Assembly: GCA_019054805.1 (NCBI GenBank)
Contig: JAHQIY010000018.1
Span: forward strand, 930,001 to 994,000
DNA length: 64,000 bases
Direction of reading: 5' to 3'
DNA from: Brachionus manjavacas
Taxonomy: Eukaryota > Rotifera > Eurotatoria > Ploima > Brachionidae
Part shown: piece after piece, positions 1 to 64,000 of the stretch
Numbering within the stretch: the first letter of the stretch is position 1
How the letters are laid out: the number at the start of each line of letters is the position of its first letter
The notes under the pieces: model-generated
What the model was told of the DNA's origin: nothing
Database searches by the model: none
What the model saw: the letters and a program-made list of their open reading frames with translations, nothing else
Translations under genes and position numbers: made by a program

Positions 1-55
1 TGACTAAAATACAAAATAAAAGATGAAATTAGAATTGGAATTTTAATTCAAAAAT

Positions 56-485
56 ATGAATAAAGAGTCTAGACAAGCCCAATTAAATGTTTTTGATGGT
101 AATACTTTTTTGCTAGTCTGATGATCTTGTTCTTAATTTTTGTGAAGAGAGACTTGACGTTTGCAGCAAGTCACCTATGACTGGTTTTACACGAAACGGC
201 AGGTGTGAGACTAATGCAATTGATTTGGGCACTCATTTGATATGTGCTACAATGACTGAAAAATTCTTGGAATACACCAAGTCAGTAGGCAATGATTTAA
301 GCACGCCAAGACCCGTGTACCAATTTCCGGGTTTAAAGCCTGGAGATAATTGGTGTCTCTGTGTTACTAGATGGGTTGAAGCACAAAAAGCCGGAGTAGC
401 TCCGCCGGTAGTCTTAAGAGCCACAAACAAAAAAGTTTTAAATTATTTAGAAAAGTTTAGAATGGGACTCGACGATTTAAAATAG
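56..485 (+). CDS. DUF2237 family protein, two exons
   Basis: Exons 56-98 and 148-485, split by a 49-bp GT-AG intron, give about 126 residues. Only the acceptor at 147/148 keeps the frame open, because the next AG leads to a TGA. The product has the DUF2237 hallmarks over its whole length: an N-terminal NVF..R.DVCSKSPMTGF segment, a GRCE cysteine, GTHLICA, MTEKFLEY, GNDLSTPRP, FPGLKPGDNWCLC, RWVEAQKAG and APPVVL. The family is widespread in bacteria and eukaryotes; its biochemical role is not known to me, although the conserved Cys and His residues suggest metal or redox chemistry (inference). A polyadenylation-like AATAAA lies just after the stop. The gene converges with the next gene, with the two stop codons about 45 bp apart. 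The start at 56 is the first in-frame ATG; an upstream exon cannot be excluded. Confidence 0.85.
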
Positions 486-529
486 ACTTTTTAAATTTTT
501 TTATTATTAAACAATAAAAAATAGTTATT

Positions 530-2615
530 TTAAAATTTAATTATTTGTTCGCTTTGATCATGATCTTCGTCGACAGACTTTGAAAATGTGTTGGAAAAAC
601 TCAATTTAAGGAGATAGTCAATTTTTTTCTTCAATTTTTCCACTTGTTGATTTCGAATCTTCTCATTTGTCTCTGTTTCTAGCTGAAATTCTTGATACTT
701 TTTTTTTAAATCTAACAATTCATCGTTTATTTGTTCTAGTTGAGCTCGAAGTTGTTTGACTTCGCAGTTCAATTGTGCATTGTCGCTGCACGAATCGATG
801 CCATCATTGTTTCTTAAAAATTCAGCACCATTTTTCCGCTTCACTGTGCTCTGTTTCTTGGAATCGGTTGATTTTAATGTAAAGTTTATCTCGTCCGAGT
901 CAAAATCAAGATTCTTAAAACAAATTTACCTGAACATAAATTTAAATTAAATAAAAATCTCTTCAACAAAAAAATAAAGACAAAAATTGTTATTGTTTGT
1001 GAAAATTGAATATTTTTATATTTTTAAAAACCTGACCACCTACTGACCCCCATTTTTCTTGAAGAGAATTTAACGAGTTTTCTAAAAATGTGTCTAGTTT
1101 TTCTCCAGGAAGTATAGTTGGTAAAAATTATTAGTAAAAATAAAAAATTTCGCCTCGTTTAAGTTTATCAAATTTTTACGTAACTAAAAATTTAAGACAT
1201 AGACTTTATTTTTTTATTTAATTAATTGTTATAAATCAATAGTAATTTTTGTTATAAAATTTAAAAAATTTATTAATAAAACATAAAATATCAAATACAA
1301 TTATAAATTGGATTTTTCTCAATTATTATGAAATCATTTGAAATTCTCGAAAACTATACTTCCTGGAAAGTGAAAAAGGGGGTCAGTAGGGGGTCAGGTT
1401 TTTAAAAATTCAAAAATATCCAATTTTCACCAAAAATAAAAATTTTTGAGAAAAACTAATTCAATTTTCAAAAACTAGAGACTAAATGATATATTAAAGC
1501 CTTTGAAAATATTTTTGCTTTACGAAAAAAATGGGGGTCAGTGTTTTAGTAGGACCCAAATAAATTGTATCTTCATTTTTTAATTTAGAATAATTAGAAT
1601 TTAAAACAATTTTTTTTTTCCTTTTAACTAATTATGAATCAAAAAATCGCCGGTTTATTATTTTTTTTATCAAAATTTCTCAAAAACATTAAAAAAAATA
1701 TATCTAAAAGTTTATTAACTTTTTGTTTTTCTTGAGTTTGAACAAAAATGATTGAAATTGAAGATATCCGTTCTTGAAAGTAAAAATGTCATTTTGTTAG
1801 TTGATCAATTCATTTTACTTTATTTAAATGAAGATTTATTCTTTTGAAGAATCTAGTCACGTACTTGATTCCATATATAAGCAACTCTATTTTAGTATTA
1901 CAAGTCATTTTATCATTGAATAAAGAATTAGTTATAACAATCTTTCTATTGCCCCATACTACATTGCAAATATTCGAATGGATAATGGTATAACTGAACC
2001 CACTTGTTCCAAAAAGCAAAAATTCAATTTAATGAGTTAAATTTTTAGATTTATTAAAAAAGTTAATTTAGTGTCCAGCAAAAATACATCTTTTGTTAGA
2101 AAAATCAAAATAAAATTTCAATTTTTATTTATTATTATTAATATAGATCAGAATTGAGTTAAATCTTAAATTTTGGTACTAATCACTAAATAGAATGAGT
2201 AAATTTTTACATGCTATAAAAAAAAAAAATTTGAGTCATATGACAGAAAAATTTTATCTAAAAAATATCCTTGATCAATCTTAAAATAGAATGGATAAAA
2301 AATTACTTTTCTGTCATCTGGGTGCTTTGTAACTGTGAAAGTATTTATTTTTTTGACCTGTTGAAATGCTATCTGTCCACTGCTGGGTTTGATGTGATGG
2401 CCGAGTTGTTCTAAATTATCGTTCGAGTAGCGCTTTCCTTTGTTAGCATAGTCTGAACAAAATAATTAAACTAAATTAGAAAAAATATTTAAATTTTTCG
2501 ACCTACTTAAACCAGTGTTTGAATTGCTAGAATCGGATGAATTGCTGCGTGCAATTGTCTCGAACTTCCTGGCCATTTCGTTGACCAAGCTGTTCTTTAT
2601 GCCTAAGTTTGACAT
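530..2615 (-). CDS. Uncharacterised coiled-coil protein, three exons
   Basis: Exons (minus strand) 2615-2507, 2452-2307 and 913-530 join in phase to about 212 residues. The N-terminal exon starts MSNLGIKNSLVNEM and is followed by a Ser/Asn-rich stretch; the middle exon is polar and basic; the last exon has a heptad-rich segment running from about CEVKQLRAQLEQIND to EKLKKKIDYLLKL, which should form a coiled coil, and an acidic tail. I do not recognise the family. An acceptor-like AG two bases before the ATG suggests a 5' untranslated exon further upstream. The 1.4-kb second intron is mostly a foldback repeat (998-1432). The donor of exon 2 is chosen because it keeps phase 0 into the last exon; a weaker GTCAAA donor slightly upstream is possible. 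Confidence 0.6.
998..1432. repeat. Foldback (inverted-repeat) element in intron
   Basis: The segment 998-1125 reads as the approximate reverse complement of 1340-1432. Shared pieces include a TGTGAAAATTGAATATTTTT-like outer end, AAAACCTGACC, CTACTGACCCCC and the AGTATAG/CTATACTTCC inner end. A further partial copy of the GGGGGTCAGT motif lies near 1531. It lies in the second intron of the coiled-coil gene. It looks like a non-autonomous DNA element or MITE; no coding capacity is visible. Confidence 0.6.
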
Positions 2616-3318
2616 ATCTAAATTTAATAAAAAAAATATTTTAAAAAATAAACTTCATTTTAAAAAAATTATCATTTTACAAGACTTATCACAATGAAAA
2701 AGTTTTATAGCTCTAATTGGGTTATGGTTTAAACTGATAGAGAGAGAGAGAGACTTATTTTATCTGTACAGGTATAGTTTTGATTTTTTTTTAAATTATT
2801 AAATTACCATTCGAGAGTAAATATAAAAAGGAAAATAAAAGTAAAATAAAACTCGATTTAAAGGACAACTAGACTATAAAATTTGCCTCGTTTCGTATTA
2901 AATTAGCCAGTTAATTCAAAAAGTTTAAGTCTAGTTTAATTCATACAGTGCGGCCGCACTAAGTTTGGTTATCGCACTCAGATTAAATTTCAATTTTAAT
3001 ATTTTGTCAGTCTAATCACAGATTTAATGATTAATTTGCCGTTTTACACTATTGTATTGATAAACCAGTTGAATCTTAATTATTTGTCTGAACAAGCTTT
3101 TTTCAAAAATTAAATTAGCTTGTTTAAAACAGCTAAATCAACATCATCAACCTTAAATCAAATTAATTATTTTTCTCTTTTTTTTTTCGATTTTTTTCAA
3201 AAATCATTGAAATAAAAATAAAAGAGACTTTTTTTTTAATTTTATTTAATCAATATTCTCAATAAAAAATTCTAGAAAATTTTTTTTATTTACAATTTTT
3301 GACATACAGTTCTAGTTT
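2616..3318. other. Intergenic region between two minus-strand genes
   Basis: About 700 bp with no supported gene. It should hold the promoter and 5' untranslated region of the coiled-coil gene and the 3' end of the MACPF/EGF gene. A short GA run occurs near 2740 and a 14-bp palindrome (AGTGCGGCCGCACT) at 2947-2960 stands out in the A+T-rich background. Confidence 0.5.
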
Positions 3319-3931
3319 TTAAAGATTATTTTTTTTGAATACAACTTTGCCGAGTTTTTTGTCAAATGGTTCATTCATTTTGTCGAGCATATTTGTGCAT
3401 GATTGAAAAGAAGAAGCCAAGTCCAAAACAAGTGCTTTGAATAAAAATTTTAAATTAGAATCGAAAAATTCAATTAATTACCCAAAGAAAACACAATTTT
3501 TATTTTCAGAGTTTTTTGGTAGGAAAATTCCTTTTGATTATAAACTGAGCATCTTTTTCTGATCGGATCTTCGATCAGAACCTTTGAAAAAATTTATTTT
3601 AATTTTTTTACTAATTAAAAATTTAACATTACGTGTTTAAAATCATTTAAATTTTCAAAGTTATTTACAGCATAGTTTATTGTCAAGTTTATTTGGCACA
3701 CAAATTCTATTTCTGACCATCTCGAATTGTCAGTGTAAATAGGAAACCATTTTTGGTCCTTTATATTTGTTAACAACTGATGAAATGAATTGAAACTAAT
3801 CGGAAAAGTTTTATTTATTTTTGCTTCCTCGCGATTACATGACTCAATTGTGATATTCATTTGCTTTAAAAATATATTAACACTTTTTCTGTCAATATAT
3901 AAGTTAAATATTAAATCTCTAATTTGTCTCC
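3319..3931 (-). other. Unrecognised C-terminal domain of the MACPF/EGF protein (three exons)
   Basis: Exons 3931-3633, 3581-3482 and 3434-3319 join in phase and end in TAA at 3319-3321. They encode about 171 residues after the last, degenerate EGF (which begins DIDECQRMEND). The segment begins RQIRDLIFNLYIDRKSVN, contains few cysteines (one each near MNITIESC, EFVCQ, RKRCS and FQSC) and has a WFPIYTDNSRW motif. It has no transmembrane helix or GPI-type tail that I can see. I cannot assign it to a family; a divergent beta-sandwich such as a ZP- or GAIN-like fold would be speculation. Confidence 0.6.
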
Positions 3932-6900
3932 CTAAATTAAAAATTAATAATTTAATAATTTTAAAGCGATTTTTTACTTGAATAGCATTTCGCTTTGTCG
4001 TATGCATCAACAAGTGTTGTATCCGTGTCCCGGCATTCACAACTATATTTGCCACACTTGTTTACGCAAGAAGCCATAAATATTGGACTTGTTCTACAGG
4101 CGTCTTTAATATTCAAATCGTTTTCCATTCTTTGACATTCATCGATATCTTTATAAACAAATTATAGATTTTTTGATTAATTTTCAAAAGTTAATAAATT
4201 ATTTCATTTTTATTTAAAAATAAAAAAAATCCAAAAGCACTAAATCAAATTTATCAAATTAATTAGGTTCAAAAATATAAATTTAAAATTTTTCTGTAAA
4301 AATTGAATAAATAAGTGATGTTAAATTTCTATTTAATCAAGAGATAAATCAAATAAAGCTATTTCCATATTTTTTTGATTTTTCGTACTTGCCTTTGATC
4401 GTTTAAGACAGATCTTTTAATTATTTAAATAAATTTTCTCTTATAGTCAATGATCCTCTAAGCCTAAAATACTCCTGGTTTTAGAAGAAGGCCTTGGAAA
4501 GCGAATATTTGATATCAAAGAACAACTCGATTCCATCACTAAATAGAATAAATCGCACTGTGACTTAACTAATATCATATGATAACTAAATAAATTTAAT
4601 TTTTTTAAAGTGATCCAAAAAAAGCAATTTGAATTAAAATAACAAAAACAGTAAACCAGAGTCCAGAGTTTTTAAGTCCGTACTTGGATAAGCAAGTTTA
4701 ACAATTTAAAAAAAAAAAGAAAAACTTTTTTTCTATGTTAAATAATTATCTATGATTTAAAAAAAAAGAATTGCGAAATTTGTCACAAATTGTACAACAA
4801 CTTTTTAAAAGAATAAAATTTAAAGCTTAAATAGAAGAAATTAAATTTCAAAATAATCGAGTTAAGTGCATGTTGGAACATGATGCAATTAAAGAACAAG
4901 TTCTAGACTTTTAGAAAAAAAAACTTGAAGATTTTTTATCATTCAGATGCGTTCTTTGGAAGGGGTTGTGAAGTTTATTTCAATTCGATCGTTTCAATTC
5001 AGAAAAACTTGAATAACTTTTTTACTAAAAGAGATAATTCAGTTCTGTGAAATGCTTAATTATAAGCAAATTTGCTTAATGCAGTAAAATAAGTCTGCAA
5101 AATACTATGCAATTTTCTGCATTTTGCACCCCATTAAAAAGTATTCCAATCAAGTGTGCAATTTCATTGCAGAGTTTTTGCAGACATATATTTTTGGATT
5201 AAGCAAAGTTGCTTAACCATTAAGCATTTTACAGAACTAAATTATCTCTTTTAGTAAAAAAGTTATTCAAGTTTTTCTGAATTGAAACGATCGAATTGAA
5301 ATGAACTTCACAACCCCTCTTTGGAACTTAATTTTTCAAAAAATATTTTTTTCAGGTGTCAAATAGGGCAATGCGAAAACTTAGCACATTTATTAAAAAA
5401 AATCAAAAATTGAAATCGATAATAAGACAAACTGAATAAGATTTCTTCTAATGTTAATTTTAAAATTTTTTTAAATAAGAATGCAACAAAAAAAAAATTT
5501 CAAATACAATTTTTAAGAATGCATATTTCTCTTTTTTATTTTTTAAACAGTAATTTTTGTGCCAATTTTTCACATAACTACATCGCACCAAAATGACAAA
5601 AACAAATCATCAAAATGATTGAATTTTGATATTGATTTATAAAATTAAAAAAATTAAAAATTTTCTTTAAGATAAAAAGTTTTTATCTTTTTTCATATTT
5701 CATAATCCTTATCTTATAATTTTGTGTATTTCTCCGTTTTTTAATGAAAATTTTCATACAAGTTTGAAAAAGCATGAAAAAAGTTCGGTTTTTCAAATTT
5801 ATTCAAAAAAAAATAAACAGAAGTTATTTTTGTGATCTTTTTACATTGAAATTAAATAGATTAAAGAAAATATAGGATATTTAGTGTTCATTATTTTAAA
5901 GCAAAAAACTTAAAATTTTTTTCTTTTTTTTATAAAATAATAAAATATATAACTTTCAGATATTAAAAGTTTTTTAAAGGAAATTTCTGATTTTTTTTTA
6001 AATAAAAATTATTTATTTACTGTTAAATAGCTTGGTATTTTAAATGGTATCCTTTGAAAACAACTTTTATCAAAGAGGTAAAAAAACAAAACTTGGTGTG
6101 GATTAAGTTTACCATAAAAGATAGAATTTGTTTTGACTCATTCACTTTTTGCCATTTGATTTTAATTAAACATCCTTTTTCATGTAAAAAAACTCATTTT
6201 TTTTAATCCAGGTGTTTTTTTTTCGCTTTTTTGACTTATGTGTTTTTGTAGATAATGATTTATTTAAATATTGCTAGGGCCTTCTAAATTTTGAGGTAAA
6301 AACTTTTATTATCTTGAAACATTTCATGGTTTTTTTAGTTAAAAATACTATCCACACTATATTGGAACTCATTTTTCCGCATTACAAAAGCCATTATAAA
6401 AGACTATTTAATATTTTTAAGTGTAAATTATTATTTTTTACTATATTCTTAATTATTTTATATTTTTTTTAAAGAAAATTATTTTCTTATTTGTAAATAA
6501 AAAAGAAAAATTAAGTTTAAAAATTTAAAGATTTTTGCTTTAAAATAATAAACACTAAAAATTTCATATTTTCTTTAATCTATTTGATTTCAATGTAATA
6601 AGATCACAAAAGTAACTCCCTCTTTTTTTGTAAACTAAAAATGATAAACATCACCTTAAGTTTGTATACCATGGTGAAAAAGAGTTCAGGATCAGAAAAT
6701 TAAGTCTCTTTTAAAAAGTACCTGTACAGTAGCCTAGAGTTTGATTGTATTCAAAACCTTCGAAGCACTCGCACATAAAAGAGCCTATGGTGTTCCGACA
6801 CAAGCCAAACGAGTAGCAATTTTCTCCTTCAATTGACGACATCGAAAAACAACTCTCATATTCGCACTCATTCATATCTTTTTTCAATAATTTTTGATAA

Positions 6901-9900
6901 AGCCTCTAAAATTAATAATAAAATTTAAATTAAAGATAACCTATGCATTGACTGGAAGTATTTGAATTGATGAAGCCATCTATACAGTCACATCGATAAT
7001 GTCCAATTGTGTTTACACATCTACCAGTGTCATTACACAATGAATGTGCTGAACTCAGAGACAAAGAACATTCATTAATGTCTTCACAAAAGGTTCCATT
7101 TCCGTAAAATCCCTCCAGACAACTGCAATTATAGGAGCCATAAGTGTTCTCACATTTGGCATAGTGATGACACCCGTTTGTTCGACTCTGATCATTACAT
7201 TCGTCAATATCTGAAATTTTACTAATTATTAGATTGAAAAAATTTAAAAAAAAATAATTTAAAAAATAACCATAGCAATAATTAGAATTGGTTTGATATT
7301 TTTCAAAACCAGCCACACACTCGCACCTGTACGAGCCCAAAGTGTTGATACAAAGTGAATTTTCATTACAAGGATGAAATTCTTCGCACTCATTCAAATC
7401 AATGCACATTCCATTCGAGGCGCTTATGAATCCTTTCCTGCACTTGCACTCATAGCTTCCTATTGTGTTTAAGCATTCCAAATAAACATTATTGCTGCAG
7501 ATATTGCTGTTTTCTTTGCACTCATCAATGTCATAGCAGTTGAATCCGTCACCACTAAAACCGAAATTGCACCGGCATTCATATGACCCTGGCGTATTGA
7601 AGCATTTTGAGTTTTGACTGCATTGATCAGCACCCTGTTTACACTCGTCTATGTCTTGACATGTTTTTTGTCCGGTTGGGCGCCATCCTGCATGACAAAC
7701 ACAATCATAGGTTCCGTTCAAATTGACACAATTTGAATTTTTATCACACAAATCCATTTGGCATTCATCTATATCTTGGCAGTGTTGTTGCGACGCAGAC
7801 CATTTGAAACCATCAGCGCACTGACACTTGAAGCCGGCAAACAAGTTTACACACTTTGAATTGTTGTTGCAATTGTGAGAATTCTCGATGCATTCATTTA
7901 TGTCAATGCATTCGGATGAGTTCGATTTTCTGAGACCATTAAAACAGTGGCATTCATAAGAACCAGGTGTATTCAAACAATAAGAATTTAATTTCAAACA
8001 TTCGCTTTCTTTTCCTTGATCAATACACTCATTTATATCTATTCAAATTGAAAAAAAAATTTTTTAAATATTTAGTCGTTTTTCAAAATTTAAAAAAAAA
8101 ATTTAAATTGTTTTTTTTAATTTGAAACTCCTTCTAATTGATTTGAAAATTGATAAATGAATTTTTTGAGAGAATTTAAAAACATATCGAATTTTTGTTT
8201 ATTTTTGAATGTTTTCATGTAGCAGTCCTAAGCTCATACCATGTGATATCAAATGAAATAAACTGATAACATAATTCATCATTTTATTTTATTTTAATTA
8301 ACGAAAACTTTGCTAGTTATTTATAAAGAGAAAGTAATTAGATTGGTATTTTGTTAGTTCTGAATTTGACAAAAATTTGATAAAAATAAAAATTTAAAAG
8401 CTTTTCGTGAAAAACAGTAAAAAATATTCTAGAATTTTAAGAAAAATTGAAAAATAATTAGCAAAAGGTTTGAAAAATAATAATTATTTCATAAAAACCA
8501 AAATCTTTGGGCTGTAACTATAAACAATTCTAGGTTTAAAACTCTATGTGATAATGACACAAACTTTGTAGCACCCGAAGTAGGTTTCTTTAAAAGCTCT
8601 GCAAATCTGTTAATCGCTAAATGTATTAGAAAATCATTTAAATTAAATTGCAGAAACTTAATATTGGTGATATAAAGTTTTCATCAGCTGATTAATTTTG
8701 CAGAACGAGTTTTAGAGCTAAACAAAAAAATTTATTCAATTTTAAATTTTTTCTCTTGCTCTTTGTCTCAAAATTGACATTGCCTAAAAAATTCTGGAAC
8801 TGTTTGCTTTGGTGAAGATTAGAAACTAGCAGAGTTGTTCCTCAAGTCTTAAGTCCCAAGTCAAGTCCAAGTCACGACTTGACTTGAATTTTTTTAATGA
8901 GTAAAATGTTAAATAATTACTTGAGTTGATGTTTTGTTTAATTTTATTTTAACTAAATTAAAGGTTTTGTAAAAATTGGAAATTTCATTTTCCAGTTTAT
9001 TAAAAACATTAACAAAGACTTGAGGAACAACTTTGGAAAAAAGTAACAAATAATTTTTTGTTCACATGCAGATGAACAGAAAGTTGAGTTTGTTGAGATA
9101 ACTTGTTATAAGTCTTGGAATTTAATTAACTTATTATAGATAAAAATTTCAAAGTCCATTGATTAGAAAGATATCAAAATAACCTTTTTTAAAGTTTTAA
9201 TTATTGTACAAAAAGCTGCCAAAAAAATTAAAAGATTTCTAATCAATACTTTTTTGTTTTTTTGATAAAATCTAAAAAAAAAAATAATTTTTTACCTTCA
9301 CAGTCCATTCCTGTGTTGTAGAAGCCATCTTCACATCTACACTCGTAGCTTCCGATAGTGTTAACGCATTTCGAGTTGGAATGGCACTTGGTTTGGTTAG
9401 ATGAACATTCATTAATGTCAAAGCATCCATTTTGTCTGCCATTCCCGTAAAGTCCCTGTTTGCATTGGCATTGGTAGCTTCCTGGCTGGTTAATGCATAG
9501 CCCATATTCAGGATCACACGTGTTTAGACAGAAGCTTGAGCATTCGTCTAAGTCCAGGCACTCGAAATGGTCAGCAGCCCTTGATCCTATAAAACCTGCC
9601 AAGCACTCGCAAGTGAACGAACCGTTCAGATTTTTGCATATAGAATTCGCAGGACAAGGATTTGATTTACACTCGTCAATATCTTCACATATTTGTAAAG
9701 AATTAGACGAATTTTTTATTTCAAAGCCTTTTTCACATTCACAAATTTGTACTGAATCCATCAAATAGCAATACATGTTTATGCCTCCATTGTCAGCTTT
9801 TAAAAAGAGAAAAATTAAATTTTTTGCAATTTTTTATTTATATTAATAAATTTTTATATTATTATTAAGAAAATTTAACAATTAATTATTTCGTACACAT

Positions 9901-12900
9901 ATACCTACACATTTATTATTGATGGAAGTGAGGTTTGCTTGATTACATTCACAAATAAAGGAACCCACTGTGTTTTTACAAACTTGTTGAGGACTGCAAT
10001 CATGTAATCCAAGAGAGCATTCATCCACATCTTGGTAAAATAATTTAAATTCAGAAATTAAGAGCTTCAAATAGATCTTGCTGCATTTTTATAATTTAAT
10101 AACAGATAAGACATGTCCAAATTTATTTAACTAAATAGTTCTCTCTTTGAGCTTATAATAAAATAGATAAATAAAGTATGAACTATGAAGATGAAGCCGG
10201 TAATGTATTTATGTTCAATATTCTCACATAAGCCTGGCAATTAAAATTTTCGTAACTTTCTGTTTGGCATTAATTTAATTCCATTTGGATCTTTAAAAAT
10301 TTGTCTAAATTTTTTTTCAGTAATAAAAAAGAGCTGAAATAATTAATGATTTTATTTATAAACTTAGGTCAAAATGACTTTAAAAGACTTAAGAAAAATT
10401 ATAAATAAATCCAAAATTTTTTTAAAACTAGAACTAGAATTTAATTTTAATTACATAGAAAATTTAAATTTTAAAAATTTTAAAATATTTTATTAGCTTA
10501 TTTTCTATATTAAACATAATAAAATTAATTTTCATTTACTAAAAAATTATTGTGTTTAAGAGTTGTTAAAGCTTGAGATCACTTTTCTAGTTCTAAAATA
10601 ATTATCTATTTTGGATATTTAACTTTATCTGAAATTTGGCTACCTCTTTGCAACAAGATTTATTGAATACCTGTTTATTAGGGAAATATTTACCTTTACA
10701 ACGATTCAAATGATCAATCACAAATCCATGTCCACATTTACAGTAATATGATCCCAAAGTGTTAACGCAAGATGCGTCTGACTCACAGTCATGCAAATTT
10801 AAATGACATTCATTCAAATCTTTTGAACCTTCTAATTTATTTTATTTTAATTTTTTAATTTAAATTTACCTAAACATTTATTATTTGAAGAATAAAATCC
10901 CTGAGAGCATGGTTCGTTTTTTTGGGCCAGAGCGCAAGTATTGTCTTTCCTGTTTAAGTTTTTGCATTCACATAGGTAAGATCCGTCAGTGTTAATGCAT
11001 TTTTGAGTTTTAAGATCACACGGATTTAACACTGCATGGCACTCATTGATATCTATCAAAAGAGATTTAGAATGTTTTTAATATTTTTTAATGGTCTAAC
11101 CATGGCATGATCCATTGTACATGGCATATCCTGGCTCACACACACATTCAAATGAGCCCAATAAATTTTGGCATAAGACATGCTCGCCGACACAATTGTG
11201 TGTCTCTTGGGCACATTCATTTATTTCTTTGCACTCTTGATCTATCATCTTGAAGCCAAGTGGACATCTGCACTCGTAGGAACCTCTAGTATTTTGACAC
11301 TCGGTGTTCCATGGGCAGTCGTTGATCAGCACACATTCGTCGATATCTAAAATTTAATTCTAAATCAACTACAGTCCCAGTTTGTTTTGTTTCTACCTTC
11401 ACAAATGTGTCCGTCACCTTGAAAACCAGGATGGCACTGGCATTTAAAAGAGCCTATTAAATTGATACAATTTGCATTTAGGCTGCAGTTGTCGCTTTTC
11501 ATCACACATTCGTTTATATCTTTTAATTTTTTATTAAATTTGATTCATAAAATTTGGTTTAAATATATTTTGAGTTATTTATGTTTATTTAAAATTTTTT
11601 TGATACACTTTTTAATCTGATGTTACCAATGAGGCTTGAAACAATAAATATGTATATAAAAATCAAGTTTATTATTTTTAATTTAATTTTTATATTTTTT
11701 ACGCTTGAAAACAATTTTTCCTTTAATTTTACTTGATTAGATATTCTTTAAATTGCATTTAAAATTTTTTCAAAATTACACAATACCAAAAATGACTTAT
11801 TTTAGTTTTATTTTCAGGCAAAAAACATTTAGATAAAAAAATTTACATTTAAAAATAAAAGCCTATACTTTTTTTATCACTTATTTAACTTCACTTGTAT
11901 TAATTTACTTAAAACTATAGAAAATAATTAATTTTAGTGCATAAAACGATTTTATTAAGCAAAAAATAATTTTATGAGACTTTTTCAATATAAAATAATT
12001 TAAATATTTAAGACCCTTAAAACTTCAAAATACTTTATCTCACGTTTTGGTCTTTATCTTTTACTAGCAATTACTTTAGTGCTTAATCTTTGAATACAAA
12101 ACTACTATCGGATTCACTTTCCAAATCAAGCATTTTAGATTATGGTGGTAAAAGTAATTTTAAATGCATGTAACATCTTTATAAAGTAAATATATTTTCA
12201 TTTATCAATTCGATTGAAAATTTAATTAAGAAGTTTGCTTTTGATGAAGACCAAAAAAATAAAATATTAAAGATCCCATGATCTTTGAAAAAAAAGATAT
12301 TTATGAGAGATATATCAGGGCAGGACTAAGTCATTCTGTTCAATTGATCATCAGACTGGTGAAAGAATTTAAAGTAGGTTTCGGATCAAGATATATCGAA
12401 TATCCAATTCCATTGTGTAATTGCTACCTAGCAATTATTTTTTTTCCTGAAATATCAAATATTTAAACATGTCTTACCTCTAGCAATGTATCGTTTTTAA
12501 TTTTCTTTTTATATTTATACTCATTTATTCTTTTGTCTTTTTTAATTTTAATTTAATTATATTTTATTTTATTCTGAAGGAGCATTAGCTTGGGACAGAT
12601 AAACAAATTTTTTTGGATACTAAATGTAAATTTTACATTTACTTTCAACATTGCATTTTTTGAATAAACATGAAATTATTTATACATAATTTTTATACAA
12701 TAAAAGATTTGATAAAATTTTAATTATATATTTTAATATAATAAATAAAATAGAGATGCATAATTAGGGAATCATGACTAGATTCTTCAAAAGAATAAAT
12801 ATTCACCAAGAAATTACCAAATATGGTAGGAAAAATTTTTTTAGTTTTAGTTGATAAATATTTAAGTTATCAACTGATGATATGAATTTTTTTAATTGAA

Positions 12901-15900
12901 TTTAAGGCATAAATTTTCTATTTTGTTCTTAAAATATTCTTCATCTCTTCACAAAAGATCTCTTTTGGATTTATGTTTGGTAAAAAATAAATGATAATAC
13001 ATCTTTTTTATTAAGGAAAAAAAATCGACTTCTTTTGAAATTTTTGGTTGTAAATTGTTTTAACAATTCTGCGCAGAATTGTTAAAAATTCATAAAAAAC
13101 TCATCTCATATGACTTGACTAAATTATTTTTTTGAAATTTTAAGAAAAAAAAAAACTAAAAAATATTTAAATTTGTTAAATTTCATAAGATATACAATTA
13201 TCTAAAAATTCAAAGTCATTGTCAGCTTGAATTTTTAGTGGGTTCTAGTTGGTTTTTTGCTTTAAATTTTTCGCTCTCTGAAAAATAAAATGAAAAATTT
13301 TAAAGCCTAAACGTTGCAGGTCATCAAAAACTACAATAAAATTAAAAAAAAGTAAAGATAAAATTATTCTTAACCTCAAATAAACAAGTAAAATTTAAAA
13401 TGCAAGTCAACTGACTTTAAGTCTGGTTCTTGGTAAAATTAACAATTTTTTTCAAGAAATTTTCAAAAAACTTAAGATCCTAGCACCACTGTAAGTATTC
13501 TAAATATTCCAAAACCCACGTTTTTAATTTATTCCATATTTTCAGACATGGGCAAAAGTCATTAAGTCAAAGCTTTTTTTTAAAAAAAAGTCACTAAAAT
13601 TGAAAAATTTAGAGAAAAAAATAAATTTTTATTTTTTTTTCGAAAGATGTTGCTTTTTAAATTAAATGTTGATGTCGAACACTTAATGTTAATTTTTTCT
13701 TTTTTTGATATTTAAAAACAAAATTAAAAAAAAAATTTAAGTCAAGTCAAATAACTTTTTTAAAAAAAAAAATTTAAGTCAAGTCACTGACTTTTTTTTT
13801 TTACTTTTGCCCAAGTCTGCATATTTTGCCCATTTTTTTTTTATAAAAAATATTTTATTCAATTACCTTCACAAAATATCCCGTTTCCAATATAACCATC
13901 TTTACATACACATTTATAAGACCCTTCCGTGTTAAAACAAAGCGAATTTTTCTGGCACTCATTTTCATTTAGACATTCATTGACATCTTTACAAAGCTTG
14001 TCATGGTCAAGATCCGGCTCGTAGCCAACCGGACACTTTTCAACACACAACAAACTGCTTCCATTAACTTTAATGGCCGCAGATGAGCATTTTTTGCACC
14101 CATCGACTCTATAGGGCTCATAGCAGCCATCACAAGCCGCATGGCATTTGTAATCACATACCGCATCTATTGCTCGGTTAAGTGTCGATGACTTTTGGCA
14201 CCGTAGTCTTATTTGCTCTCTTTCCTTGAATTTTTCCAACCTAGCATTCAACACTTGCACATCAGCACTGCGACTGCCAAAGCTGTAATAAGCCGGCTCC
14301 ATTGGACTAGCATCAAAATAGCTCAGGTACAAATGACTCGTTTCATCCGAGTCAATTTGTATGCCGTACTGGACATACAAACCAAACAGCTCACTTCTGC
14401 TCTCATAATTTAAGCAGATGAAAAAATTCTGGTAAATGTCCCCATTTCCGGTTGTTCCGGCGGCCGAGTCTTCATTTAGCAGAACCGCTTTTCCCTTGCG
14501 GTAAAAAACCACTCCTTTAGTGGTTATTTGAAACATGTACCAAGTGTTTTGGTCACTGGGTGTTGTTGCGATTACTACAAAAATCTCGCCTTGACTTGCT
14601 GCCGTAAATTTCAAGCACTTTCCCTGCTGTTCTGTCCGCTCCAAAACCATTATCAAATTGTTCGACCATTTAAGCTCGCATGGCAAAACAGCGTACTTTA
14701 AGTCCCAAATTTTTTTCACCAGTTGTATCGGGTCCAAATAGTCGACCACCCCGATCACCTTGTTCCACAGCCTAATCCAAAACGGGTTCATATTCTTCAC
14801 ATTATTCATGCTAATCTGCAACGACTTGTGCATTCTCTTGCATCGTTTCACATTGCTTTGTCTTTTGGGTCTGCCATCTCTCTTGAACGAATGACTGCTG
14901 ACCGACTTGATGTCAAGTGAGATGAAAGGATTCAGCAGTGAGTTGTTTATCCTCAAGGCTTTTACTCTAAACAAACAATTTGTCTTCATGGAGTATTCGT
15001 GCAGTACTTGGTTCAAATTGACCACGGACACAGTTGAATCGTTTTCGTCGTACTCTAGAACAAGGCCTAAAATGTTGATGTAATTTTTGTGCAGGCTTTT
15101 AAACGGTTCATTGACAAGTCTAGCCGACTGGTACGTGTAAATATCTGACTTTTTTTTGGCCAGCCAAAATTCATTTCTTTTCATGAAGTTGATTTCGTCA
15201 TTTTTTCTGAAGAAAAACTCGTTTTTTGGCAACGAAGAATTGGACTCTATTGATTCATCTTCATTTAGGTTCATTGTGAGCAAAAATTCCTTGCCACCAT
15301 TCATCAGGTGCTCGCTAGTGGGCGATATATAATTGAGAATGTTGAAGCGGCACTCAGTTGAGCCTTTTTTGATAAAAAATTTTGTCGAAGTTAGACCAGT
15401 GGGCTCCTTGAGGTAAACTGTGATGGCAAATTTAAGAGCGTCAAGCTTGTTTTTCCATTTGGTCTCAAATTCTTCGATGGTAAATCCGAACTTGCAGTGC
15501 TTTTTGGCATAATCAGCACAAATTTTGCGCTCTTTGTCGCCCATATGGGCAAATAACATGGGAACATTTATGTTCAGTATTGAGACTATGGGCTCGTATT
15601 TGAAGTCAAAGGCTCTCGGATACTTGTGCACTGTTTTCAGCCATCCTATAAATGTGTCACTGAAATCCGGCTGATTTAAATTGGCCACTATCGCAGCTAC
15701 TTCTTGACTGCCACCTTTTACTGATATATAAGTGCTGGCATATTCACTCTTTTTTCTTCAAAAAAATATTTTTTTTTCTAGTCAACTAGCTGTAAATGTA
15801 CCTACGTTTCACCTTTTTCTTTATCCTGCTTTTTGTTCTGTTTATTTGTGTCACTCTTGGTGTTTTCTTTTTTCAGCATGACCCTGGCTAAAAAAGCATT

Positions 15901-18900
15901 AGCTTTTATATTCCAACTTCGACTGAACATTTTCATGCTGTCCTGAATGCATTGTTGAGAAAAAGTTTCAATGCTAGATGTTTTGGTCTTGTGCATTGTG
16001 TGCATTATTTTGAATTCGCCACCGAATTTTGCCGACACAACCACGTGAGTTCCATACCTTAAAATGAATTTATCTTTTAAAAAATAAATTGTTTTCTTTG
16101 TAAGCTTTTATTTGAAAAAGTATTTACCAAATTTTTCAGGTGCATCCTCATAAAAATAGCTGTCCGGCAAGGATAAAAAATCGACCAAAAACTCCGGATC
16201 TAGGTTCCATGGCCGAATTTGGTCTAATATTAAATCGTATCTTAATTTATAAATTTTAAATTTTTTTTTAGGAAAATTTTTTTGTCTTTTTTTTTATCAC
16301 TCTCTATTATTTGATCTGACAATTTACTTTTTTTCTGGGAAAATCGGGTTCATGTCCATTTTGTGATCAGAGTCCAAAAACCACATCAGTTTGTAAACAC
16401 TCGTGATTTTTTTGATAATAAAAATTTTGAAAAATGGTCATGACATCTAATCACAAAGTAGATATGAACCCATTTTAATTTTAACCCGAAAAATATCAGG
16501 CAATCATGCTTTATTAATTAATTTGATCAAATGTTAAAAAATAATTTTCATTTTTATCAATAAATTAAAATACTAGATTTAAGATTCTTAGAAAAAAAAA
16601 TTGCAAAAAGACCCTGCACCCAAAAAAACTAATGAGGAACTAAAACCTAAGAGACAATGCTCAAATTTCATTTAGATGTTAGGAGCAAAAATAAGAACAT
16701 CTGAGAAGGTGCAAAATTTAAAAATAAAATAATTTTTTTTAATTTGATAATATAAAGTAATTTGCAGGTATTTGATACCGTAATTCGTGTTGAGAACTTA
16801 AAGGCTAAAGCTCAAAGCAAACATTTTTTCTATTAGAGTCAATTACATAGTTTATTTGTTATAGCAATTAAGATTAAATTAGAAAAATTTAAAATTAAAA
16901 AATTAAAAATATTGCGGAATTAATTTCCAAATAGAAAAAAAGTAAAATTTAAACTTTTTTTATGAGAGTAAAGGCAGTTTTTTTGTTAGAGAAAAAGTTA
17001 AATTTGGACTTGATTATTTGGAAAATATCCCATATTCAATGTATTTTCTATCTAATTTAATTTTAACTTGTTTTATCAAATAAACTACAGTACTGCTATG
17101 ATTTTCTGTTTTTACGTAATTTTACGTGAAATTACGTAATATCCGGTAGTTTTACGTAAATTCTGGTAAAATTATTTAAATTTACCAGAGTAAAAAAAAG
17201 TAAATATACCGGATTTTTTCAGAATTTACGTAAAATTACCGGATATTACGTAATTTTTGTAAAAAGTAATTTTACGTGAAATTTTAATTGAAAATGGTAA
17301 TTTTTAGTAAAAAAAAAGTAAATTTTATGCAAATTTTGAAAAAAGTAATCTTAAACAATAAACAAAAACGCAAAAGCAAAAAAGTTTAATTTTATACTAC
17401 TTAATATAATTCAACGATTCGATCAGTCTCCATTTTTCTATAACCACTTTACTCATCTTAATTTATATTAATATTTTTTTTAAAGAAATTTTTTGAAATT
17501 ATATTTAATTAATGAATATTTAGAAAAAACTTTATGTTCAATGAATGAAAACATTAAGAAACTAAACACAAATGTTTCTAAACTAAACAACGAATAAAGC
17601 CATTAAAAAATTTATTATTATTTATTTAATAAATTTTTTAATCATTAAATTGGGGGTGAAACTGACACTTCTTTTTTTTCACCAGAAACCAAAAGAAAGG
17701 TCGAGAGAACTTATAGTAGTTTCAGTGATAGCTAAGCTAGTAAAACCATAAGTATTCTTATATTTTTTTTTAATATAATATTTTATTTAAAAATCTTAAA
17801 ATACAAAAAAAAGTAAATAATAAGCCATTTACGAATCGTCTCAGAAGTGAGATAGTGAAGAGATTTGTAAATGATAAAGGACAGACTCTAGGGTGTAATG
17901 AAAAAAATTTCCTAAATAAATGGAGGAAATAAAAAGTTAGTATTCAAATGAAAAAAAACAGCTTAATTGTTTTTACTAAAAAGGTTTGTTGAATCTTGTG
18001 CCAAAGAATTCTAGTTTCAAAGAATTATGGATTAAAACTGGTGACAGCTATAGAAATTATAAAATAAAAAAAAAAAACTTCTGAAAATTTTTTTTTAAAA
18101 ATTTAAAAATTTTTACTTTTTTTTTACTAAAAATTAACATTTTCCAAATAAAAGGAAATTTTTTTTTCTCCAAATTCAGGCCCAAAAAATTTTTAAAAAG
18201 TTAGTATTTTTTGGAATTTTTACTTTATACAAAAATTACGTAATATCCGGTAATTTTACGTAAATTCTGGAAAAATCCGGTATATTTAATTTTTTTTTCT
18301 TTGGTAAATTTACATAATTTTACCAGAATTTAGGTAAAACTACCGGATATTACGTAATTTTACGTTAAATTACGTGAAAACAGATAATCATAGCATTACT
18401 GTATGTAATTAACTCTAATAGAAAAAATGTGGATTTGGGCTTTACTCTTAGAGTCTCAACACGAGTTTACGGTAATAGTTTGTGTGACAATTTTTTTTTA
18501 ATAATAAATAAAATTTTATAGATCAATAATTGGAGAGAATGCCAAAAGCCTTTTAAATATATTCGGTTAATTAATAAAAAAATATTCCATCGACTTGGAA
18601 ATGCAAAAATTTTATCTTTAAATAATTAAAATTAAAATCGGGGTTGATCAGACCAAAAAACTATCAAAAACTTCATAGAATTTTCAAATAAAGCCTTTAA
18701 TTTTTTTGGAAATACTTAAAATAAGTTTTCTGGGATATTTAATTTTTTTTCAAGTCTAAAGTTTAAATAAATTTACATTAGAACAGTTGATTGGATTTGA
18801 AAAAGCCAGAAATCGGAAGAGGTTGTTTCCTTATTGACATTTTGGTTCAAATTACTGTTACGATTTGTCTTATCATCTGATAAATCATAGCCTGGTGAGA

Positions 18901-20058
18901 GAATTTTTTGATTATTTGCACCACCATAAGCATTTTTTGAGTCTGATCTTTAAATTTTTTAAATCTTTTATTTTTCAATTTCAACAAGAAAAAAAATTAC
19001 ACTTACGAAAAAACATTGGTATAGCGATCTAAATTTGATCTGCTGGCAACAAATTTCATATAATCAGATGATTCTCCAAAAGTAGTTGTCTGGGTCTTGG
19101 TATCATAAATTCCATTTGCAGTCATTATATCAGGCACTGTATGATGATTAAAGCTAAAAATACTAACTAGAAAAAAATTAAAATTTTTAAAATTTTTTTA
19201 CTATTTTTGATAATTGCAGTAGCGAGTGATTATTGATTTTCGGCGAGAATTTTCGCTGTTCTCGTATTTTATATCAAAACCAGTGCCTAAAGTGTAAGCT
19301 CCGGAAATCATTTTCTAAATAGAATTATTAAGATAATTTTTAAATTTTATGACTATATCTACTTTGCATTCGGTAGCAGTCTCAAGTTTGGCATATCTTC
19401 TACAAAAGCTTTTCATATCAGTGTAGTTACTGCTTTGCATTGAGGCTCTTTTTTTGCGTCTAAAATCACCTGAATCAAATTGCATGTCGTCATCCATTTG
19501 AGCCAGTTCTTCTGTTGACTTGGTTTGTGGCATGCCGGTGAATTGGTGACATCCGCTTAGCAAAAAACTACCCAAACCAAATGGATATGAAAATTTTAGC
19601 TTTGAAGACTCGGTTACTTCTGGAGACTCTTTGGAACTAATTAATTTAAAGATAATAGAAATATAATAAATATAAGTTATTAAAGATAGCAATATATTCT
19701 ACTTGGTTTGTTTGCGGATGTGAACATCTCCCGGTTTAAACCTGTTGTCTGATTTAAATCCTGTTCCTCGCGATAGAACTATTTCTTGATCCTTATAAAT
19801 TTAATAAAAAAATTTTATTTAAAAATCCTAAGTATTTACATCTTTTAATTTTTTTATGTAGGAATTGAGAAAATTATCAGTATCTCTTTTGATCCGATTT
19901 GATAAATCTTCATGTTTTTTGATAAAATTGTTATAGCTGCTTGTTTTGGACTCAAATACCGGGTCTTCATCTTCAATAGAAACTCCGTCGTCTTCATTTA
20001 CACTTGAAATATAGTTCTTTACAAATCCAATTAAGTAAAAAATCAAAAACCAATTCAT
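3319..20058 (-). CDS. Secreted MACPF-domain protein with about 21 EGF-like repeats, 22 exons
   Basis: Exons, in transcript order on the minus strand: 20058-19840, 19791-19703, 19636-19363, 19314-19202, 19153-19007, 18947-18777, 16240-16128, 16073-15806, 15755-13867, 11519-11397, 11346-11101, 11052-10870, 10819-10694, 10030-9905, 9796-9296, 8038-7271, 7210-6941, 6877-6722, 4148-3978, 3931-3633, 3581-3482, 3434-3319. All 21 junctions are GT-AG and in phase, giving about 2155 residues. Order of parts: signal peptide (MNWFLIFYLIGF...), propeptide ending in a furin-type RRKKR site (about 162-166), MACPF domain (about 190-540, start GAYTLGTGFD; signature YGTHVVVSAKFGG at 382-394), a linker, a small Cys-rich segment, then about 21 EGF-like domains (about 1052-1984), most opening D-I/V/L-N/D-E-C as in calcium-binding EGF, and a C-terminal domain of about 170 residues (1985-2155). 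EGF-bearing exons are symmetric phase 1-1. MACPF proteins oligomerise on membranes, some forming pores; whether this one does is unknown. EGF exons could still be missed in the large introns. Confidence 0.85.
4961..5318. mobile_element. Foldback/MITE with 7-bp target duplication
   Basis: The two halves are near-perfect inverted copies of each other for about 120 bp per arm. The ends are AGGGGTTGTGAAG at the left and CTTCACAACCCCT at the right. CTTTGGA at 4954-4960 is repeated at 5319-5325 as a target-site duplication. It lies in the 2.6-kb intron between exons 18 and 19 of the MACPF/EGF gene. The duplication size is closest to hAT-like insertions (usually 8 bp), but no transposase is present. 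Confidence 0.8.
5817..6622. mobile_element. Inverted-repeat element in MACPF/EGF intron
   Basis: The left arm from about 5820 (AGTTATTTTTGTGATC...) matches the reverse complement of the right arm ending near 6620 for about 100 bp. Shared inner pieces include ACATTGAAATTAAATAGATT and TTAAAGCAAAAA. The roughly 600-bp centre has no open frame. It is the second foldback element in the same intron. Confidence 0.6.
8039..9295. other. Large intron between exons 15 and 16 of the MACPF/EGF gene
   Basis: About 1.25 kb without an EGF-coding exon that I can find. At 8828-9036 the ends AGTTGTTCCTCAAGTCTT and AAGACTTGAGGAACAACTTT are inverted copies, marking a small MITE of about 200 bp that also has internal AAGTC-rich repeats. 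Confidence 0.5.
11520..13866. other. Large intron between exons 9 and 10 of the MACPF/EGF gene
   Basis: About 2.3 kb of A+T-rich sequence with no convincing coding exon on either strand. At 13553-13820 inverted ends (AGACATGGGCAAAAGT and ACTTTTGCCCAAGTCT) define another small foldback element rich in AAGTCA repeats. A segment near 12765-12810 shares about 25 bp (GACTAGATTCTTCAAAAGAA...) with the reverse complement of 1835-1862, so it belongs to a dispersed repeat. Confidence 0.5.
15806..19314 (-). other. MACPF domain core exons
   Basis: Exons 4 to 8 carry the start and core of the MACPF fold. Exon 4 opens with GAYTLGTGFD, like the LGxGYD start of many MACPF domains. Exon 8 must use the acceptor before 16073, giving DKFILRYGTHVVVSAKFGG, the (Y/F)GTHxxxxxxxGG signature with the usual preceding FI..Y. 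A later AG at 16058 would break the frame. Exon 9 continues with SEYASTYISVKGGSQEVAA, which resembles the second-sheet SxxxxGG segment of the family. A Lys/Gln-rich insert (after KKENTKSD) sits where the second transmembrane-hairpin helices would be expected. Confidence 0.75.
16776..18480. mobile_element. Large foldback element in MACPF/EGF intron 6
   Basis: The outer ends TACCGTAA and TTACGGTA are followed inward by a matching inverted block (CGTGTTGAG... and ATTTTTTCTATTAGAGT), then by a second matching inverted block at about 17090-17260 versus 18225-18410 built of TTACGTAATATCCGGTA-type repeats. The insertion is next to TA on both sides, compatible with a mariner-like TA target. About 240 bp present only in the left arm (16855-17085) suggest a later insertion. 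No transposase frame is visible. Confidence 0.65.
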
Positions 20059-20741
20059 TTTAAATTAATTCGAGTCTAAAAGATTTTTTTTCTTCGATCA
20101 TTGATTCTTGATCGGTCAAAAATTTAATTTATTTTTGGCTGTTTAAAATTTAATTAAAGTGCAGAGCGCCTTTTTTATTTTTATATACATTTTGGCAGAA
20201 TAAATAAGAATACTTACCATTCTAGATTGAGTTAAAGATAGAAAAAAAATCTTTATAAAAAGTTTATTAGGAATTTGGAAAAAATTACATATTTCAATAA
20301 AGTGTTTTTTATGTCATATTAATTTTTAATAGCGGCTATAAATGAGCATTCGTGGGCTCAAAACATGCATTTGTTTCAATCCGATTTAAATCGGAATTCA
20401 ATTCAGTTCAAATTTTTTGAGGAAAAAAATAAAGATCAATTGAGTTTAATTGCCGAAAAAATTATTGAACATGTTTTTAAAGGCATAAAACTTTTAAAGT
20501 ACTGGTAAAGAGTCCAAAGTCAGGAATATAATATTTTTAAATTTTGATTCAATTAAATTTTTAGTTGATAATAAAAATGGTTTAATTTCTTTTATTTGCC
20601 TATTAAAAAACACATTTTAAGTGAAAAGCATCAAATTTTTAACCAAAAGAATTTTTTTTTCTAATTTTTAAATAAAAAAATTTAATTTTCTAATTTTATT
20701 TTTATTTTAACAAAACTAATTAGATAGTACACTAAAAAGAT
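20059..20741. other. Intergenic: promoter side of the MACPF/EGF gene, 3' side of nucleolin-like copy 1
   Basis: No gene seen in about 680 bp. Besides the TATA candidate it holds a 16-bp palindrome near 20381-20396 (TCCGATTTAAATCGGA). Confidence 0.5.
20179..20187 (-). promoter_or_regulatory. TATA-box candidate of the MACPF/EGF gene
   Basis: TATATAAAA on the minus strand, about 120 bp before the ATG at 20058, followed by a short G+C-rich patch (AAGGCGCTCTGC) that could hold the start site. This rests on motif and position only. Confidence 0.35.
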
Positions 20742-22166
20742 TTATTCATCATCATCATCTTCATCTTCATCATCATCATCATCGTCTTCCTCGTCATCTT
20801 CATCATCATCTTCATCATCATCGTCATCATCAGCTTCAGCTTTTTGCTGGTCATCATCATCTTCGTCATCATCATCTTCATCCTCATCATCATCTTCATC
20901 CTCATCATCATCTTCATCCTCATCATCATCTTCATCATCATCCTCATCATCATCATCTTCGTCTTCACCAGTTTCCATTTCATCGTCTTCATCCTCATCA
21001 TCTTCATCTTCGTCCTCTTCTTCAACTTCTAATTTTCTTTTTCCATTTTTGTTCTCTTCCTGTTTCACTTTACCATTCATTTTGGTAGCAGGAGTTTCTT
21101 TCTTTTTTTCTTCTTCCTTTTTGACCAGTTGCTCGCCCTTGGTGTTTTTTAATTTTTTTGTAGCAGGTTCTTCAGTTTTGGCAACAGTTTCCTGTTTCTT
21201 TTTGGGCTCTGGTTTTTTAAAAGAAAAATCAACAACAAGTTTTTTTCCATTCAACTCTTTTCCATTAGACGCCTCGAGAGCTTTTTTCGCCTCTTGTTCA
21301 TTGGCAAAACTTGCGAAAGCAAAACCAAAGTTCAACTTGGTATCCTTTCTAATGGGTAGATTAAATTCAGTGCAGTTTTTGAAAAACTTCTTCAAATCTG
21401 ATTCAGTGCAGGTCTTTTCGAATCCACTTACATGAAGTTTTTTCATATCATACTCTTTTGGTTGATCTTTTTTTAGTTTATCTTTTTTGATATAAGAACT
21501 CTTTTCGCCCACAAAGTCAATAACCAAATCTTGGTCGCGGATTTTTTTATGCTGCAGTTCTTTGTAATTTTTATTAGCTATTTCCTCAGTTTTAAATTCC
21601 ACATGAGCAAAAGTGAATTGTTTTCCCATTTTTTTATTTTTTTTATTGATATTTTTTCTGGAACGTTTGATTCTTACTTCTTGAATATCAGCCGACAAAG
21701 ACTTGATTTCATCATCAGTCACATCGTTCGGCAACGACTTCAAGAAGAGAGTACAAGCATCAGAAGCTTTTTGTCTATTTGGCGTGCTTTGTTCTTCGCT
21801 TGGAACGCTTTCTGGTTTTTTATCTTCAGTTTCTTTTACAATTCCATTTTTACCATTTTTTACTTTCTTTTTTTTATCAACTTTTGGCTGATCAACCTTC
21901 ATTTGTGCGTCTTGAACTGGTGTTTTTTTTTCCACTTTTATTTCTTGCTTTGGCACTGGTGTTTTCTTCTCCACCTTGATCTCTTGGACTTTTTTTTCAG
22001 CTTTTATTTTCACCTCCACTGGCTCGGCTGATTTTTCTACTTTCTTTTTTTCTTGTTGTTGTTTTTTCTTCATGTTCTCTTTTGGTTTGAATACCTCAGT
22101 CTTTTTGACTGCCCCAGATTGATTCTGTTGTTTTTTGGCTTTAACCTTTTCCGGTTTCTTGATCAT
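20742..22166 (-). CDS. Nucleolin-like two-RRM protein, copy 1 (intronless)
   Basis: A single open frame of 474 residues. Order: a Lys/Glu-rich basic N-terminus with repeated KVEKKTPV units (about 1-130); RRM1 from about DACTLFLKSLPNDVT with an FTFAHVEF RNP1-like motif; RRM2 from KKLHVSGF with GFAFASF as RNP1; a Lys/Glu spacer (TKMNGKVKQEENK); and a tail of about 80 residues that is almost only Asp and Glu. Nucleolin and related nucleolar RNA-binding proteins have the same ingredients but carry the acidic part at the N-terminus. A role in rRNA maturation is inferred from family. The tail is encoded by GAT/GAA/GAG triplet runs and probably varies in length. Two further copies lie upstream on the same strand. 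Confidence 0.8.
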   Translation of the reverse strand: MIKKPEKVKAKKQQNQSGAVKKTEVFKPKENMKKKQQQEKKKVEKSAEPVEVKIKAEKKVQEIKVEKKTPVPKQEIKVEKKTPVQDAQMKVDQPKVDKKKKVKNGKNGIVKETEDKKPESVPSEEQSTPNRQKASDACTLFLKSLPNDVTDDEIKSLSADIQEVRIKRSRKNINKKNKKMGKQFTFAHVEFKTEEIANKNYKELQHKKIRDQDLVIDFVGEKSSYIKKDKLKKDQPKEYDMKKLHVSGFEKTCTESDLKKFFKNCTEFNLPIRKDTKLNFGFAFASFANEQEAKKALEASNGKELNGKKLVVDFSFKKPEPKKKQETVAKTEEPATKKLKNTKGEQLVKKEEEKKKETPATKMNGKVKQEENKNGKRKLEVEEEDEDEDDEDEDDEMETGEDEDDDDEDDDEDDDEDEDDDEDEDDDEDEDDDDEDDDDQQKAEADDDDDDEDDDEDDEEDDDDDDEDEDDDDE

Positions 22167-23601
22167 TTTTTTTATCTATTTAAAATAAAATAAATTTTTG
22201 TTAAAACACATGGCTACAGTTTAAAAATTCAACTCAATTTATAATATTTTGTTTAGCATTTTATTCGAATGTTTTAGAAATATTTGCACGTGCGTTTTTT
22301 TAATGCAAAATTTTCTAAATATTTTCTCAAAGTATTCTTTATATGAGATATTAGTTTGTCTTTAAAAAAATATCAAATTATTTTTATATTATTTAAACAG
22401 AAAATTTAATTTTTGTGTAGACTTGAATTTTTTTTTAATAATTCGAATTAATTTAATTTAAAAAACATTTAAATTTTGTGTAAATTTTTGTTGATTAAAA
22501 ATTTAGAGCGTGGCATAACTTTTGTCTTGGTTTAAATAAAATTTTCAAACTTAAATTTAAATTTTTCAGGTCTTTTATAACAAAAACTTAAATAACAGAT
22601 AAATTAATTATGCTTTTTTATTTTAGATTTAAATATTGTTTGATTGTCGATAAGATTTCATTTTAATTTGTAATAAATTTAAATTTTTGTTAAATTTAAT
22701 TTTTTTTTTTTTTAATTTCCATTATTATTGATATTATATGCATTATTTGTTATTTTTTTGTCTAGAAAAAATATTTCTCATTACTAGGAGATACTAATAA
22801 ATGAAAGTTTAATCTTTTACAAAAAAACTTGAGAAGAATATTTAAGCATATCAATTCTCAAACAATTGCTATTCAAATGTCAAAATTATCACTATTTTAG
22901 ACTTCATCATTTCCATAATATATTTTTTTTAAAAAAACTACTGCTTTTGAATTAATTTTTATTACATATTAGAGATTAGAAAGGAATTATAAATTATTAA
23001 ATTTTCTTTATTAAATAAAAATCATTATACAAGAGTCAAGTACTAGTCATGAATTGAAAAGTTTAACAATTACTTGAAGCCTAACTAATTTGAAAAAAAA
23101 ATTAAGTATGAAACTTTTCTGAATTAAAATATGTAGTACAAGTATTTTATTTTTAGCCTCTCTTTCAATGAAATTGATAAGTTTTAAGCGATTTATCGAA
23201 AAAAATATAGAAAATTTTATTAAATTAATTCAAGCCTTAAAAAAGCCTCTATTTTAAAATTAATACTAAAATTAAAGAACAGGTTCTTTAAAAAAGCATC
23301 AAAAATTTTGCATAAAAACAGTTCGACCTTTTTCGGTAAAAAAAATCAAACAGATTCTTCTATTTTGGTTAGATTTATGGCCAACCCTAACTAAAAATGA
23401 TTTCTTTTTCAATTCATAAATTTTCTATATATATTAAAATAAGCTTTGACTTTAAATATATTTAAGAGAAGCAACTAAAGCGATGACTTTGACTTAAGAA
23501 CTAAAGAGACAATTATTAAAAACTAAATTTTTGATAAAAAAAATGAATTTTCTTTTTAAATTTTATTTAACTAAAACAAATTAGATATTACACAAAAAAG
23601 A
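22167..23601. other. Intergenic between nucleolin-like copies 1 and 2
   Basis: About 1.4 kb of A+T-rich DNA with long T and A runs; no coding frame, tRNA-like fold or element end that I can support. Confidence 0.5.
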
Positions 23602-24912
23602 TTATTCATCATCCTCATCTTCGTCATCATCATCTTCGTCATCATCATCTTCGTCATCCTCATCCTCATCATCTTCGTCATCCTCATCATCATCTTCATC
23701 CTCATCATCATCATCATCTTCATCCTCATCATCATCTTCATCCTCATCATCATCATCATCCTCATCATCATCTTCGTCTTCACCAGTTTCCATTTCATCG
23801 TCTTCATCCTCATCATCTTCATCTTCGTCTTCTTCTTCAACTTCTAATTTTCTTTTTCCATTTTTGTTCTCTTCCTGTTTCACTTTACCATTCATTTTGG
23901 TAGCAGGAGTTTCTTTCTTTTTTTCTTCTTCCTTTTTGACCAGTTGTTCGCCCTTGGTGTTTTTTAATTTTTTTGTTGCAGGTTCTTCAGTTTTGGCAAC
24001 AGCTTCCTGTTTCTTTTTGGGCTCTGGTTTTTTAAAAGAAAAATCTATTTTCAATCTTTTACCTTTAAATTCGGTTCCATTCAATGCCTCAAGTGCTTTT
24101 TTAGCCTCCTCTTCTGTGCTGTATGAAGCAAAAGCGAAACCAAGATTCAATTTACTATCTTTTTTGGTAGCCAGGGAAAAAGATTTGCAAGTTTTAAATA
24201 CTTTATTTAGATCCTCTTTAGTAGCGGTTTTATCAATACCTCCGATATGAAGCCTTGTAAAATCTTTTTCCTTTTCTTTATTCTTGGCTGGTGTTTCTTG
24301 TTTTACATAAGAACTTTTTTGACCAACAAAATCAACAAAGATTTTACTACCGCGTATTTTTTTATTTTGTAATTCTTTATGATTTTTATTAGCGATATCT
24401 TCACTTTTAAATTCAACATAGGCAAATGGTGGTTGTTTTTTCTTTAGGGCTTTAATTCTAACTTGTTGAATATCAGCCGACAAAGACTTGATTTCTTCTT
24501 CAGTCACATCTTCTGGTAAAGATTTAAGGAATAAAGTACAATCGTCAGAAGCTTTAGGCCTATCTGGCGTGCTTTGTTTTTCACTTGGAACACTTTCTGG
24601 CTTTTTATTTTCAGTTTCTTTTACAATTCCATTTTTACCATTTTTTACTTTCTTTTTTTTATCAACTTTTGGCTGATCAACCTTCATTTCTTGCTTTGGC
24701 ACTGGTGTTTTCTTCTCCACCTTGATCTCTTGGACTTTTTTTTCAGCTTTTATTTTCACCTCCACTGGCTCGGCTGATTTTTCTACTTTCTTTTTTTCTT
24801 GTTGTTGTTTTTTCTTCATGTTCTCTTTTGGTTTGAATACCTCAGTCTTTTTGACTGCCCCAGATTGATTCTGTTGTTTTTTGGCTTTAACCTTTTCCGT
24901 TTTCATAATCAT
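23602..24912 (-). CDS. Nucleolin-like two-RRM protein, copy 2 (intronless)
   Basis: A single open frame of 436 residues with the same plan as copy 1: basic N-terminus, RRM1 (DDCTLFLKSLPEDVT), RRM2 (TRLHIGGIDKTATK with GFAFASY), Lys/Glu spacer and acidic tail. The N-terminal 70 residues match copy 1 almost exactly, apart from MIMKTEK instead of MIKKPEK and one fewer KVEKKTPV unit. RRM2 has clearly diverged from copies 1 and 3, while the spacer and the start of the tail are again nearly identical in all three. The patchwork suggests gene conversion. Sequence upstream of the ATG (to about 25065) also resembles that of copy 3. Confidence 0.8.
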   Translation of the reverse strand: MIMKTEKVKAKKQQNQSGAVKKTEVFKPKENMKKKQQQEKKKVEKSAEPVEVKIKAEKKVQEIKVEKKTPVPKQEMKVDQPKVDKKKKVKNGKNGIVKETENKKPESVPSEKQSTPDRPKASDDCTLFLKSLPEDVTEEEIKSLSADIQQVRIKALKKKQPPFAYVEFKSEDIANKNHKELQNKKIRGSKIFVDFVGQKSSYVKQETPAKNKEKEKDFTRLHIGGIDKTATKEDLNKVFKTCKSFSLATKKDSKLNLGFAFASYSTEEEAKKALEALNGTEFKGKRLKIDFSFKKPEPKKKQEAVAKTEEPATKKLKNTKGEQLVKKEEEKKKETPATKMNGKVKQEENKNGKRKLEVEEEDEDEDDEDEDDEMETGEDEDDDEDDDDDEDEDDDEDEDDDDDEDEDDDEDDEDDEDEDDEDDDDEDDDDEDEDDE

Positions 24913-26780
24913 TTTTATCTAGTTTATAGAAATGTAATTATTTTTTTTTTTAAATTAAACTCATGCTTACAATTTTTGAAATTCAATTTTTAAAAGATTT
25001 TTCTATAAACGTGCATTTAAAAAAAATAATTTTAAATCAAGATTCAAATTAAATTGTCTTCGAAACATACATAGACAATGAAAAAAGAACCCAATGGATA
25101 TTATAGGTTCTTTTTTATAAAGGAATTTTTTTGTTATTTTTTGTTCTTTTTGGTTCTTTACTTAAGATCATCAGTTCTTTTTCCCTTATTTTAAAAAGAA
25201 CCTTTATAAATCTTTTAGGTTCTTTTTAGTACTTTTTTGTTTCTTTTTGGATTCTTTTTAGGTTCTTTTTTGTTTTTATTGTTTTTTTTTGAAGTTCTTT
25301 TAGGTTTTTTTTTGGTTAGTTTTGGTTTTGGCGGATTGCGGGGAAGGTAAACGGGGTCCGGGGCGGTTCTCTGGTTTAGGGCTACGGTTAATAAGACGAT
25401 AAGGTAAGTCCTAGATTTCAATTGAGATTTTCAAAAAGAACCAAAAAGAACCTGAAAGAACCATAAAGGTTCTTTTAAAAAAATGGAAAAAGAACCGATG
25501 ATCTTAAGTAAAAAAAGTACAAAGAACCAAAAAAACCTAAAAAGAACCTAAAAAGAACCATAAAGTTTCTTTGAAAAAAAAAGGAAAAAGAACCGAAGAT
25601 CTTAAGTAAAGAAATTATAAAAAACCAAAAAGAACCTAAAAGAACCTCACAAGAACCAAAACGAACCTGAAAAAATCTGAAAGAATCAGAAATATTCATT
25701 TATAAAAATTTAAAAAGAACTCTATTTTTTTATTCGAATTGATTTATACTGAATTTTTGTTCTTTTTTTTAAGAGCACCTTAAAGAACCAACAAGTTCTT
25801 TGACTATGGGTCCTTCGAAAATTTAAATGCTTTATTATTTTTCAAAATTCTATTTTCAATTAATTTTTTTACATTTTTTCTTCAATTTTTAATAATATCA
25901 ATTTCATTTTTATAGATTTTCTAGAAAAATTTAAAATTTACTAGAAGATTTTTTTTTAAACAATTTAAGCTTTATTTTTAAATTTTTAATCACATTTTAA
26001 TTAATTCATTTTGAATAAATGAAGCATTGATCTCTATTTATCGGTAATACAAGAAAAACGAAAAATAAACTATTTTTTAATCAAAAATTCAAAAATAATA
26101 AAAATTGACCAAATTAATTTGAACAGGTTCATTTTTTTATAGCTTATATTAAATTTTTATTGATTGATAAAAATAAAGTTAAATAAATCCTAAAATTATG
26201 CTGTTAAAATTCATTCATTTAAATATTAAAATTTTTTATACAAATTTATAATATTAATATTAAAATAGTGTTCCTCAGAATTAATACCAAATAATGTTTC
26301 AAGAGCCTAAAGAAGCCAGGTCAATTTCTAACAAAAGATGCAGAATAAATGGTAAAATCTAAGCTTTTATTTTCTTTTCATTATTTTAATTGAGCTAAAA
26401 AATAACTTTTACAAAAGAAATTAGTATTTCAAAAAGTGATTTTGATCGAAAATATTTTTTAAAAATTGTCAATATTACGCTAAAAAAATTATCTTATTTT
26501 CAAAATTGTTATTATTCTTCTTTATTTCAAGGCATGAAATCAATTCTCCATTAACCGAAACTTTTTTAAATAAATGATTATCTGCAAGCATTCTGAATTC
26601 ACATTTAATTACAAATAAATCTATTTTGCAAATTTCGCAAAAATTGGTTCAAAATATTAACTTTTAAGGAAATTTTTCAAGAAGAATATTTTTTTTAATC
26701 TTTTAAAAAAAAACATTTAAAAACAATCTAAATTTTAAATTTTTTTTATTAAATTTAATTAGAAAATAGACTAAAAAGAT
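24913..26780. other. Intergenic between nucleolin-like copies 2 and 3, with a foldback element
   Basis: About 1.9 kb. The left 150 bp are the 5' flank of copy 2. From 25069 to 25808 lies a foldback element (separate entry). The remainder is A+T-rich with nothing recognisable. Confidence 0.5.
25069..25808. mobile_element. Foldback element with GGTTCTTTTT repeats and a G+C-rich core
   Basis: The left arm is built of GGTTCTTTTT repeats and the right arm of AAAAAGAACC repeats, so the whole segment can fold on itself. A marker block, ACTTAAGATCATC near 25161, returns inverted near 25498 and again near 25595, so the right arm contains a tandem duplication of about 95 bp. The centre (25352-25386) is G+C-rich with GGGGTCCGGGGC and CTGGTTTAGG. 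The same two core motifs and a similar ATAGACAATGA end occur in the element interrupted by the LTR retrotransposon at 48.5-54.5 kb. Open frames here (e.g. 25215-25421) are products of the repeats, not genes. Confidence 0.65.
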
Positions 26781-27977
26781 TTATTCATTATCTTCATCAT
26801 CATCTTCGTCATCATCATCTTCATCTTCATCATCCTCATCATCATCCTCATCATCATCCTCATCATCATCTTCGTCTTCACCAGTTTCCATTTCATCGTC
26901 TTCATCCTCATCATCTTCATCTTCGTCCTCTTCTTCAACTTCTAATTTTCTTTTTCCATTTTTGTTCTCTTCCTGTTTCACTTTACCATTCATTTTGGTA
27001 GCAGGAGTTTCTTTCTTTTTTTCTTCTTCCTTTTTGACCAGTTGTTCGCCCTTGGTGTTTTTTAATTTTTTTGTTGCAGGTTCTTCAGTTTTGGCAACAG
27101 CTTCCTGTTTCTTTTTGGGCTCTGGTTTTTTAAAAGAAAAATCAACAACAAGTTTTTTTCCATTCAACTCTTTTCCATTAGACGCCTCGAGAGCTTTTTT
27201 CGCCTCTTGTTCATTGGCAAAACTTGCAAAAGCAAAGCCAAAGTTCAACTTGGTATCCTTTCTAATGGGTAGATTAAATTCAGTGCAGTTTTTGAAAAAC
27301 TTCTTCAAATCTGATTCAGTGCAGGTCTTTTCGAATCCACTTACATGAAGTTTTTTCATATCTTTTTCTTTAGGCTGTTCTATTTTTACTTTTTCCTGCT
27401 TAACCTGAGAAGTTTTTTTGCCACTAAAATCTACATAGTTTTCGAATTTTTCAATTCGTATTTTTTGATCTCTGATTATTTTATGCTGCAATTCTACGTA
27501 ATTTTTATTCGCAATTTCTTCTGTTTTAAATTCTACATGAGCAAAAGTGAATTGTTGTCTGGCTTTATTATTTTTTTTGTTGATGTTCTGTTTGGAACGT
27601 TTAATTTTTACCTGTTGAATATTATCTGATAAAGATTTGATTTCGTCTTCAGTCACATCGTCTGGCAACGATTTCAGAAAGAGAGTACATGCGTTGGAAT
27701 GTTTTTGTCTGTTTTGCGTGGTTTGTTCTTCTTCACTGGGAGCACTTTCTGGCTTTTTACTTTCAGTTTCTTTTACATTTCCATTTTTACCATTTTTTAC
27801 TTTCTTTTTTATTTCAGCTTGATTTTTCTTTTCCACTGGTTCAGATTTTTTTTCTATTTTACTTTGTTGTTTTTTTTTCTTCATATTTTCTTTTTGTTTA
27901 AACACCTCAGTTTTTTTGGCAGGATCTGTTTGATTCTGTTGTTTTTTGCCCTTGAATTTTTCTATTTTCTTAATCAT
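26781..27977 (-). CDS. Nucleolin-like two-RRM protein, copy 3 (intronless)
   Basis: A single open frame of 398 residues. Its N-terminus is shorter and has diverged (MIKKIEKFKGKKQQ) and lacks the KVEKKTPV repeats. RRM1 (NACTLFLKSLPDDVT, FTFAHVEF) is closest to copy 1 but carries an extra KIRIEKFEN segment. RRM2 (KKLHVSGFEKTCTE, GFAFASF) is identical to copy 1 by eye, as is the spacer. The acidic tail is the shortest of the three. Same inferred nucleolar RNA-binding role. Confidence 0.8.
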   Translation of the reverse strand: MIKKIEKFKGKKQQNQTDPAKKTEVFKQKENMKKKKQQSKIEKKSEPVEKKNQAEIKKKVKNGKNGNVKETESKKPESAPSEEEQTTQNRQKHSNACTLFLKSLPDDVTEDEIKSLSDNIQQVKIKRSKQNINKKNNKARQQFTFAHVEFKTEEIANKNYVELQHKIIRDQKIRIEKFENYVDFSGKKTSQVKQEKVKIEQPKEKDMKKLHVSGFEKTCTESDLKKFFKNCTEFNLPIRKDTKLNFGFAFASFANEQEAKKALEASNGKELNGKKLVVDFSFKKPEPKKKQEAVAKTEEPATKKLKNTKGEQLVKKEEEKKKETPATKMNGKVKQEENKNGKRKLEVEEEDEDEDDEDEDDEMETGEDEDDDEDDDEDDDEDDEDEDDDDEDDDEDNE

Positions 27978-29465
27978 TTTAACCTTTTTTTTTTTAATTT
28001 AATTTTAAAATTAAACTCATGTTTTCAATTTGTTTTTATTTATAAATTTTTCTATACATATGCTTTTTTAAAGAAATAATTAAAAATCGAGGTTGATTTT
28101 AAATTGTCCTCGAAAATATAGTTACTTTTATTATTTTTTCATCTTTAATTAGATTTTTTTAATTTTGTTTATCATTTATTAGATTTAAAGAAAATCAGAA
28201 AATTTAAAAAATTATTAAAGGTAAAATCCTTTTGTATTTTTGATAATTAAATTTAAAAAAATTAAATTAATTAGTAGTTTAATTATTAATTTTGATTAAA
28301 GCTAATAGTTATCTAATCTACAAAATATTCGAATCCTTAAACCATGATTTAAAAAAAATTTATGTTTGTTATTAAAGATAAAATTTAATTTCTTTAAAAT
28401 TTTATTTTCACTTTCCGTTTATATTAGACAAGCATTTATACCACAATTTTTAACAACAAACTATCTTTAAAAATTAGAATTTTTTTGTTGAAATTTAAAA
28501 TTTTTGGAAAATAATTTCAAAATTTACAACTAACAAGTAAATTATTTAAAAAAAAAATATTGTGAGTTTAGGCTTTAAAAAGTTTAAGTCTAATACTGAA
28601 TCTATCCCTTAAAACCTTTAATTGCTCCCTTTAGACTGGCATTTGTTAAAGGAACTGCTCCTTTTGGACCTTCATTTTTATGAGGAACTGCCTCTTTTCG
28701 ACCTTAAATTGTTTTATTTGAAACAGCATTTAATGATGGAATAGTTCCCTTTAAGCCTCTCTATATATTCAGTTAATTTAAATGAAAAAAAATATTATTT
28801 TTTTAAAAAAATGATTCACAATTTATTTTATTTAAAAATTGAACATTGATAAATTAAAGTTATATTTATTTTCAAAGTCAATATATATATTATACAATTT
28901 TTATTATTTATAGAAAATTTCAACATTGATCCATTAATCACTAAATTATTAATGAGATGTATTTAATAATAATAATAATTAGATACAGCAATCAGGCTTG
29001 CGGAGACGACTTACTTAGAAAGCCGTTTATGTTAGCTGCTTTACAGGAGTTATAGGAAAAAGGTTGGTGTATGGGGTTAGTCTTGGGTACTTGGAATGGA
29101 GGTGGCCTGGTGGTCGCTAATTTAATTAAAAAGAAAAACAGAAATAAATGATTTGATCTCAAATTTCATTTTATAAAGTATTATTATAATAAGTAAAAAT
29201 GTTTGTATAAAATGGAATTTTTTTTTGGTTGGGCGACTTTCTCCTTTTTTAAAGTTTCTTGAGTCACTTTTTTTAAGAGGCTTAAAAATTTTTTTAAATT
29301 TGAAATTAAAATTTTCGGGAAATATTTTTGATTCAATCAAGAAACCAGCAATTTATTTAAAAACGATATTGTCAGTTTTGGGTATTCAAAAGGTTTAAAT
29401 TAAAATAAACAAGATAAAATTTATTTTTTTTGAATTTTCAAATTATTACTACAAATTAGTTGATT
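27978..29465. other. Intergenic between nucleolin-like copy 3 and NFS1
   Basis: About 1.5 kb. 27978-28130 resembles the 5' flank of copy 2. Near 28630-28760 there are loose direct repeats of GGAACTGCTCC-like units. 28986-29114 is a G+C-rich island with an open minus-strand frame (separate entry). The rest is A+T-rich and unassigned. Confidence 0.5.
28986..29114 (-). other. G+C-rich island, possible orphan terminal coding exon
   Basis: About 130 bp of roughly balanced base composition in very A+T-rich DNA. On the minus strand it starts right after an acceptor-like TTAAATTAG and reads open for about 42 codons (ATTRPPPFQVPKTNPIHQP..., ending SSPQA and TGA), with ATTAAA downstream as a possible polyadenylation signal. 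I cannot link it to an upstream exon, and it matches no family I recognise. It could instead be a piece of a mobile element. Confidence 0.35.
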
Positions 29466-30937
29466 TTAATGTTGGCTCCATTTAATAGACTTCAAATCAA
29501 TACCTTCTTGTACCATCTCCCACAAAGGACTAATATCTCTTAGCGCCTTTACATGTTTGATTGTTTGTTCGGCAGTGTAGTCGATTTCTTGCTCTGTGGT
29601 GAATCTACCGATGCCGAAGCGAATAGACGAATGGGCCAATTCGTCATCGGCACCGATTGCCCTCAGCACATAACTTGGCTCCAACGAAGCCGAAGTACAC
29701 GCACTGCCTGATGATAGAGCTATGTTCTTACACGCCATTAACAGACTTTCGCCTTCTACATAAGCAAACGAAATATTCACGCAACCTGGATAACGATGAT
29801 CAGGATCACCATTAACCACCACATGGGTCAATTCACTGGTTATTCTATCTATCAATCGCTTGGATAGCTTTTTAATTTTTTCATCATCATACTTTAATAG
29901 AATTAAATTTATTAATAAATTTTTTTTTTAATTTTTAAATTTTTACTTGCATTTCTTCGCGACTTATTTGGCAAGCAGTGCCCAAACCGACGACCAGTGG
30001 TGTCGGTACGGTTCCACTTCGCATGCCTCTCTCTTGACCACCTCCGCTCTGAATTGCTTCGAGCCTTACTCTCGGCTTGCGCCTTACATACAAAGCACCA
30101 ACTCCTTTCGGACCATAAAGCTTGTGACCACTGATTGACATTAAATCGATTTTGGATTTTTGTACATCAACTGGCAACTTACCAACTGCCTGAGCAGCAT
30201 CAGTGTGAAAGAATACTTTTTTAGAGCGACAAATGCGACCAATTTCGTCAACTTGTTGCAGTACGCCAATTTCATTGTTGACAGCCATTATGGAGACCAG
30301 AGAAGTGTCAGATTGAATGGATTTTTCCAGCTGTTCCAAATCAACCAAGCCGTTTTGTTTGACAGGCAAATAAGTGACCTTAAAGCCTTCCATTTCCAAG
30401 GCTCTGCAAGAATCAAGCACACATTTGTGTTCAATTTGAGTGGTGATTACATGCTTCTTTGAATCTTTGTAGAATCTGGCTACTCCTTTGACTGCTATGT
30501 TGTTGGACTCAGTGGCACCGCTAGTGAATATAATTTCTTTAGGGTCTGCATTGATCAGTTTGGCTACTTCCTGAAAAAAAAATTAGAAAAAAATTTTTCA
30601 TTAAATTTTATTAATGTTAAATAAGTTTTTTGAATTTTACCTCTCGGGCCTGTTCGACAGCTTTTTCGGTTTCCCAGCCATATGCATGGGTTCTAGAGTG
30701 CGGGTTGCCGTACATGTTGGTCATGTATGGCAGCATTGCGTCGAGGACGCGCGGGTCTGTCGGCGATGTAGCCTGTACATCCAGATAAAGTGGGCGCTGT
30801 TTAAGCTCTTTCAATTGGGAGAACTTGTCCGGATTTTGGATTTTTGCTTCACTGGATGCATTTCGTGATAAGGCCAAAATTCGCATGTAACTTGGTCGTG
30901 GTACGACAAAAATTCTGTTCAGTTGTTTGCTCAACAT
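29466..30937 (-). CDS. NFS1: Mitochondrial cysteine desulfurase, three exons
   Basis: Exons 30937-30641, 30570-29947 and 29891-29466 join in phase to 448 residues, the usual length for NFS1. This PLP enzyme takes sulfur from cysteine for iron-sulfur cluster assembly with ISCU, ISD11/LYRM4 and frataxin in the mitochondrial matrix, and supplies sulfur for tRNA thiolation. Seen in the sequence: a basic, Ser/Arg-containing N-terminus suited to mitochondrial import; [35 protein letters not shown]; the PLP lysine in [11 protein letters not shown] (about K249); the RSGTVPTP segment; and the mobile catalytic cysteine in [19 protein letters not shown] (about C372). The C-terminus ends in the conserved SPLWEM...IKW region. 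The two introns are 70 and 55 bp. The gene appears intact. Confidence 0.95.
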
Positions 30938-33565
30938 TTTTCTTTGATTTTTATCGAGAGAAATGTTACATAGGAATTATCCTAGTTCAAAAATTGCTTT
31001 TATTTTGAATTTTAGAACGTTAATTGCACATGCAGTTACATGAATTTAAAAAATTTTGATTATCTAATTTAAAATTTATGACAAAATAAAAGCATCAAAA
31101 CAACCAGCTATGAATTTTTTTGAGATTTTAAAATTTATATTTTAAAAATTTTGTTACATACAATGTTTTCACATCAGATAATTTTTATTTATTAAAAAAA
31201 ATATTATTAAAATTTGAACAGAATGATACAATGATTAATCTTTTATGTATTAATATTTTTTTTTAATTTTCAACATCGCTCCATTTAATAAATAATTAAA
31301 AAAATTGTGATATTTTTTTGAAAAATTTATTTATACAAAAAAAAATAAAAAATAAACTAAATTTAAAAAAAATTAAAATAAAAAAATTGAAGTAAAAGGG
31401 TACATATTTTTCCATATAATTTTTTGAAGTTTTTCCCTATTTTTCTATCTTGTTCTTTGTTTACCTCCTTACTATCTATTTTTTGGTAGAATCAGAGGGT
31501 CTTGTCTGTTATGTGACCAGTGACTTTATGTCGCTTTTATGACCAGATTTTTTTTTCACTGGTCACCTATTAACTGGTCATCTAATATGTGACCAGGGAA
31601 AATTTTTTTTTAATTATTTGATTTCAAAAAAAATAAATAAAAAGTACTATTTATGTATCTTGGAGATGTGTTGCTTTACACCACACTCATTTTTTGTTAA
31701 TTTACCGTACTCTAGACAAGCTATTGAGTTTGCTACCAAAATGTTCAAAAATAAGAAGTAAATTTTATTGTATGAAGTATTTGTGTCTGATGATAAAAAT
31801 TCAAAATATTAACTCTAATATTTGGAAAAGTATTTGAATAAAAAAGTCCGGTGAAAGAACTGAAGAGTGGTGTTCAAGAAATGACGTAGTATTAAAAACA
31901 TGTTTTTAAGGTAAAAAAATTCGGTGTTAGGGGTCTAAAGACACCAGAACTTAAGCAAAGTAGTATGACTTCTGAAAGGTATATCTTACAAATAACTCCA
32001 ACAACCGGCATAAATTCTAAAAGAGCACAAAATTTTACGTCATAATCTGAAGTCTTTTTAAAATAAAATTTTTTTTTGGACTGGAATTTCGCAAAAAAGT
32101 TGAAATTAAGCTTTTTTTTAGTTATTTTGTATTTAGTCCTAGAATTACGTCACAACCCCAAATAAAATATATATATTCTGAAACTATTAAATTTTCTAAA
32201 CAAATTCTAGATTTTACTTTCTTTACTTTTGGAAAATTGAATTAGTCTAAAAAAATTGCCCAAAAACAGTGATTTTTCAAAATTTCCAAAAAAAAAAAAA
32301 TTTTATTCAATTTTTAAAATTTAAAAGTCTCAGTTAAGTCTATTTTAGCTAAAGAATATCATTTCTATGTTATTTCAATATAAATTTTAAAAAGTTTATT
32401 CAGTAAATTTAAACAGTGTTGATTAAAAGAATTAACTGATAAACAGGTTCTAGCCTTGGTGTGAGAATAGTATGAAACCAAGTTAAAAATGGTCACTTCA
32501 TTATATGCAGTTGGATCAATACGAAGTTCGAACAGTTGATTCCAAATAAAATGAAGTTCTCTAGTGAAAATGTGAATCCTTGTTTAATATGTACCTTCTA
32601 TTTAAAAAAAATATTTTAAATTATTCTAAATAATTTTTTATCTTCTTATTTATTATTTTTGGTGCTGATATTTTTCCCGCCTCCATTTGATTTATGAACC
32701 CTTAGTTAAACTTGAAAAAACTCCTTATTTACTGTAGTGAGTATTTGGTTAATTCTCTTTAATAAACATTTCAGAGTTGGTCAAAAGTCAAACTTTAAAG
32801 TCAGAATCGTTAAAATTCAAAGTCAAAGTCGACTTTGACTTTTGATAGAAAAAATTAAAAGACTTAGTTAGAATAATCAAAAAGTGAAATTAATTTTAGT
32901 AAAATTAGTAAATAATAACTAAATTTTTTAGATGATGAAAAAAGAACTAGCGTGCCATTATTTTTTGCTACAGTAAAAAATGAGTTAATGAGACACTTAA
33001 AAATCAAAATTTCAGAATTTTTAAAAAAATTATTTTATCTTAAATTGAAGAAACTTTATTAGTTATTTTAAGAATTTTTAGCTTTCTTAATAAAATAAAG
33101 ATGAGCTAGTCGATTTATCTTGAAATTAGTAAATAGTTTGCTTTTTTATATTTTTGAAATTGAAAACTTAGTTATTTGAATTAAAAACAAAAAAATTTAG
33201 ATTCAATTGAGATCAAAGACCACGAAATAACCCTATGAAAGCAGGTAAAAAATTCTAAAAATTGATCTTATTTTTTTCATTTCAAATAATCAAAAATATT
33301 GTTAAATTAAAATTTCATAAAAAAAATTGATCAAAAATCGACTTAACAATAGACTTTAATTTTGTAAAAATTGTGCTTTTTTAATTTTAATTTAGAAAAA
33401 AAACAGCGTTGATTTTGACAAAACCAATGATGATTTTTAAAGAGCTCCTCCGACGCTTTAATTAACATCATCGCATAAATCATTTTCAAATTTTACATTA
33501 GTTTAAAAAATAATCACTCAAATCTTATAAAACAGGCTTATTGTATAACATTTTTTTCTTTAGAA
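30938..33565. other. Intergenic region between divergent NFS1 and the CUB/MAM/EGF gene
   Basis: About 2.6 kb without a supported gene. 31510-31605 contains several GGTCACATA/TATGTGACC-type inverted units like those of the element at 39.6-40.4 kb. Around 32775-32860 there is a cluster of AAAGTC/GACTTT units. The AG just before the ATG at 33566 resembles an acceptor, so a 5' untranslated exon may lie here. Confidence 0.45.
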
Positions 33566-36500
33566 ATGGTTAATTGCCATTTATTCCGTGGTCTTTTTCC
33601 AAGTCTCATTTTTTTATCAGCTCTAGTCCAAATTGTCTACACACAAACCAAATGCAACTTTACACTGCCCATTTCCGAAAACGACATATCGGGAATAATT
33701 ATAAAAAACCCCGACTACACGAACAACATTCATTCCTGCTGGTTCATGGTCAAAGTCGAGTCTGGCTTTGGCATGATGCTAGAGTTTCAGAGCTTTAATC
33801 TTCAGGACAAGGCTTGTTTTGACAAGAACAATAATCATCAATGCTGTGATTATCTTCAGATTGGCACAGGAGACACAATCGACAAAAATACTCATGGCAC
33901 TTACTGCGGCAATGATCACCCGGACCCCATCATTTTTGACTCTAGTTCAGTTTGGTTTAATTTTCACACGGACAATGCAGTCACCATGGATGGATTTAAG
34001 ATCAAGATAAAAAAATTCCAACTTACATTCACTGAACCAAGAGGACAAATAGAGAGTCCGGAGCTCAGATTCCGCTACACAAACAATCTAAATTTGACTT
34101 ACAGAATTGAGACCGAGGCGAACAGCATCACTTTTTTGAGATTCGAACGACTTTCGATCGAATCATTCAACAATACTTGCATTGACTTTCTTGAAATTGG
34201 TTCCACTGAGTTGGCCGAGTCTCCAAGAACAATTTGCGGAGAGGACACTGTGGACAAACTTGTGATATATTCAAACAAAATTTATCTAAAATTTGTCACT
34301 GATAAATCGGAAACTAAATCCGGATTTAGCATTTTCTACAACACAATTAAAAATGTGTTCACAGAGCCCAATGGTGTGATCAAATCGTCTGATTATCTAG
34401 TCAACTTAACCTATACAATAACTGCCCCAGAAGACAAGATAATTGAGGTAATGGTCGACACATTTGAATTTAAAAAATGCAGCTTGAACAACACCGAAGT
34501 GATCATTGATCCAGCCAGACCACCATGCTCCCAAAACAATGATTATCTTTTGTTGCAGAATGAACAAGGTTCTTTTGATCAAAGTTTATTCCAAAAAATA
34601 AATTCAAGTAGAATGAAATTTTTATTTTTCATTTAGAGAAAAAATTATTAATTTGTTTAAAAAGATTTTAAAAATAATTGGATATTTTGTGGATGCTTTA
34701 GACCTGCAAAATTGTATCTATCTATTAGCAATGAGATAAGTATTAGGCATGTTTTGATGGAGCGAGATCAGAACCGTGAAGAACCAATGAGTCATTTTCG
34801 ATTATCGTATCAATTCTTGCCTGCTAGGTACTCACAAAGTAAGAATTTGAGACTAGTGCAAGATACTGTCAATACCGGATTTATTGGTGGACATTTGCTT
34901 AATATCCAAGTACCTGAAAATCATCATTTAAGATTTTATGGTAAATCATCTAAAGTAAGTTGAAAAAACGTTATACTACCAAATAATGCTACAATAAAAA
35001 AAAAAATTTAAATTTTTTTTTAGAAATTTATTTTTATAATGCTTTAATTTTAAAAAATTATAAAAAATTAATTAAAATTGAATTTTTTGATTTTTTTTGA
35101 AAATAATTATTATTTAGCTACTAAATATGCATTTTTTCTCTAATATATTGATAATAAAGATAGTTATTTTATAAGTCAGTGACACCAAGATTTTTAGTTA
35201 TTAATTTATTCTATCTACAATCATAACACGTAGTCGGACATATTAATTTCTTTGTCAGACTCTGTCAATCTTAATGATTTTTTTTAAAAATCAAACCAGG
35301 TAAATTTCATAAAAATTCGAATTGAAATTTAAAAAAAAATAAAAGCTTTACCTATAATTAGGTTTATTATATGAAGTAATATTATAAAAAAATATTAGAC
35401 AAAAAGTAGAAAAATAAAAATTTGGAAAATAGCGAAAATTGGCATCTTAGCCAAAATAACAGTACTGCATAATACAATTAAATTTTGATTGTTTATTTAA
35501 ATTAAATTGATTTCAAAAATTAATTTTTCCAAAATTTCAAATAAAATTATTTAAATGTTTTATAAAAATTTTATTTTAAAGTTCGAAAACTTTTTATCAC
35601 ATTTTTAGTTAGTTCTTCCTGTACTCAAAAATTTAAAAAATTTCTATTTTTCAATTTATTTGATAACGTTTAAGCAAGTGGCAGCTTTTTTTCTGGAATA
35701 TTTTAATTTAAGACTTTTTTTTTGATTTCGCAAAGCTAATGAATATCTGCTTTATGTAATCTTGAGTCAAAATAAATGTTCAAGATTGATTTGAATGATT
35801 AATCAAAAAATTGCTAATTTTTAGATTTTTTAGGAAAAGAGCTAAAACATGTCTAGATTTTTTGTACAGCTTTTATCATAAAATAAAATTTTGCTATTTG
35901 TTAATCAATTGATTTAATTAATCAAACATATTTAAATAAAAAGTTTATTTTAAATAAAAATATTCAAATCAATATTGACATAATAATTACACAAGACAAA
36001 AAGATTACTAAAATATGGAATAGTAGAAAGAAAATAATTGATTTAAGGTTTTGTTAACTGTAACTTAGATAGATAAAAATAAATATATTTTTTCAAAAGA
36101 AATTCAATAATTCATTTGTCAATGCACAATATTTTAATTAATTTTTTGTAATATTAAACTAATTATTAAACTTAATAGTTAATAAATATTAAAAAATTAA
36201 ATTTTCAAGTGTTCAATTCCAGTTCACTCTTTGATAGTTAAACACGAATGGTCCAAAAAACCAATTATAAACAGCTTAAATATGTCAGATGAATTTAGAA
36301 ATAATTGTTCGTATTTGATGGATTTTGCCGAGCCGAAAAACGACTCGTTTACAATAAGCCAGCATAGTTGGAATTTAACTTGGTTTTGGACAATGAACTC
36401 GCCACAAGAACAATTCGATTTTGAAGTAAATTGGATATTTGTCAAAAATGTGTTTGATGAAGAAATGCGCGAGTTTTCCTTGACTTTTCCACCACTATCT

Positions 36501-39500
36501 GGCTTTGTTTTGCATAGCAAAGTGCATGACGAGCTGAATTTTTACTTCAGATCAACGTCACAGCGCCGCTACGGCCTTACCTTTGACATTAAGCCAAAAT
36601 ACTTCATTGACACACGTGATTTGGCAAACTACATCAAAACAGTGGTCAAAAATTCAAACAGAGCAGATGTTTTTGTCTCAAACGAATACCTTAACAAAAA
36701 AAACACGTACCAATTGGTGCCCGAGTCATCTCTTAGGATAAAACGCGACTCAAAGTACTCCATAGATGTAGCTGTTGCATTGGACCGTCGTTACGGCGAC
36801 TGCACCTTCGACCATTCTTTGTGCCAGTTTACAACAAATCCATTCATTAGCCAAACTATTTTTGCATCAGTGTTCTCACCAAATGATGGTCTAGGCGTTC
36901 AACATCTGCCCAAGTTCGAGCAAATAAACCATCCCAATTCCATTGATGATTTCTATTTATCCATAAGCAAAAAAAGTGACAATCAAGACGCCATTTATGC
37001 ACCCTTGATAAATCTTCAATCTCCTTTCAATACCCAAATTCAATCTATTTCGTTTAGCTACAAGATGCCGACAGATTCGGCTGCTAAACTAGAAGTTTTT
37101 TATGTTCAAAATAGATCTGATGTAAGGGACATGCTAAAGGGTGACTTTTTTCGCCAACAAATTGGCCTTTTTGACCAAGACTCGGCAAAAACAAATCCCC
37201 GAGTATCAAAAATTTATTCTAAAAATGAATGTGCAGCTATTTCATTTAAGTCTTTGGTAAAAAAAGAAAACTTTTTAGATGTTCCTTTAGACTGGTACAG
37301 GGTAGACCGAGCTCGATTCTTTAGTTGCTTTGATTTTCGGCTCGGTTTTCATGTCAAGTCCGAACTGCCATCTTCTACCATTGGAATTGATGACATTGAA
37401 TTAAATGAAGAAGGCGAAGTGGATCTTTGCTCGGACAACCAGTGCAACAATAATGGAAAGTGTTTTCAATTTGATGGAGTCAAAACTTGCTGTTGTTATC
37501 CAGGATTTAGTGGAGAAACTTGTGCTAAAAAATTAAGTGCGTGTGAACAAGCCGAGTCGTTCATTGAGCCAAATGATTTGCTGTGCAAGAATGGCGGAAA
37601 ATGCCGCGATTTGGCCAATGGTTACGACTTTAAATGCGAATGTCCTCTTGGTTATACGGGAGAAAAATGCCAGAGTGAAATAGATGAATGTGAGTCGAAT
37701 CCATGTGCCAATGGAGCTACATGCATTGACCGGATCGGGTCCTATGATTGCATTTGTAGAAATGGATTCAATGGTAACAATTGTGAATTCAAGGCCGAAG
37801 GCTGTGATCAAAAGTGCAACCAGGTCGGAACAGCCGAATGCTATGATGATCTGAGCAAAGTTTTCTGCAGATGTAAGCCTGATTTTACCAGTGATGATTG
37901 CAGTATTAGAATAAAGATAAACAAATGTCTGAGTGATCCATGTGTGGCCAATGGTAAATGTGTTCCAGGAGGCGCTGATTTTAAATGTGTATGTCCACCT
38001 GACCGTACTGGAAAATACTGCGAGTCAAGGCTGGACTTTTGCCAAAGTAATTAAAATTAAAAATAAAAGAAAAAAAAGTTTATTTAAGCAAATTTTTCCA
38101 GAATTTGATGATCTTTGCCGAAATGGTTCAGTGTGTGTGTATGCAAATGAGGATGGTAGTGAATTTAAGTGTTCGTGTGCAGCTGGCTTTACTGGAACGC
38201 ATTGCAGTCAGCCGGTAGATGAGTGCGAGTCGAGTCCGTGCATCAATGGTAAATGCATTGACCAACATCTAGGATACAAATGCGAGTGCTACAAGGGGTA
38301 ATTAAAAAAAATATTTTTTCATCTTTTAATTATTAATTTAATAATGAAGTTTTTATGGTAAAAATTGTGACCAAACTGCTGAAAATCCTTGTTTTAATCA
38401 CAAATGCGCTAATGGTGTCTGCATCCCGACCGGTTCAAATTACACGTAAGTTTAAATTGTTTACTTTTTCTCTAGGACTGAGACTGAGTTAAAATTTAGG
38501 AAAAATGGTCGATACATCTTATTTTCTTTTATTAATAAGAAAATTGAAAAAAAGTTCTATTCAATAAATCATTAAAAGTATCCAGAAGTATTTTTTAGTA
38601 TTATCGAAAACAAAAAGGAAAAACTCATGCTTTTAGAAACAAATGTATTCGAGAATATTTTCTGGAATACTATTGAGAAATTGAAAATTTTTTTCTAATA
38701 TCCAGTTTTCCAAAAATCAAATTTTTTTTTTTAATTTATTTTATCTACATTTTAATGAAAATATCTATTGAAAATTTTTTTATCTCAATACAAAAATTGC
38801 TTATCTTCTACTTATTTTTTTTAATTTAAGATAATCTATTAAAAAAATTTACCTTCTAACGAAAATTTATGCCATTAATTAACGCAATAAAAAATAAAAA
38901 AATTCAAAGAAATAAATTTATGTTTCCTATCACATTTTAATTATCTTTATTAGAAATTTTTATTAAAAAAATTCATTATTAAGTTTAAAGCCGAGACATA
39001 TTTTTATGTTGAGCAAATCATCTTAAGCGACAATTCTTGAGTTTTGAAGATAAAGCAAATTAGGTATCCGTCATTTTGACAAAGAAATTTAAGGTAAAAT
39101 ACAAAAAATCAAATTTTTTTTATCATATTTTAATTAAAGTTGTAAACACAAAAATTATCCTAAATTTATTTTGTCAAAATAATTCACTAATCTAGCTTTA
39201 GAATGCATCTTTTGTTTATAGAAATAATCATTTTAATTTTTTAAAACTTTCAATTTTTTTTCTCTTTTTCTCAAAAATATTGAAGGTTATGTCTTTTTAT
39301 TATTTTTTCTCTCGAAGATTTAATTGCGGCAAAGTTGGAAAAATAATCTTATCTTGTGGATAAAAAAGTTTAAAATGAGTTGGAATTTTTTCTTCCATAT
39401 TCCTAAAATTTAAAATCCATTATTGCATCGCGTAAATACGAAATTACTAATTTAAAAAAAATTCCCTTTTAAAGTTATATTCTAAATGCGGCCTAACAAA

Positions 39501-42500
39501 TGCAACATAAAGCAATCTAGACGATCTTATACATAAGAACTTTAAAGCCTTTATCAACTTCCAGAGGACATATGATATGCGACAAGAAAGAAAAAGGTCA
39601 CCAAATATGTGACTTTATCTGGTCACATATTTGGTGACCAAAATAGATAAATAAAAAAATAAAAAAACTTTTCGAGTCCAGTTTTTATTTTTTGTGAACA
39701 TTAATTTTAGAATAAAAGTTTAATTTTAAATGCAAATAAAAAAAAAAGATAAATACCAATTCATATTTTTATTATTTTTTATGTTTTTTTGTCATATGCA
39801 ACTTTACACCCTTGATGTTTTTCATTAATTCTCTACATAAATCACACGCTTTGCATGTTCGGTGAGTGCTGTTTTTACTACATTCAAAGTTTCTTGAGAA
39901 GTAGTAATTTCAGTCATTGCTTTTTCTCCTGCGTTTAGATTTAACACGCTTAATTTCTTATCTATTGTAATTAAATTCTCACTAAAACTCAACTCGGCAT
40001 CACTATCTTGGTTATTTATTGGTGTATCATCGGATTGTGATTTAACTAAAGTTACGGATTCTAAATCAATATTTTCATCCATAATTTTAACTCTTCAACT
40101 AAATAATTTTTTTTTGAATTTTGAATAGAATGATGAAATTTAAATTGTAATTTTTAGCTTAATCATAGTGTAAAAGAATAAGAGTTAAAATAGGATTATA
40201 AAATAGTGTTTTTAAATTATTTTAATTTTTATTTTTTTAATCTAAAATTTGGTGAACATTTTTTTTGTGACCAGCTTTTGGTCACCAAATATGTGACCAG
40301 AGATTATGTGAACAAAATGTTCACATTTTGGACTTGATGCTCATGGTCACATTTTTTTGTGAACAATTGTTCACATTTTCCACTAGACCCAATTATTTAA
40401 GTTGCTGATTTATTCATATCCTTTATTGTGACAACGGTTTCCAGTAGGTTGGTTTTAGAAAGTACTTTAATAACATTTTAAATTTTCACTGAAAAATAAA
40501 CGGAGTAATTTAAAGAAATAAGTTGTGTTTTTTATTTATTTGTGCCTAGCAAAAGCTCCTTTAGATTAAAAAAAGAAAGAATTCAAATCGAAAAATTTAG
40601 AATAAAATATAAAATACAAATTGAAATAAGTAATGATAGGTGCTACATGTTTTATGCAATCATTTGTTTGCTGCTACAAACCCAAATTCTGTAAAATCAA
40701 ATGACACAAAAAAGTAATAGAATTTTTTTGTTAAAACAGATGCAGCTGTTACAATAACTTCGAAGGCGACTTTTGTGAGCGCGCAATTTGCACCAAAGAA
40801 GACAATTTGAAAGAGCAATGCAATGAAGAGGGCACACTTGATGTGGCTTATATAAACAGCAAATGTTCTTGTGTGTGCAAAACCGGCTATGTTGGTGAAC
40901 AATGCGAGACTAAGTAACATTGAACAATAAATAAAGTTGTCAATTTTTGAAGTCAACTTTTCTCAATAGGCTGAACTTGTGCGATCTGAGATCGAAATTT
41001 GTCGACTTTGAGGACGAGTGTCAAAACGGAGGCACATGTTTGTACAACAACGCGACCAATGAAGCAAAGTGTGCATGCAGGGATGGATTTTTTGGCGATA
41101 GGTGTCAAATAATGATCAACTACTGTCAGAGCAATCCTTGCAAGTACGGCAACTGTAAAAACGAGCCAAACGACTACAGATGCGTGTGCTCTAAAGGCTG
41201 GCAAGGTCGCAATTGCGACAAGCAAATAGACGCGTGCAGCATTAAGGAAGACTGCGTGGCCAATAACACAGAGCGGGCGCTTTTCTCCAGAAACCAGTGT
41301 GTGTGCATATGCAAGCTGGGATTCACGGGAGACAAATGCCAGATCAACATAGACAACTGTGAGGCGAATAGCTGTCAAAACAACGGCAAATGCGTCGACC
41401 TAGTCAACAGCTTTGAGTGTCTTTGTCCCTTGGGATACACTGGTCCGTTTTGTGAACGAAAAGTCCAAAACTGTGAACTAAACCCGTGCGTGAATGGAAG
41501 ATGCGAGATGCACGGCCGAATGCTCAAGTGCGTTTGTGACCGCGGCTATTCGGGTGAATTCTGCGACCAGTTTATAGACAAGTGCAGGCCGAACCCGTGC
41601 AAAAACAAGGGCAAATGCCACAATTTGATCGACGACTTTTATTGTGAATGTCCGCCCGAATACGGACAGACCAAAGACTGCTCTACTCGCTTGGTAAATC
41701 CGTGCGACAGCTCGCCATGCTTCCACAACGGCACATGCTTCCCGATCGCTTCGGGTCGAGTATCCCTGAACGGAGTCAACATTAACACTTACAGCGGATT
41801 CACATGCAAATGCACATCGCATTACAGAGGCGACATTTGCGAACTGCCCGCTGATCCATGTTCTCTAAATCCATGCAATCATCGTGGTCAATGCGTGCTA
41901 AGCAAAGACCAAGAGTCGTACTCGTGCAGATGCTATCCGGCTTTTACTGGCAAAAATTGTGAGACCTACTTTGACCCGTGTGAGAAAAAAAACATGTGCA
42001 AAAATGGCGGTGTGTGTCTGCCCACTCCCGAAGGCTACAAATGCCAATGCCCTGCTGAATTCAGCGGAGAAAAGTACATGCCAAACTAGCTCTGGTCAAA
42101 ATGATTTTTAATTTTTTGCTAATTTAGCTGTGAGGTTAACTTGAATGCGTGCAGCACTATGAAGTGTTTGAATGGTGGCAAATGTGTGGTATTGAACAAT
42201 TTGCCAAAGTGTCAGTGTGCTAGCTCCAGATTTGTGGGCACCAGATGTGAAATAGATTTGAATTTGGTGACGCCTAAAGATTCTGCATTTAGCTCGGCGT
42301 TGGCTGCCTCCGATTTGAGCTGTGATCTACTTGGAAGCGATGTTAGTCCCATTGATTACATTTTTTTTGCTTTGATTCTTTTCACATTGGTTATTATAAT
42401 AATTGCCACTGTTTATGTTTATGTCTACTTTGGAATTAAAAGGACCAAAAAGTAAGAGAGTTAATTCAAAAAAAAAAAAAATCTAAATTTTTGCGTTAAG

Positions 42501-42573
42501 GTATCATTCACAGGTACAGTATGATAACGATATTTTGAGTGAAATACACGGAATCGATCGCAGATTTTCATAA
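33566..42573 (+). CDS. Type I membrane protein with CUB, MAM and about 19 EGF-like domains, nine exons
   Basis: Exons 33566-34607, 34665-34954, 36210-38046, 38102-38297, 38350-38445, 40740-40913, 40970-42073, 42128-42451 and 42501-42573 join in phase (all GT-AG) to about 1711 residues. Order: signal peptide; CUB1 (about 30-150), CUB2 and CUB3 (the third reaching WIFCGCF in exon 2); an unassigned segment with a LRIKRD dibasic site; a MAM domain (about 640-848, from GDCTFDHSLCQF to STIGIDDIEL); about 19 EGF-like domains, some of calcium-binding type (EIDECESNPC); a transmembrane helix (YIFFALILFTLVIIIIATVY, about 1655-1680); and a tail of about 30 residues ending DRRFS. Extracellular adhesion or ligand binding is the likely role (inference from domains). 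The acceptors at 34664 and 36209 were chosen because the nearer AGs break the frame. I know no named family with exactly this order. Confidence 0.85.
34955..36209. other. Intron 2 of the CUB/MAM/EGF gene
   Basis: About 1.25 kb, A+T-rich. I see no coding exon or element ends in it. Confidence 0.5.
39597..40385. mobile_element. Inverted-repeat element in intron 5 of the CUB/MAM/EGF gene
   Basis: The left end holds a perfect hairpin, GGTCACCAAATATGTGAC at 39597-39614 against GTCACATATTTGGTGACC at 39622-39639. The right end (40250-40385) holds GGTCACCAAATATGTGACC again, plus GTGAACA/TGTTCAC units. Related GGTCACAT units occur at 31.5 kb. The interior carries an antisense open frame and a zinc-finger-like stretch (next entry). 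It looks like a DNA transposon derivative; no transposase core was recognised. Confidence 0.6.
39772..40082 (-). pseudogene. Broken reading frame with C2H2-type finger inside the intronic element
   Basis: An open frame of 85 codons starts at 40082 (MDENIDLESVTLVKSQSDD...) and is followed, in a different frame, by a stretch at about 39855-39772 with the pattern C-x2-C-x12-H-x4-H (CDLCRELM...HMTKKH) and then a stop. The two pieces overlap near 39840-39860, so a frameshift or a lost intron separates them. A finger of this pattern is common in element-encoded and DNA-binding proteins. It could be the remains of the element's own protein or captured host sequence. Confidence 0.4.
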
Positions 42574-43455
42574 ATAATTAAGAGTTTTTTTACAAAAAAT
42601 TTTATTTATTATATTATCTAGTTCTTTTAGACAAAAATTAATCTTAATATTTATTTTATTCAAAATTTAATTTTTTAGTATTTATTTTTGAGTTCTGTTC
42701 GCAAAAATTACTTTTTTTTGTTTTTTTAAATCGATTCAAATTTAAAAAATAAAATATTTAAATTTTAGTTTGAGCCTTTTGATTTTTATTTAATTAAGTT
42801 GTAAATTGGATAGACTAACAAAAAAACTAAAAGATCGCTCAATTTATAAAATAAAATCTATAAATTTTTTCATTTAAAAATTAAAAGTAAAATAATTTTA
42901 TTAAATTTTTTATAGAAAATTATTATTTTTTAAATTTGATAAACTAAAAAGAAAATTAAAAAAAAATTCAAGCTTTTAAATATAAAATTAAATACAAGTT
43001 AAATTTTTCTTCCTCGCCAGGAGAATACAACATGTTGTAATCAGAAAGGGTAGTCAGACCTTTCCGACAAAATCACTTTCGATAAGTCATATTCGACAAT
43101 TTTAATTAAAATAAAACAAAATTTATTTTTTAAATTTAAATTAATTAAAAGATTAGGTTTAGTGATTCGGGCATGTTCTAAATTGGAAAATTTTTGATAA
43201 AATAATTAATTGAATTAAAGTTGCCTAGATATTCGTAGATTAATCTTTCAAAAATCTGTGTATTTCAATTGTCGTATCTGTCCTGTGAGTTGTTTTAATA
43301 ACAATACTAAATTTAAATTTCAAAAATTTTGATTTTTAAAAATCAATTTTGTTACATCATTTAGATAAAATTGTCAAGTTTTTGAAGAAAAAATTTTAAA
43401 TCAGAATCTGACTCGTCATCCAAAGCTATTGTGTAATGTAATATCTGTAATATCT

Positions 43456-44030
43456 ATTGATGAAATCAAAAAAACTCTAGATCAACTACCCTCCTTTAGC
43501 TCACCAAGTTTTGTAGGTATTCATCCAAAAAACTTAAAAGTCTTTATAATTTTTTTTCCCTTTACTTCATTTAATGAATTCTTAAAACTGAAAACTTTTC
43601 AGTGAAAAGTATACCAGAAGACTGGAAAGTAGCAATTATTTTAAAATAAAGAAGACAGATCAGAAATAAATAATTACAGGGCTATATCAGTTTTGCTTGC
43701 AATAGCAAAATTATTTGAATTAGCAAGTCTATTTTGAATCAAGCAATATTTTTTATGGTCAACATGGATATAGACCTGATCATTCATGTCAGACGACTCT
43801 TCATGAATATTTAAGTGAAATAAATCAAGCTAAAGAAAAAAAAAACTTACAACTTAATCATTATTTTTTGTTTTTAGAAAAACTTTTGATGTAATTGATT
43901 CCAAACTTTTGCTTTTAAAATTGTTTCACAATAGATTTGATAATAATTCCTTAAGTCTTCTGCCTAATTATTTTACTAATAGATCACAAACAGTTCGTCT
44001 TATATTTTTGGAAATGATATACAAGTCGTA
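43456..44030 (+). pseudogene. Degenerate non-LTR (LINE) reverse transcriptase, N-terminal and central part
   Basis: Conceptual translation in shifting frames gives typical non-LTR RT blocks in order: IDEIKKTLDQLP...GIHPKNLK, then IPEDWKVAIIL, NNYRAISVLLAIAKLFE, YGQHGYRPDHSCQTTLHEY, TFDVIDSKLLLLKL and YFTNRSQTVRL. Several frameshifts and stops interrupt it, and the YADD region is missing. The element is inactive. Known RT families with this block order include Jockey/CR1-like LINEs; the exact clade cannot be decided here. Confidence 0.75.
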
Positions 44031-44054
44031 GATGAAATAAGTCAATATCTTGGT

Positions 44055-44261
44055 TATCTCAGTTTGTCTGCTGGTGTGATACTGAATGATGACAATCGTA
44101 GGAAATTGTCCAGGGAGAGCTCTAAGAGTGTTAATTCAGCAATTATGGAAAATTTAGTCAAAGAAGAGAGTCGAAATTTGACTCCAGTTAATCCGTTTCC
44201 GGCACGACATCTAAATTCAAATGTTGCCAAAAACGGACACAGATTGGGTCTGTATAAATAA
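44055..44261 (+). other. Orphan open exon, possible alternative last exon
   Basis: After a good acceptor (GGTTATCTCAG) there is an open frame of about 68 codons, LSAGVILNDDNRRKLSRESS..., ending HRLGLYK and TAA. Its composition is coding-like and unlike the decayed LINE on either side. Its phase fits the donor at 42451 of the CUB/MAM/EGF gene, so it could serve as an alternative cytoplasmic tail; it could also belong to another transcript. Confidence 0.35.
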
Positions 44262-44590
44262 TCAATCTTATTGCCTTGCGATTTTTGTTTTAGGATTTTG
44301 AGCCGGTTTAAATTTATTTTTATAAAATTTGATTTTAAATAAAAATTGGATAAAATTTTCAATTTTTAATTAAAAAACATTTTAGCTCCAAAAGAAATGA
44401 ATCCTATAATTTTAGAACTAGTTCTGTTCCCGAGTTTTTGAAAATTGTTAGCTTCCTAGGTCTACTAGAACGGCTTCGATCATGCACAGTACCAGTCTCT
44501 CCATATCATTTTTTAGTTGAATTCTTTATTATCTTTCTAGAATGTTATTGATGTCATTAATTTTTCAATGACATCAATAATATTCTAGAA

Positions 44591-44734
44591 AAATATGGCT
44601 TGATTGCTTTTCAGCATAGAATTCTTGATAGAATGTTATTTTTTGCTTATAAAACACTATTTTTCCATAATTCGCCCGAAAATTTAAGAAACCAATTAAA
44701 GAAAATGACTCAGGAAATTTTAAATACAATTTAG
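44591..44734 (+). pseudogene. LINE reverse transcriptase C-terminal fragment
   Basis: An open 47-codon stretch, KYGLIAFQHRILDRMLFFAYK..., ending with TAG resembles the C-terminal YGL.SF.HR...RM..FAYK region of non-LTR RT proteins. It probably belongs to the same decayed element as 43456-44030. Confidence 0.55.
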
Positions 44735-45949
44735 GGAATGGTGACAATTATTTAAATGTTTTTTTTTTTTTTTTTGTAATAATTATTTTCTAAAATTAAA
44801 TAAATGAAGAGTTAACCGGTCTTTCATGGCATGGGCACTAGCCTGTTGATTAACCTTGAAAATTAAAATTATTAGTAAACTAATTTGGTTTTCAAATATT
44901 AGAAGAATAAATTATTTTAGAAATTTTTTTTGGAAGCAAATTATTGAAGGCTTTTTTGCTACAGTAAATTCAATACTTTACTTTTAACATTAATTTCTGT
45001 TAAAAGAATTTAAAACAAGTTTCAAATAAAAAAATCATTTTTCTTTATATATTAATGTTGGAAAAACAAATGTCTTTAATTAAATAAAAAAATTTTGAAA
45101 ATAATAGCTGATTTAGCAAATTTTGCTTCACAATTCTACATATGATTTTTTAAAAAATTTACTTTTAGTAATAAAATTAATGTTTAAATCAATACAAAAT
45201 AGGAATTTGATAAATAATGCAATTGTATTTTTAATAGAATAGAAAAAAAAATGATAGAAAAAAAATTATTTTTATTTATTTATTCCAATTTTATTTGTGA
45301 AAAAAAAAATTGATAATTAAAATCATTTCACAAAAAATTAAAGAAAAATTCAAAATTTAAAAGAAAATTTATACATGGTTTTGTTTTTTTTTAAGAACAT
45401 TATGTGACTATATTTATTTCCGACTAAAATTTTCTATCGGAACAACAAATTCTGAAAATTTAGAAATAAAAAATAAAATATAAATTGAAAAAAATTATTT
45501 AGCCATGTGTTTGAGAATTTTTCTGCAAATTGTATCAGCTGGAACAAGTTTAGTCAGTGCAAAAACTCTGCAATTCGGCAAAGAATTTGTATTTATAAAA
45601 TCTCTAAAATTTTGTTGCATCGTTACTGTAGAGACAAATACTGGGTGATGATAGTCTTCAATACCAGTCAGCTACTTCCTAAAGTTAATTAACTCAAAGT
45701 ATGTTCTTGATTTTTCGACATAAGAACTTCATACTCACCTGTTCTAAACCTTACCAGAAATTTTTTTAATATTTAATTCCATCTCTATTATTTCGAGTAA
45801 ATAAACTATTTATGGAAATAAAACACTGAATTTTTGTTCATCGCACCTTAAAATTATAATACACAAAAAATTAAACAAATAATGTTTGATTAGACTTGGG
45901 TTGAAATATTTTCATTTCTCTAATTGAAATAATATTTTGCTTAGCTCAT

Positions 45950-45963
45950 GTTTCCATGGTAAC
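45950..45963 (+). promoter_or_regulatory. RFX X-box upstream of the PTPDC1-like gene
   Basis: GTTTCCATGGTAAC is a full match to the RFX X-box consensus (GTTNCCATGGNAAC), 136 bp before the ATG at 46099. RFX factors drive ciliary genes in animals through X-boxes at about this distance, and PTPDC1 is a ciliary/centrosomal phosphatase, so the site fits its gene. Confidence 0.7.
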
Positions 45964-46098
45964 ATAATATTTTTTCAAAAAAAATTGAAAATTCTTTGAT
46001 TTAATTCATAAGTTTGACGTCAGTATTCAATTTTTTGCAACCAAAAGCTTGCTCGACCTGTCTAATAGAATTAAATCAATATACAATGAACATTTAAA

Positions 46099-48389
46099 AT
46101 GAGCAATTCACCGAGAGAATCAAATTTCAAGAATAGGCGCAATTTGGAACCATTGGCAGCGAGTGACAGTCATTTTCAGCATACCAAAAATTATTCATCA
46201 GCTTCATTGGATACTTACAAGTCCGTGAACAGCGGAAATCAAGCGCCGGATGCAAAATCACCTTACGGAAGCATTTCTCAAGGATTCAGAAAAGCATTGC
46301 CACACGACATGGCTTGCAAATTAGGCTGTAAAGGAAAAAAATGCAAATATGAAACATCAAATTGGCCGCCAGAAGAAATGGCAATACCCGGAATTTTTTC
46401 ACATTGGTACTAAATTCTTTTAATATTTTTTTTTCTTTTAAATAAAAATAAAAATGTTAGGATCACTGACAACATTGTAGCCATGGCCAGACCAAGAGAC
46501 AGTCTCATTAAAAACACTAATTTCATTCAAAAAATGAAAGAGTAATATTTAATTTTTTGATAATAGTAATTAAGTAAATATTTTACTAAAAGATAAAATG
46601 ATATAAAATAAATATACTTTTTAAATATTTATTTAAATTTTAGAGCCGGAATAAATTCAATTTTTAATTTACAAACGCGCAATGAACATAAATACTGCGG
46701 AGAAGGCATACTTGAATCAACCGGGTATTCATACGATCCAGTTGATTTTCAAAAAAATGAAAGCAAGTCTTTAATAAATATTTGTAAATTAAATTTTTAA
46801 AAATTTTGAATTTTAGTTTTCTATTATAACTTTGAACTCGAAGATTATAGCATTGGTTCTAAGAGCCAAATGCTGGACATTGTAAAAGTTATTGAGTTTG
46901 CGCTTAGCCAGGGAAAATTGGCTGTCCATTGTCATGCAGGTCTTGGCAGAACCGGACTTCTGATTGCTTGCTCTTTGATCTATTCCCAAAGAATGAATGC
47001 CAACGAAGCCATTTATTATATTAGGGAAAAAAGGTTTCTATCTATTGCTTCAACTTTGGCTTTGTGAAATTCAGTAAAAATTTTACAAAAAAATTAGAGA
47101 AAAATTTCAAATTTTATTAATGGATCAAAAATACAAAGATAAAACATCAATAAGATTTAATTTGATCATTGATTTTATTGATTAAAAAAATTTACAAATT
47201 TTAATTTTTTAAAAAAAGAAATTTTTTTGTACAATTTGTTCAGAACAACGCCCTTAAATTTTGTGAACACTTTATTAAAAAAATTTCAAGGCAAAATTCG
47301 GTTCAAATGGATGTGCAGATAGCAAGTGCCAAAGAGTTTGAAAATTATTTGAAGCCATTGAGAGTTGTTTATTGTCAAACGATGACTAGTCTAAGTCGAT
47401 CATTAAACTTGGAATCCGGTGAGTCACATTTGTTCACAAGCTTTAGTCTCAGTACATTTCTAATAAGACAAAGACTTATTTTGCACGGAAATGAATTGAA
47501 AAAAATTAGACACATTCCAAAGGTACATTGATTTCTAGTTTGAATAAACAATTTGAAAACACGTGGTATTTTAAAAAAACTTTTGAAAATACCGCGCATT
47601 TAAAATCAAAAAAAATAATTTTTATATATAATTTTAAAGATTATTTATGTTTGTTGCCGAAAATTAATCAAACTGATTAAAAAATGTCCAAAAAATGAAA
47701 CTTCACATACTTTAACAGTGCCAACTAACAATAATAGGTAACCTAGGAATAAAAAATAATTTTTAAAAGTTATTCAAATTTTTAAAAACCCAAGACGTCA
47801 TTCCAATCCGGAGTCTTCATTTTCCCTGACTGAAATAGCTGAATCTTTAATCAAAACTAAATATTCATCGAAATTGATGAAAATAGTTTTAGAATATCAG
47901 CGCTTGATTAATGAAACGAATGACGGCTATGATATTTTGTACCAAGAAGATAATCCTTTGGTTTTGGCAGCCATGATGTGGACATGGATCGATCATTTGA
48001 AAGAGCCTGTGGTTAGAGACCAAGAAATATCGCATCTTTTGTCTTATTACAAGGAAAATTCTAAAGGTGAATCAAACTGGAACACTTTGGACAAGGGAAT
48101 TATAGAAACAGTGAATTGTTTGCTTAATTTGCTCAGAGAACTTTTTCCAATCGAAGAACAAATGGAAAATTTTTTAATAGACAAGCTAATAGCCAGCTTG
48201 ACCCAAACGCAAAACAAGTCTCAAATGGACAGAACTTTGAATGAAAGTGAAGATTTAAGACAGTTACCTTCCAACAAGTATTTACTAATTAAATCAATTG
48301 TCAAAAGTATTATTGAAAAACCGGTTACTTCGACTAGCAAAAAATCGCCAAGATTTGACAATAGTTTCAGAGATGTTGAACAATATTAA
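46099..48389 (+). CDS. PTPDC1: PTPDC1-like dual-specificity protein tyrosine phosphatase, seven exons
   Basis: Exons 46099-46406, 46461-46541, 46644-46762, 46817-47033, 47291-47522, 47640-47737 and 47795-48389 join in phase to about 549 residues. The Cys-rich entry LPHDMACKLGCKGKKCKYE followed by IPGIFSHWITDNIVAMARP is characteristic of PTPDC1; the P-loop is HCHAGLGRTG with catalytic Cys at about 208. Downstream come NSVQ...EFENYLKPLR, FLIRQRLILHG and HIPKIIYVCC, and a C-terminal part with DNPLVLAAMMWTWIDHLKEP that matches the vertebrate C-terminus. Vertebrate PTPDC1 acts at centrosomes and cilia and affects cilium length. The intron after 46762 starts with GCAAGT, a GC-AG intron, needed to keep phase. 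The N-terminal and linker parts are shorter than in vertebrates (about 750 residues). Confidence 0.88.
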
Positions 48390-48535
48390 TTTATATATTT
48401 TTTAATAAATATTCAAGAATTTTTAAAATAATTTTTTTTTAGTTAATATCTCAAACGCAAGTGAGCTATAGACAATGAGAGTGTTTTTATAGTCAATTAT
48501 TCTTTTTTGTCCTTTACTTAGTAAAGAATAACTAT

Positions 48536-48540
48536 CCAAC
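48536..48540. repeat. Target-site duplication, left copy (CCAAC)
   Basis: CCAAC directly outside the left LTR is repeated at 53997-54001 outside the right LTR. A 5-bp duplication is usual for Ty3/gypsy integration. Confidence 0.85.
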
Positions 48541-48931
48541 TAAAGTGTTTGGGCAGTCGGTGCAAAATAAAAGATTTATTTTGTTAAGCTAAAATGGTTT
48601 ATTTAAAATCTATCTAATAGAAAACGGCCGTTCTGAGCCAAACATAAATATTAGTAAAATATTAAAATAAGGAAGAAGAAGAGATGAAAAAAAGAGAGAG
48701 AATAAAATAGAGCTAAGCCAAACGACTAAACTAAAATGTAAAAGAAAGGACGCTATAAATCATAAAAAGAAGAACTTAGAATAGAAGAAGAAAAAATAGA
48801 CAAAGTTCAAACTAAAAGTTTATAAAATTTGATTTTAGAGAGGGAGGTTTAGTCAGCTGATAAGTTGAAGGTGCTTGCAGAACCATTCCAACTTAACATT
48901 GTGATTGGCAGCTGAAAGCTACTACATCACA
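48541..48931 (-). repeat. LTR (3' LTR of the element)
   Basis: 391 bp, identical by eye to 53606-53996. In element orientation it begins TGTGATGTAG and ends CACTTTA. Confidence 0.92.
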
Positions 48932-48948
48932 TCTTCCCTCCTCTCAGG
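48932..48948 (-). other. Polypurine tract
   Basis: In element orientation CCTGAGAGGAGGGAAGA ends exactly at the 3' LTR, the expected place and composition for the plus-strand primer. Confidence 0.8.
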
Positions 48949-49047
48949 TGATTTGTTTGCCAATCTTCTTGAGAATCTTGTTGGCGGATTTTGTTGTTGT
49001 TTCGCAGCTTCTTTCTTCTTTGCCTCGGCCTCTCGTCTCGCAGCTTC

Positions 49048-49506
49048 CTATTTTGTGTGCCTACCACGTTTAGTGGTCTTTTCCGGAGCGCAGGAAACAT
49101 TACCTGGATCTCTAGCTGCTATCGTCTCAGTTGGTTGATCCTGTGTTTGATCAGCTGGCTGAGTCGTTGATTGATCGCTCGCTACTATTGACTGAGCGTG
49201 AGCTTCTTCCCTCTTTTCAACTGTGAAGTCAGAGTCCTCAGCGGGAAGTTGAATACCGACTGCCGGAGTCATTTTAGTGCTGGATTCAATCCGCTCATCA
49301 ATATTGCTCAAATTACCATAGTCTTCATCGTAGCAGTAGCCTTTGAAAAACGATGAATTTCTCACTACTGTGTGCGGTTTTGGGAATTCGCGTTCGGCAG
49401 TCACCATTGCGCCATTCATTTGAACCACTCGATAGGGATCTGGATCCCATGGCGAAACATTTTTTTGCGGTCTGGACTCGCTTGAATAGTACCAAACTTC
49501 CAACAT
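49048..49506 (-). pseudogene. 3' end of pol in a shifted frame
   Basis: This frame continues the integrase C-terminus (SPWDPDPYRVVQMNGAMVTA, a GPY/F-like module) but is out of frame with the main gag-pol frame. The shift falls at a run of seven A (49460-49466, minus strand), which suggests an indel in the homopolymer or a +1 frameshift site. The frame ends at TAG 49048-49050, yet stays open after it (EAARREAEAKKKEAA...) until a TAG at 48922-48924, inside the 3' LTR. So both a frameshift and a premature stop may have hit this copy. Confidence 0.7.
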
Positions 49507-52500
49507 CGATTTTGCTCATGGTAGCTCGCATTCGGCGGTCAAACTCTGCCTTCATTCTTTGTTTGGCCTTTCGGTCGTTTAGCTGGGCTTCTCTGTGTAC
49601 TTTACTCAAGTAGTCTGGATCGGCTGGTGATGCTTCGATAGCAGGTATTCCAGAGCTTCTACTAAAACCCATCAAAAGTACTGATGGCGCTATACCTGTA
49701 GTGGAGTGCGGGGTTTCTCTATAAGCTCGAAGGAAAGTTTTCAAGGCGATTTGCTTATCTACGCCTGAGATCTGAGCCGTTTTAAGAACTTTCCCCAGCT
49801 TCTTCATGAAGCTTTCAGCCCCTGCATTCGCTCTTGGCCAGTAAGGAGTGATCTTGCGGTGCTTAAAACCCCAATGCTTGGCGAACTCCGCAAACTTATA
49901 CGACTGGAATGGTGAGCCGTTATCAGTCTTATATTCAACTGGAACTCCGATGAAGTTGAATAGCTGTTCGAGCACTGGTTGAACGCACTCCATTGAACAT
50001 GACTTTATACGGTCAACACTGGCCCATCGCGAATACTCGTCATGATTGACGAACCAATAGTAGCCGCACGCCATTGGACCGAAAAAATCGCCTGATACTG
50101 TCATCCATGGACCTTGAGGCATTTCGCTAGGTTTCATCGGCTCGAATGATGGTCTGCCAGTTGTTGCTTGGCATTCTACGCATTGCTTGACTAACAGCTC
50201 TACCACCTGATCTATGCCAGGAAACCATACTCTGGATCGTATTAGAGCTTTAGTCTTTACTATTCCTTGGTGTCCGGCGTGAGCAAGTTCTAGAACTCTT
50301 TGGCGCAGTTTGCTCGGAACCACAATGCGTTGCCCTCTGAGAAGGATGCCGTCTTTAGCTATGTTCAGCTCGTGGAACACCGCTCGATAGCTTTCGAGAT
50401 GTCTCGGGCACTTCTTTGAGTCAAAACCTTGCTGAACCAGCTGAATGAGCTCACATAGCTCGCCGTCCTCTTTGGTTGCATCTAATACTTCTCGGACTGT
50501 CAGCGCATCTGGCTTCGCGGCATACGCTATCGAGTTGACATAGCGCTCAAGACTTATCTCCTCCGCGCTGGTGAAGCCTTTTGGAGACGCTTTCTCAACT
50601 GGATGCCGAGAATAGTAGTCAGCTATGTTAGTCGCGCCTGGTCTATGGACTATGGTGAAGTCGAATTGACTTAGCCGGAGAGCCAATCGCTCGATACGGG
50701 CTGGTGGCTTAGATGAAGGATTGCTCAGCAACAATTGCACAGCTCGGTTGTCGGTTACTAGCGTGAATGTCTTGCCGAATAGATAGATCCAGAACCGTTC
50801 ACATCCCCATACTGTAGCAAGAGCCTCTTTCTCGCACTGGCTATATCGGCGCTCAACATCCGTTAATAGTCTAGATGCGCAGCCAACGATGACTCGCTCA
50901 TTGCCATCGTCGGGATTGATCTGAGCAATGACGGCGCTGAGACCAACGGGACTAGCATCTACTGTCAGCTCGGTCAACCAGTTCTTGTTGAAGAATGATG
51001 TGCCTGTTGTAGAGATAGCATCTTTAACAGCATTGAATGCGGCTTGTTCTTTTTCTGTCCATTGCCACTGCGAAGTCGAGCGTGTCAAACTCCACAGCGG
51101 TTCGGAGATGGTCATTAGATCTATGATGAATCGAGCGCTGTACAGAGCTGAGCACAGAAAGCTCTTGAGTTCTTTGGCGTTCGTGGGCTCTGAAGCCTTT
51201 CTCATGGCGCGGCATCTATCCTCCGTCGGTGATATGCCCTCTGGCGTGAATCTCAGACCAAAAAAGTTGAGTTCCTTCCGGTAAAATTGACACTTGGACA
51301 GGCTGAGTGTGAGTCCATTCTCTTCTAAACGTTTCAACACCGCCATCAAGTTGTTATGATGTTCTGTTCTGGTTTTACCGAACACTAGAATGTCGTCTGC
51401 CATGTTTAATTGGCCAGGCAGATCTTCCAGCAGAACTCGTAGCCACTCAGTGAATGTCTCTGAGGCACAGGATATTCCCATATGTAGCCGTTTGTATCGA
51501 AACAGGCCTAGATGAGTCGTGATGGTGGTGAGGCTTCTAGACTCTTCAGCTAGGGGCAACTGATGGAATGCCTTGATAATGTCGAGCTTTGAGAACCATT
51601 TGGCTCCATCCACCAGATGCACCAAGTCTTCGACCGTCTTTGTGGGATATCTTGTCCTTCGAATAGCTTTGTTCAGAGCTCTCGAGTCGCATGTAATCCG
51701 TATGTCGAATTGGTGCTGCTTTGATTGTTCTGATCCAGTTATTGGACTGGATAGACTACATTTGGCATTCGGAACTGGCTTCTCTTTCGGTACTATCACT
51801 AGATTTGATACCCATGGAGTTGGTCCACTCTTGCTGTCTACTCGCTCCAGGATACCTTGTTTAATTTGCCTGAGTATCTCCTCTTCGACTTGCTCTCGTA
51901 AGTGAAAAGGCACTGGACGTTGTGGCTGCCTAACCGGTCTCACGTTTGGATCAACATCCAGTTTCACTTCTGAGTTCATTGCACAGCCAAGTTCTCCGCT
52001 GAACAGTTTAGGAAATTTGGCTGCTATCTCCTCTGGTGCAGGATTTGTTTCGGTTGCTGGCTCTGATCGTTTAAGAGTGTTGATAGTTATCACGCTTAGC
52101 TCTAGCGCTGTTTTACAGCCAACTAAGCACTCATGACTTCCTTTAACCACTCTGAAGTCGGAGTTTACAGATCGACCATTAAACTTGATAGTTGATTCAA
52201 ACTGGCCTAAGAATTCGATCGGTTTCTCAGCGGTGTAAGCGTAGAAGTTTGAGTGACACTTGTTCAGATGAGGCTTATTATTAAGCCGATGATAAGTTGC
52301 CTCATCAATTATATTGATAGGCGCACCGGTGTCAATCATGAACCGGACCTTTGTGTCTAGTATGAGAGCTTCTACTCTTATACATTCTTGTGGCTTGATA
52401 GTTCCGATGGTATTCGGAGCTGAGCTTATTGTGTTGATGCCGAAGTTCAGACTGGCTTTGTATCGCAGGAATTCCTGGTAGTCATCTTCATCGAATGTGC

Positions 52501-53584
52501 TCTTCATCGAACTACGTGCTGCTTTGTTCTCATCATTCGCTGCCAGTTGACGGACGTAGCGATTGCCACTTTGCGCAGACCTCTGCTGGCGCTGGTTTGA
52601 GAAGCTTTGCGCGGTTCTCTCGTTACTATTTCGACGCGAGTCCGTTGATTGACCACCACTTCGACAAACGCGCGCAAAGTGGTTCAATTTGTTGCACTTG
52701 GAGCAACTCTGGCCTCTAGCTGGACACTTCGATCGGTCAGCATGCGCTTTCCCACCACAGTTTCCGCACGACTGTCCTTTTTGGCTTTGCGTTCTGCTCT
52801 GATGGACCTTCGTCTTGGCATGATCGTTGCTGGCGTATGCTATCACGCCTCTGCTTAACGGTCCCGATTCACCTGAGCCTCGGATCTTCGCCATACTCGC
52901 GCTAGCACGTTCTAAACCAATGGCATAGTCCAGAACTCTAGCTAGGTCTAGATCGTCCGTTCTCGCGCAGTGCCTTTGGACCTCTTCCATTCCGCAACCA
53001 ACAACAAATTGCCTCTCGATTTCGATCTCGAGTGCAGTGCCGAATTTGCAGTGCTTGGCGAACTCACGAAGGCGCATAACGTATTCGTTGACCATTTCAC
53101 CCTCTCGCCTCTTTGCGTTTCGAAATTCGCAAATTTCGGCGTATACTGACCGCTTGGGGGTGAACTGTTCGGTTAGTATCTTCTTGATGGCCTCGAATGC
53201 GTCATCATCTTTTTTGCTGGCACTGTTGTTGAAAACGTCGCGTGCGTCGTCTCCCATGTACAGGAGGAATTTGGCCTTTATCTGAACAGCGTCTTCTAGC
53301 TTTTCAGATTTCAGGTAAAGGTCAAATTTTTCGGTCCATTTCGACCACCTTGATCCGATGGTGGACATGTCTCCGTGGTATTGAAATATACCACATGCTG
53401 CTTCATTGTTCATCCTGCGAGTTTTTGATTGCGTTTGAGCAGTCGTGTAGGTTTGAAGTATGAGTGTTGGCGTCTGTGCTGAGTTGGCGTCTATGCTATG
53501 ATTGGTGTCGTTTTGTGGCTTGGCTTTGTTCGCGTCGTCTGTACTGGTAATCGCTACTTCTTGTACTGGATCTTCGTTTATCAT
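49325..53584 (-). CDS. Gag-pol polyprotein of the Ty3/gypsy element
   Basis: One 1419-residue frame starting at the ATG about 20 bp after the LTR. Gag: GDMSTIGSRWSKWTEKFDLY and a helical capsid-like region, then two zinc knuckles (CGNCGGKAHADRSKC and CSKCNKLNHFARVC). Protease: FMIDTGAPINIID. Reverse transcriptase: DIIKAFHQLPL and a catalytic MADDILVFG, with Met-Ala-Asp-Asp instead of the usual Tyr-x-Asp-Asp. RNase H: LTVDASPVGLSAV and TDNRAVQLLL. Integrase: HHCC finger (HAGHQGIVKTKALI...CVEC) and the DDE triad (VSGDFFGP, TDNGSPF, AGAESFMKK). Gag and Pol share a frame without a shift. The last 60 codons are off frame relative to the natural integrase end. The type resembles Mag-like or K02A2.6-like gypsy elements (inference). 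Confidence 0.93.
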   Translation of the reverse strand: MINEDPVQEVAITSTDDANKAKPQNDTNHSIDANSAQTPTLILQTYTTAQTQSKTRRMNNEAACGIFQYHGDMSTIGSRWSKWTEKFDLYLKSEKLEDAVQIKAKFLLYMGDDARDVFNNSASKKDDDAFEAIKKILTEQFTPKRSVYAEICEFRNAKRREGEMVNEYVMRLREFAKHCKFGTALEIEIERQFVVGCGMEEVQRHCARTDDLDLARVLDYAIGLERASASMAKIRGSGESGPLSRGVIAYASNDHAKTKVHQSRTQSQKGQSCGNCGGKAHADRSKCPARGQSCSKCNKLNHFARVCRSGGQSTDSRRNSNERTAQSFSNQRQQRSAQSGNRYVRQLAANDENKAARSSMKSTFDEDDYQEFLRYKASLNFGINTISSAPNTIGTIKPQECIRVEALILDTKVRFMIDTGAPINIIDEATYHRLNNKPHLNKCHSNFYAYTAEKPIEFLGQFESTIKFNGRSVNSDFRVVKGSHECLVGCKTALELSVITINTLKRSEPATETNPAPEEIAAKFPKLFSGELGCAMNSEVKLDVDPNVRPVRQPQRPVPFHLREQVEEEILRQIKQGILERVDSKSGPTPWVSNLVIVPKEKPVPNAKCSLSSPITGSEQSKQHQFDIRITCDSRALNKAIRRTRYPTKTVEDLVHLVDGAKWFSKLDIIKAFHQLPLAEESRSLTTITTHLGLFRYKRLHMGISCASETFTEWLRVLLEDLPGQLNMADDILVFGKTRTEHHNNLMAVLKRLEENGLTLSLSKCQFYRKELNFFGLRFTPEGISPTEDRCRAMRKASEPTNAKELKSFLCSALYSARFIIDLMTISEPLWSLTRSTSQWQWTEKEQAAFNAVKDAISTTGTSFFNKNWLTELTVDASPVGLSAVIAQINPDDGNERVIVGCASRLLTDVERRYSQCEKEALATVWGCERFWIYLFGKTFTLVTDNRAVQLLLSNPSSKPPARIERLALRLSQFDFTIVHRPGATNIADYYSRHPVEKASPKGFTSAEEISLERYVNSIAYAAKPDALTVREVLDATKEDGELCELIQLVQQGFDSKKCPRHLESYRAVFHELNIAKDGILLRGQRIVVPSKLRQRVLELAHAGHQGIVKTKALIRSRVWFPGIDQVVELLVKQCVECQATTGRPSFEPMKPSEMPQGPWMTVSGDFFGPMACGYYWFVNHDEYSRWASVDRIKSCSMECVQPVLEQLFNFIGVPVEYKTDNGSPFQSYKFAEFAKHWGFKHRKITPYWPRANAGAESFMKKLGKVLKTAQISGVDKQIALKTFLRAYRETPHSTTGIAPSVLLMGFSRSSGIPAIEASPADPDYLSKVHREAQLNDRKAKQRMKAEFDRRMRATMSKIDVGSLVLFKRVQTAKKCFAMGSRSLSSGSNEWRNGDCRTRIPKTAHSSEKFIVFQRLLLR

Positions 53585-53585
53585 A

Positions 53586-53603
53586 TAGTTATCCTCGTCG
53601 CCA
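53586..53603 (-). other. Primer-binding site
   Basis: In element orientation TGGCGACGAGGATAAC begins two bases after the 5' LTR. TGG pairs with the CCA end of a tRNA; which tRNA cannot be settled here. Confidence 0.7.
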
Positions 53604-53605
53604 GA

Positions 53606-53996
53606 TAAAGTGTTTGGGCAGTCGGTGCAAAATAAAAGATTTATTTTGTTAAGCTAAAATGGTTTATTTAAAATCTATCTAATAGAAAACGGCCGTTCTG
53701 AGCCAAACATAAATATTAGTAAAATATTAAAATAAGGAAGAAGAAGAGATGAAAAAAAGAGAGAGAATAAAATAGAGCTAAGCCAAACGACTAAACTAAA
53801 ATGTAAAAGAAAGGACGCTATAAATCATAAAAAGAAGAACTTAGAATAGAAGAAGAAAAAATAGACAAAGTTCAAACTAAAAGTTTATAAAATTTGATTT
53901 TAGAGAGGGAGGTTTAGTCAGCTGATAAGTTGAAGGTGCTTGCAGAACCATTCCAACTTAACATTGTGATTGGCAGCTGAAAGCTACTACATCACA
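53606..53996 (-). repeat. LTR (5' LTR of the element)
   Basis: 391 bp, identical by eye to 48541-48931, flanked outside by CCAAC (53997-54001). Confidence 0.92.
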
Positions 53997-54001
53997 CCAA
54001 C

Positions 54002-54495
54002 TATTCAATTAATTATATTTCTTAGATTTTTTTAATAATTATATTATATTTAAATTTGAAATTCTCGATACAGTTTTTTAAATTTAGCAAAAAAATTAAT
54101 TAAAATTTTTAAAATTTACACTTAGTAATTATAAATTTAAAAAACATTCTAAAATTTTCTCAATAATTATGCATAGCCGGATCCCTAAACCAGGGCTACG
54201 CCCCGGACCCCTTTTACTTATCTCAGATTTTTAAAATACTTTTTTTGTCCAAAAATTATAAAGTAAAATTAAAATATTTTGTTATTTAGATACTCTTTGA
54301 TCAAGAATAAATTTCTTTAATAAAAAACAAAATTAAAAAAATTAAAAAATTACAAAAAATTACTATTACACATATAAAGGACACTAAAGGTCACTAAAGG
54401 ACAATATTTAATTCTGTAATAAGTAAAGGACACAAAAGGACATAAAAAAATTTTTAGGATAAAATTCAAGCTCATTGTCTATCCATGGCGCAAGT
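54002..54495. mobile_element. Right part of a foldback element split by the LTR retrotransposon
   Basis: The right end (CTCATTGTCTAT at 54471-54482, with TAAAGGACACAAAAGGACA before it) is the inverted match of 48463-48530 (CTATAGACAATGAG..., TGTCCTTTACTTA) left of the retrotransposon. The core at 54173-54213 holds CTAAACCAGGGCTACG and CCCCGGACCCC, the reverse complement of the core motifs of the element at 25352-25386. The retrotransposon therefore sits inside a member of this foldback family. Confidence 0.65.
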
Positions 54496-55483
54496 AAAGC
54501 AAAGGAGATTAATTGTTATTTATTTTGTGTATTTTCTGAAGGATACTATTTGGATCGCGACATCTGATATTCAGTTAACATTTATTTAAAAAATATTTTT
54601 TTGAAAAATACATTCATGTATCCCAGGATACATGTGGGAATATGAATTTGAAAATTTTTTTTTTGATTTAAAAAAATTAAAAATGCTCGAAAAAAAATAC
54701 AAAATAAACAAAGTTATGAAAAAAGAAAATCACTTATTTGAAAAAATTACAATTCATTAATCAATTCAAATAAAGTAATTAAGCTTAAATGTAAAACTCT
54801 TTCTGATTGCTTAGGAGGTTCACAAACCCCAGTAATACTCAGTAAAAGATTTGAATTTCTTCATTTTCTTCAAATCTGCTTTTTGATTAAAATGCTCTTT
54901 GAATTTTTGGTAGTTTTCTTTTCTTTTATAAATTAATATATTTTTATCGGCATTAAAAAATTACGAATGTCTACCTTCTATTCCTGTGTTCCTGTGTTTT
55001 CGGTCTGTTCTGGTTAAACCCTTTTTTTAAAGTTTTAACTCCTTTTCACTGGAAACCGTTGCTTTTGGTCAAAATTATTTTCATACTTGCAGTTTTTAAA
55101 TGTTTGTCTGCGAAACACGGAATAGCATGAAAAAACTATTGTCTTTAATGGAACCTATAAGTGCATTATAGATTCTAATTAAGGTTTTTTAACTTAACTT
55201 CCACGATCTGTGTGACAAAATTTTAATTAAATTCACGATCACGACATCTAGAACGAATGAATTCACCAAGGATTTTGGAAGACTGGGGAGACAGTGTAGG
55301 GTATTTGCTTTCCAAAAAGTTTTAGACAAAGCTTATTGTTTTTGAAGGATTCCCAGAGTAAAAAATGTAGCTACATTTTTCTGGAGACTTCTTTAGCCTC
55401 CATTTTTGTAGTCACAGCTGCAATTTTTTAAGATAGTTATTTTTAATCTTAGCAATGTTGCCAAAGGTAAGTTTTTAGATTTA

Positions 55484-55593
55484 ACCACTGTGCCATACCT
55501 TGTCAAAAGCCTGAGAGATATCCAAGAAGAGGGAACAAACTTTATTCTTTCTTATTAAGTCCATGATAGTAATTTTGTCCGCAGTAAAAGCAT
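55484..55593 (-). pseudogene. Degenerate non-LTR reverse transcriptase fragment
   Basis: The minus strand reads open as DAFTADKITIMDLIRKNKVC then SLFLDISQAFDKVWHSG before a TAA. LDISQAFDKVWH is the RT block that contains the first catalytic aspartate of non-LTR elements. Neighbouring sequence (55200-55480) is too decayed to read. This is a different LINE remnant from the one at 43.5 kb. Confidence 0.7.
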
Positions 55594-56035
55594 CAGTATT
55601 TTTAGGAAAATCTTCTCCATTTTATTTTAACATTAGATTTAATATTGATTGAAAATCAAAGTGTATTTATAGAGGTTTTATGAAAGAAACTTTAAATTTT
55701 TTAAATAAAAATTAACAATGAAAATAGCAGAGAAGAAAAAATTACATAGTGAATTATCGATAAGTTTTCTTCTGAAATTTTTAAAAAATAAAAATTTTTT
55801 TTGTAAAAAATAAAATTTTAAAATGAAAGAATATTATGAGTAGTTATTTTTTTATTCTAAGAATTATTCTAAGAGTGTAACAAAGGAAATTGATATTGGT
55901 AATTTAAATATAAAATTTTTATCTATTTTTAAAAAAGAAATTTTTTTTTTTTACAAAAAAATTTAACAGTTTAAGATTTTAAAACAAAGAACATTTTTTA
56001 AAACTAAAATAAAAAATATGCTTAATTTCTTATTT

Positions 56036-57121
56036 TCATTTATAACATTGAATTTTAATTTTTAAAATTGATTTATTTTTGACAAATTTAGCTTCTATTT
56101 TATTTTCTTCAAAACTATAATTATGACCATTTTTGACCAGAGGTATCTTTAAAGTCCTATAATTCAACGCATTTAAAACCACTTCATTTTTATCTATATT
56201 CAAGTCACATTCTTTGAAAGAGTTTACTTTAGGCAGGTATATCTTTAGTTCATGTACACATTCGCCATTGTTCTGAATAAATTTTTGCTCAAATTCGGGT
56301 TCTACTTTTTCATCTAATTCCTCTATAAGGTTATTTTTTATCTCTTTGGTTGACGAAGGTTCGATTCCAATACCGGCAAGTTCATTCAAAAGGTTGTCAG
56401 GCAAATTGTTGTTCTTAAGTCCCATTGAATCAAGCGCTTCTTTAGCTAAATCAATGTCTGATTTGACTTTTTCGCTTTGCTTCTGGGTTAGATTAACCAA
56501 ATTCTGAGCCAAATCTCCATAAAAATTTGAACTCAAAACACTAAAATTCGTTTCATCTATTCTACATTTATTTTGATTTTGAATAAATTTGATAGATAGA
56601 TCAATGAGCATTTCTAGCTCTTCTTTTTGATTTGAATTTTTGCCATATTTTTCCAATATCTGTGAACTGAAGGCTATATTGATAAAGCTGACGTTTTTAT
56701 CAAAAATTAGCTCTTTGCCGAATACAGGGATCGGATCTGAATCATTTTTGGGCTCTGGTATTCGATTCCATGAAAATACATTTATAAATAAGGTGCACTT
56801 TTTCGGTTCTAAAAGACTAGTTTTTACACACATGTGAGCTTCAGGTGGCTTCATTGCTTCTCTGCCTTCTTTTAATGTTTTATCAATAAAACTCCTAGAA
56901 AAAATTTATTTTTAAAAAAATTAAATTTTTGACAAAATAATTTTATTAAAAAATTAAATCGATAATGACGAGAAATTAAAAATTGGTCATAAAATTTACT
57001 TGTAAGATTGGGGGTTGCTTGTGGCCATGTCGTCCAGCATTGACCAAATGTGTTGGGCTTGTTTCGTGTAAGAGTCATTTTTGGACTCTTTGGAATTTTT
57101 TGACAAATTGATAAAGTCCAT
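56036..57121 (-). CDS. PIH1D2: PIH1 domain-containing protein (PIH1D2-like), two exons
   Basis: Exons 57121-57000 and 56894-56036 join in phase to 326 residues. The N-terminus (QAQHIWSMLDDMATSNPQSYK, about 21-41) and the following PIH1 domain (PPEAHMCVKTSLLEPK, LFINVFSWNRIPEP, FINIAFSSQIL) match PIH1D2. The last 90 residues (ECVHELKIYLPKVNSFKECD, KIPLVKN, IEAKFVKNKSILKI) form a CS/p23-like beta domain. In vertebrates PIH1D2 works with SPAG1 and RUVBL1/2 in the R2SP co-chaperone complex with HSP90/HSP70, linked to ciliated and germ cells; PIH proteins help preassemble axonemal dynein arms. It shares a 173-bp divergent promoter with the RPAP3-like gene, a known type of partner. Confidence 0.87.
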
Positions 57122-57294
57122 TTTTCAAACTATGAATGTTTAAAAAAAAACAATTTATATCTTTTCAATTTTCAAGGTAACTATGGAAATTTCTGGAATT
57201 CAAAGACTAATTTTTAGCCCATAGTCAAACCACTATATAAATTAAAATAAATTGAAAAAATATATTTTTTTAAAATTTTATTTTACAAAAAAAA
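57122..57294. promoter_or_regulatory. Bidirectional promoter between PIH1D2-like and RPAP3-like genes
   Basis: Only 173 bp separate the two start codons, so the genes must share regulatory DNA. A TATA-like CTATATAAA lies near 57232. AAGGTAAC at 57174-57181 followed by ATGGAAAT resembles RFX X-box half-sites, but it is not a full X-box. Confidence 0.55.
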
Positions 57295-58942
57295 ATGGCT
57301 TCGAAAGTGAGCGAATATGAGCGTAAATTGGTCGAAATGCAGTATCACTTGAAAGAAAACAATGCTTATATGCAGGACTGTTTCCAGGACTTGGAAAGCT
57401 GGACCAAAGACATCAGGGAAAAAGAGAAAAAAGTCCTCGAAAATCCTGAATTGATTAAAAATTCTAATAAAGTTAATCAAATTTTTTTTTTAATAAACTT
57501 TTTTATTAAATTAATTTCTAAAGGGTTTACCACCGATCAGAAATCTGGCTGCACCCAAAAAGAAAAAGAAAAAGATAAAAAAAGATAAATTATCATCTCA
57601 AGCGACAAAAAAATTGTCAAGTTACGACTACAGAGCCTGGGATAAGCTAGATGTGGTAGGATAAATACTCAATAGGAGTCAATATTGAAGCTAATCTGGT
57701 AAATTAAGGACAAAATGTGCCAACAAATTGACGAGACCAAGACATCTAGTTCCGAGTATACCACAGACGAAGAGTGGGAAGAAGAGCAGCGAAAAGTAAG
57801 AGCTGATTGGGAAAAAGAAAGAGGAAATCAATTTTTTAAAGACAACATGCTCAACGAGGCTATAAACTGCTATACCAGTGCCATTCAGCTTGATCCCATC
57901 AATGCAGTGTATCCGGCTAATCGAGCAATGTGTCTCATAAAACAGGAAAAATACGCTGCTGCCGAAGTTGATTGTATAACTTCGATTGAGCTCGATTGTA
58001 AATACACCAAAGCTTACCATAGACGAGCTACTGCTAGATTCAAGCTCGGGAAATTTGAAGAGGCTAGAAAAGACTATGAAATGGTTCTTAAATTAGAGCC
58101 TACTAGTAAATTGGCTCAGTCAGAGCTTGGTAAACTTGAGCAGCTAATTGAATCCAGAAATCTTGTTTTTCCGGTTTATAAACGAGAAGAAGATAAGTCC
58201 AAAAAAGCGCTCAAACGAATCCTAATTGAGGAAATAAATGATGAGTCTGTCGAAAAGGAACAAGTGAAGAGAAATCTCGAGCAAATAAATCAAAAAATTG
58301 TACTCACTCCTAAGGATAAGAGTTTATTTAGTGTAGATGGAAAAGAAGAGGACAAAATCGTCGAAAAAGTGGACAAGATTGAATTAGAAGAAAAAATTGA
58401 GCGCAAAACTATTCCGGATGCGCCTAGCAATGGGTATCAGTTCAAAAAAGACTGGCAATTGTTGAACAATAACATGCAAGATTTGGCAACATATTTTAAA
58501 GTAAAAAAAATTAATAAAATATTTTTATTTTTTCATTTTTTTTTTTCTCTAGAAAATTAGACCTGAAGAATATCCAAAGTTGTTTTTGAACGGTCTTGAA
58601 AGCGACCAGCTATCGAAAATTTTGCTTATTTTCAATGAATATTTTATCAAGTAATTTTTAATTTATTAAATTTAATTTATTAGAAAATTTTTTACTAAGA
58701 GATCGAAGTGTAGATTTGTTCGATTGTTTGAAATTTTTATCTCGGGTTAAACGATTCAATACACAGCTTATGTTTTTAACATCTGCCGATAAATCAGGTA
58801 ATATACAGATAGAATAAAATTTAGATTTTTTTAAAATTTGTGCCATAAAGCTATTAACAATTTAATGAGTCAGATTGAATGTGATAAAGAAAAATATGAT
58901 CAAATCGAGCTCGAAAAATTAGCCAAAGAATACAAAATTTAA
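57295..58942 (+). CDS. RPAP3: RPAP3-like TPR co-chaperone, six exons
   Basis: Exons 57295-57471, 57524-57655, 57709-58500, 58553-58650, 58700-58797 and 58851-58942 join in phase to 462 residues. The N-terminus (EMQYHLKENNAYMQDCFQDL, SWTKDIREKEK, GLPPIRN, SYDYRAWDKLDVDK) is typical of RPAP3. One block of three TPR motifs follows (about residues 125-235: ERGNQFFKDNMLNEAINCYT, PANRAMCLIKQEKY, KAYHRRATARFKLGKFEEA). The last 110 residues are the RPAP3_C domain that binds RUVBL1/2. RPAP3 recruits HSP70/HSP90 to R2TP for assembly of RNA polymerase II, snoRNPs, PIKKs and dynein arms. Vertebrate RPAP3 (about 665 residues) has two TPR blocks; only one is present here. It is divergent with the PIH1D2-like gene. 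Confidence 0.9.
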
Positions 58943-61257
58943 GTTTTCATCTAAAAACCATTTTTTAATTGTAATTATTTTAAATTTTGAAAATAAATTA
59001 TTTTAATTCAATTTTTTTTATTTAGTCTGCTTTACTTTTGAATTATTCTCAAAAGAAAATGTGCGCCAAAAAATTATTCATTTCTAATTACGACTTATTT
59101 AACAATAAAAAAATAGTCTTTCTAAAAAATATTTTAGAAATTTTTAGAAATTCATAAAATTAGCCAAGAAAAATTAATTAATCTATCACGACAACAAAAG
59201 CCCCTGCGAAGTGGATTTTTAGCGTCACGAAAATTTTCGACTATCTGGCTTTTTAGATGGCCAAATATTTCAAAATTTTGTATATTTTGGAAAAATTCGT
59301 AAACAAACATATTTATGATTTTTTTTTATTTCTAGAGAATAAAAATTTCAATGCAATTTTAAAGTGGAATTTTTGTTTTATTTTGCTTACTTAACAATAA
59401 AGACAGCATTTTATAAACACAATACTGACTAAAGATGCTCTCATAAATGGTTCATATTTGCTTCTAAAATTGACCATAGCCTTAATCACTTGTAAACTAG
59501 ACTTAAATTTCAGGTCACATTTTTACTTTTTTCACAAATTTTATATTTTTATTGATGTAAATTTATTTTTAAAAAATAAATTAGAGGAAATTACCAAAGT
59601 CACGTACACTCCTAAAAAAAATTTACAACATAGTATTTTATTTGTTGTAATTTATCATTTATGCAAATTACCGTAATTTTTTGTTTGACATGATTTTCTT
59701 TTTTTATACTTTTTGGAAGTGAAATTTTTTCACAAGTCAAAAAAATTTTTTTTTATTAATCACAGAATTTAGATGCTTTTTCTCATAAAAATTAATTATA
59801 CCCAAGCCATTTGAGTCATCTTCTGTGTATCGGGGTTAAAAATTAGTCCAGCTCTTATTTTCAGTACAATTCTTTCATTTGAAATTCTTTTTGGCCATAA
59901 AACGTAAATATTCGACTTAGACCACCATTGTGGACAGCTTTGATTCATTAAATGTTGTTATTCATAGTTTCTAAAAAGATGAATTTAAATTTTTTTATTT
60001 AATTAGTATTGTTTTGTTTCAACCTTTTTTAGAGTTTAAAAAGAAAAAATCAAAAAAGAATTAGGATTTATTTAAAAAAAAAATCACTCAAATTTAAAAT
60101 TTTTATACAACTAAATAGTTCAAATTCGAAGATAATTAATGAAGAAAATTTAAAAAATTTTTTCGCATTAAATATTCAAAAGAACTTTTTCAATTTAGAT
60201 CTTTAATTTTATAATAATTAAATTTGATTTTTTTTAAAAAATTTTTTTTTATTTTATTATAAAAAATAATAAAAATATAATAAAAATATTAAATAATTTA
60301 AATTTTTATATTTAATCGACGCGTTTCGCCTTGATTAAGGCTTCTTCAGGATTTCTTTAATAAAGTTTTAAGTTTACTATTATGTTTTAAGTTTAATATT
60401 TAATTTTTTTTAATTATTTGCTAAAAAGATTATTATTGAATAAATCTAAATCTTTTTTGAAATTTTAACCCCAATTCTGAAAAAAAAGATAAACGAAAAA
60501 AAAGTCAATTTTATTTGGAATTTAAAAAAATTCCTTGATTTGTTATTTTGAATGTGTCATAAATTTTTTGAAGAAAATCTAGGGCTTCTCTAAATTTGCA
60601 ACCCAACCTTATACGGAAACAATTTGAATAGAACAATTAATTTTATTATAAAAGAAATTACAGTTGTTTTTTTAAAATAATCTAATAAAAAAAAAGAGCT
60701 GAAAAAATAATTTTTGAACTAGTGGCCCGAGGTCGAATGCAAAAAACTTATCAAAAGTTAAACTAAATTAAAAATTAGTCAAGGATCATTCACAAGATTT
60801 AAAGAGCAGATTTTTTTTTCCTTTTATTCCCACATTACATAATAAAAAGCAAGAGTTAAATATATTTTTTCATATCAAAATTTAATCAACGCCATATGGC
60901 TATAATTTTTAACTTTCTAAACAAAATCTATCATATTTTTCTACTAAAATTTTAATATAATTTGTTCACAATTTGTCATTATCAAATTTGTTGCGAACGA
61001 TTTAAAAGCGCCAAGTCAGATGCGACCAATTATTCAATACAACTCTAGGATGACTCATGGCAAAAGAGTCTAAATTTTATCTTTAATCGTACAAAAAATT
61101 AAAATTTATTCTTTTTTGTACCTTTCAAAAATTGTAATAAAACTTTTTTTTGTGAATAATAAATTAAGCTTAAATTGCTTTCAAATTATGCACTTTTTTA
61201 AAATTGCTTATAATAAATTTTCAAATTTTTTCTAAATTCAAAAATCTACTCTAGATA
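58943..61257. other. Intergenic region
   Basis: About 2.3 kb, extremely A+T-rich, no supported gene. The only distinctive sequence is a hairpin motif at 60317-60351 (separate entry). Confidence 0.5.
60317..60351 (-). other. Hammerhead-like / Penelope-type hairpin motif
   Basis: On the minus strand the order is CTGAAGA, a stem GCCTT-AATC-AAGGC, GAAAC, then GCGTCG. This resembles the hammerhead ribozyme core CUGAUGA-stem II-GAAAC found in Penelope-like retroelements, but with CTGAAGA instead of CTGATGA, which should weaken or abolish cleavage. It stands out as a G+C-rich patch. The rest of an element is not recognisable. Confidence 0.4.
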
Positions 61258-62470
61258 ATGGAAGATAATAGAGACAGATTCATAGATATAAACATAGACT
61301 CGGACGTCGAGCCGTCCGACACAAACAAAGATCAAAATAACAACCAAAAAGTCAAATCTTCAAAGAAATTTTTTAATTTTAAGACCAAGTCCTCGATCAA
61401 ATCGGAACAGATCAAATTGGATTTGAGCAATTTGAGAATGGACAGCGAAGAAGATGAGGAAACAGTAGAGGAAGTGGAATCGGAAGAGGATTCGGACAAA
61501 ACTGCCAAATTAATGAACACATCTTGCTCGTACATGAACGAATTTGATTCAAAGTCTTTGATGAACAGCTCGGCTTTGTCTGTGAGCCAAAGTCCTAAAT
61601 TAAGTTTGGACGAGAGTGAAATTGCTGAAAGTTCGCCATTGCCATGGGATGATTTGGGAAATATAGACCAAGACGAACTACTGGAGGAAATTGAGCGTAC
61701 ATTAAGTGAAACTAGGAAAATGTCAATTTTCCGAAGTTCATCAGCGTGTCTTCCCAGAACGCCCAAGATAAAACCCCAACAAAAATCGCTCAGTACCAAG
61801 ACATCTTTGGATAGCTCCATCCGTAATGAGTCATTGGTCGAAGGCCTGCTAGGCGATATATACGACAGGTTCAACGTCACTCTTAAGGACAATATGGATA
61901 GTGATGTGTTCACTGAGATGTCTTTTTCAAGTTATCGCCACAGTGGTATCGACTCAAACGCTGACCATGAATCAGAATGCCGCAAAAGCTTTAAGATGCC
62001 TAGGTCAACTCTTCAAAATTTGAGTTAGTTTAATTTACTTTAAAAAAAAATTAAAAAAAAAATTCTTTTAGAGTTAAATGAACTGAACTCTGCGAGAGAT
62101 GAATTGAATGGGAAAATAAATCAAATGTCTGCCAAGCTAATACGTCAACTCAAACAAAAAGACAAACTATCATCCAAGCTGAACAAAAATTTTGACTTAA
62201 TAACTGCACTGCTTCAGGCCAACTCACTGAAACGAAGTAATTAAAAATATTTTTTCGTTTTTCTAATTTTGATGATTTTTTTTCTTATTTAATAGTGTTT
62301 TTTCAATGAGAATAAGTGAATTTTTTATTCCAAAATTATTTAATTTAGGAAAAAAAACGAGAAAAATGAATCCAGTTTTTTTGTTTGTTGCCTATTGTAT
62401 AATGCTGTTCTGTTTATGTTATTATCATGTTTTTTTTTTTTCAGAAAAAACCAGGCATGTTTTGAAATAG
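61258..62470 (+). CDS. Unrecognised acidic, Ser-rich protein with C-terminal coiled coil, three exons
   Basis: Exons 61258-62023, 62072-62236 and 62445-62470 join in phase to about 318 residues. The first exon encodes a polar protein with an acidic cluster (DSEEDEETVEEVESEEDSD), Ser-rich segments, and PLPWDDLGNIDQDELLEEIE, possibly a short protein-binding helix. The second exon is a clear heptad-type coiled coil (ELNSARDELNGKINQMSAKL, then IRQLKQKDKL and ALLQAN). The third exon is tiny (KKTRHVLK, stop) after a very strong poly-T acceptor; without it the frame stops at 62242-62244 with nearly the same C-terminus. The layout (acidic N-terminus, C-terminal coiled coil) recalls FEZ/UNC-76-type adaptors, but I see no decisive motif and assign no function. 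Confidence 0.6.
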
Positions 62471-62480
62471 AAAAAAAAAT

Positions 62481-63324
62481 TACAGTGATGATTTGAAAAG
62501 ATTTTACAATAACTTACATTAATTTCTGTAATTTGGCAAAAATTTAAGATAATTAACGTAAATTGACGTAACAAAAAAAGTGCCTGAATTTCTAAAAAAA
62601 ATCCCTTTTCTTGAAAAATTTAAATTTTTAAATTAAAAAAAAATTTGGATTTTTCGTAAAATGTGGTTAATTTTTGCCAAAATTAGTAAGTTGATTTTTT
62701 TCTATTCCAAACAAACACAGAAAATGTGGAGATTTCACCTTAAATTCAAAATTACTTTAAAAAAATATTAATACAGAAGTAATTTTGTTTTAATTTAAAA
62801 ACCAATTAACTTCAGTAAACATTAAGACCCAAATAAGACACTCGGTCACTCCTTCAAAAAGTATTCTTGTGAAATGATTGAAATTAGAATAAAATTAAAT
62901 GGCAATATACAGTGGTGTTCCCGATTTACGATATTACTATATTTTAAGTAAAATATTGTAAAATTTTTTTATGCATAATTTTGAAAATAAATATTGAAGG
63001 AAAAAAAAATTCTTTTTTTTTTTAAAAGTGCCAACTTATTTCAATTTTTTGGACATTATTTTTTACATAAATTTACGCTTTTTTACTTCTGTAAATTAAC
63101 GTAAATTTGCAATATTTTACGTAAAATTTGGTAAATTTACTATTTTTTTACGTAAATTATCGTAAATTACTAAATCCGGAACACCACTGTAAAGGAAAAA
63201 TTTTTTGAAAAATTTTTTAATCAAAAAATTTTGGCACATTTTTTAGTTACATTTATCATCGTAAATTTTTGTTAAATTATGGAAATATACGGAAATTATG
63301 GTAAAATTTCAAATCACCACTGTA
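62481..63324. mobile_element. Outer MITE with TACAGTG termini
   Basis: The left end TACAGTGATGATTTGAAA and the right end TTTCAAATCACCACTGTA are inverted copies with TA at the borders, as in Tc1/mariner-derived MITEs. It contains a second element at 62908-63191. No transposase is present. Confidence 0.65.
62908..63191. mobile_element. Inner MITE with TACAGTGGTGTTCC termini
   Basis: The left end TACAGTGGTGTTCCCGATTT is mirrored by AAATCCGGAACACCACTGTA at the right end. The interior is rich in TTTACGTAAATT-type short inverted repeats. The 284-bp unit lies inside the outer MITE, and the two share the CAGTG(G/A)TG start, so they are related families. Confidence 0.7.
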
Positions 63325-63778
63325 AAATAGAATTGATAATGTAGAAAAAATAGAAACTCAGAAACATATAATAGATTGATAATGAAGATAACATTAGACG
63401 TTTAATTAATAAATTTACATCTACAAAATTGTCAGGTTAATATCTATCAAAAAATGTGTGTTTATGGTCTTTATATTTGATTAAATTTAATTATTCTGTT
63501 TATAAAAAAATTAATTCAATTATATGTTTTTTATTTTTTTCCTATTTTTTTAAACTTGGTCAAAATAGACTATCAATTTTTTTAATTCGACTCTTTAGAT
63601 TCATTCCATTTTTGTCCATTATATCTTACAAACTATTTGTTTTGGAATAGTATTGAATTATGAAACTCTAAAAATATATTTTTAATCAATCTGAAATATT
63701 TATTTATTGAAGTTTTATTAAAAATTAAAATTTAATATCTTGGGCTTAACCATCATCAAATATCTGCTTTGTATCAAA

Positions 63779-64000
63779 TTAATCATTTGAACTAGAGACA
63801 TTTTCTATTTCCTTAAAAAGAATTATAAAATAAATTTTAATTTAATAAAATTCTCAATTATTTCAGATTAATCGTTTTCGTAAATATTTTATTTTTGTTA
63901 TAATTTTCTTTTAATAGCTTACTTTTCAATTTAATATTGAATGCATCTTTTGTCTGCTCTATGCGTTCGCCATTCTTTTCTGGTATTAATCGACACTTCT
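63779..64000 (-). CDS. Last exons of a gene cut by the window edge (tentative)
   Basis: On the minus strand an open stretch from the window edge (KCRLIPEKNGERIEQTKDA, FNIKLK) reaches a good donor GTAAGC after 63923. An acceptor at 63805 leads in phase to 63804-63779 (NVSSSND, TAA). Base composition of the first exon is coding-like. The product cannot be identified from about 34 residues. Confidence 0.4.

Follow-up and report, generated by a model that had tools for sequence, protein, structure and literature searches.

The order of a MACPF domain followed by an EGF-like domain is common, and it is the one given for the terminal complement components C6-C9 and for perforin-1 in the excerpt of PMC3477005 used here. 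Complement C7, which a paper on architecture errors deals with, has in addition TSP1, LDLa and Sushi domains (PMC3927609, excerpt) and perforin a C2 domain (PMC3477005, excerpt). MPEG1 (perforin-2) belongs to an ancient animal MACPF family in which, according to the available part of PMC3477005, the MACPF domain precedes a Cys-rich region not believed to be EGF-like and the protein has a transmembrane anchor. Astrotactin-1 and astrotactin-2 combine MACPF with several EGF-like repeats; in astrotactin-2, as far as the accessible sections of PMC4892435 go, EGF-like, Fn(III) and annexin-like domains come after MACPF, other EGF repeats come before it and two membrane helices are present. The MACPF signature Y/F-G-T/S-H-X7-G-G is defined in PMC5483515, which in the portion available also reports that the tryptophan of a GGXnW motif is present in pore-forming MACPF proteins and absent in astrotactins, Torso-like and BRINPs, and that there are MACPF proteins for which pore formation was not observed. 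No description of a long calcium-EGF rod attached to MACPF was found in the open-access literature searched (domain databases may already catalogue one), nor was anything relevant found there on a rotifer, Brachionus or mollusc counterpart. Papers on the ctenophore tentacle, coral settlement, anemone venom and the anemone pedal disc name MACPF and EGF in the same lists or tissues, and in the excerpts at hand mention no fusion of the two.

The locus described here lies in a 64-kb stretch of DNA (the window; contig C18:930001-994000, GC 29%) of a 114-Mb genome in 61 contigs. It represents an intact gene for a large, probably extracellular MACPF protein. Positions are those of the window, and the C24 paralog is a second, shorter gene found in the same genome.

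3319..20058, minus strand: whole gene, 22 coding exons, 2146-residue protein (exon table and translation)
19999..20058, minus strand: hydrophobic, signal-peptide-like N-terminus, residues 1-20 (11-residue mean hydropathy 2.42 at residue 3)
19447..19461, minus strand: putative polybasic furin-type site RRKKR, residues 162-166, before the MACPF core (pattern scan)
15566..18859, minus strand: MACPF domain, residues 314-531, exons 6-9 (Pfam PF01823, E=2.7e-22)
16018..16056, minus strand: MACPF signature YGTHVVVSAKFGG, residues 385-397 (motif as defined in PMC5483515)
15641..15715, minus strand: GG-Xn-W motif, residues 482-506 (W aligned with complement C6)
14861..14872, minus strand: putative furin-type site RPKR, residues 763-766, in the interval between MACPF and the middle module (pattern scan)
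14234..14698, minus strand: unnamed middle module, residues about 821-975, common to the C24 paralog (borders by eye)
13991..14206, minus strand: Cys-rich stretch, residues about 985-1056 (paralog alignment)
13871..13987, minus strand: first calcium-type EGF repeat, exon 9 (Pfam and cysteine-pattern scan)
3978..11519, minus strand: EGF rod encoded by exons 10-19, with another 19 calcium-type EGF repeats (Pfam and cysteine-pattern scan) and one EGF-like stretch that lacks the calcium start motif (by eye)
3319..3931, minus strand: unnamed C-terminal domain, exons 20-22, the least certain part of the model
3394..3518, minus strand: borderline hydrophobic stretch, residues about 2097-2122, at the exon 21-22 junction (Kyte-Doolittle)

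The splice sites were picked by reading the sequence and were afterwards checked by script. In the rebuilt gene, which runs from 20058 to 3319 on the minus strand, all 21 introns are GT-AG and in phase and the sole stop is terminal, which bears out the 22 in-phase exons of the first-pass annotation; the large single protein proposed there also stands, at 2146 rather than about 2155 residues. One or two in-phase GT-AG alternatives within open frames exist at 17 of the 21 junctions, and 6, 9 and 6 such alternatives at junctions 12, 13 and 14; the count of zero at junction 4 comes from a scan that ended one base before the chosen donor. Introns 9-19 are of phase 1 throughout, as expected for shuffled EGF exons. 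Exon 9 is contained in a stop-free block of 632 codons, the chance of which is about 7e-24 given the base composition of the window. Codon usage, modelled on ORFs elsewhere in the window, sets all 22 exons apart from the local noncoding null (P <= 0.0075 each, 2000 draws), the per-codon score being near zero for exons 1, 5 and 20-22. A gene finder built for the purpose, whose training set included blocks of the MACPF-EGF gene itself, returned a single 10-exon gene spanning MACPF and EGF exons; its model left out exons 1, 2, 4-7, 13, 14 and 20-22, included exons 3 and 8 in part, treated intron 16 as coding and did not extend beyond exon 19.

Three introns of the gene exceed 2.3 kb and 16 of the 21 measure 39-108 bases. 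By eye, stretches rich in TTTACGTAA at about 17.1 and 18.25 kb in intron 6 (within 16241-18776) resemble each other, and in intron 18 (within 4149-6721) the sequences at about 5.0 and 5.25 kb match in inverted orientation. Three tandem nucleolin-type-like genes with very acidic C-termini lie on the minus strand of the window at 20748-22175, 23602-24918 and 26781-27998; the first copy has two RRM_1 stretches (E=3.4e-20), and the second and third were recognised from their ORFs only. They are accompanied on the same strand by a class V aminotransferase gene of cysteine desulfurase-like type at 29466-30582 (Aminotran_5, E=2.9e-62 for 29938-30582) and by a 1442-codon open frame at 49325-53653 that by eye resembles a Ty3/gypsy-type retrotransposon polyprotein. 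The plus strand carries extracellular-type ORFs at 33479-42089 (CUB at 33479-34633, EGF repeats at 36201-38051 and 40935-42086), possibly parts of one large gene. A tRNA scan of the 64-kb window found none.

The MACPF and EGF parts might be two adjacent genes that were wrongly merged: exons 9 and 10 are separated by a long intron (2347 bases), and the frame of exon 9 hits a stop shortly past the donor. Exon 9 alone, however, encodes the last part of MACPF and, after it, the middle module, the Cys-rich stretch and an EGF_CA repeat, the first of the protein, so that the MACPF-EGF join is independent of splicing. The exon 9-10 intron, scanned for ATG frames of at least 18 codons, contains two, neither with a phase-1 donor by the criteria applied, and shows no obvious exon with which an EGF gene of its own could begin. 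In the C24 paralog, too, MACPF comes first, then the module and then the EGF repeats, three of which share a block with the module. The presence of EGF_CA in the MACPF exon and the paralog led to the rejection of the merger, which is very improbable. Together with the Pfam match, exon 9 and the order in the paralog support the earlier reading of the MACPF region and the EGF fragments as one gene that comprises head, EGF_CA rod and unnamed C-terminal end, the end being its weakest part.

For the Pfam scan the protein was divided into four pieces of 560, 537, 833 and 216 residues. The spliced protein scored 80.4 bits against PF01823 (curated cut-off 21.5) and the unspliced exons reached 43.9 bits in the genome search, which supports the joins of exons 6-9. 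The MACPF match anticipated in exons 4-9 was thus located in exons 6-9 (E=2.7e-22), and the MACPF block of the C24 paralog aligns in its N-terminal part with exons 4-5. The signature is present in both genes, as YGTHVVVSAKFGG in the window gene and YGTHYIHSAEFGG in the paralog. The whole protein has 22 N-glycosylation sequons and RX[KR]R motifs at four places (residues 55, 163, 763 and 772), the second and third of which are the putative furin-type sites listed above.

In the rod, PF07645, the second family expected from the start, matched 18 + 1 stretches above threshold and one more weakly (E=0.21). The cysteine-pattern scan gave 20 EGF repeats, with the mid-repeat Asn/aromatic motif in 20 of 20, and a separate scan counted 20 starts of the [DE][ILVM][DN]EC type, one per repeat; the per-row start flag of the cysteine scan fails in 4 of the 20, where the pattern is out of register. 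One EGF-like stretch lacking the calcium start motif was seen by eye at residues 1366-1403. Exons 10-14 matched Notch, NELL, uromodulin and CD97 in the PDB, all with serial EGF_CA repeats as in the window protein. Fibrillin is likewise a protein of serial calcium-type EGF repeats, and the Notch, NELL, uromodulin, CD97 and fibrillin families are not known to have a MACPF head.

Between MACPF and the rod lies a module of about 155 residues that is conserved in two genes and unrecognised by Pfam; the first-pass annotation had not separated it out. In the Cys-rich stretch that follows, Pfam gave a weak Furin-like match (E=0.11) in one of the two aligned sequences. From its pattern, the module was considered as a possible PF12248 domain (Methyltransf_FA, farnesoic-acid methyltransferase type). 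This identity was dropped because neither of the two sequences matched it in Pfam at E<=10, and a PF12248 search of the genome in which nothing matched had controls that were silent too. A profile search of the PDB with the module and the Cys-rich stretch produced three matches with E of at least 1.3, all to one methyltransferase, which were taken as chance, and single-sequence structure prediction of the same region reached a mean pLDDT of 37.3, too poor for a fold search.

The C-terminal domain had no Pfam match over the cut-off, no PDB match at E<=5 and no second copy in the 114-Mb genome at E<=10. It is the least certain part because the codon scores of exons 20-22 are near zero and the gene finder ended after exon 19. 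The highest 19-residue Kyte-Doolittle mean of the protein, 1.68 at residue 2100, exceeds the value of 1.6 usually taken to mark a possible membrane helix, so a C-terminal membrane anchor is possible; the N-terminus reaches 1.13. Secretion of the protein is plausible, with this borderline hydrophobic stretch near its C-terminus.

The genome was searched for MACPF exon by exon with four candidates scored, and two loci were found at E<=0.001: the window gene and C24:863542-864216. The MACPF domain of the C24 paralog is one uninterrupted block of 414 codons, 32% identical to the window gene and scoring 70.6 bits with Pfam; used as a query, it gave seven matches at E<=10, of which one was the query itself, four lay at the window gene and two at other sites (E 0.53 and 4.6). 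The post-MACPF region of the window gene matched the paralog weakly (E=0.022 and 0.002). The middle module and the Cys-rich stretch recur in a 468-codon block of the paralog, 40% identical between the two genes, together with three EGF repeats; two more EGF-like units come after this block and then, by eye, a short end. A genome search at E<=1 found the middle module at the window gene and the C24 gene only. The order of parts is the same in both genes, with about 5 EGF repeats in the paralog versus 20. Exons 1-3, including the first furin-type site, had no convincing match in the paralog, and neither further EGF repeats nor a C-terminal domain of the window type were found at the C24 locus. 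LINE-type reverse transcriptase frames (L003 1989-3544 on C24, plus strand) lie antisense between the paralog exons, by eye. That this shorter paralog has it as well shows that the combination of MACPF and EGF is real.

The window protein resembles the complement components and perforin-1 in the order of MACPF and EGF-like domains, in the signature and in the GGXnW motif, and its PDB matches at E<=1 include C6, C7, C8 alpha, C9 and perforin-1. It differs from them by the 20 EGF repeats and the unnamed middle module. TSP1, LDLa, Sushi, C2 and FN3 gave no Pfam match at E<=1 in the four pieces of the protein, which was therefore not placed in the complement, perforin or astrotactin families; the GGXnW tryptophan that it keeps is absent in astrotactins (PMC5483515, excerpt). 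The architecture had been called unusual, and this holds for the long rod and for the middle module shared with the paralog. A MACPF domain followed by an EGF-like domain is common; the unusual features are the number of EGF repeats and the unnamed module between MACPF and the rod.

A crude comparison of the two hairpin regions of MACPF, with borders set by hand from the alignment, was made between the window gene and the paralog. The charged fraction of region 1 is 20% in both genes, and that of region 2 is 0.31 in the window gene versus 0.15 in the paralog. The beta hydrophobic moments are 0.53 versus 0.47 for region 2 and 0.42 versus 0.43 for region 1. The similar moments of region 2 do not support a loss of pore formation, and since the charge differs but the moments do not, the evidence on pore formation is mixed. 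Full pores would be less likely for the window protein than for the paralog, because its hairpin region 2 is rich in Lys and acidic residues.

The placement of a MACPF domain at the tip of an extracellular fibre, as suggested at the outset, fits the anatomy predicted from the sequence. The rod stiffness in question is known of fibrillin-type repeats. After export of the protein, calcium would stiffen the EGF rod, the stiff rod would keep the MACPF head away from the matrix or cell surface, and the head so placed would bind target membranes. If a furin-type protease cut at residues 162-166, a pro-segment could be lost; a cut at 763-766 could separate head and rod. The most likely role would be that of a defence or adhesion protein that is anchored to the matrix or a surface and binds membranes. 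The explanation as a whole, a membrane-binding MACPF protein anchored to matrix or surface, with a calcium-stiffened rod and with full pores less likely than in the paralog, is given a probability of roughly 0.4.

The best PDB matches of the MACPF region point to complement: C6 (E=7.6e-5) and then C8 alpha (2.4e-4) with the single sequence, and C8 alpha alone at E<=0.01 (best 1.8e-5) with the two-gene profile. They would suit a pore-forming immune effector that acts as terminal complement or perforin does and is anchored or clustered by the rod, and so would the GGXnW tryptophan, absent in developmental MACPF proteins (PMC5483515, available part). Such an effector is nevertheless unlikely, as the PDB scores are modest, with C9, perforin-1 and C7 following at E 0.016-0.09 (C9 and perforin-1 at 0.016 at least) and an unrelated chain interspersed, and hairpin region 2 is 31% charged. 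The charged hairpin region and the very long EGF region would agree with a non-lytic developmental, egg-coat or cell-adhesion protein like astrotactin, BRINP or Torso-like, and MACPF proteins not observed to form pores do exist (PMC5483515, in part). This reading is held to be just as doubtful, since the GGXnW tryptophan is kept, unlike in the three proteins named (same excerpt).

Returning to the anchored membrane-binding protein, it may tentatively be proposed, at well below even odds, that the MACPF proteins of this animal all belong to a distinct animal MACPF class, defined by MACPF, the new middle module and an EGF_CA rod that varies in length. Such a protein would be a perforin tethered to the matrix or a surface, and the count of its EGF repeats (about 5 versus 20) would determine how far it reaches. 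If the head works on membranes, the window gene would encode a perforin-like module carried by a long rod that depends on calcium; no description of such a layout was found in the open-access literature searched. The window gene and its paralog have the same order and differ, besides general divergence, in rod length, tail and hairpin composition, and their comparison could therefore show what the rod and the hairpins contribute.
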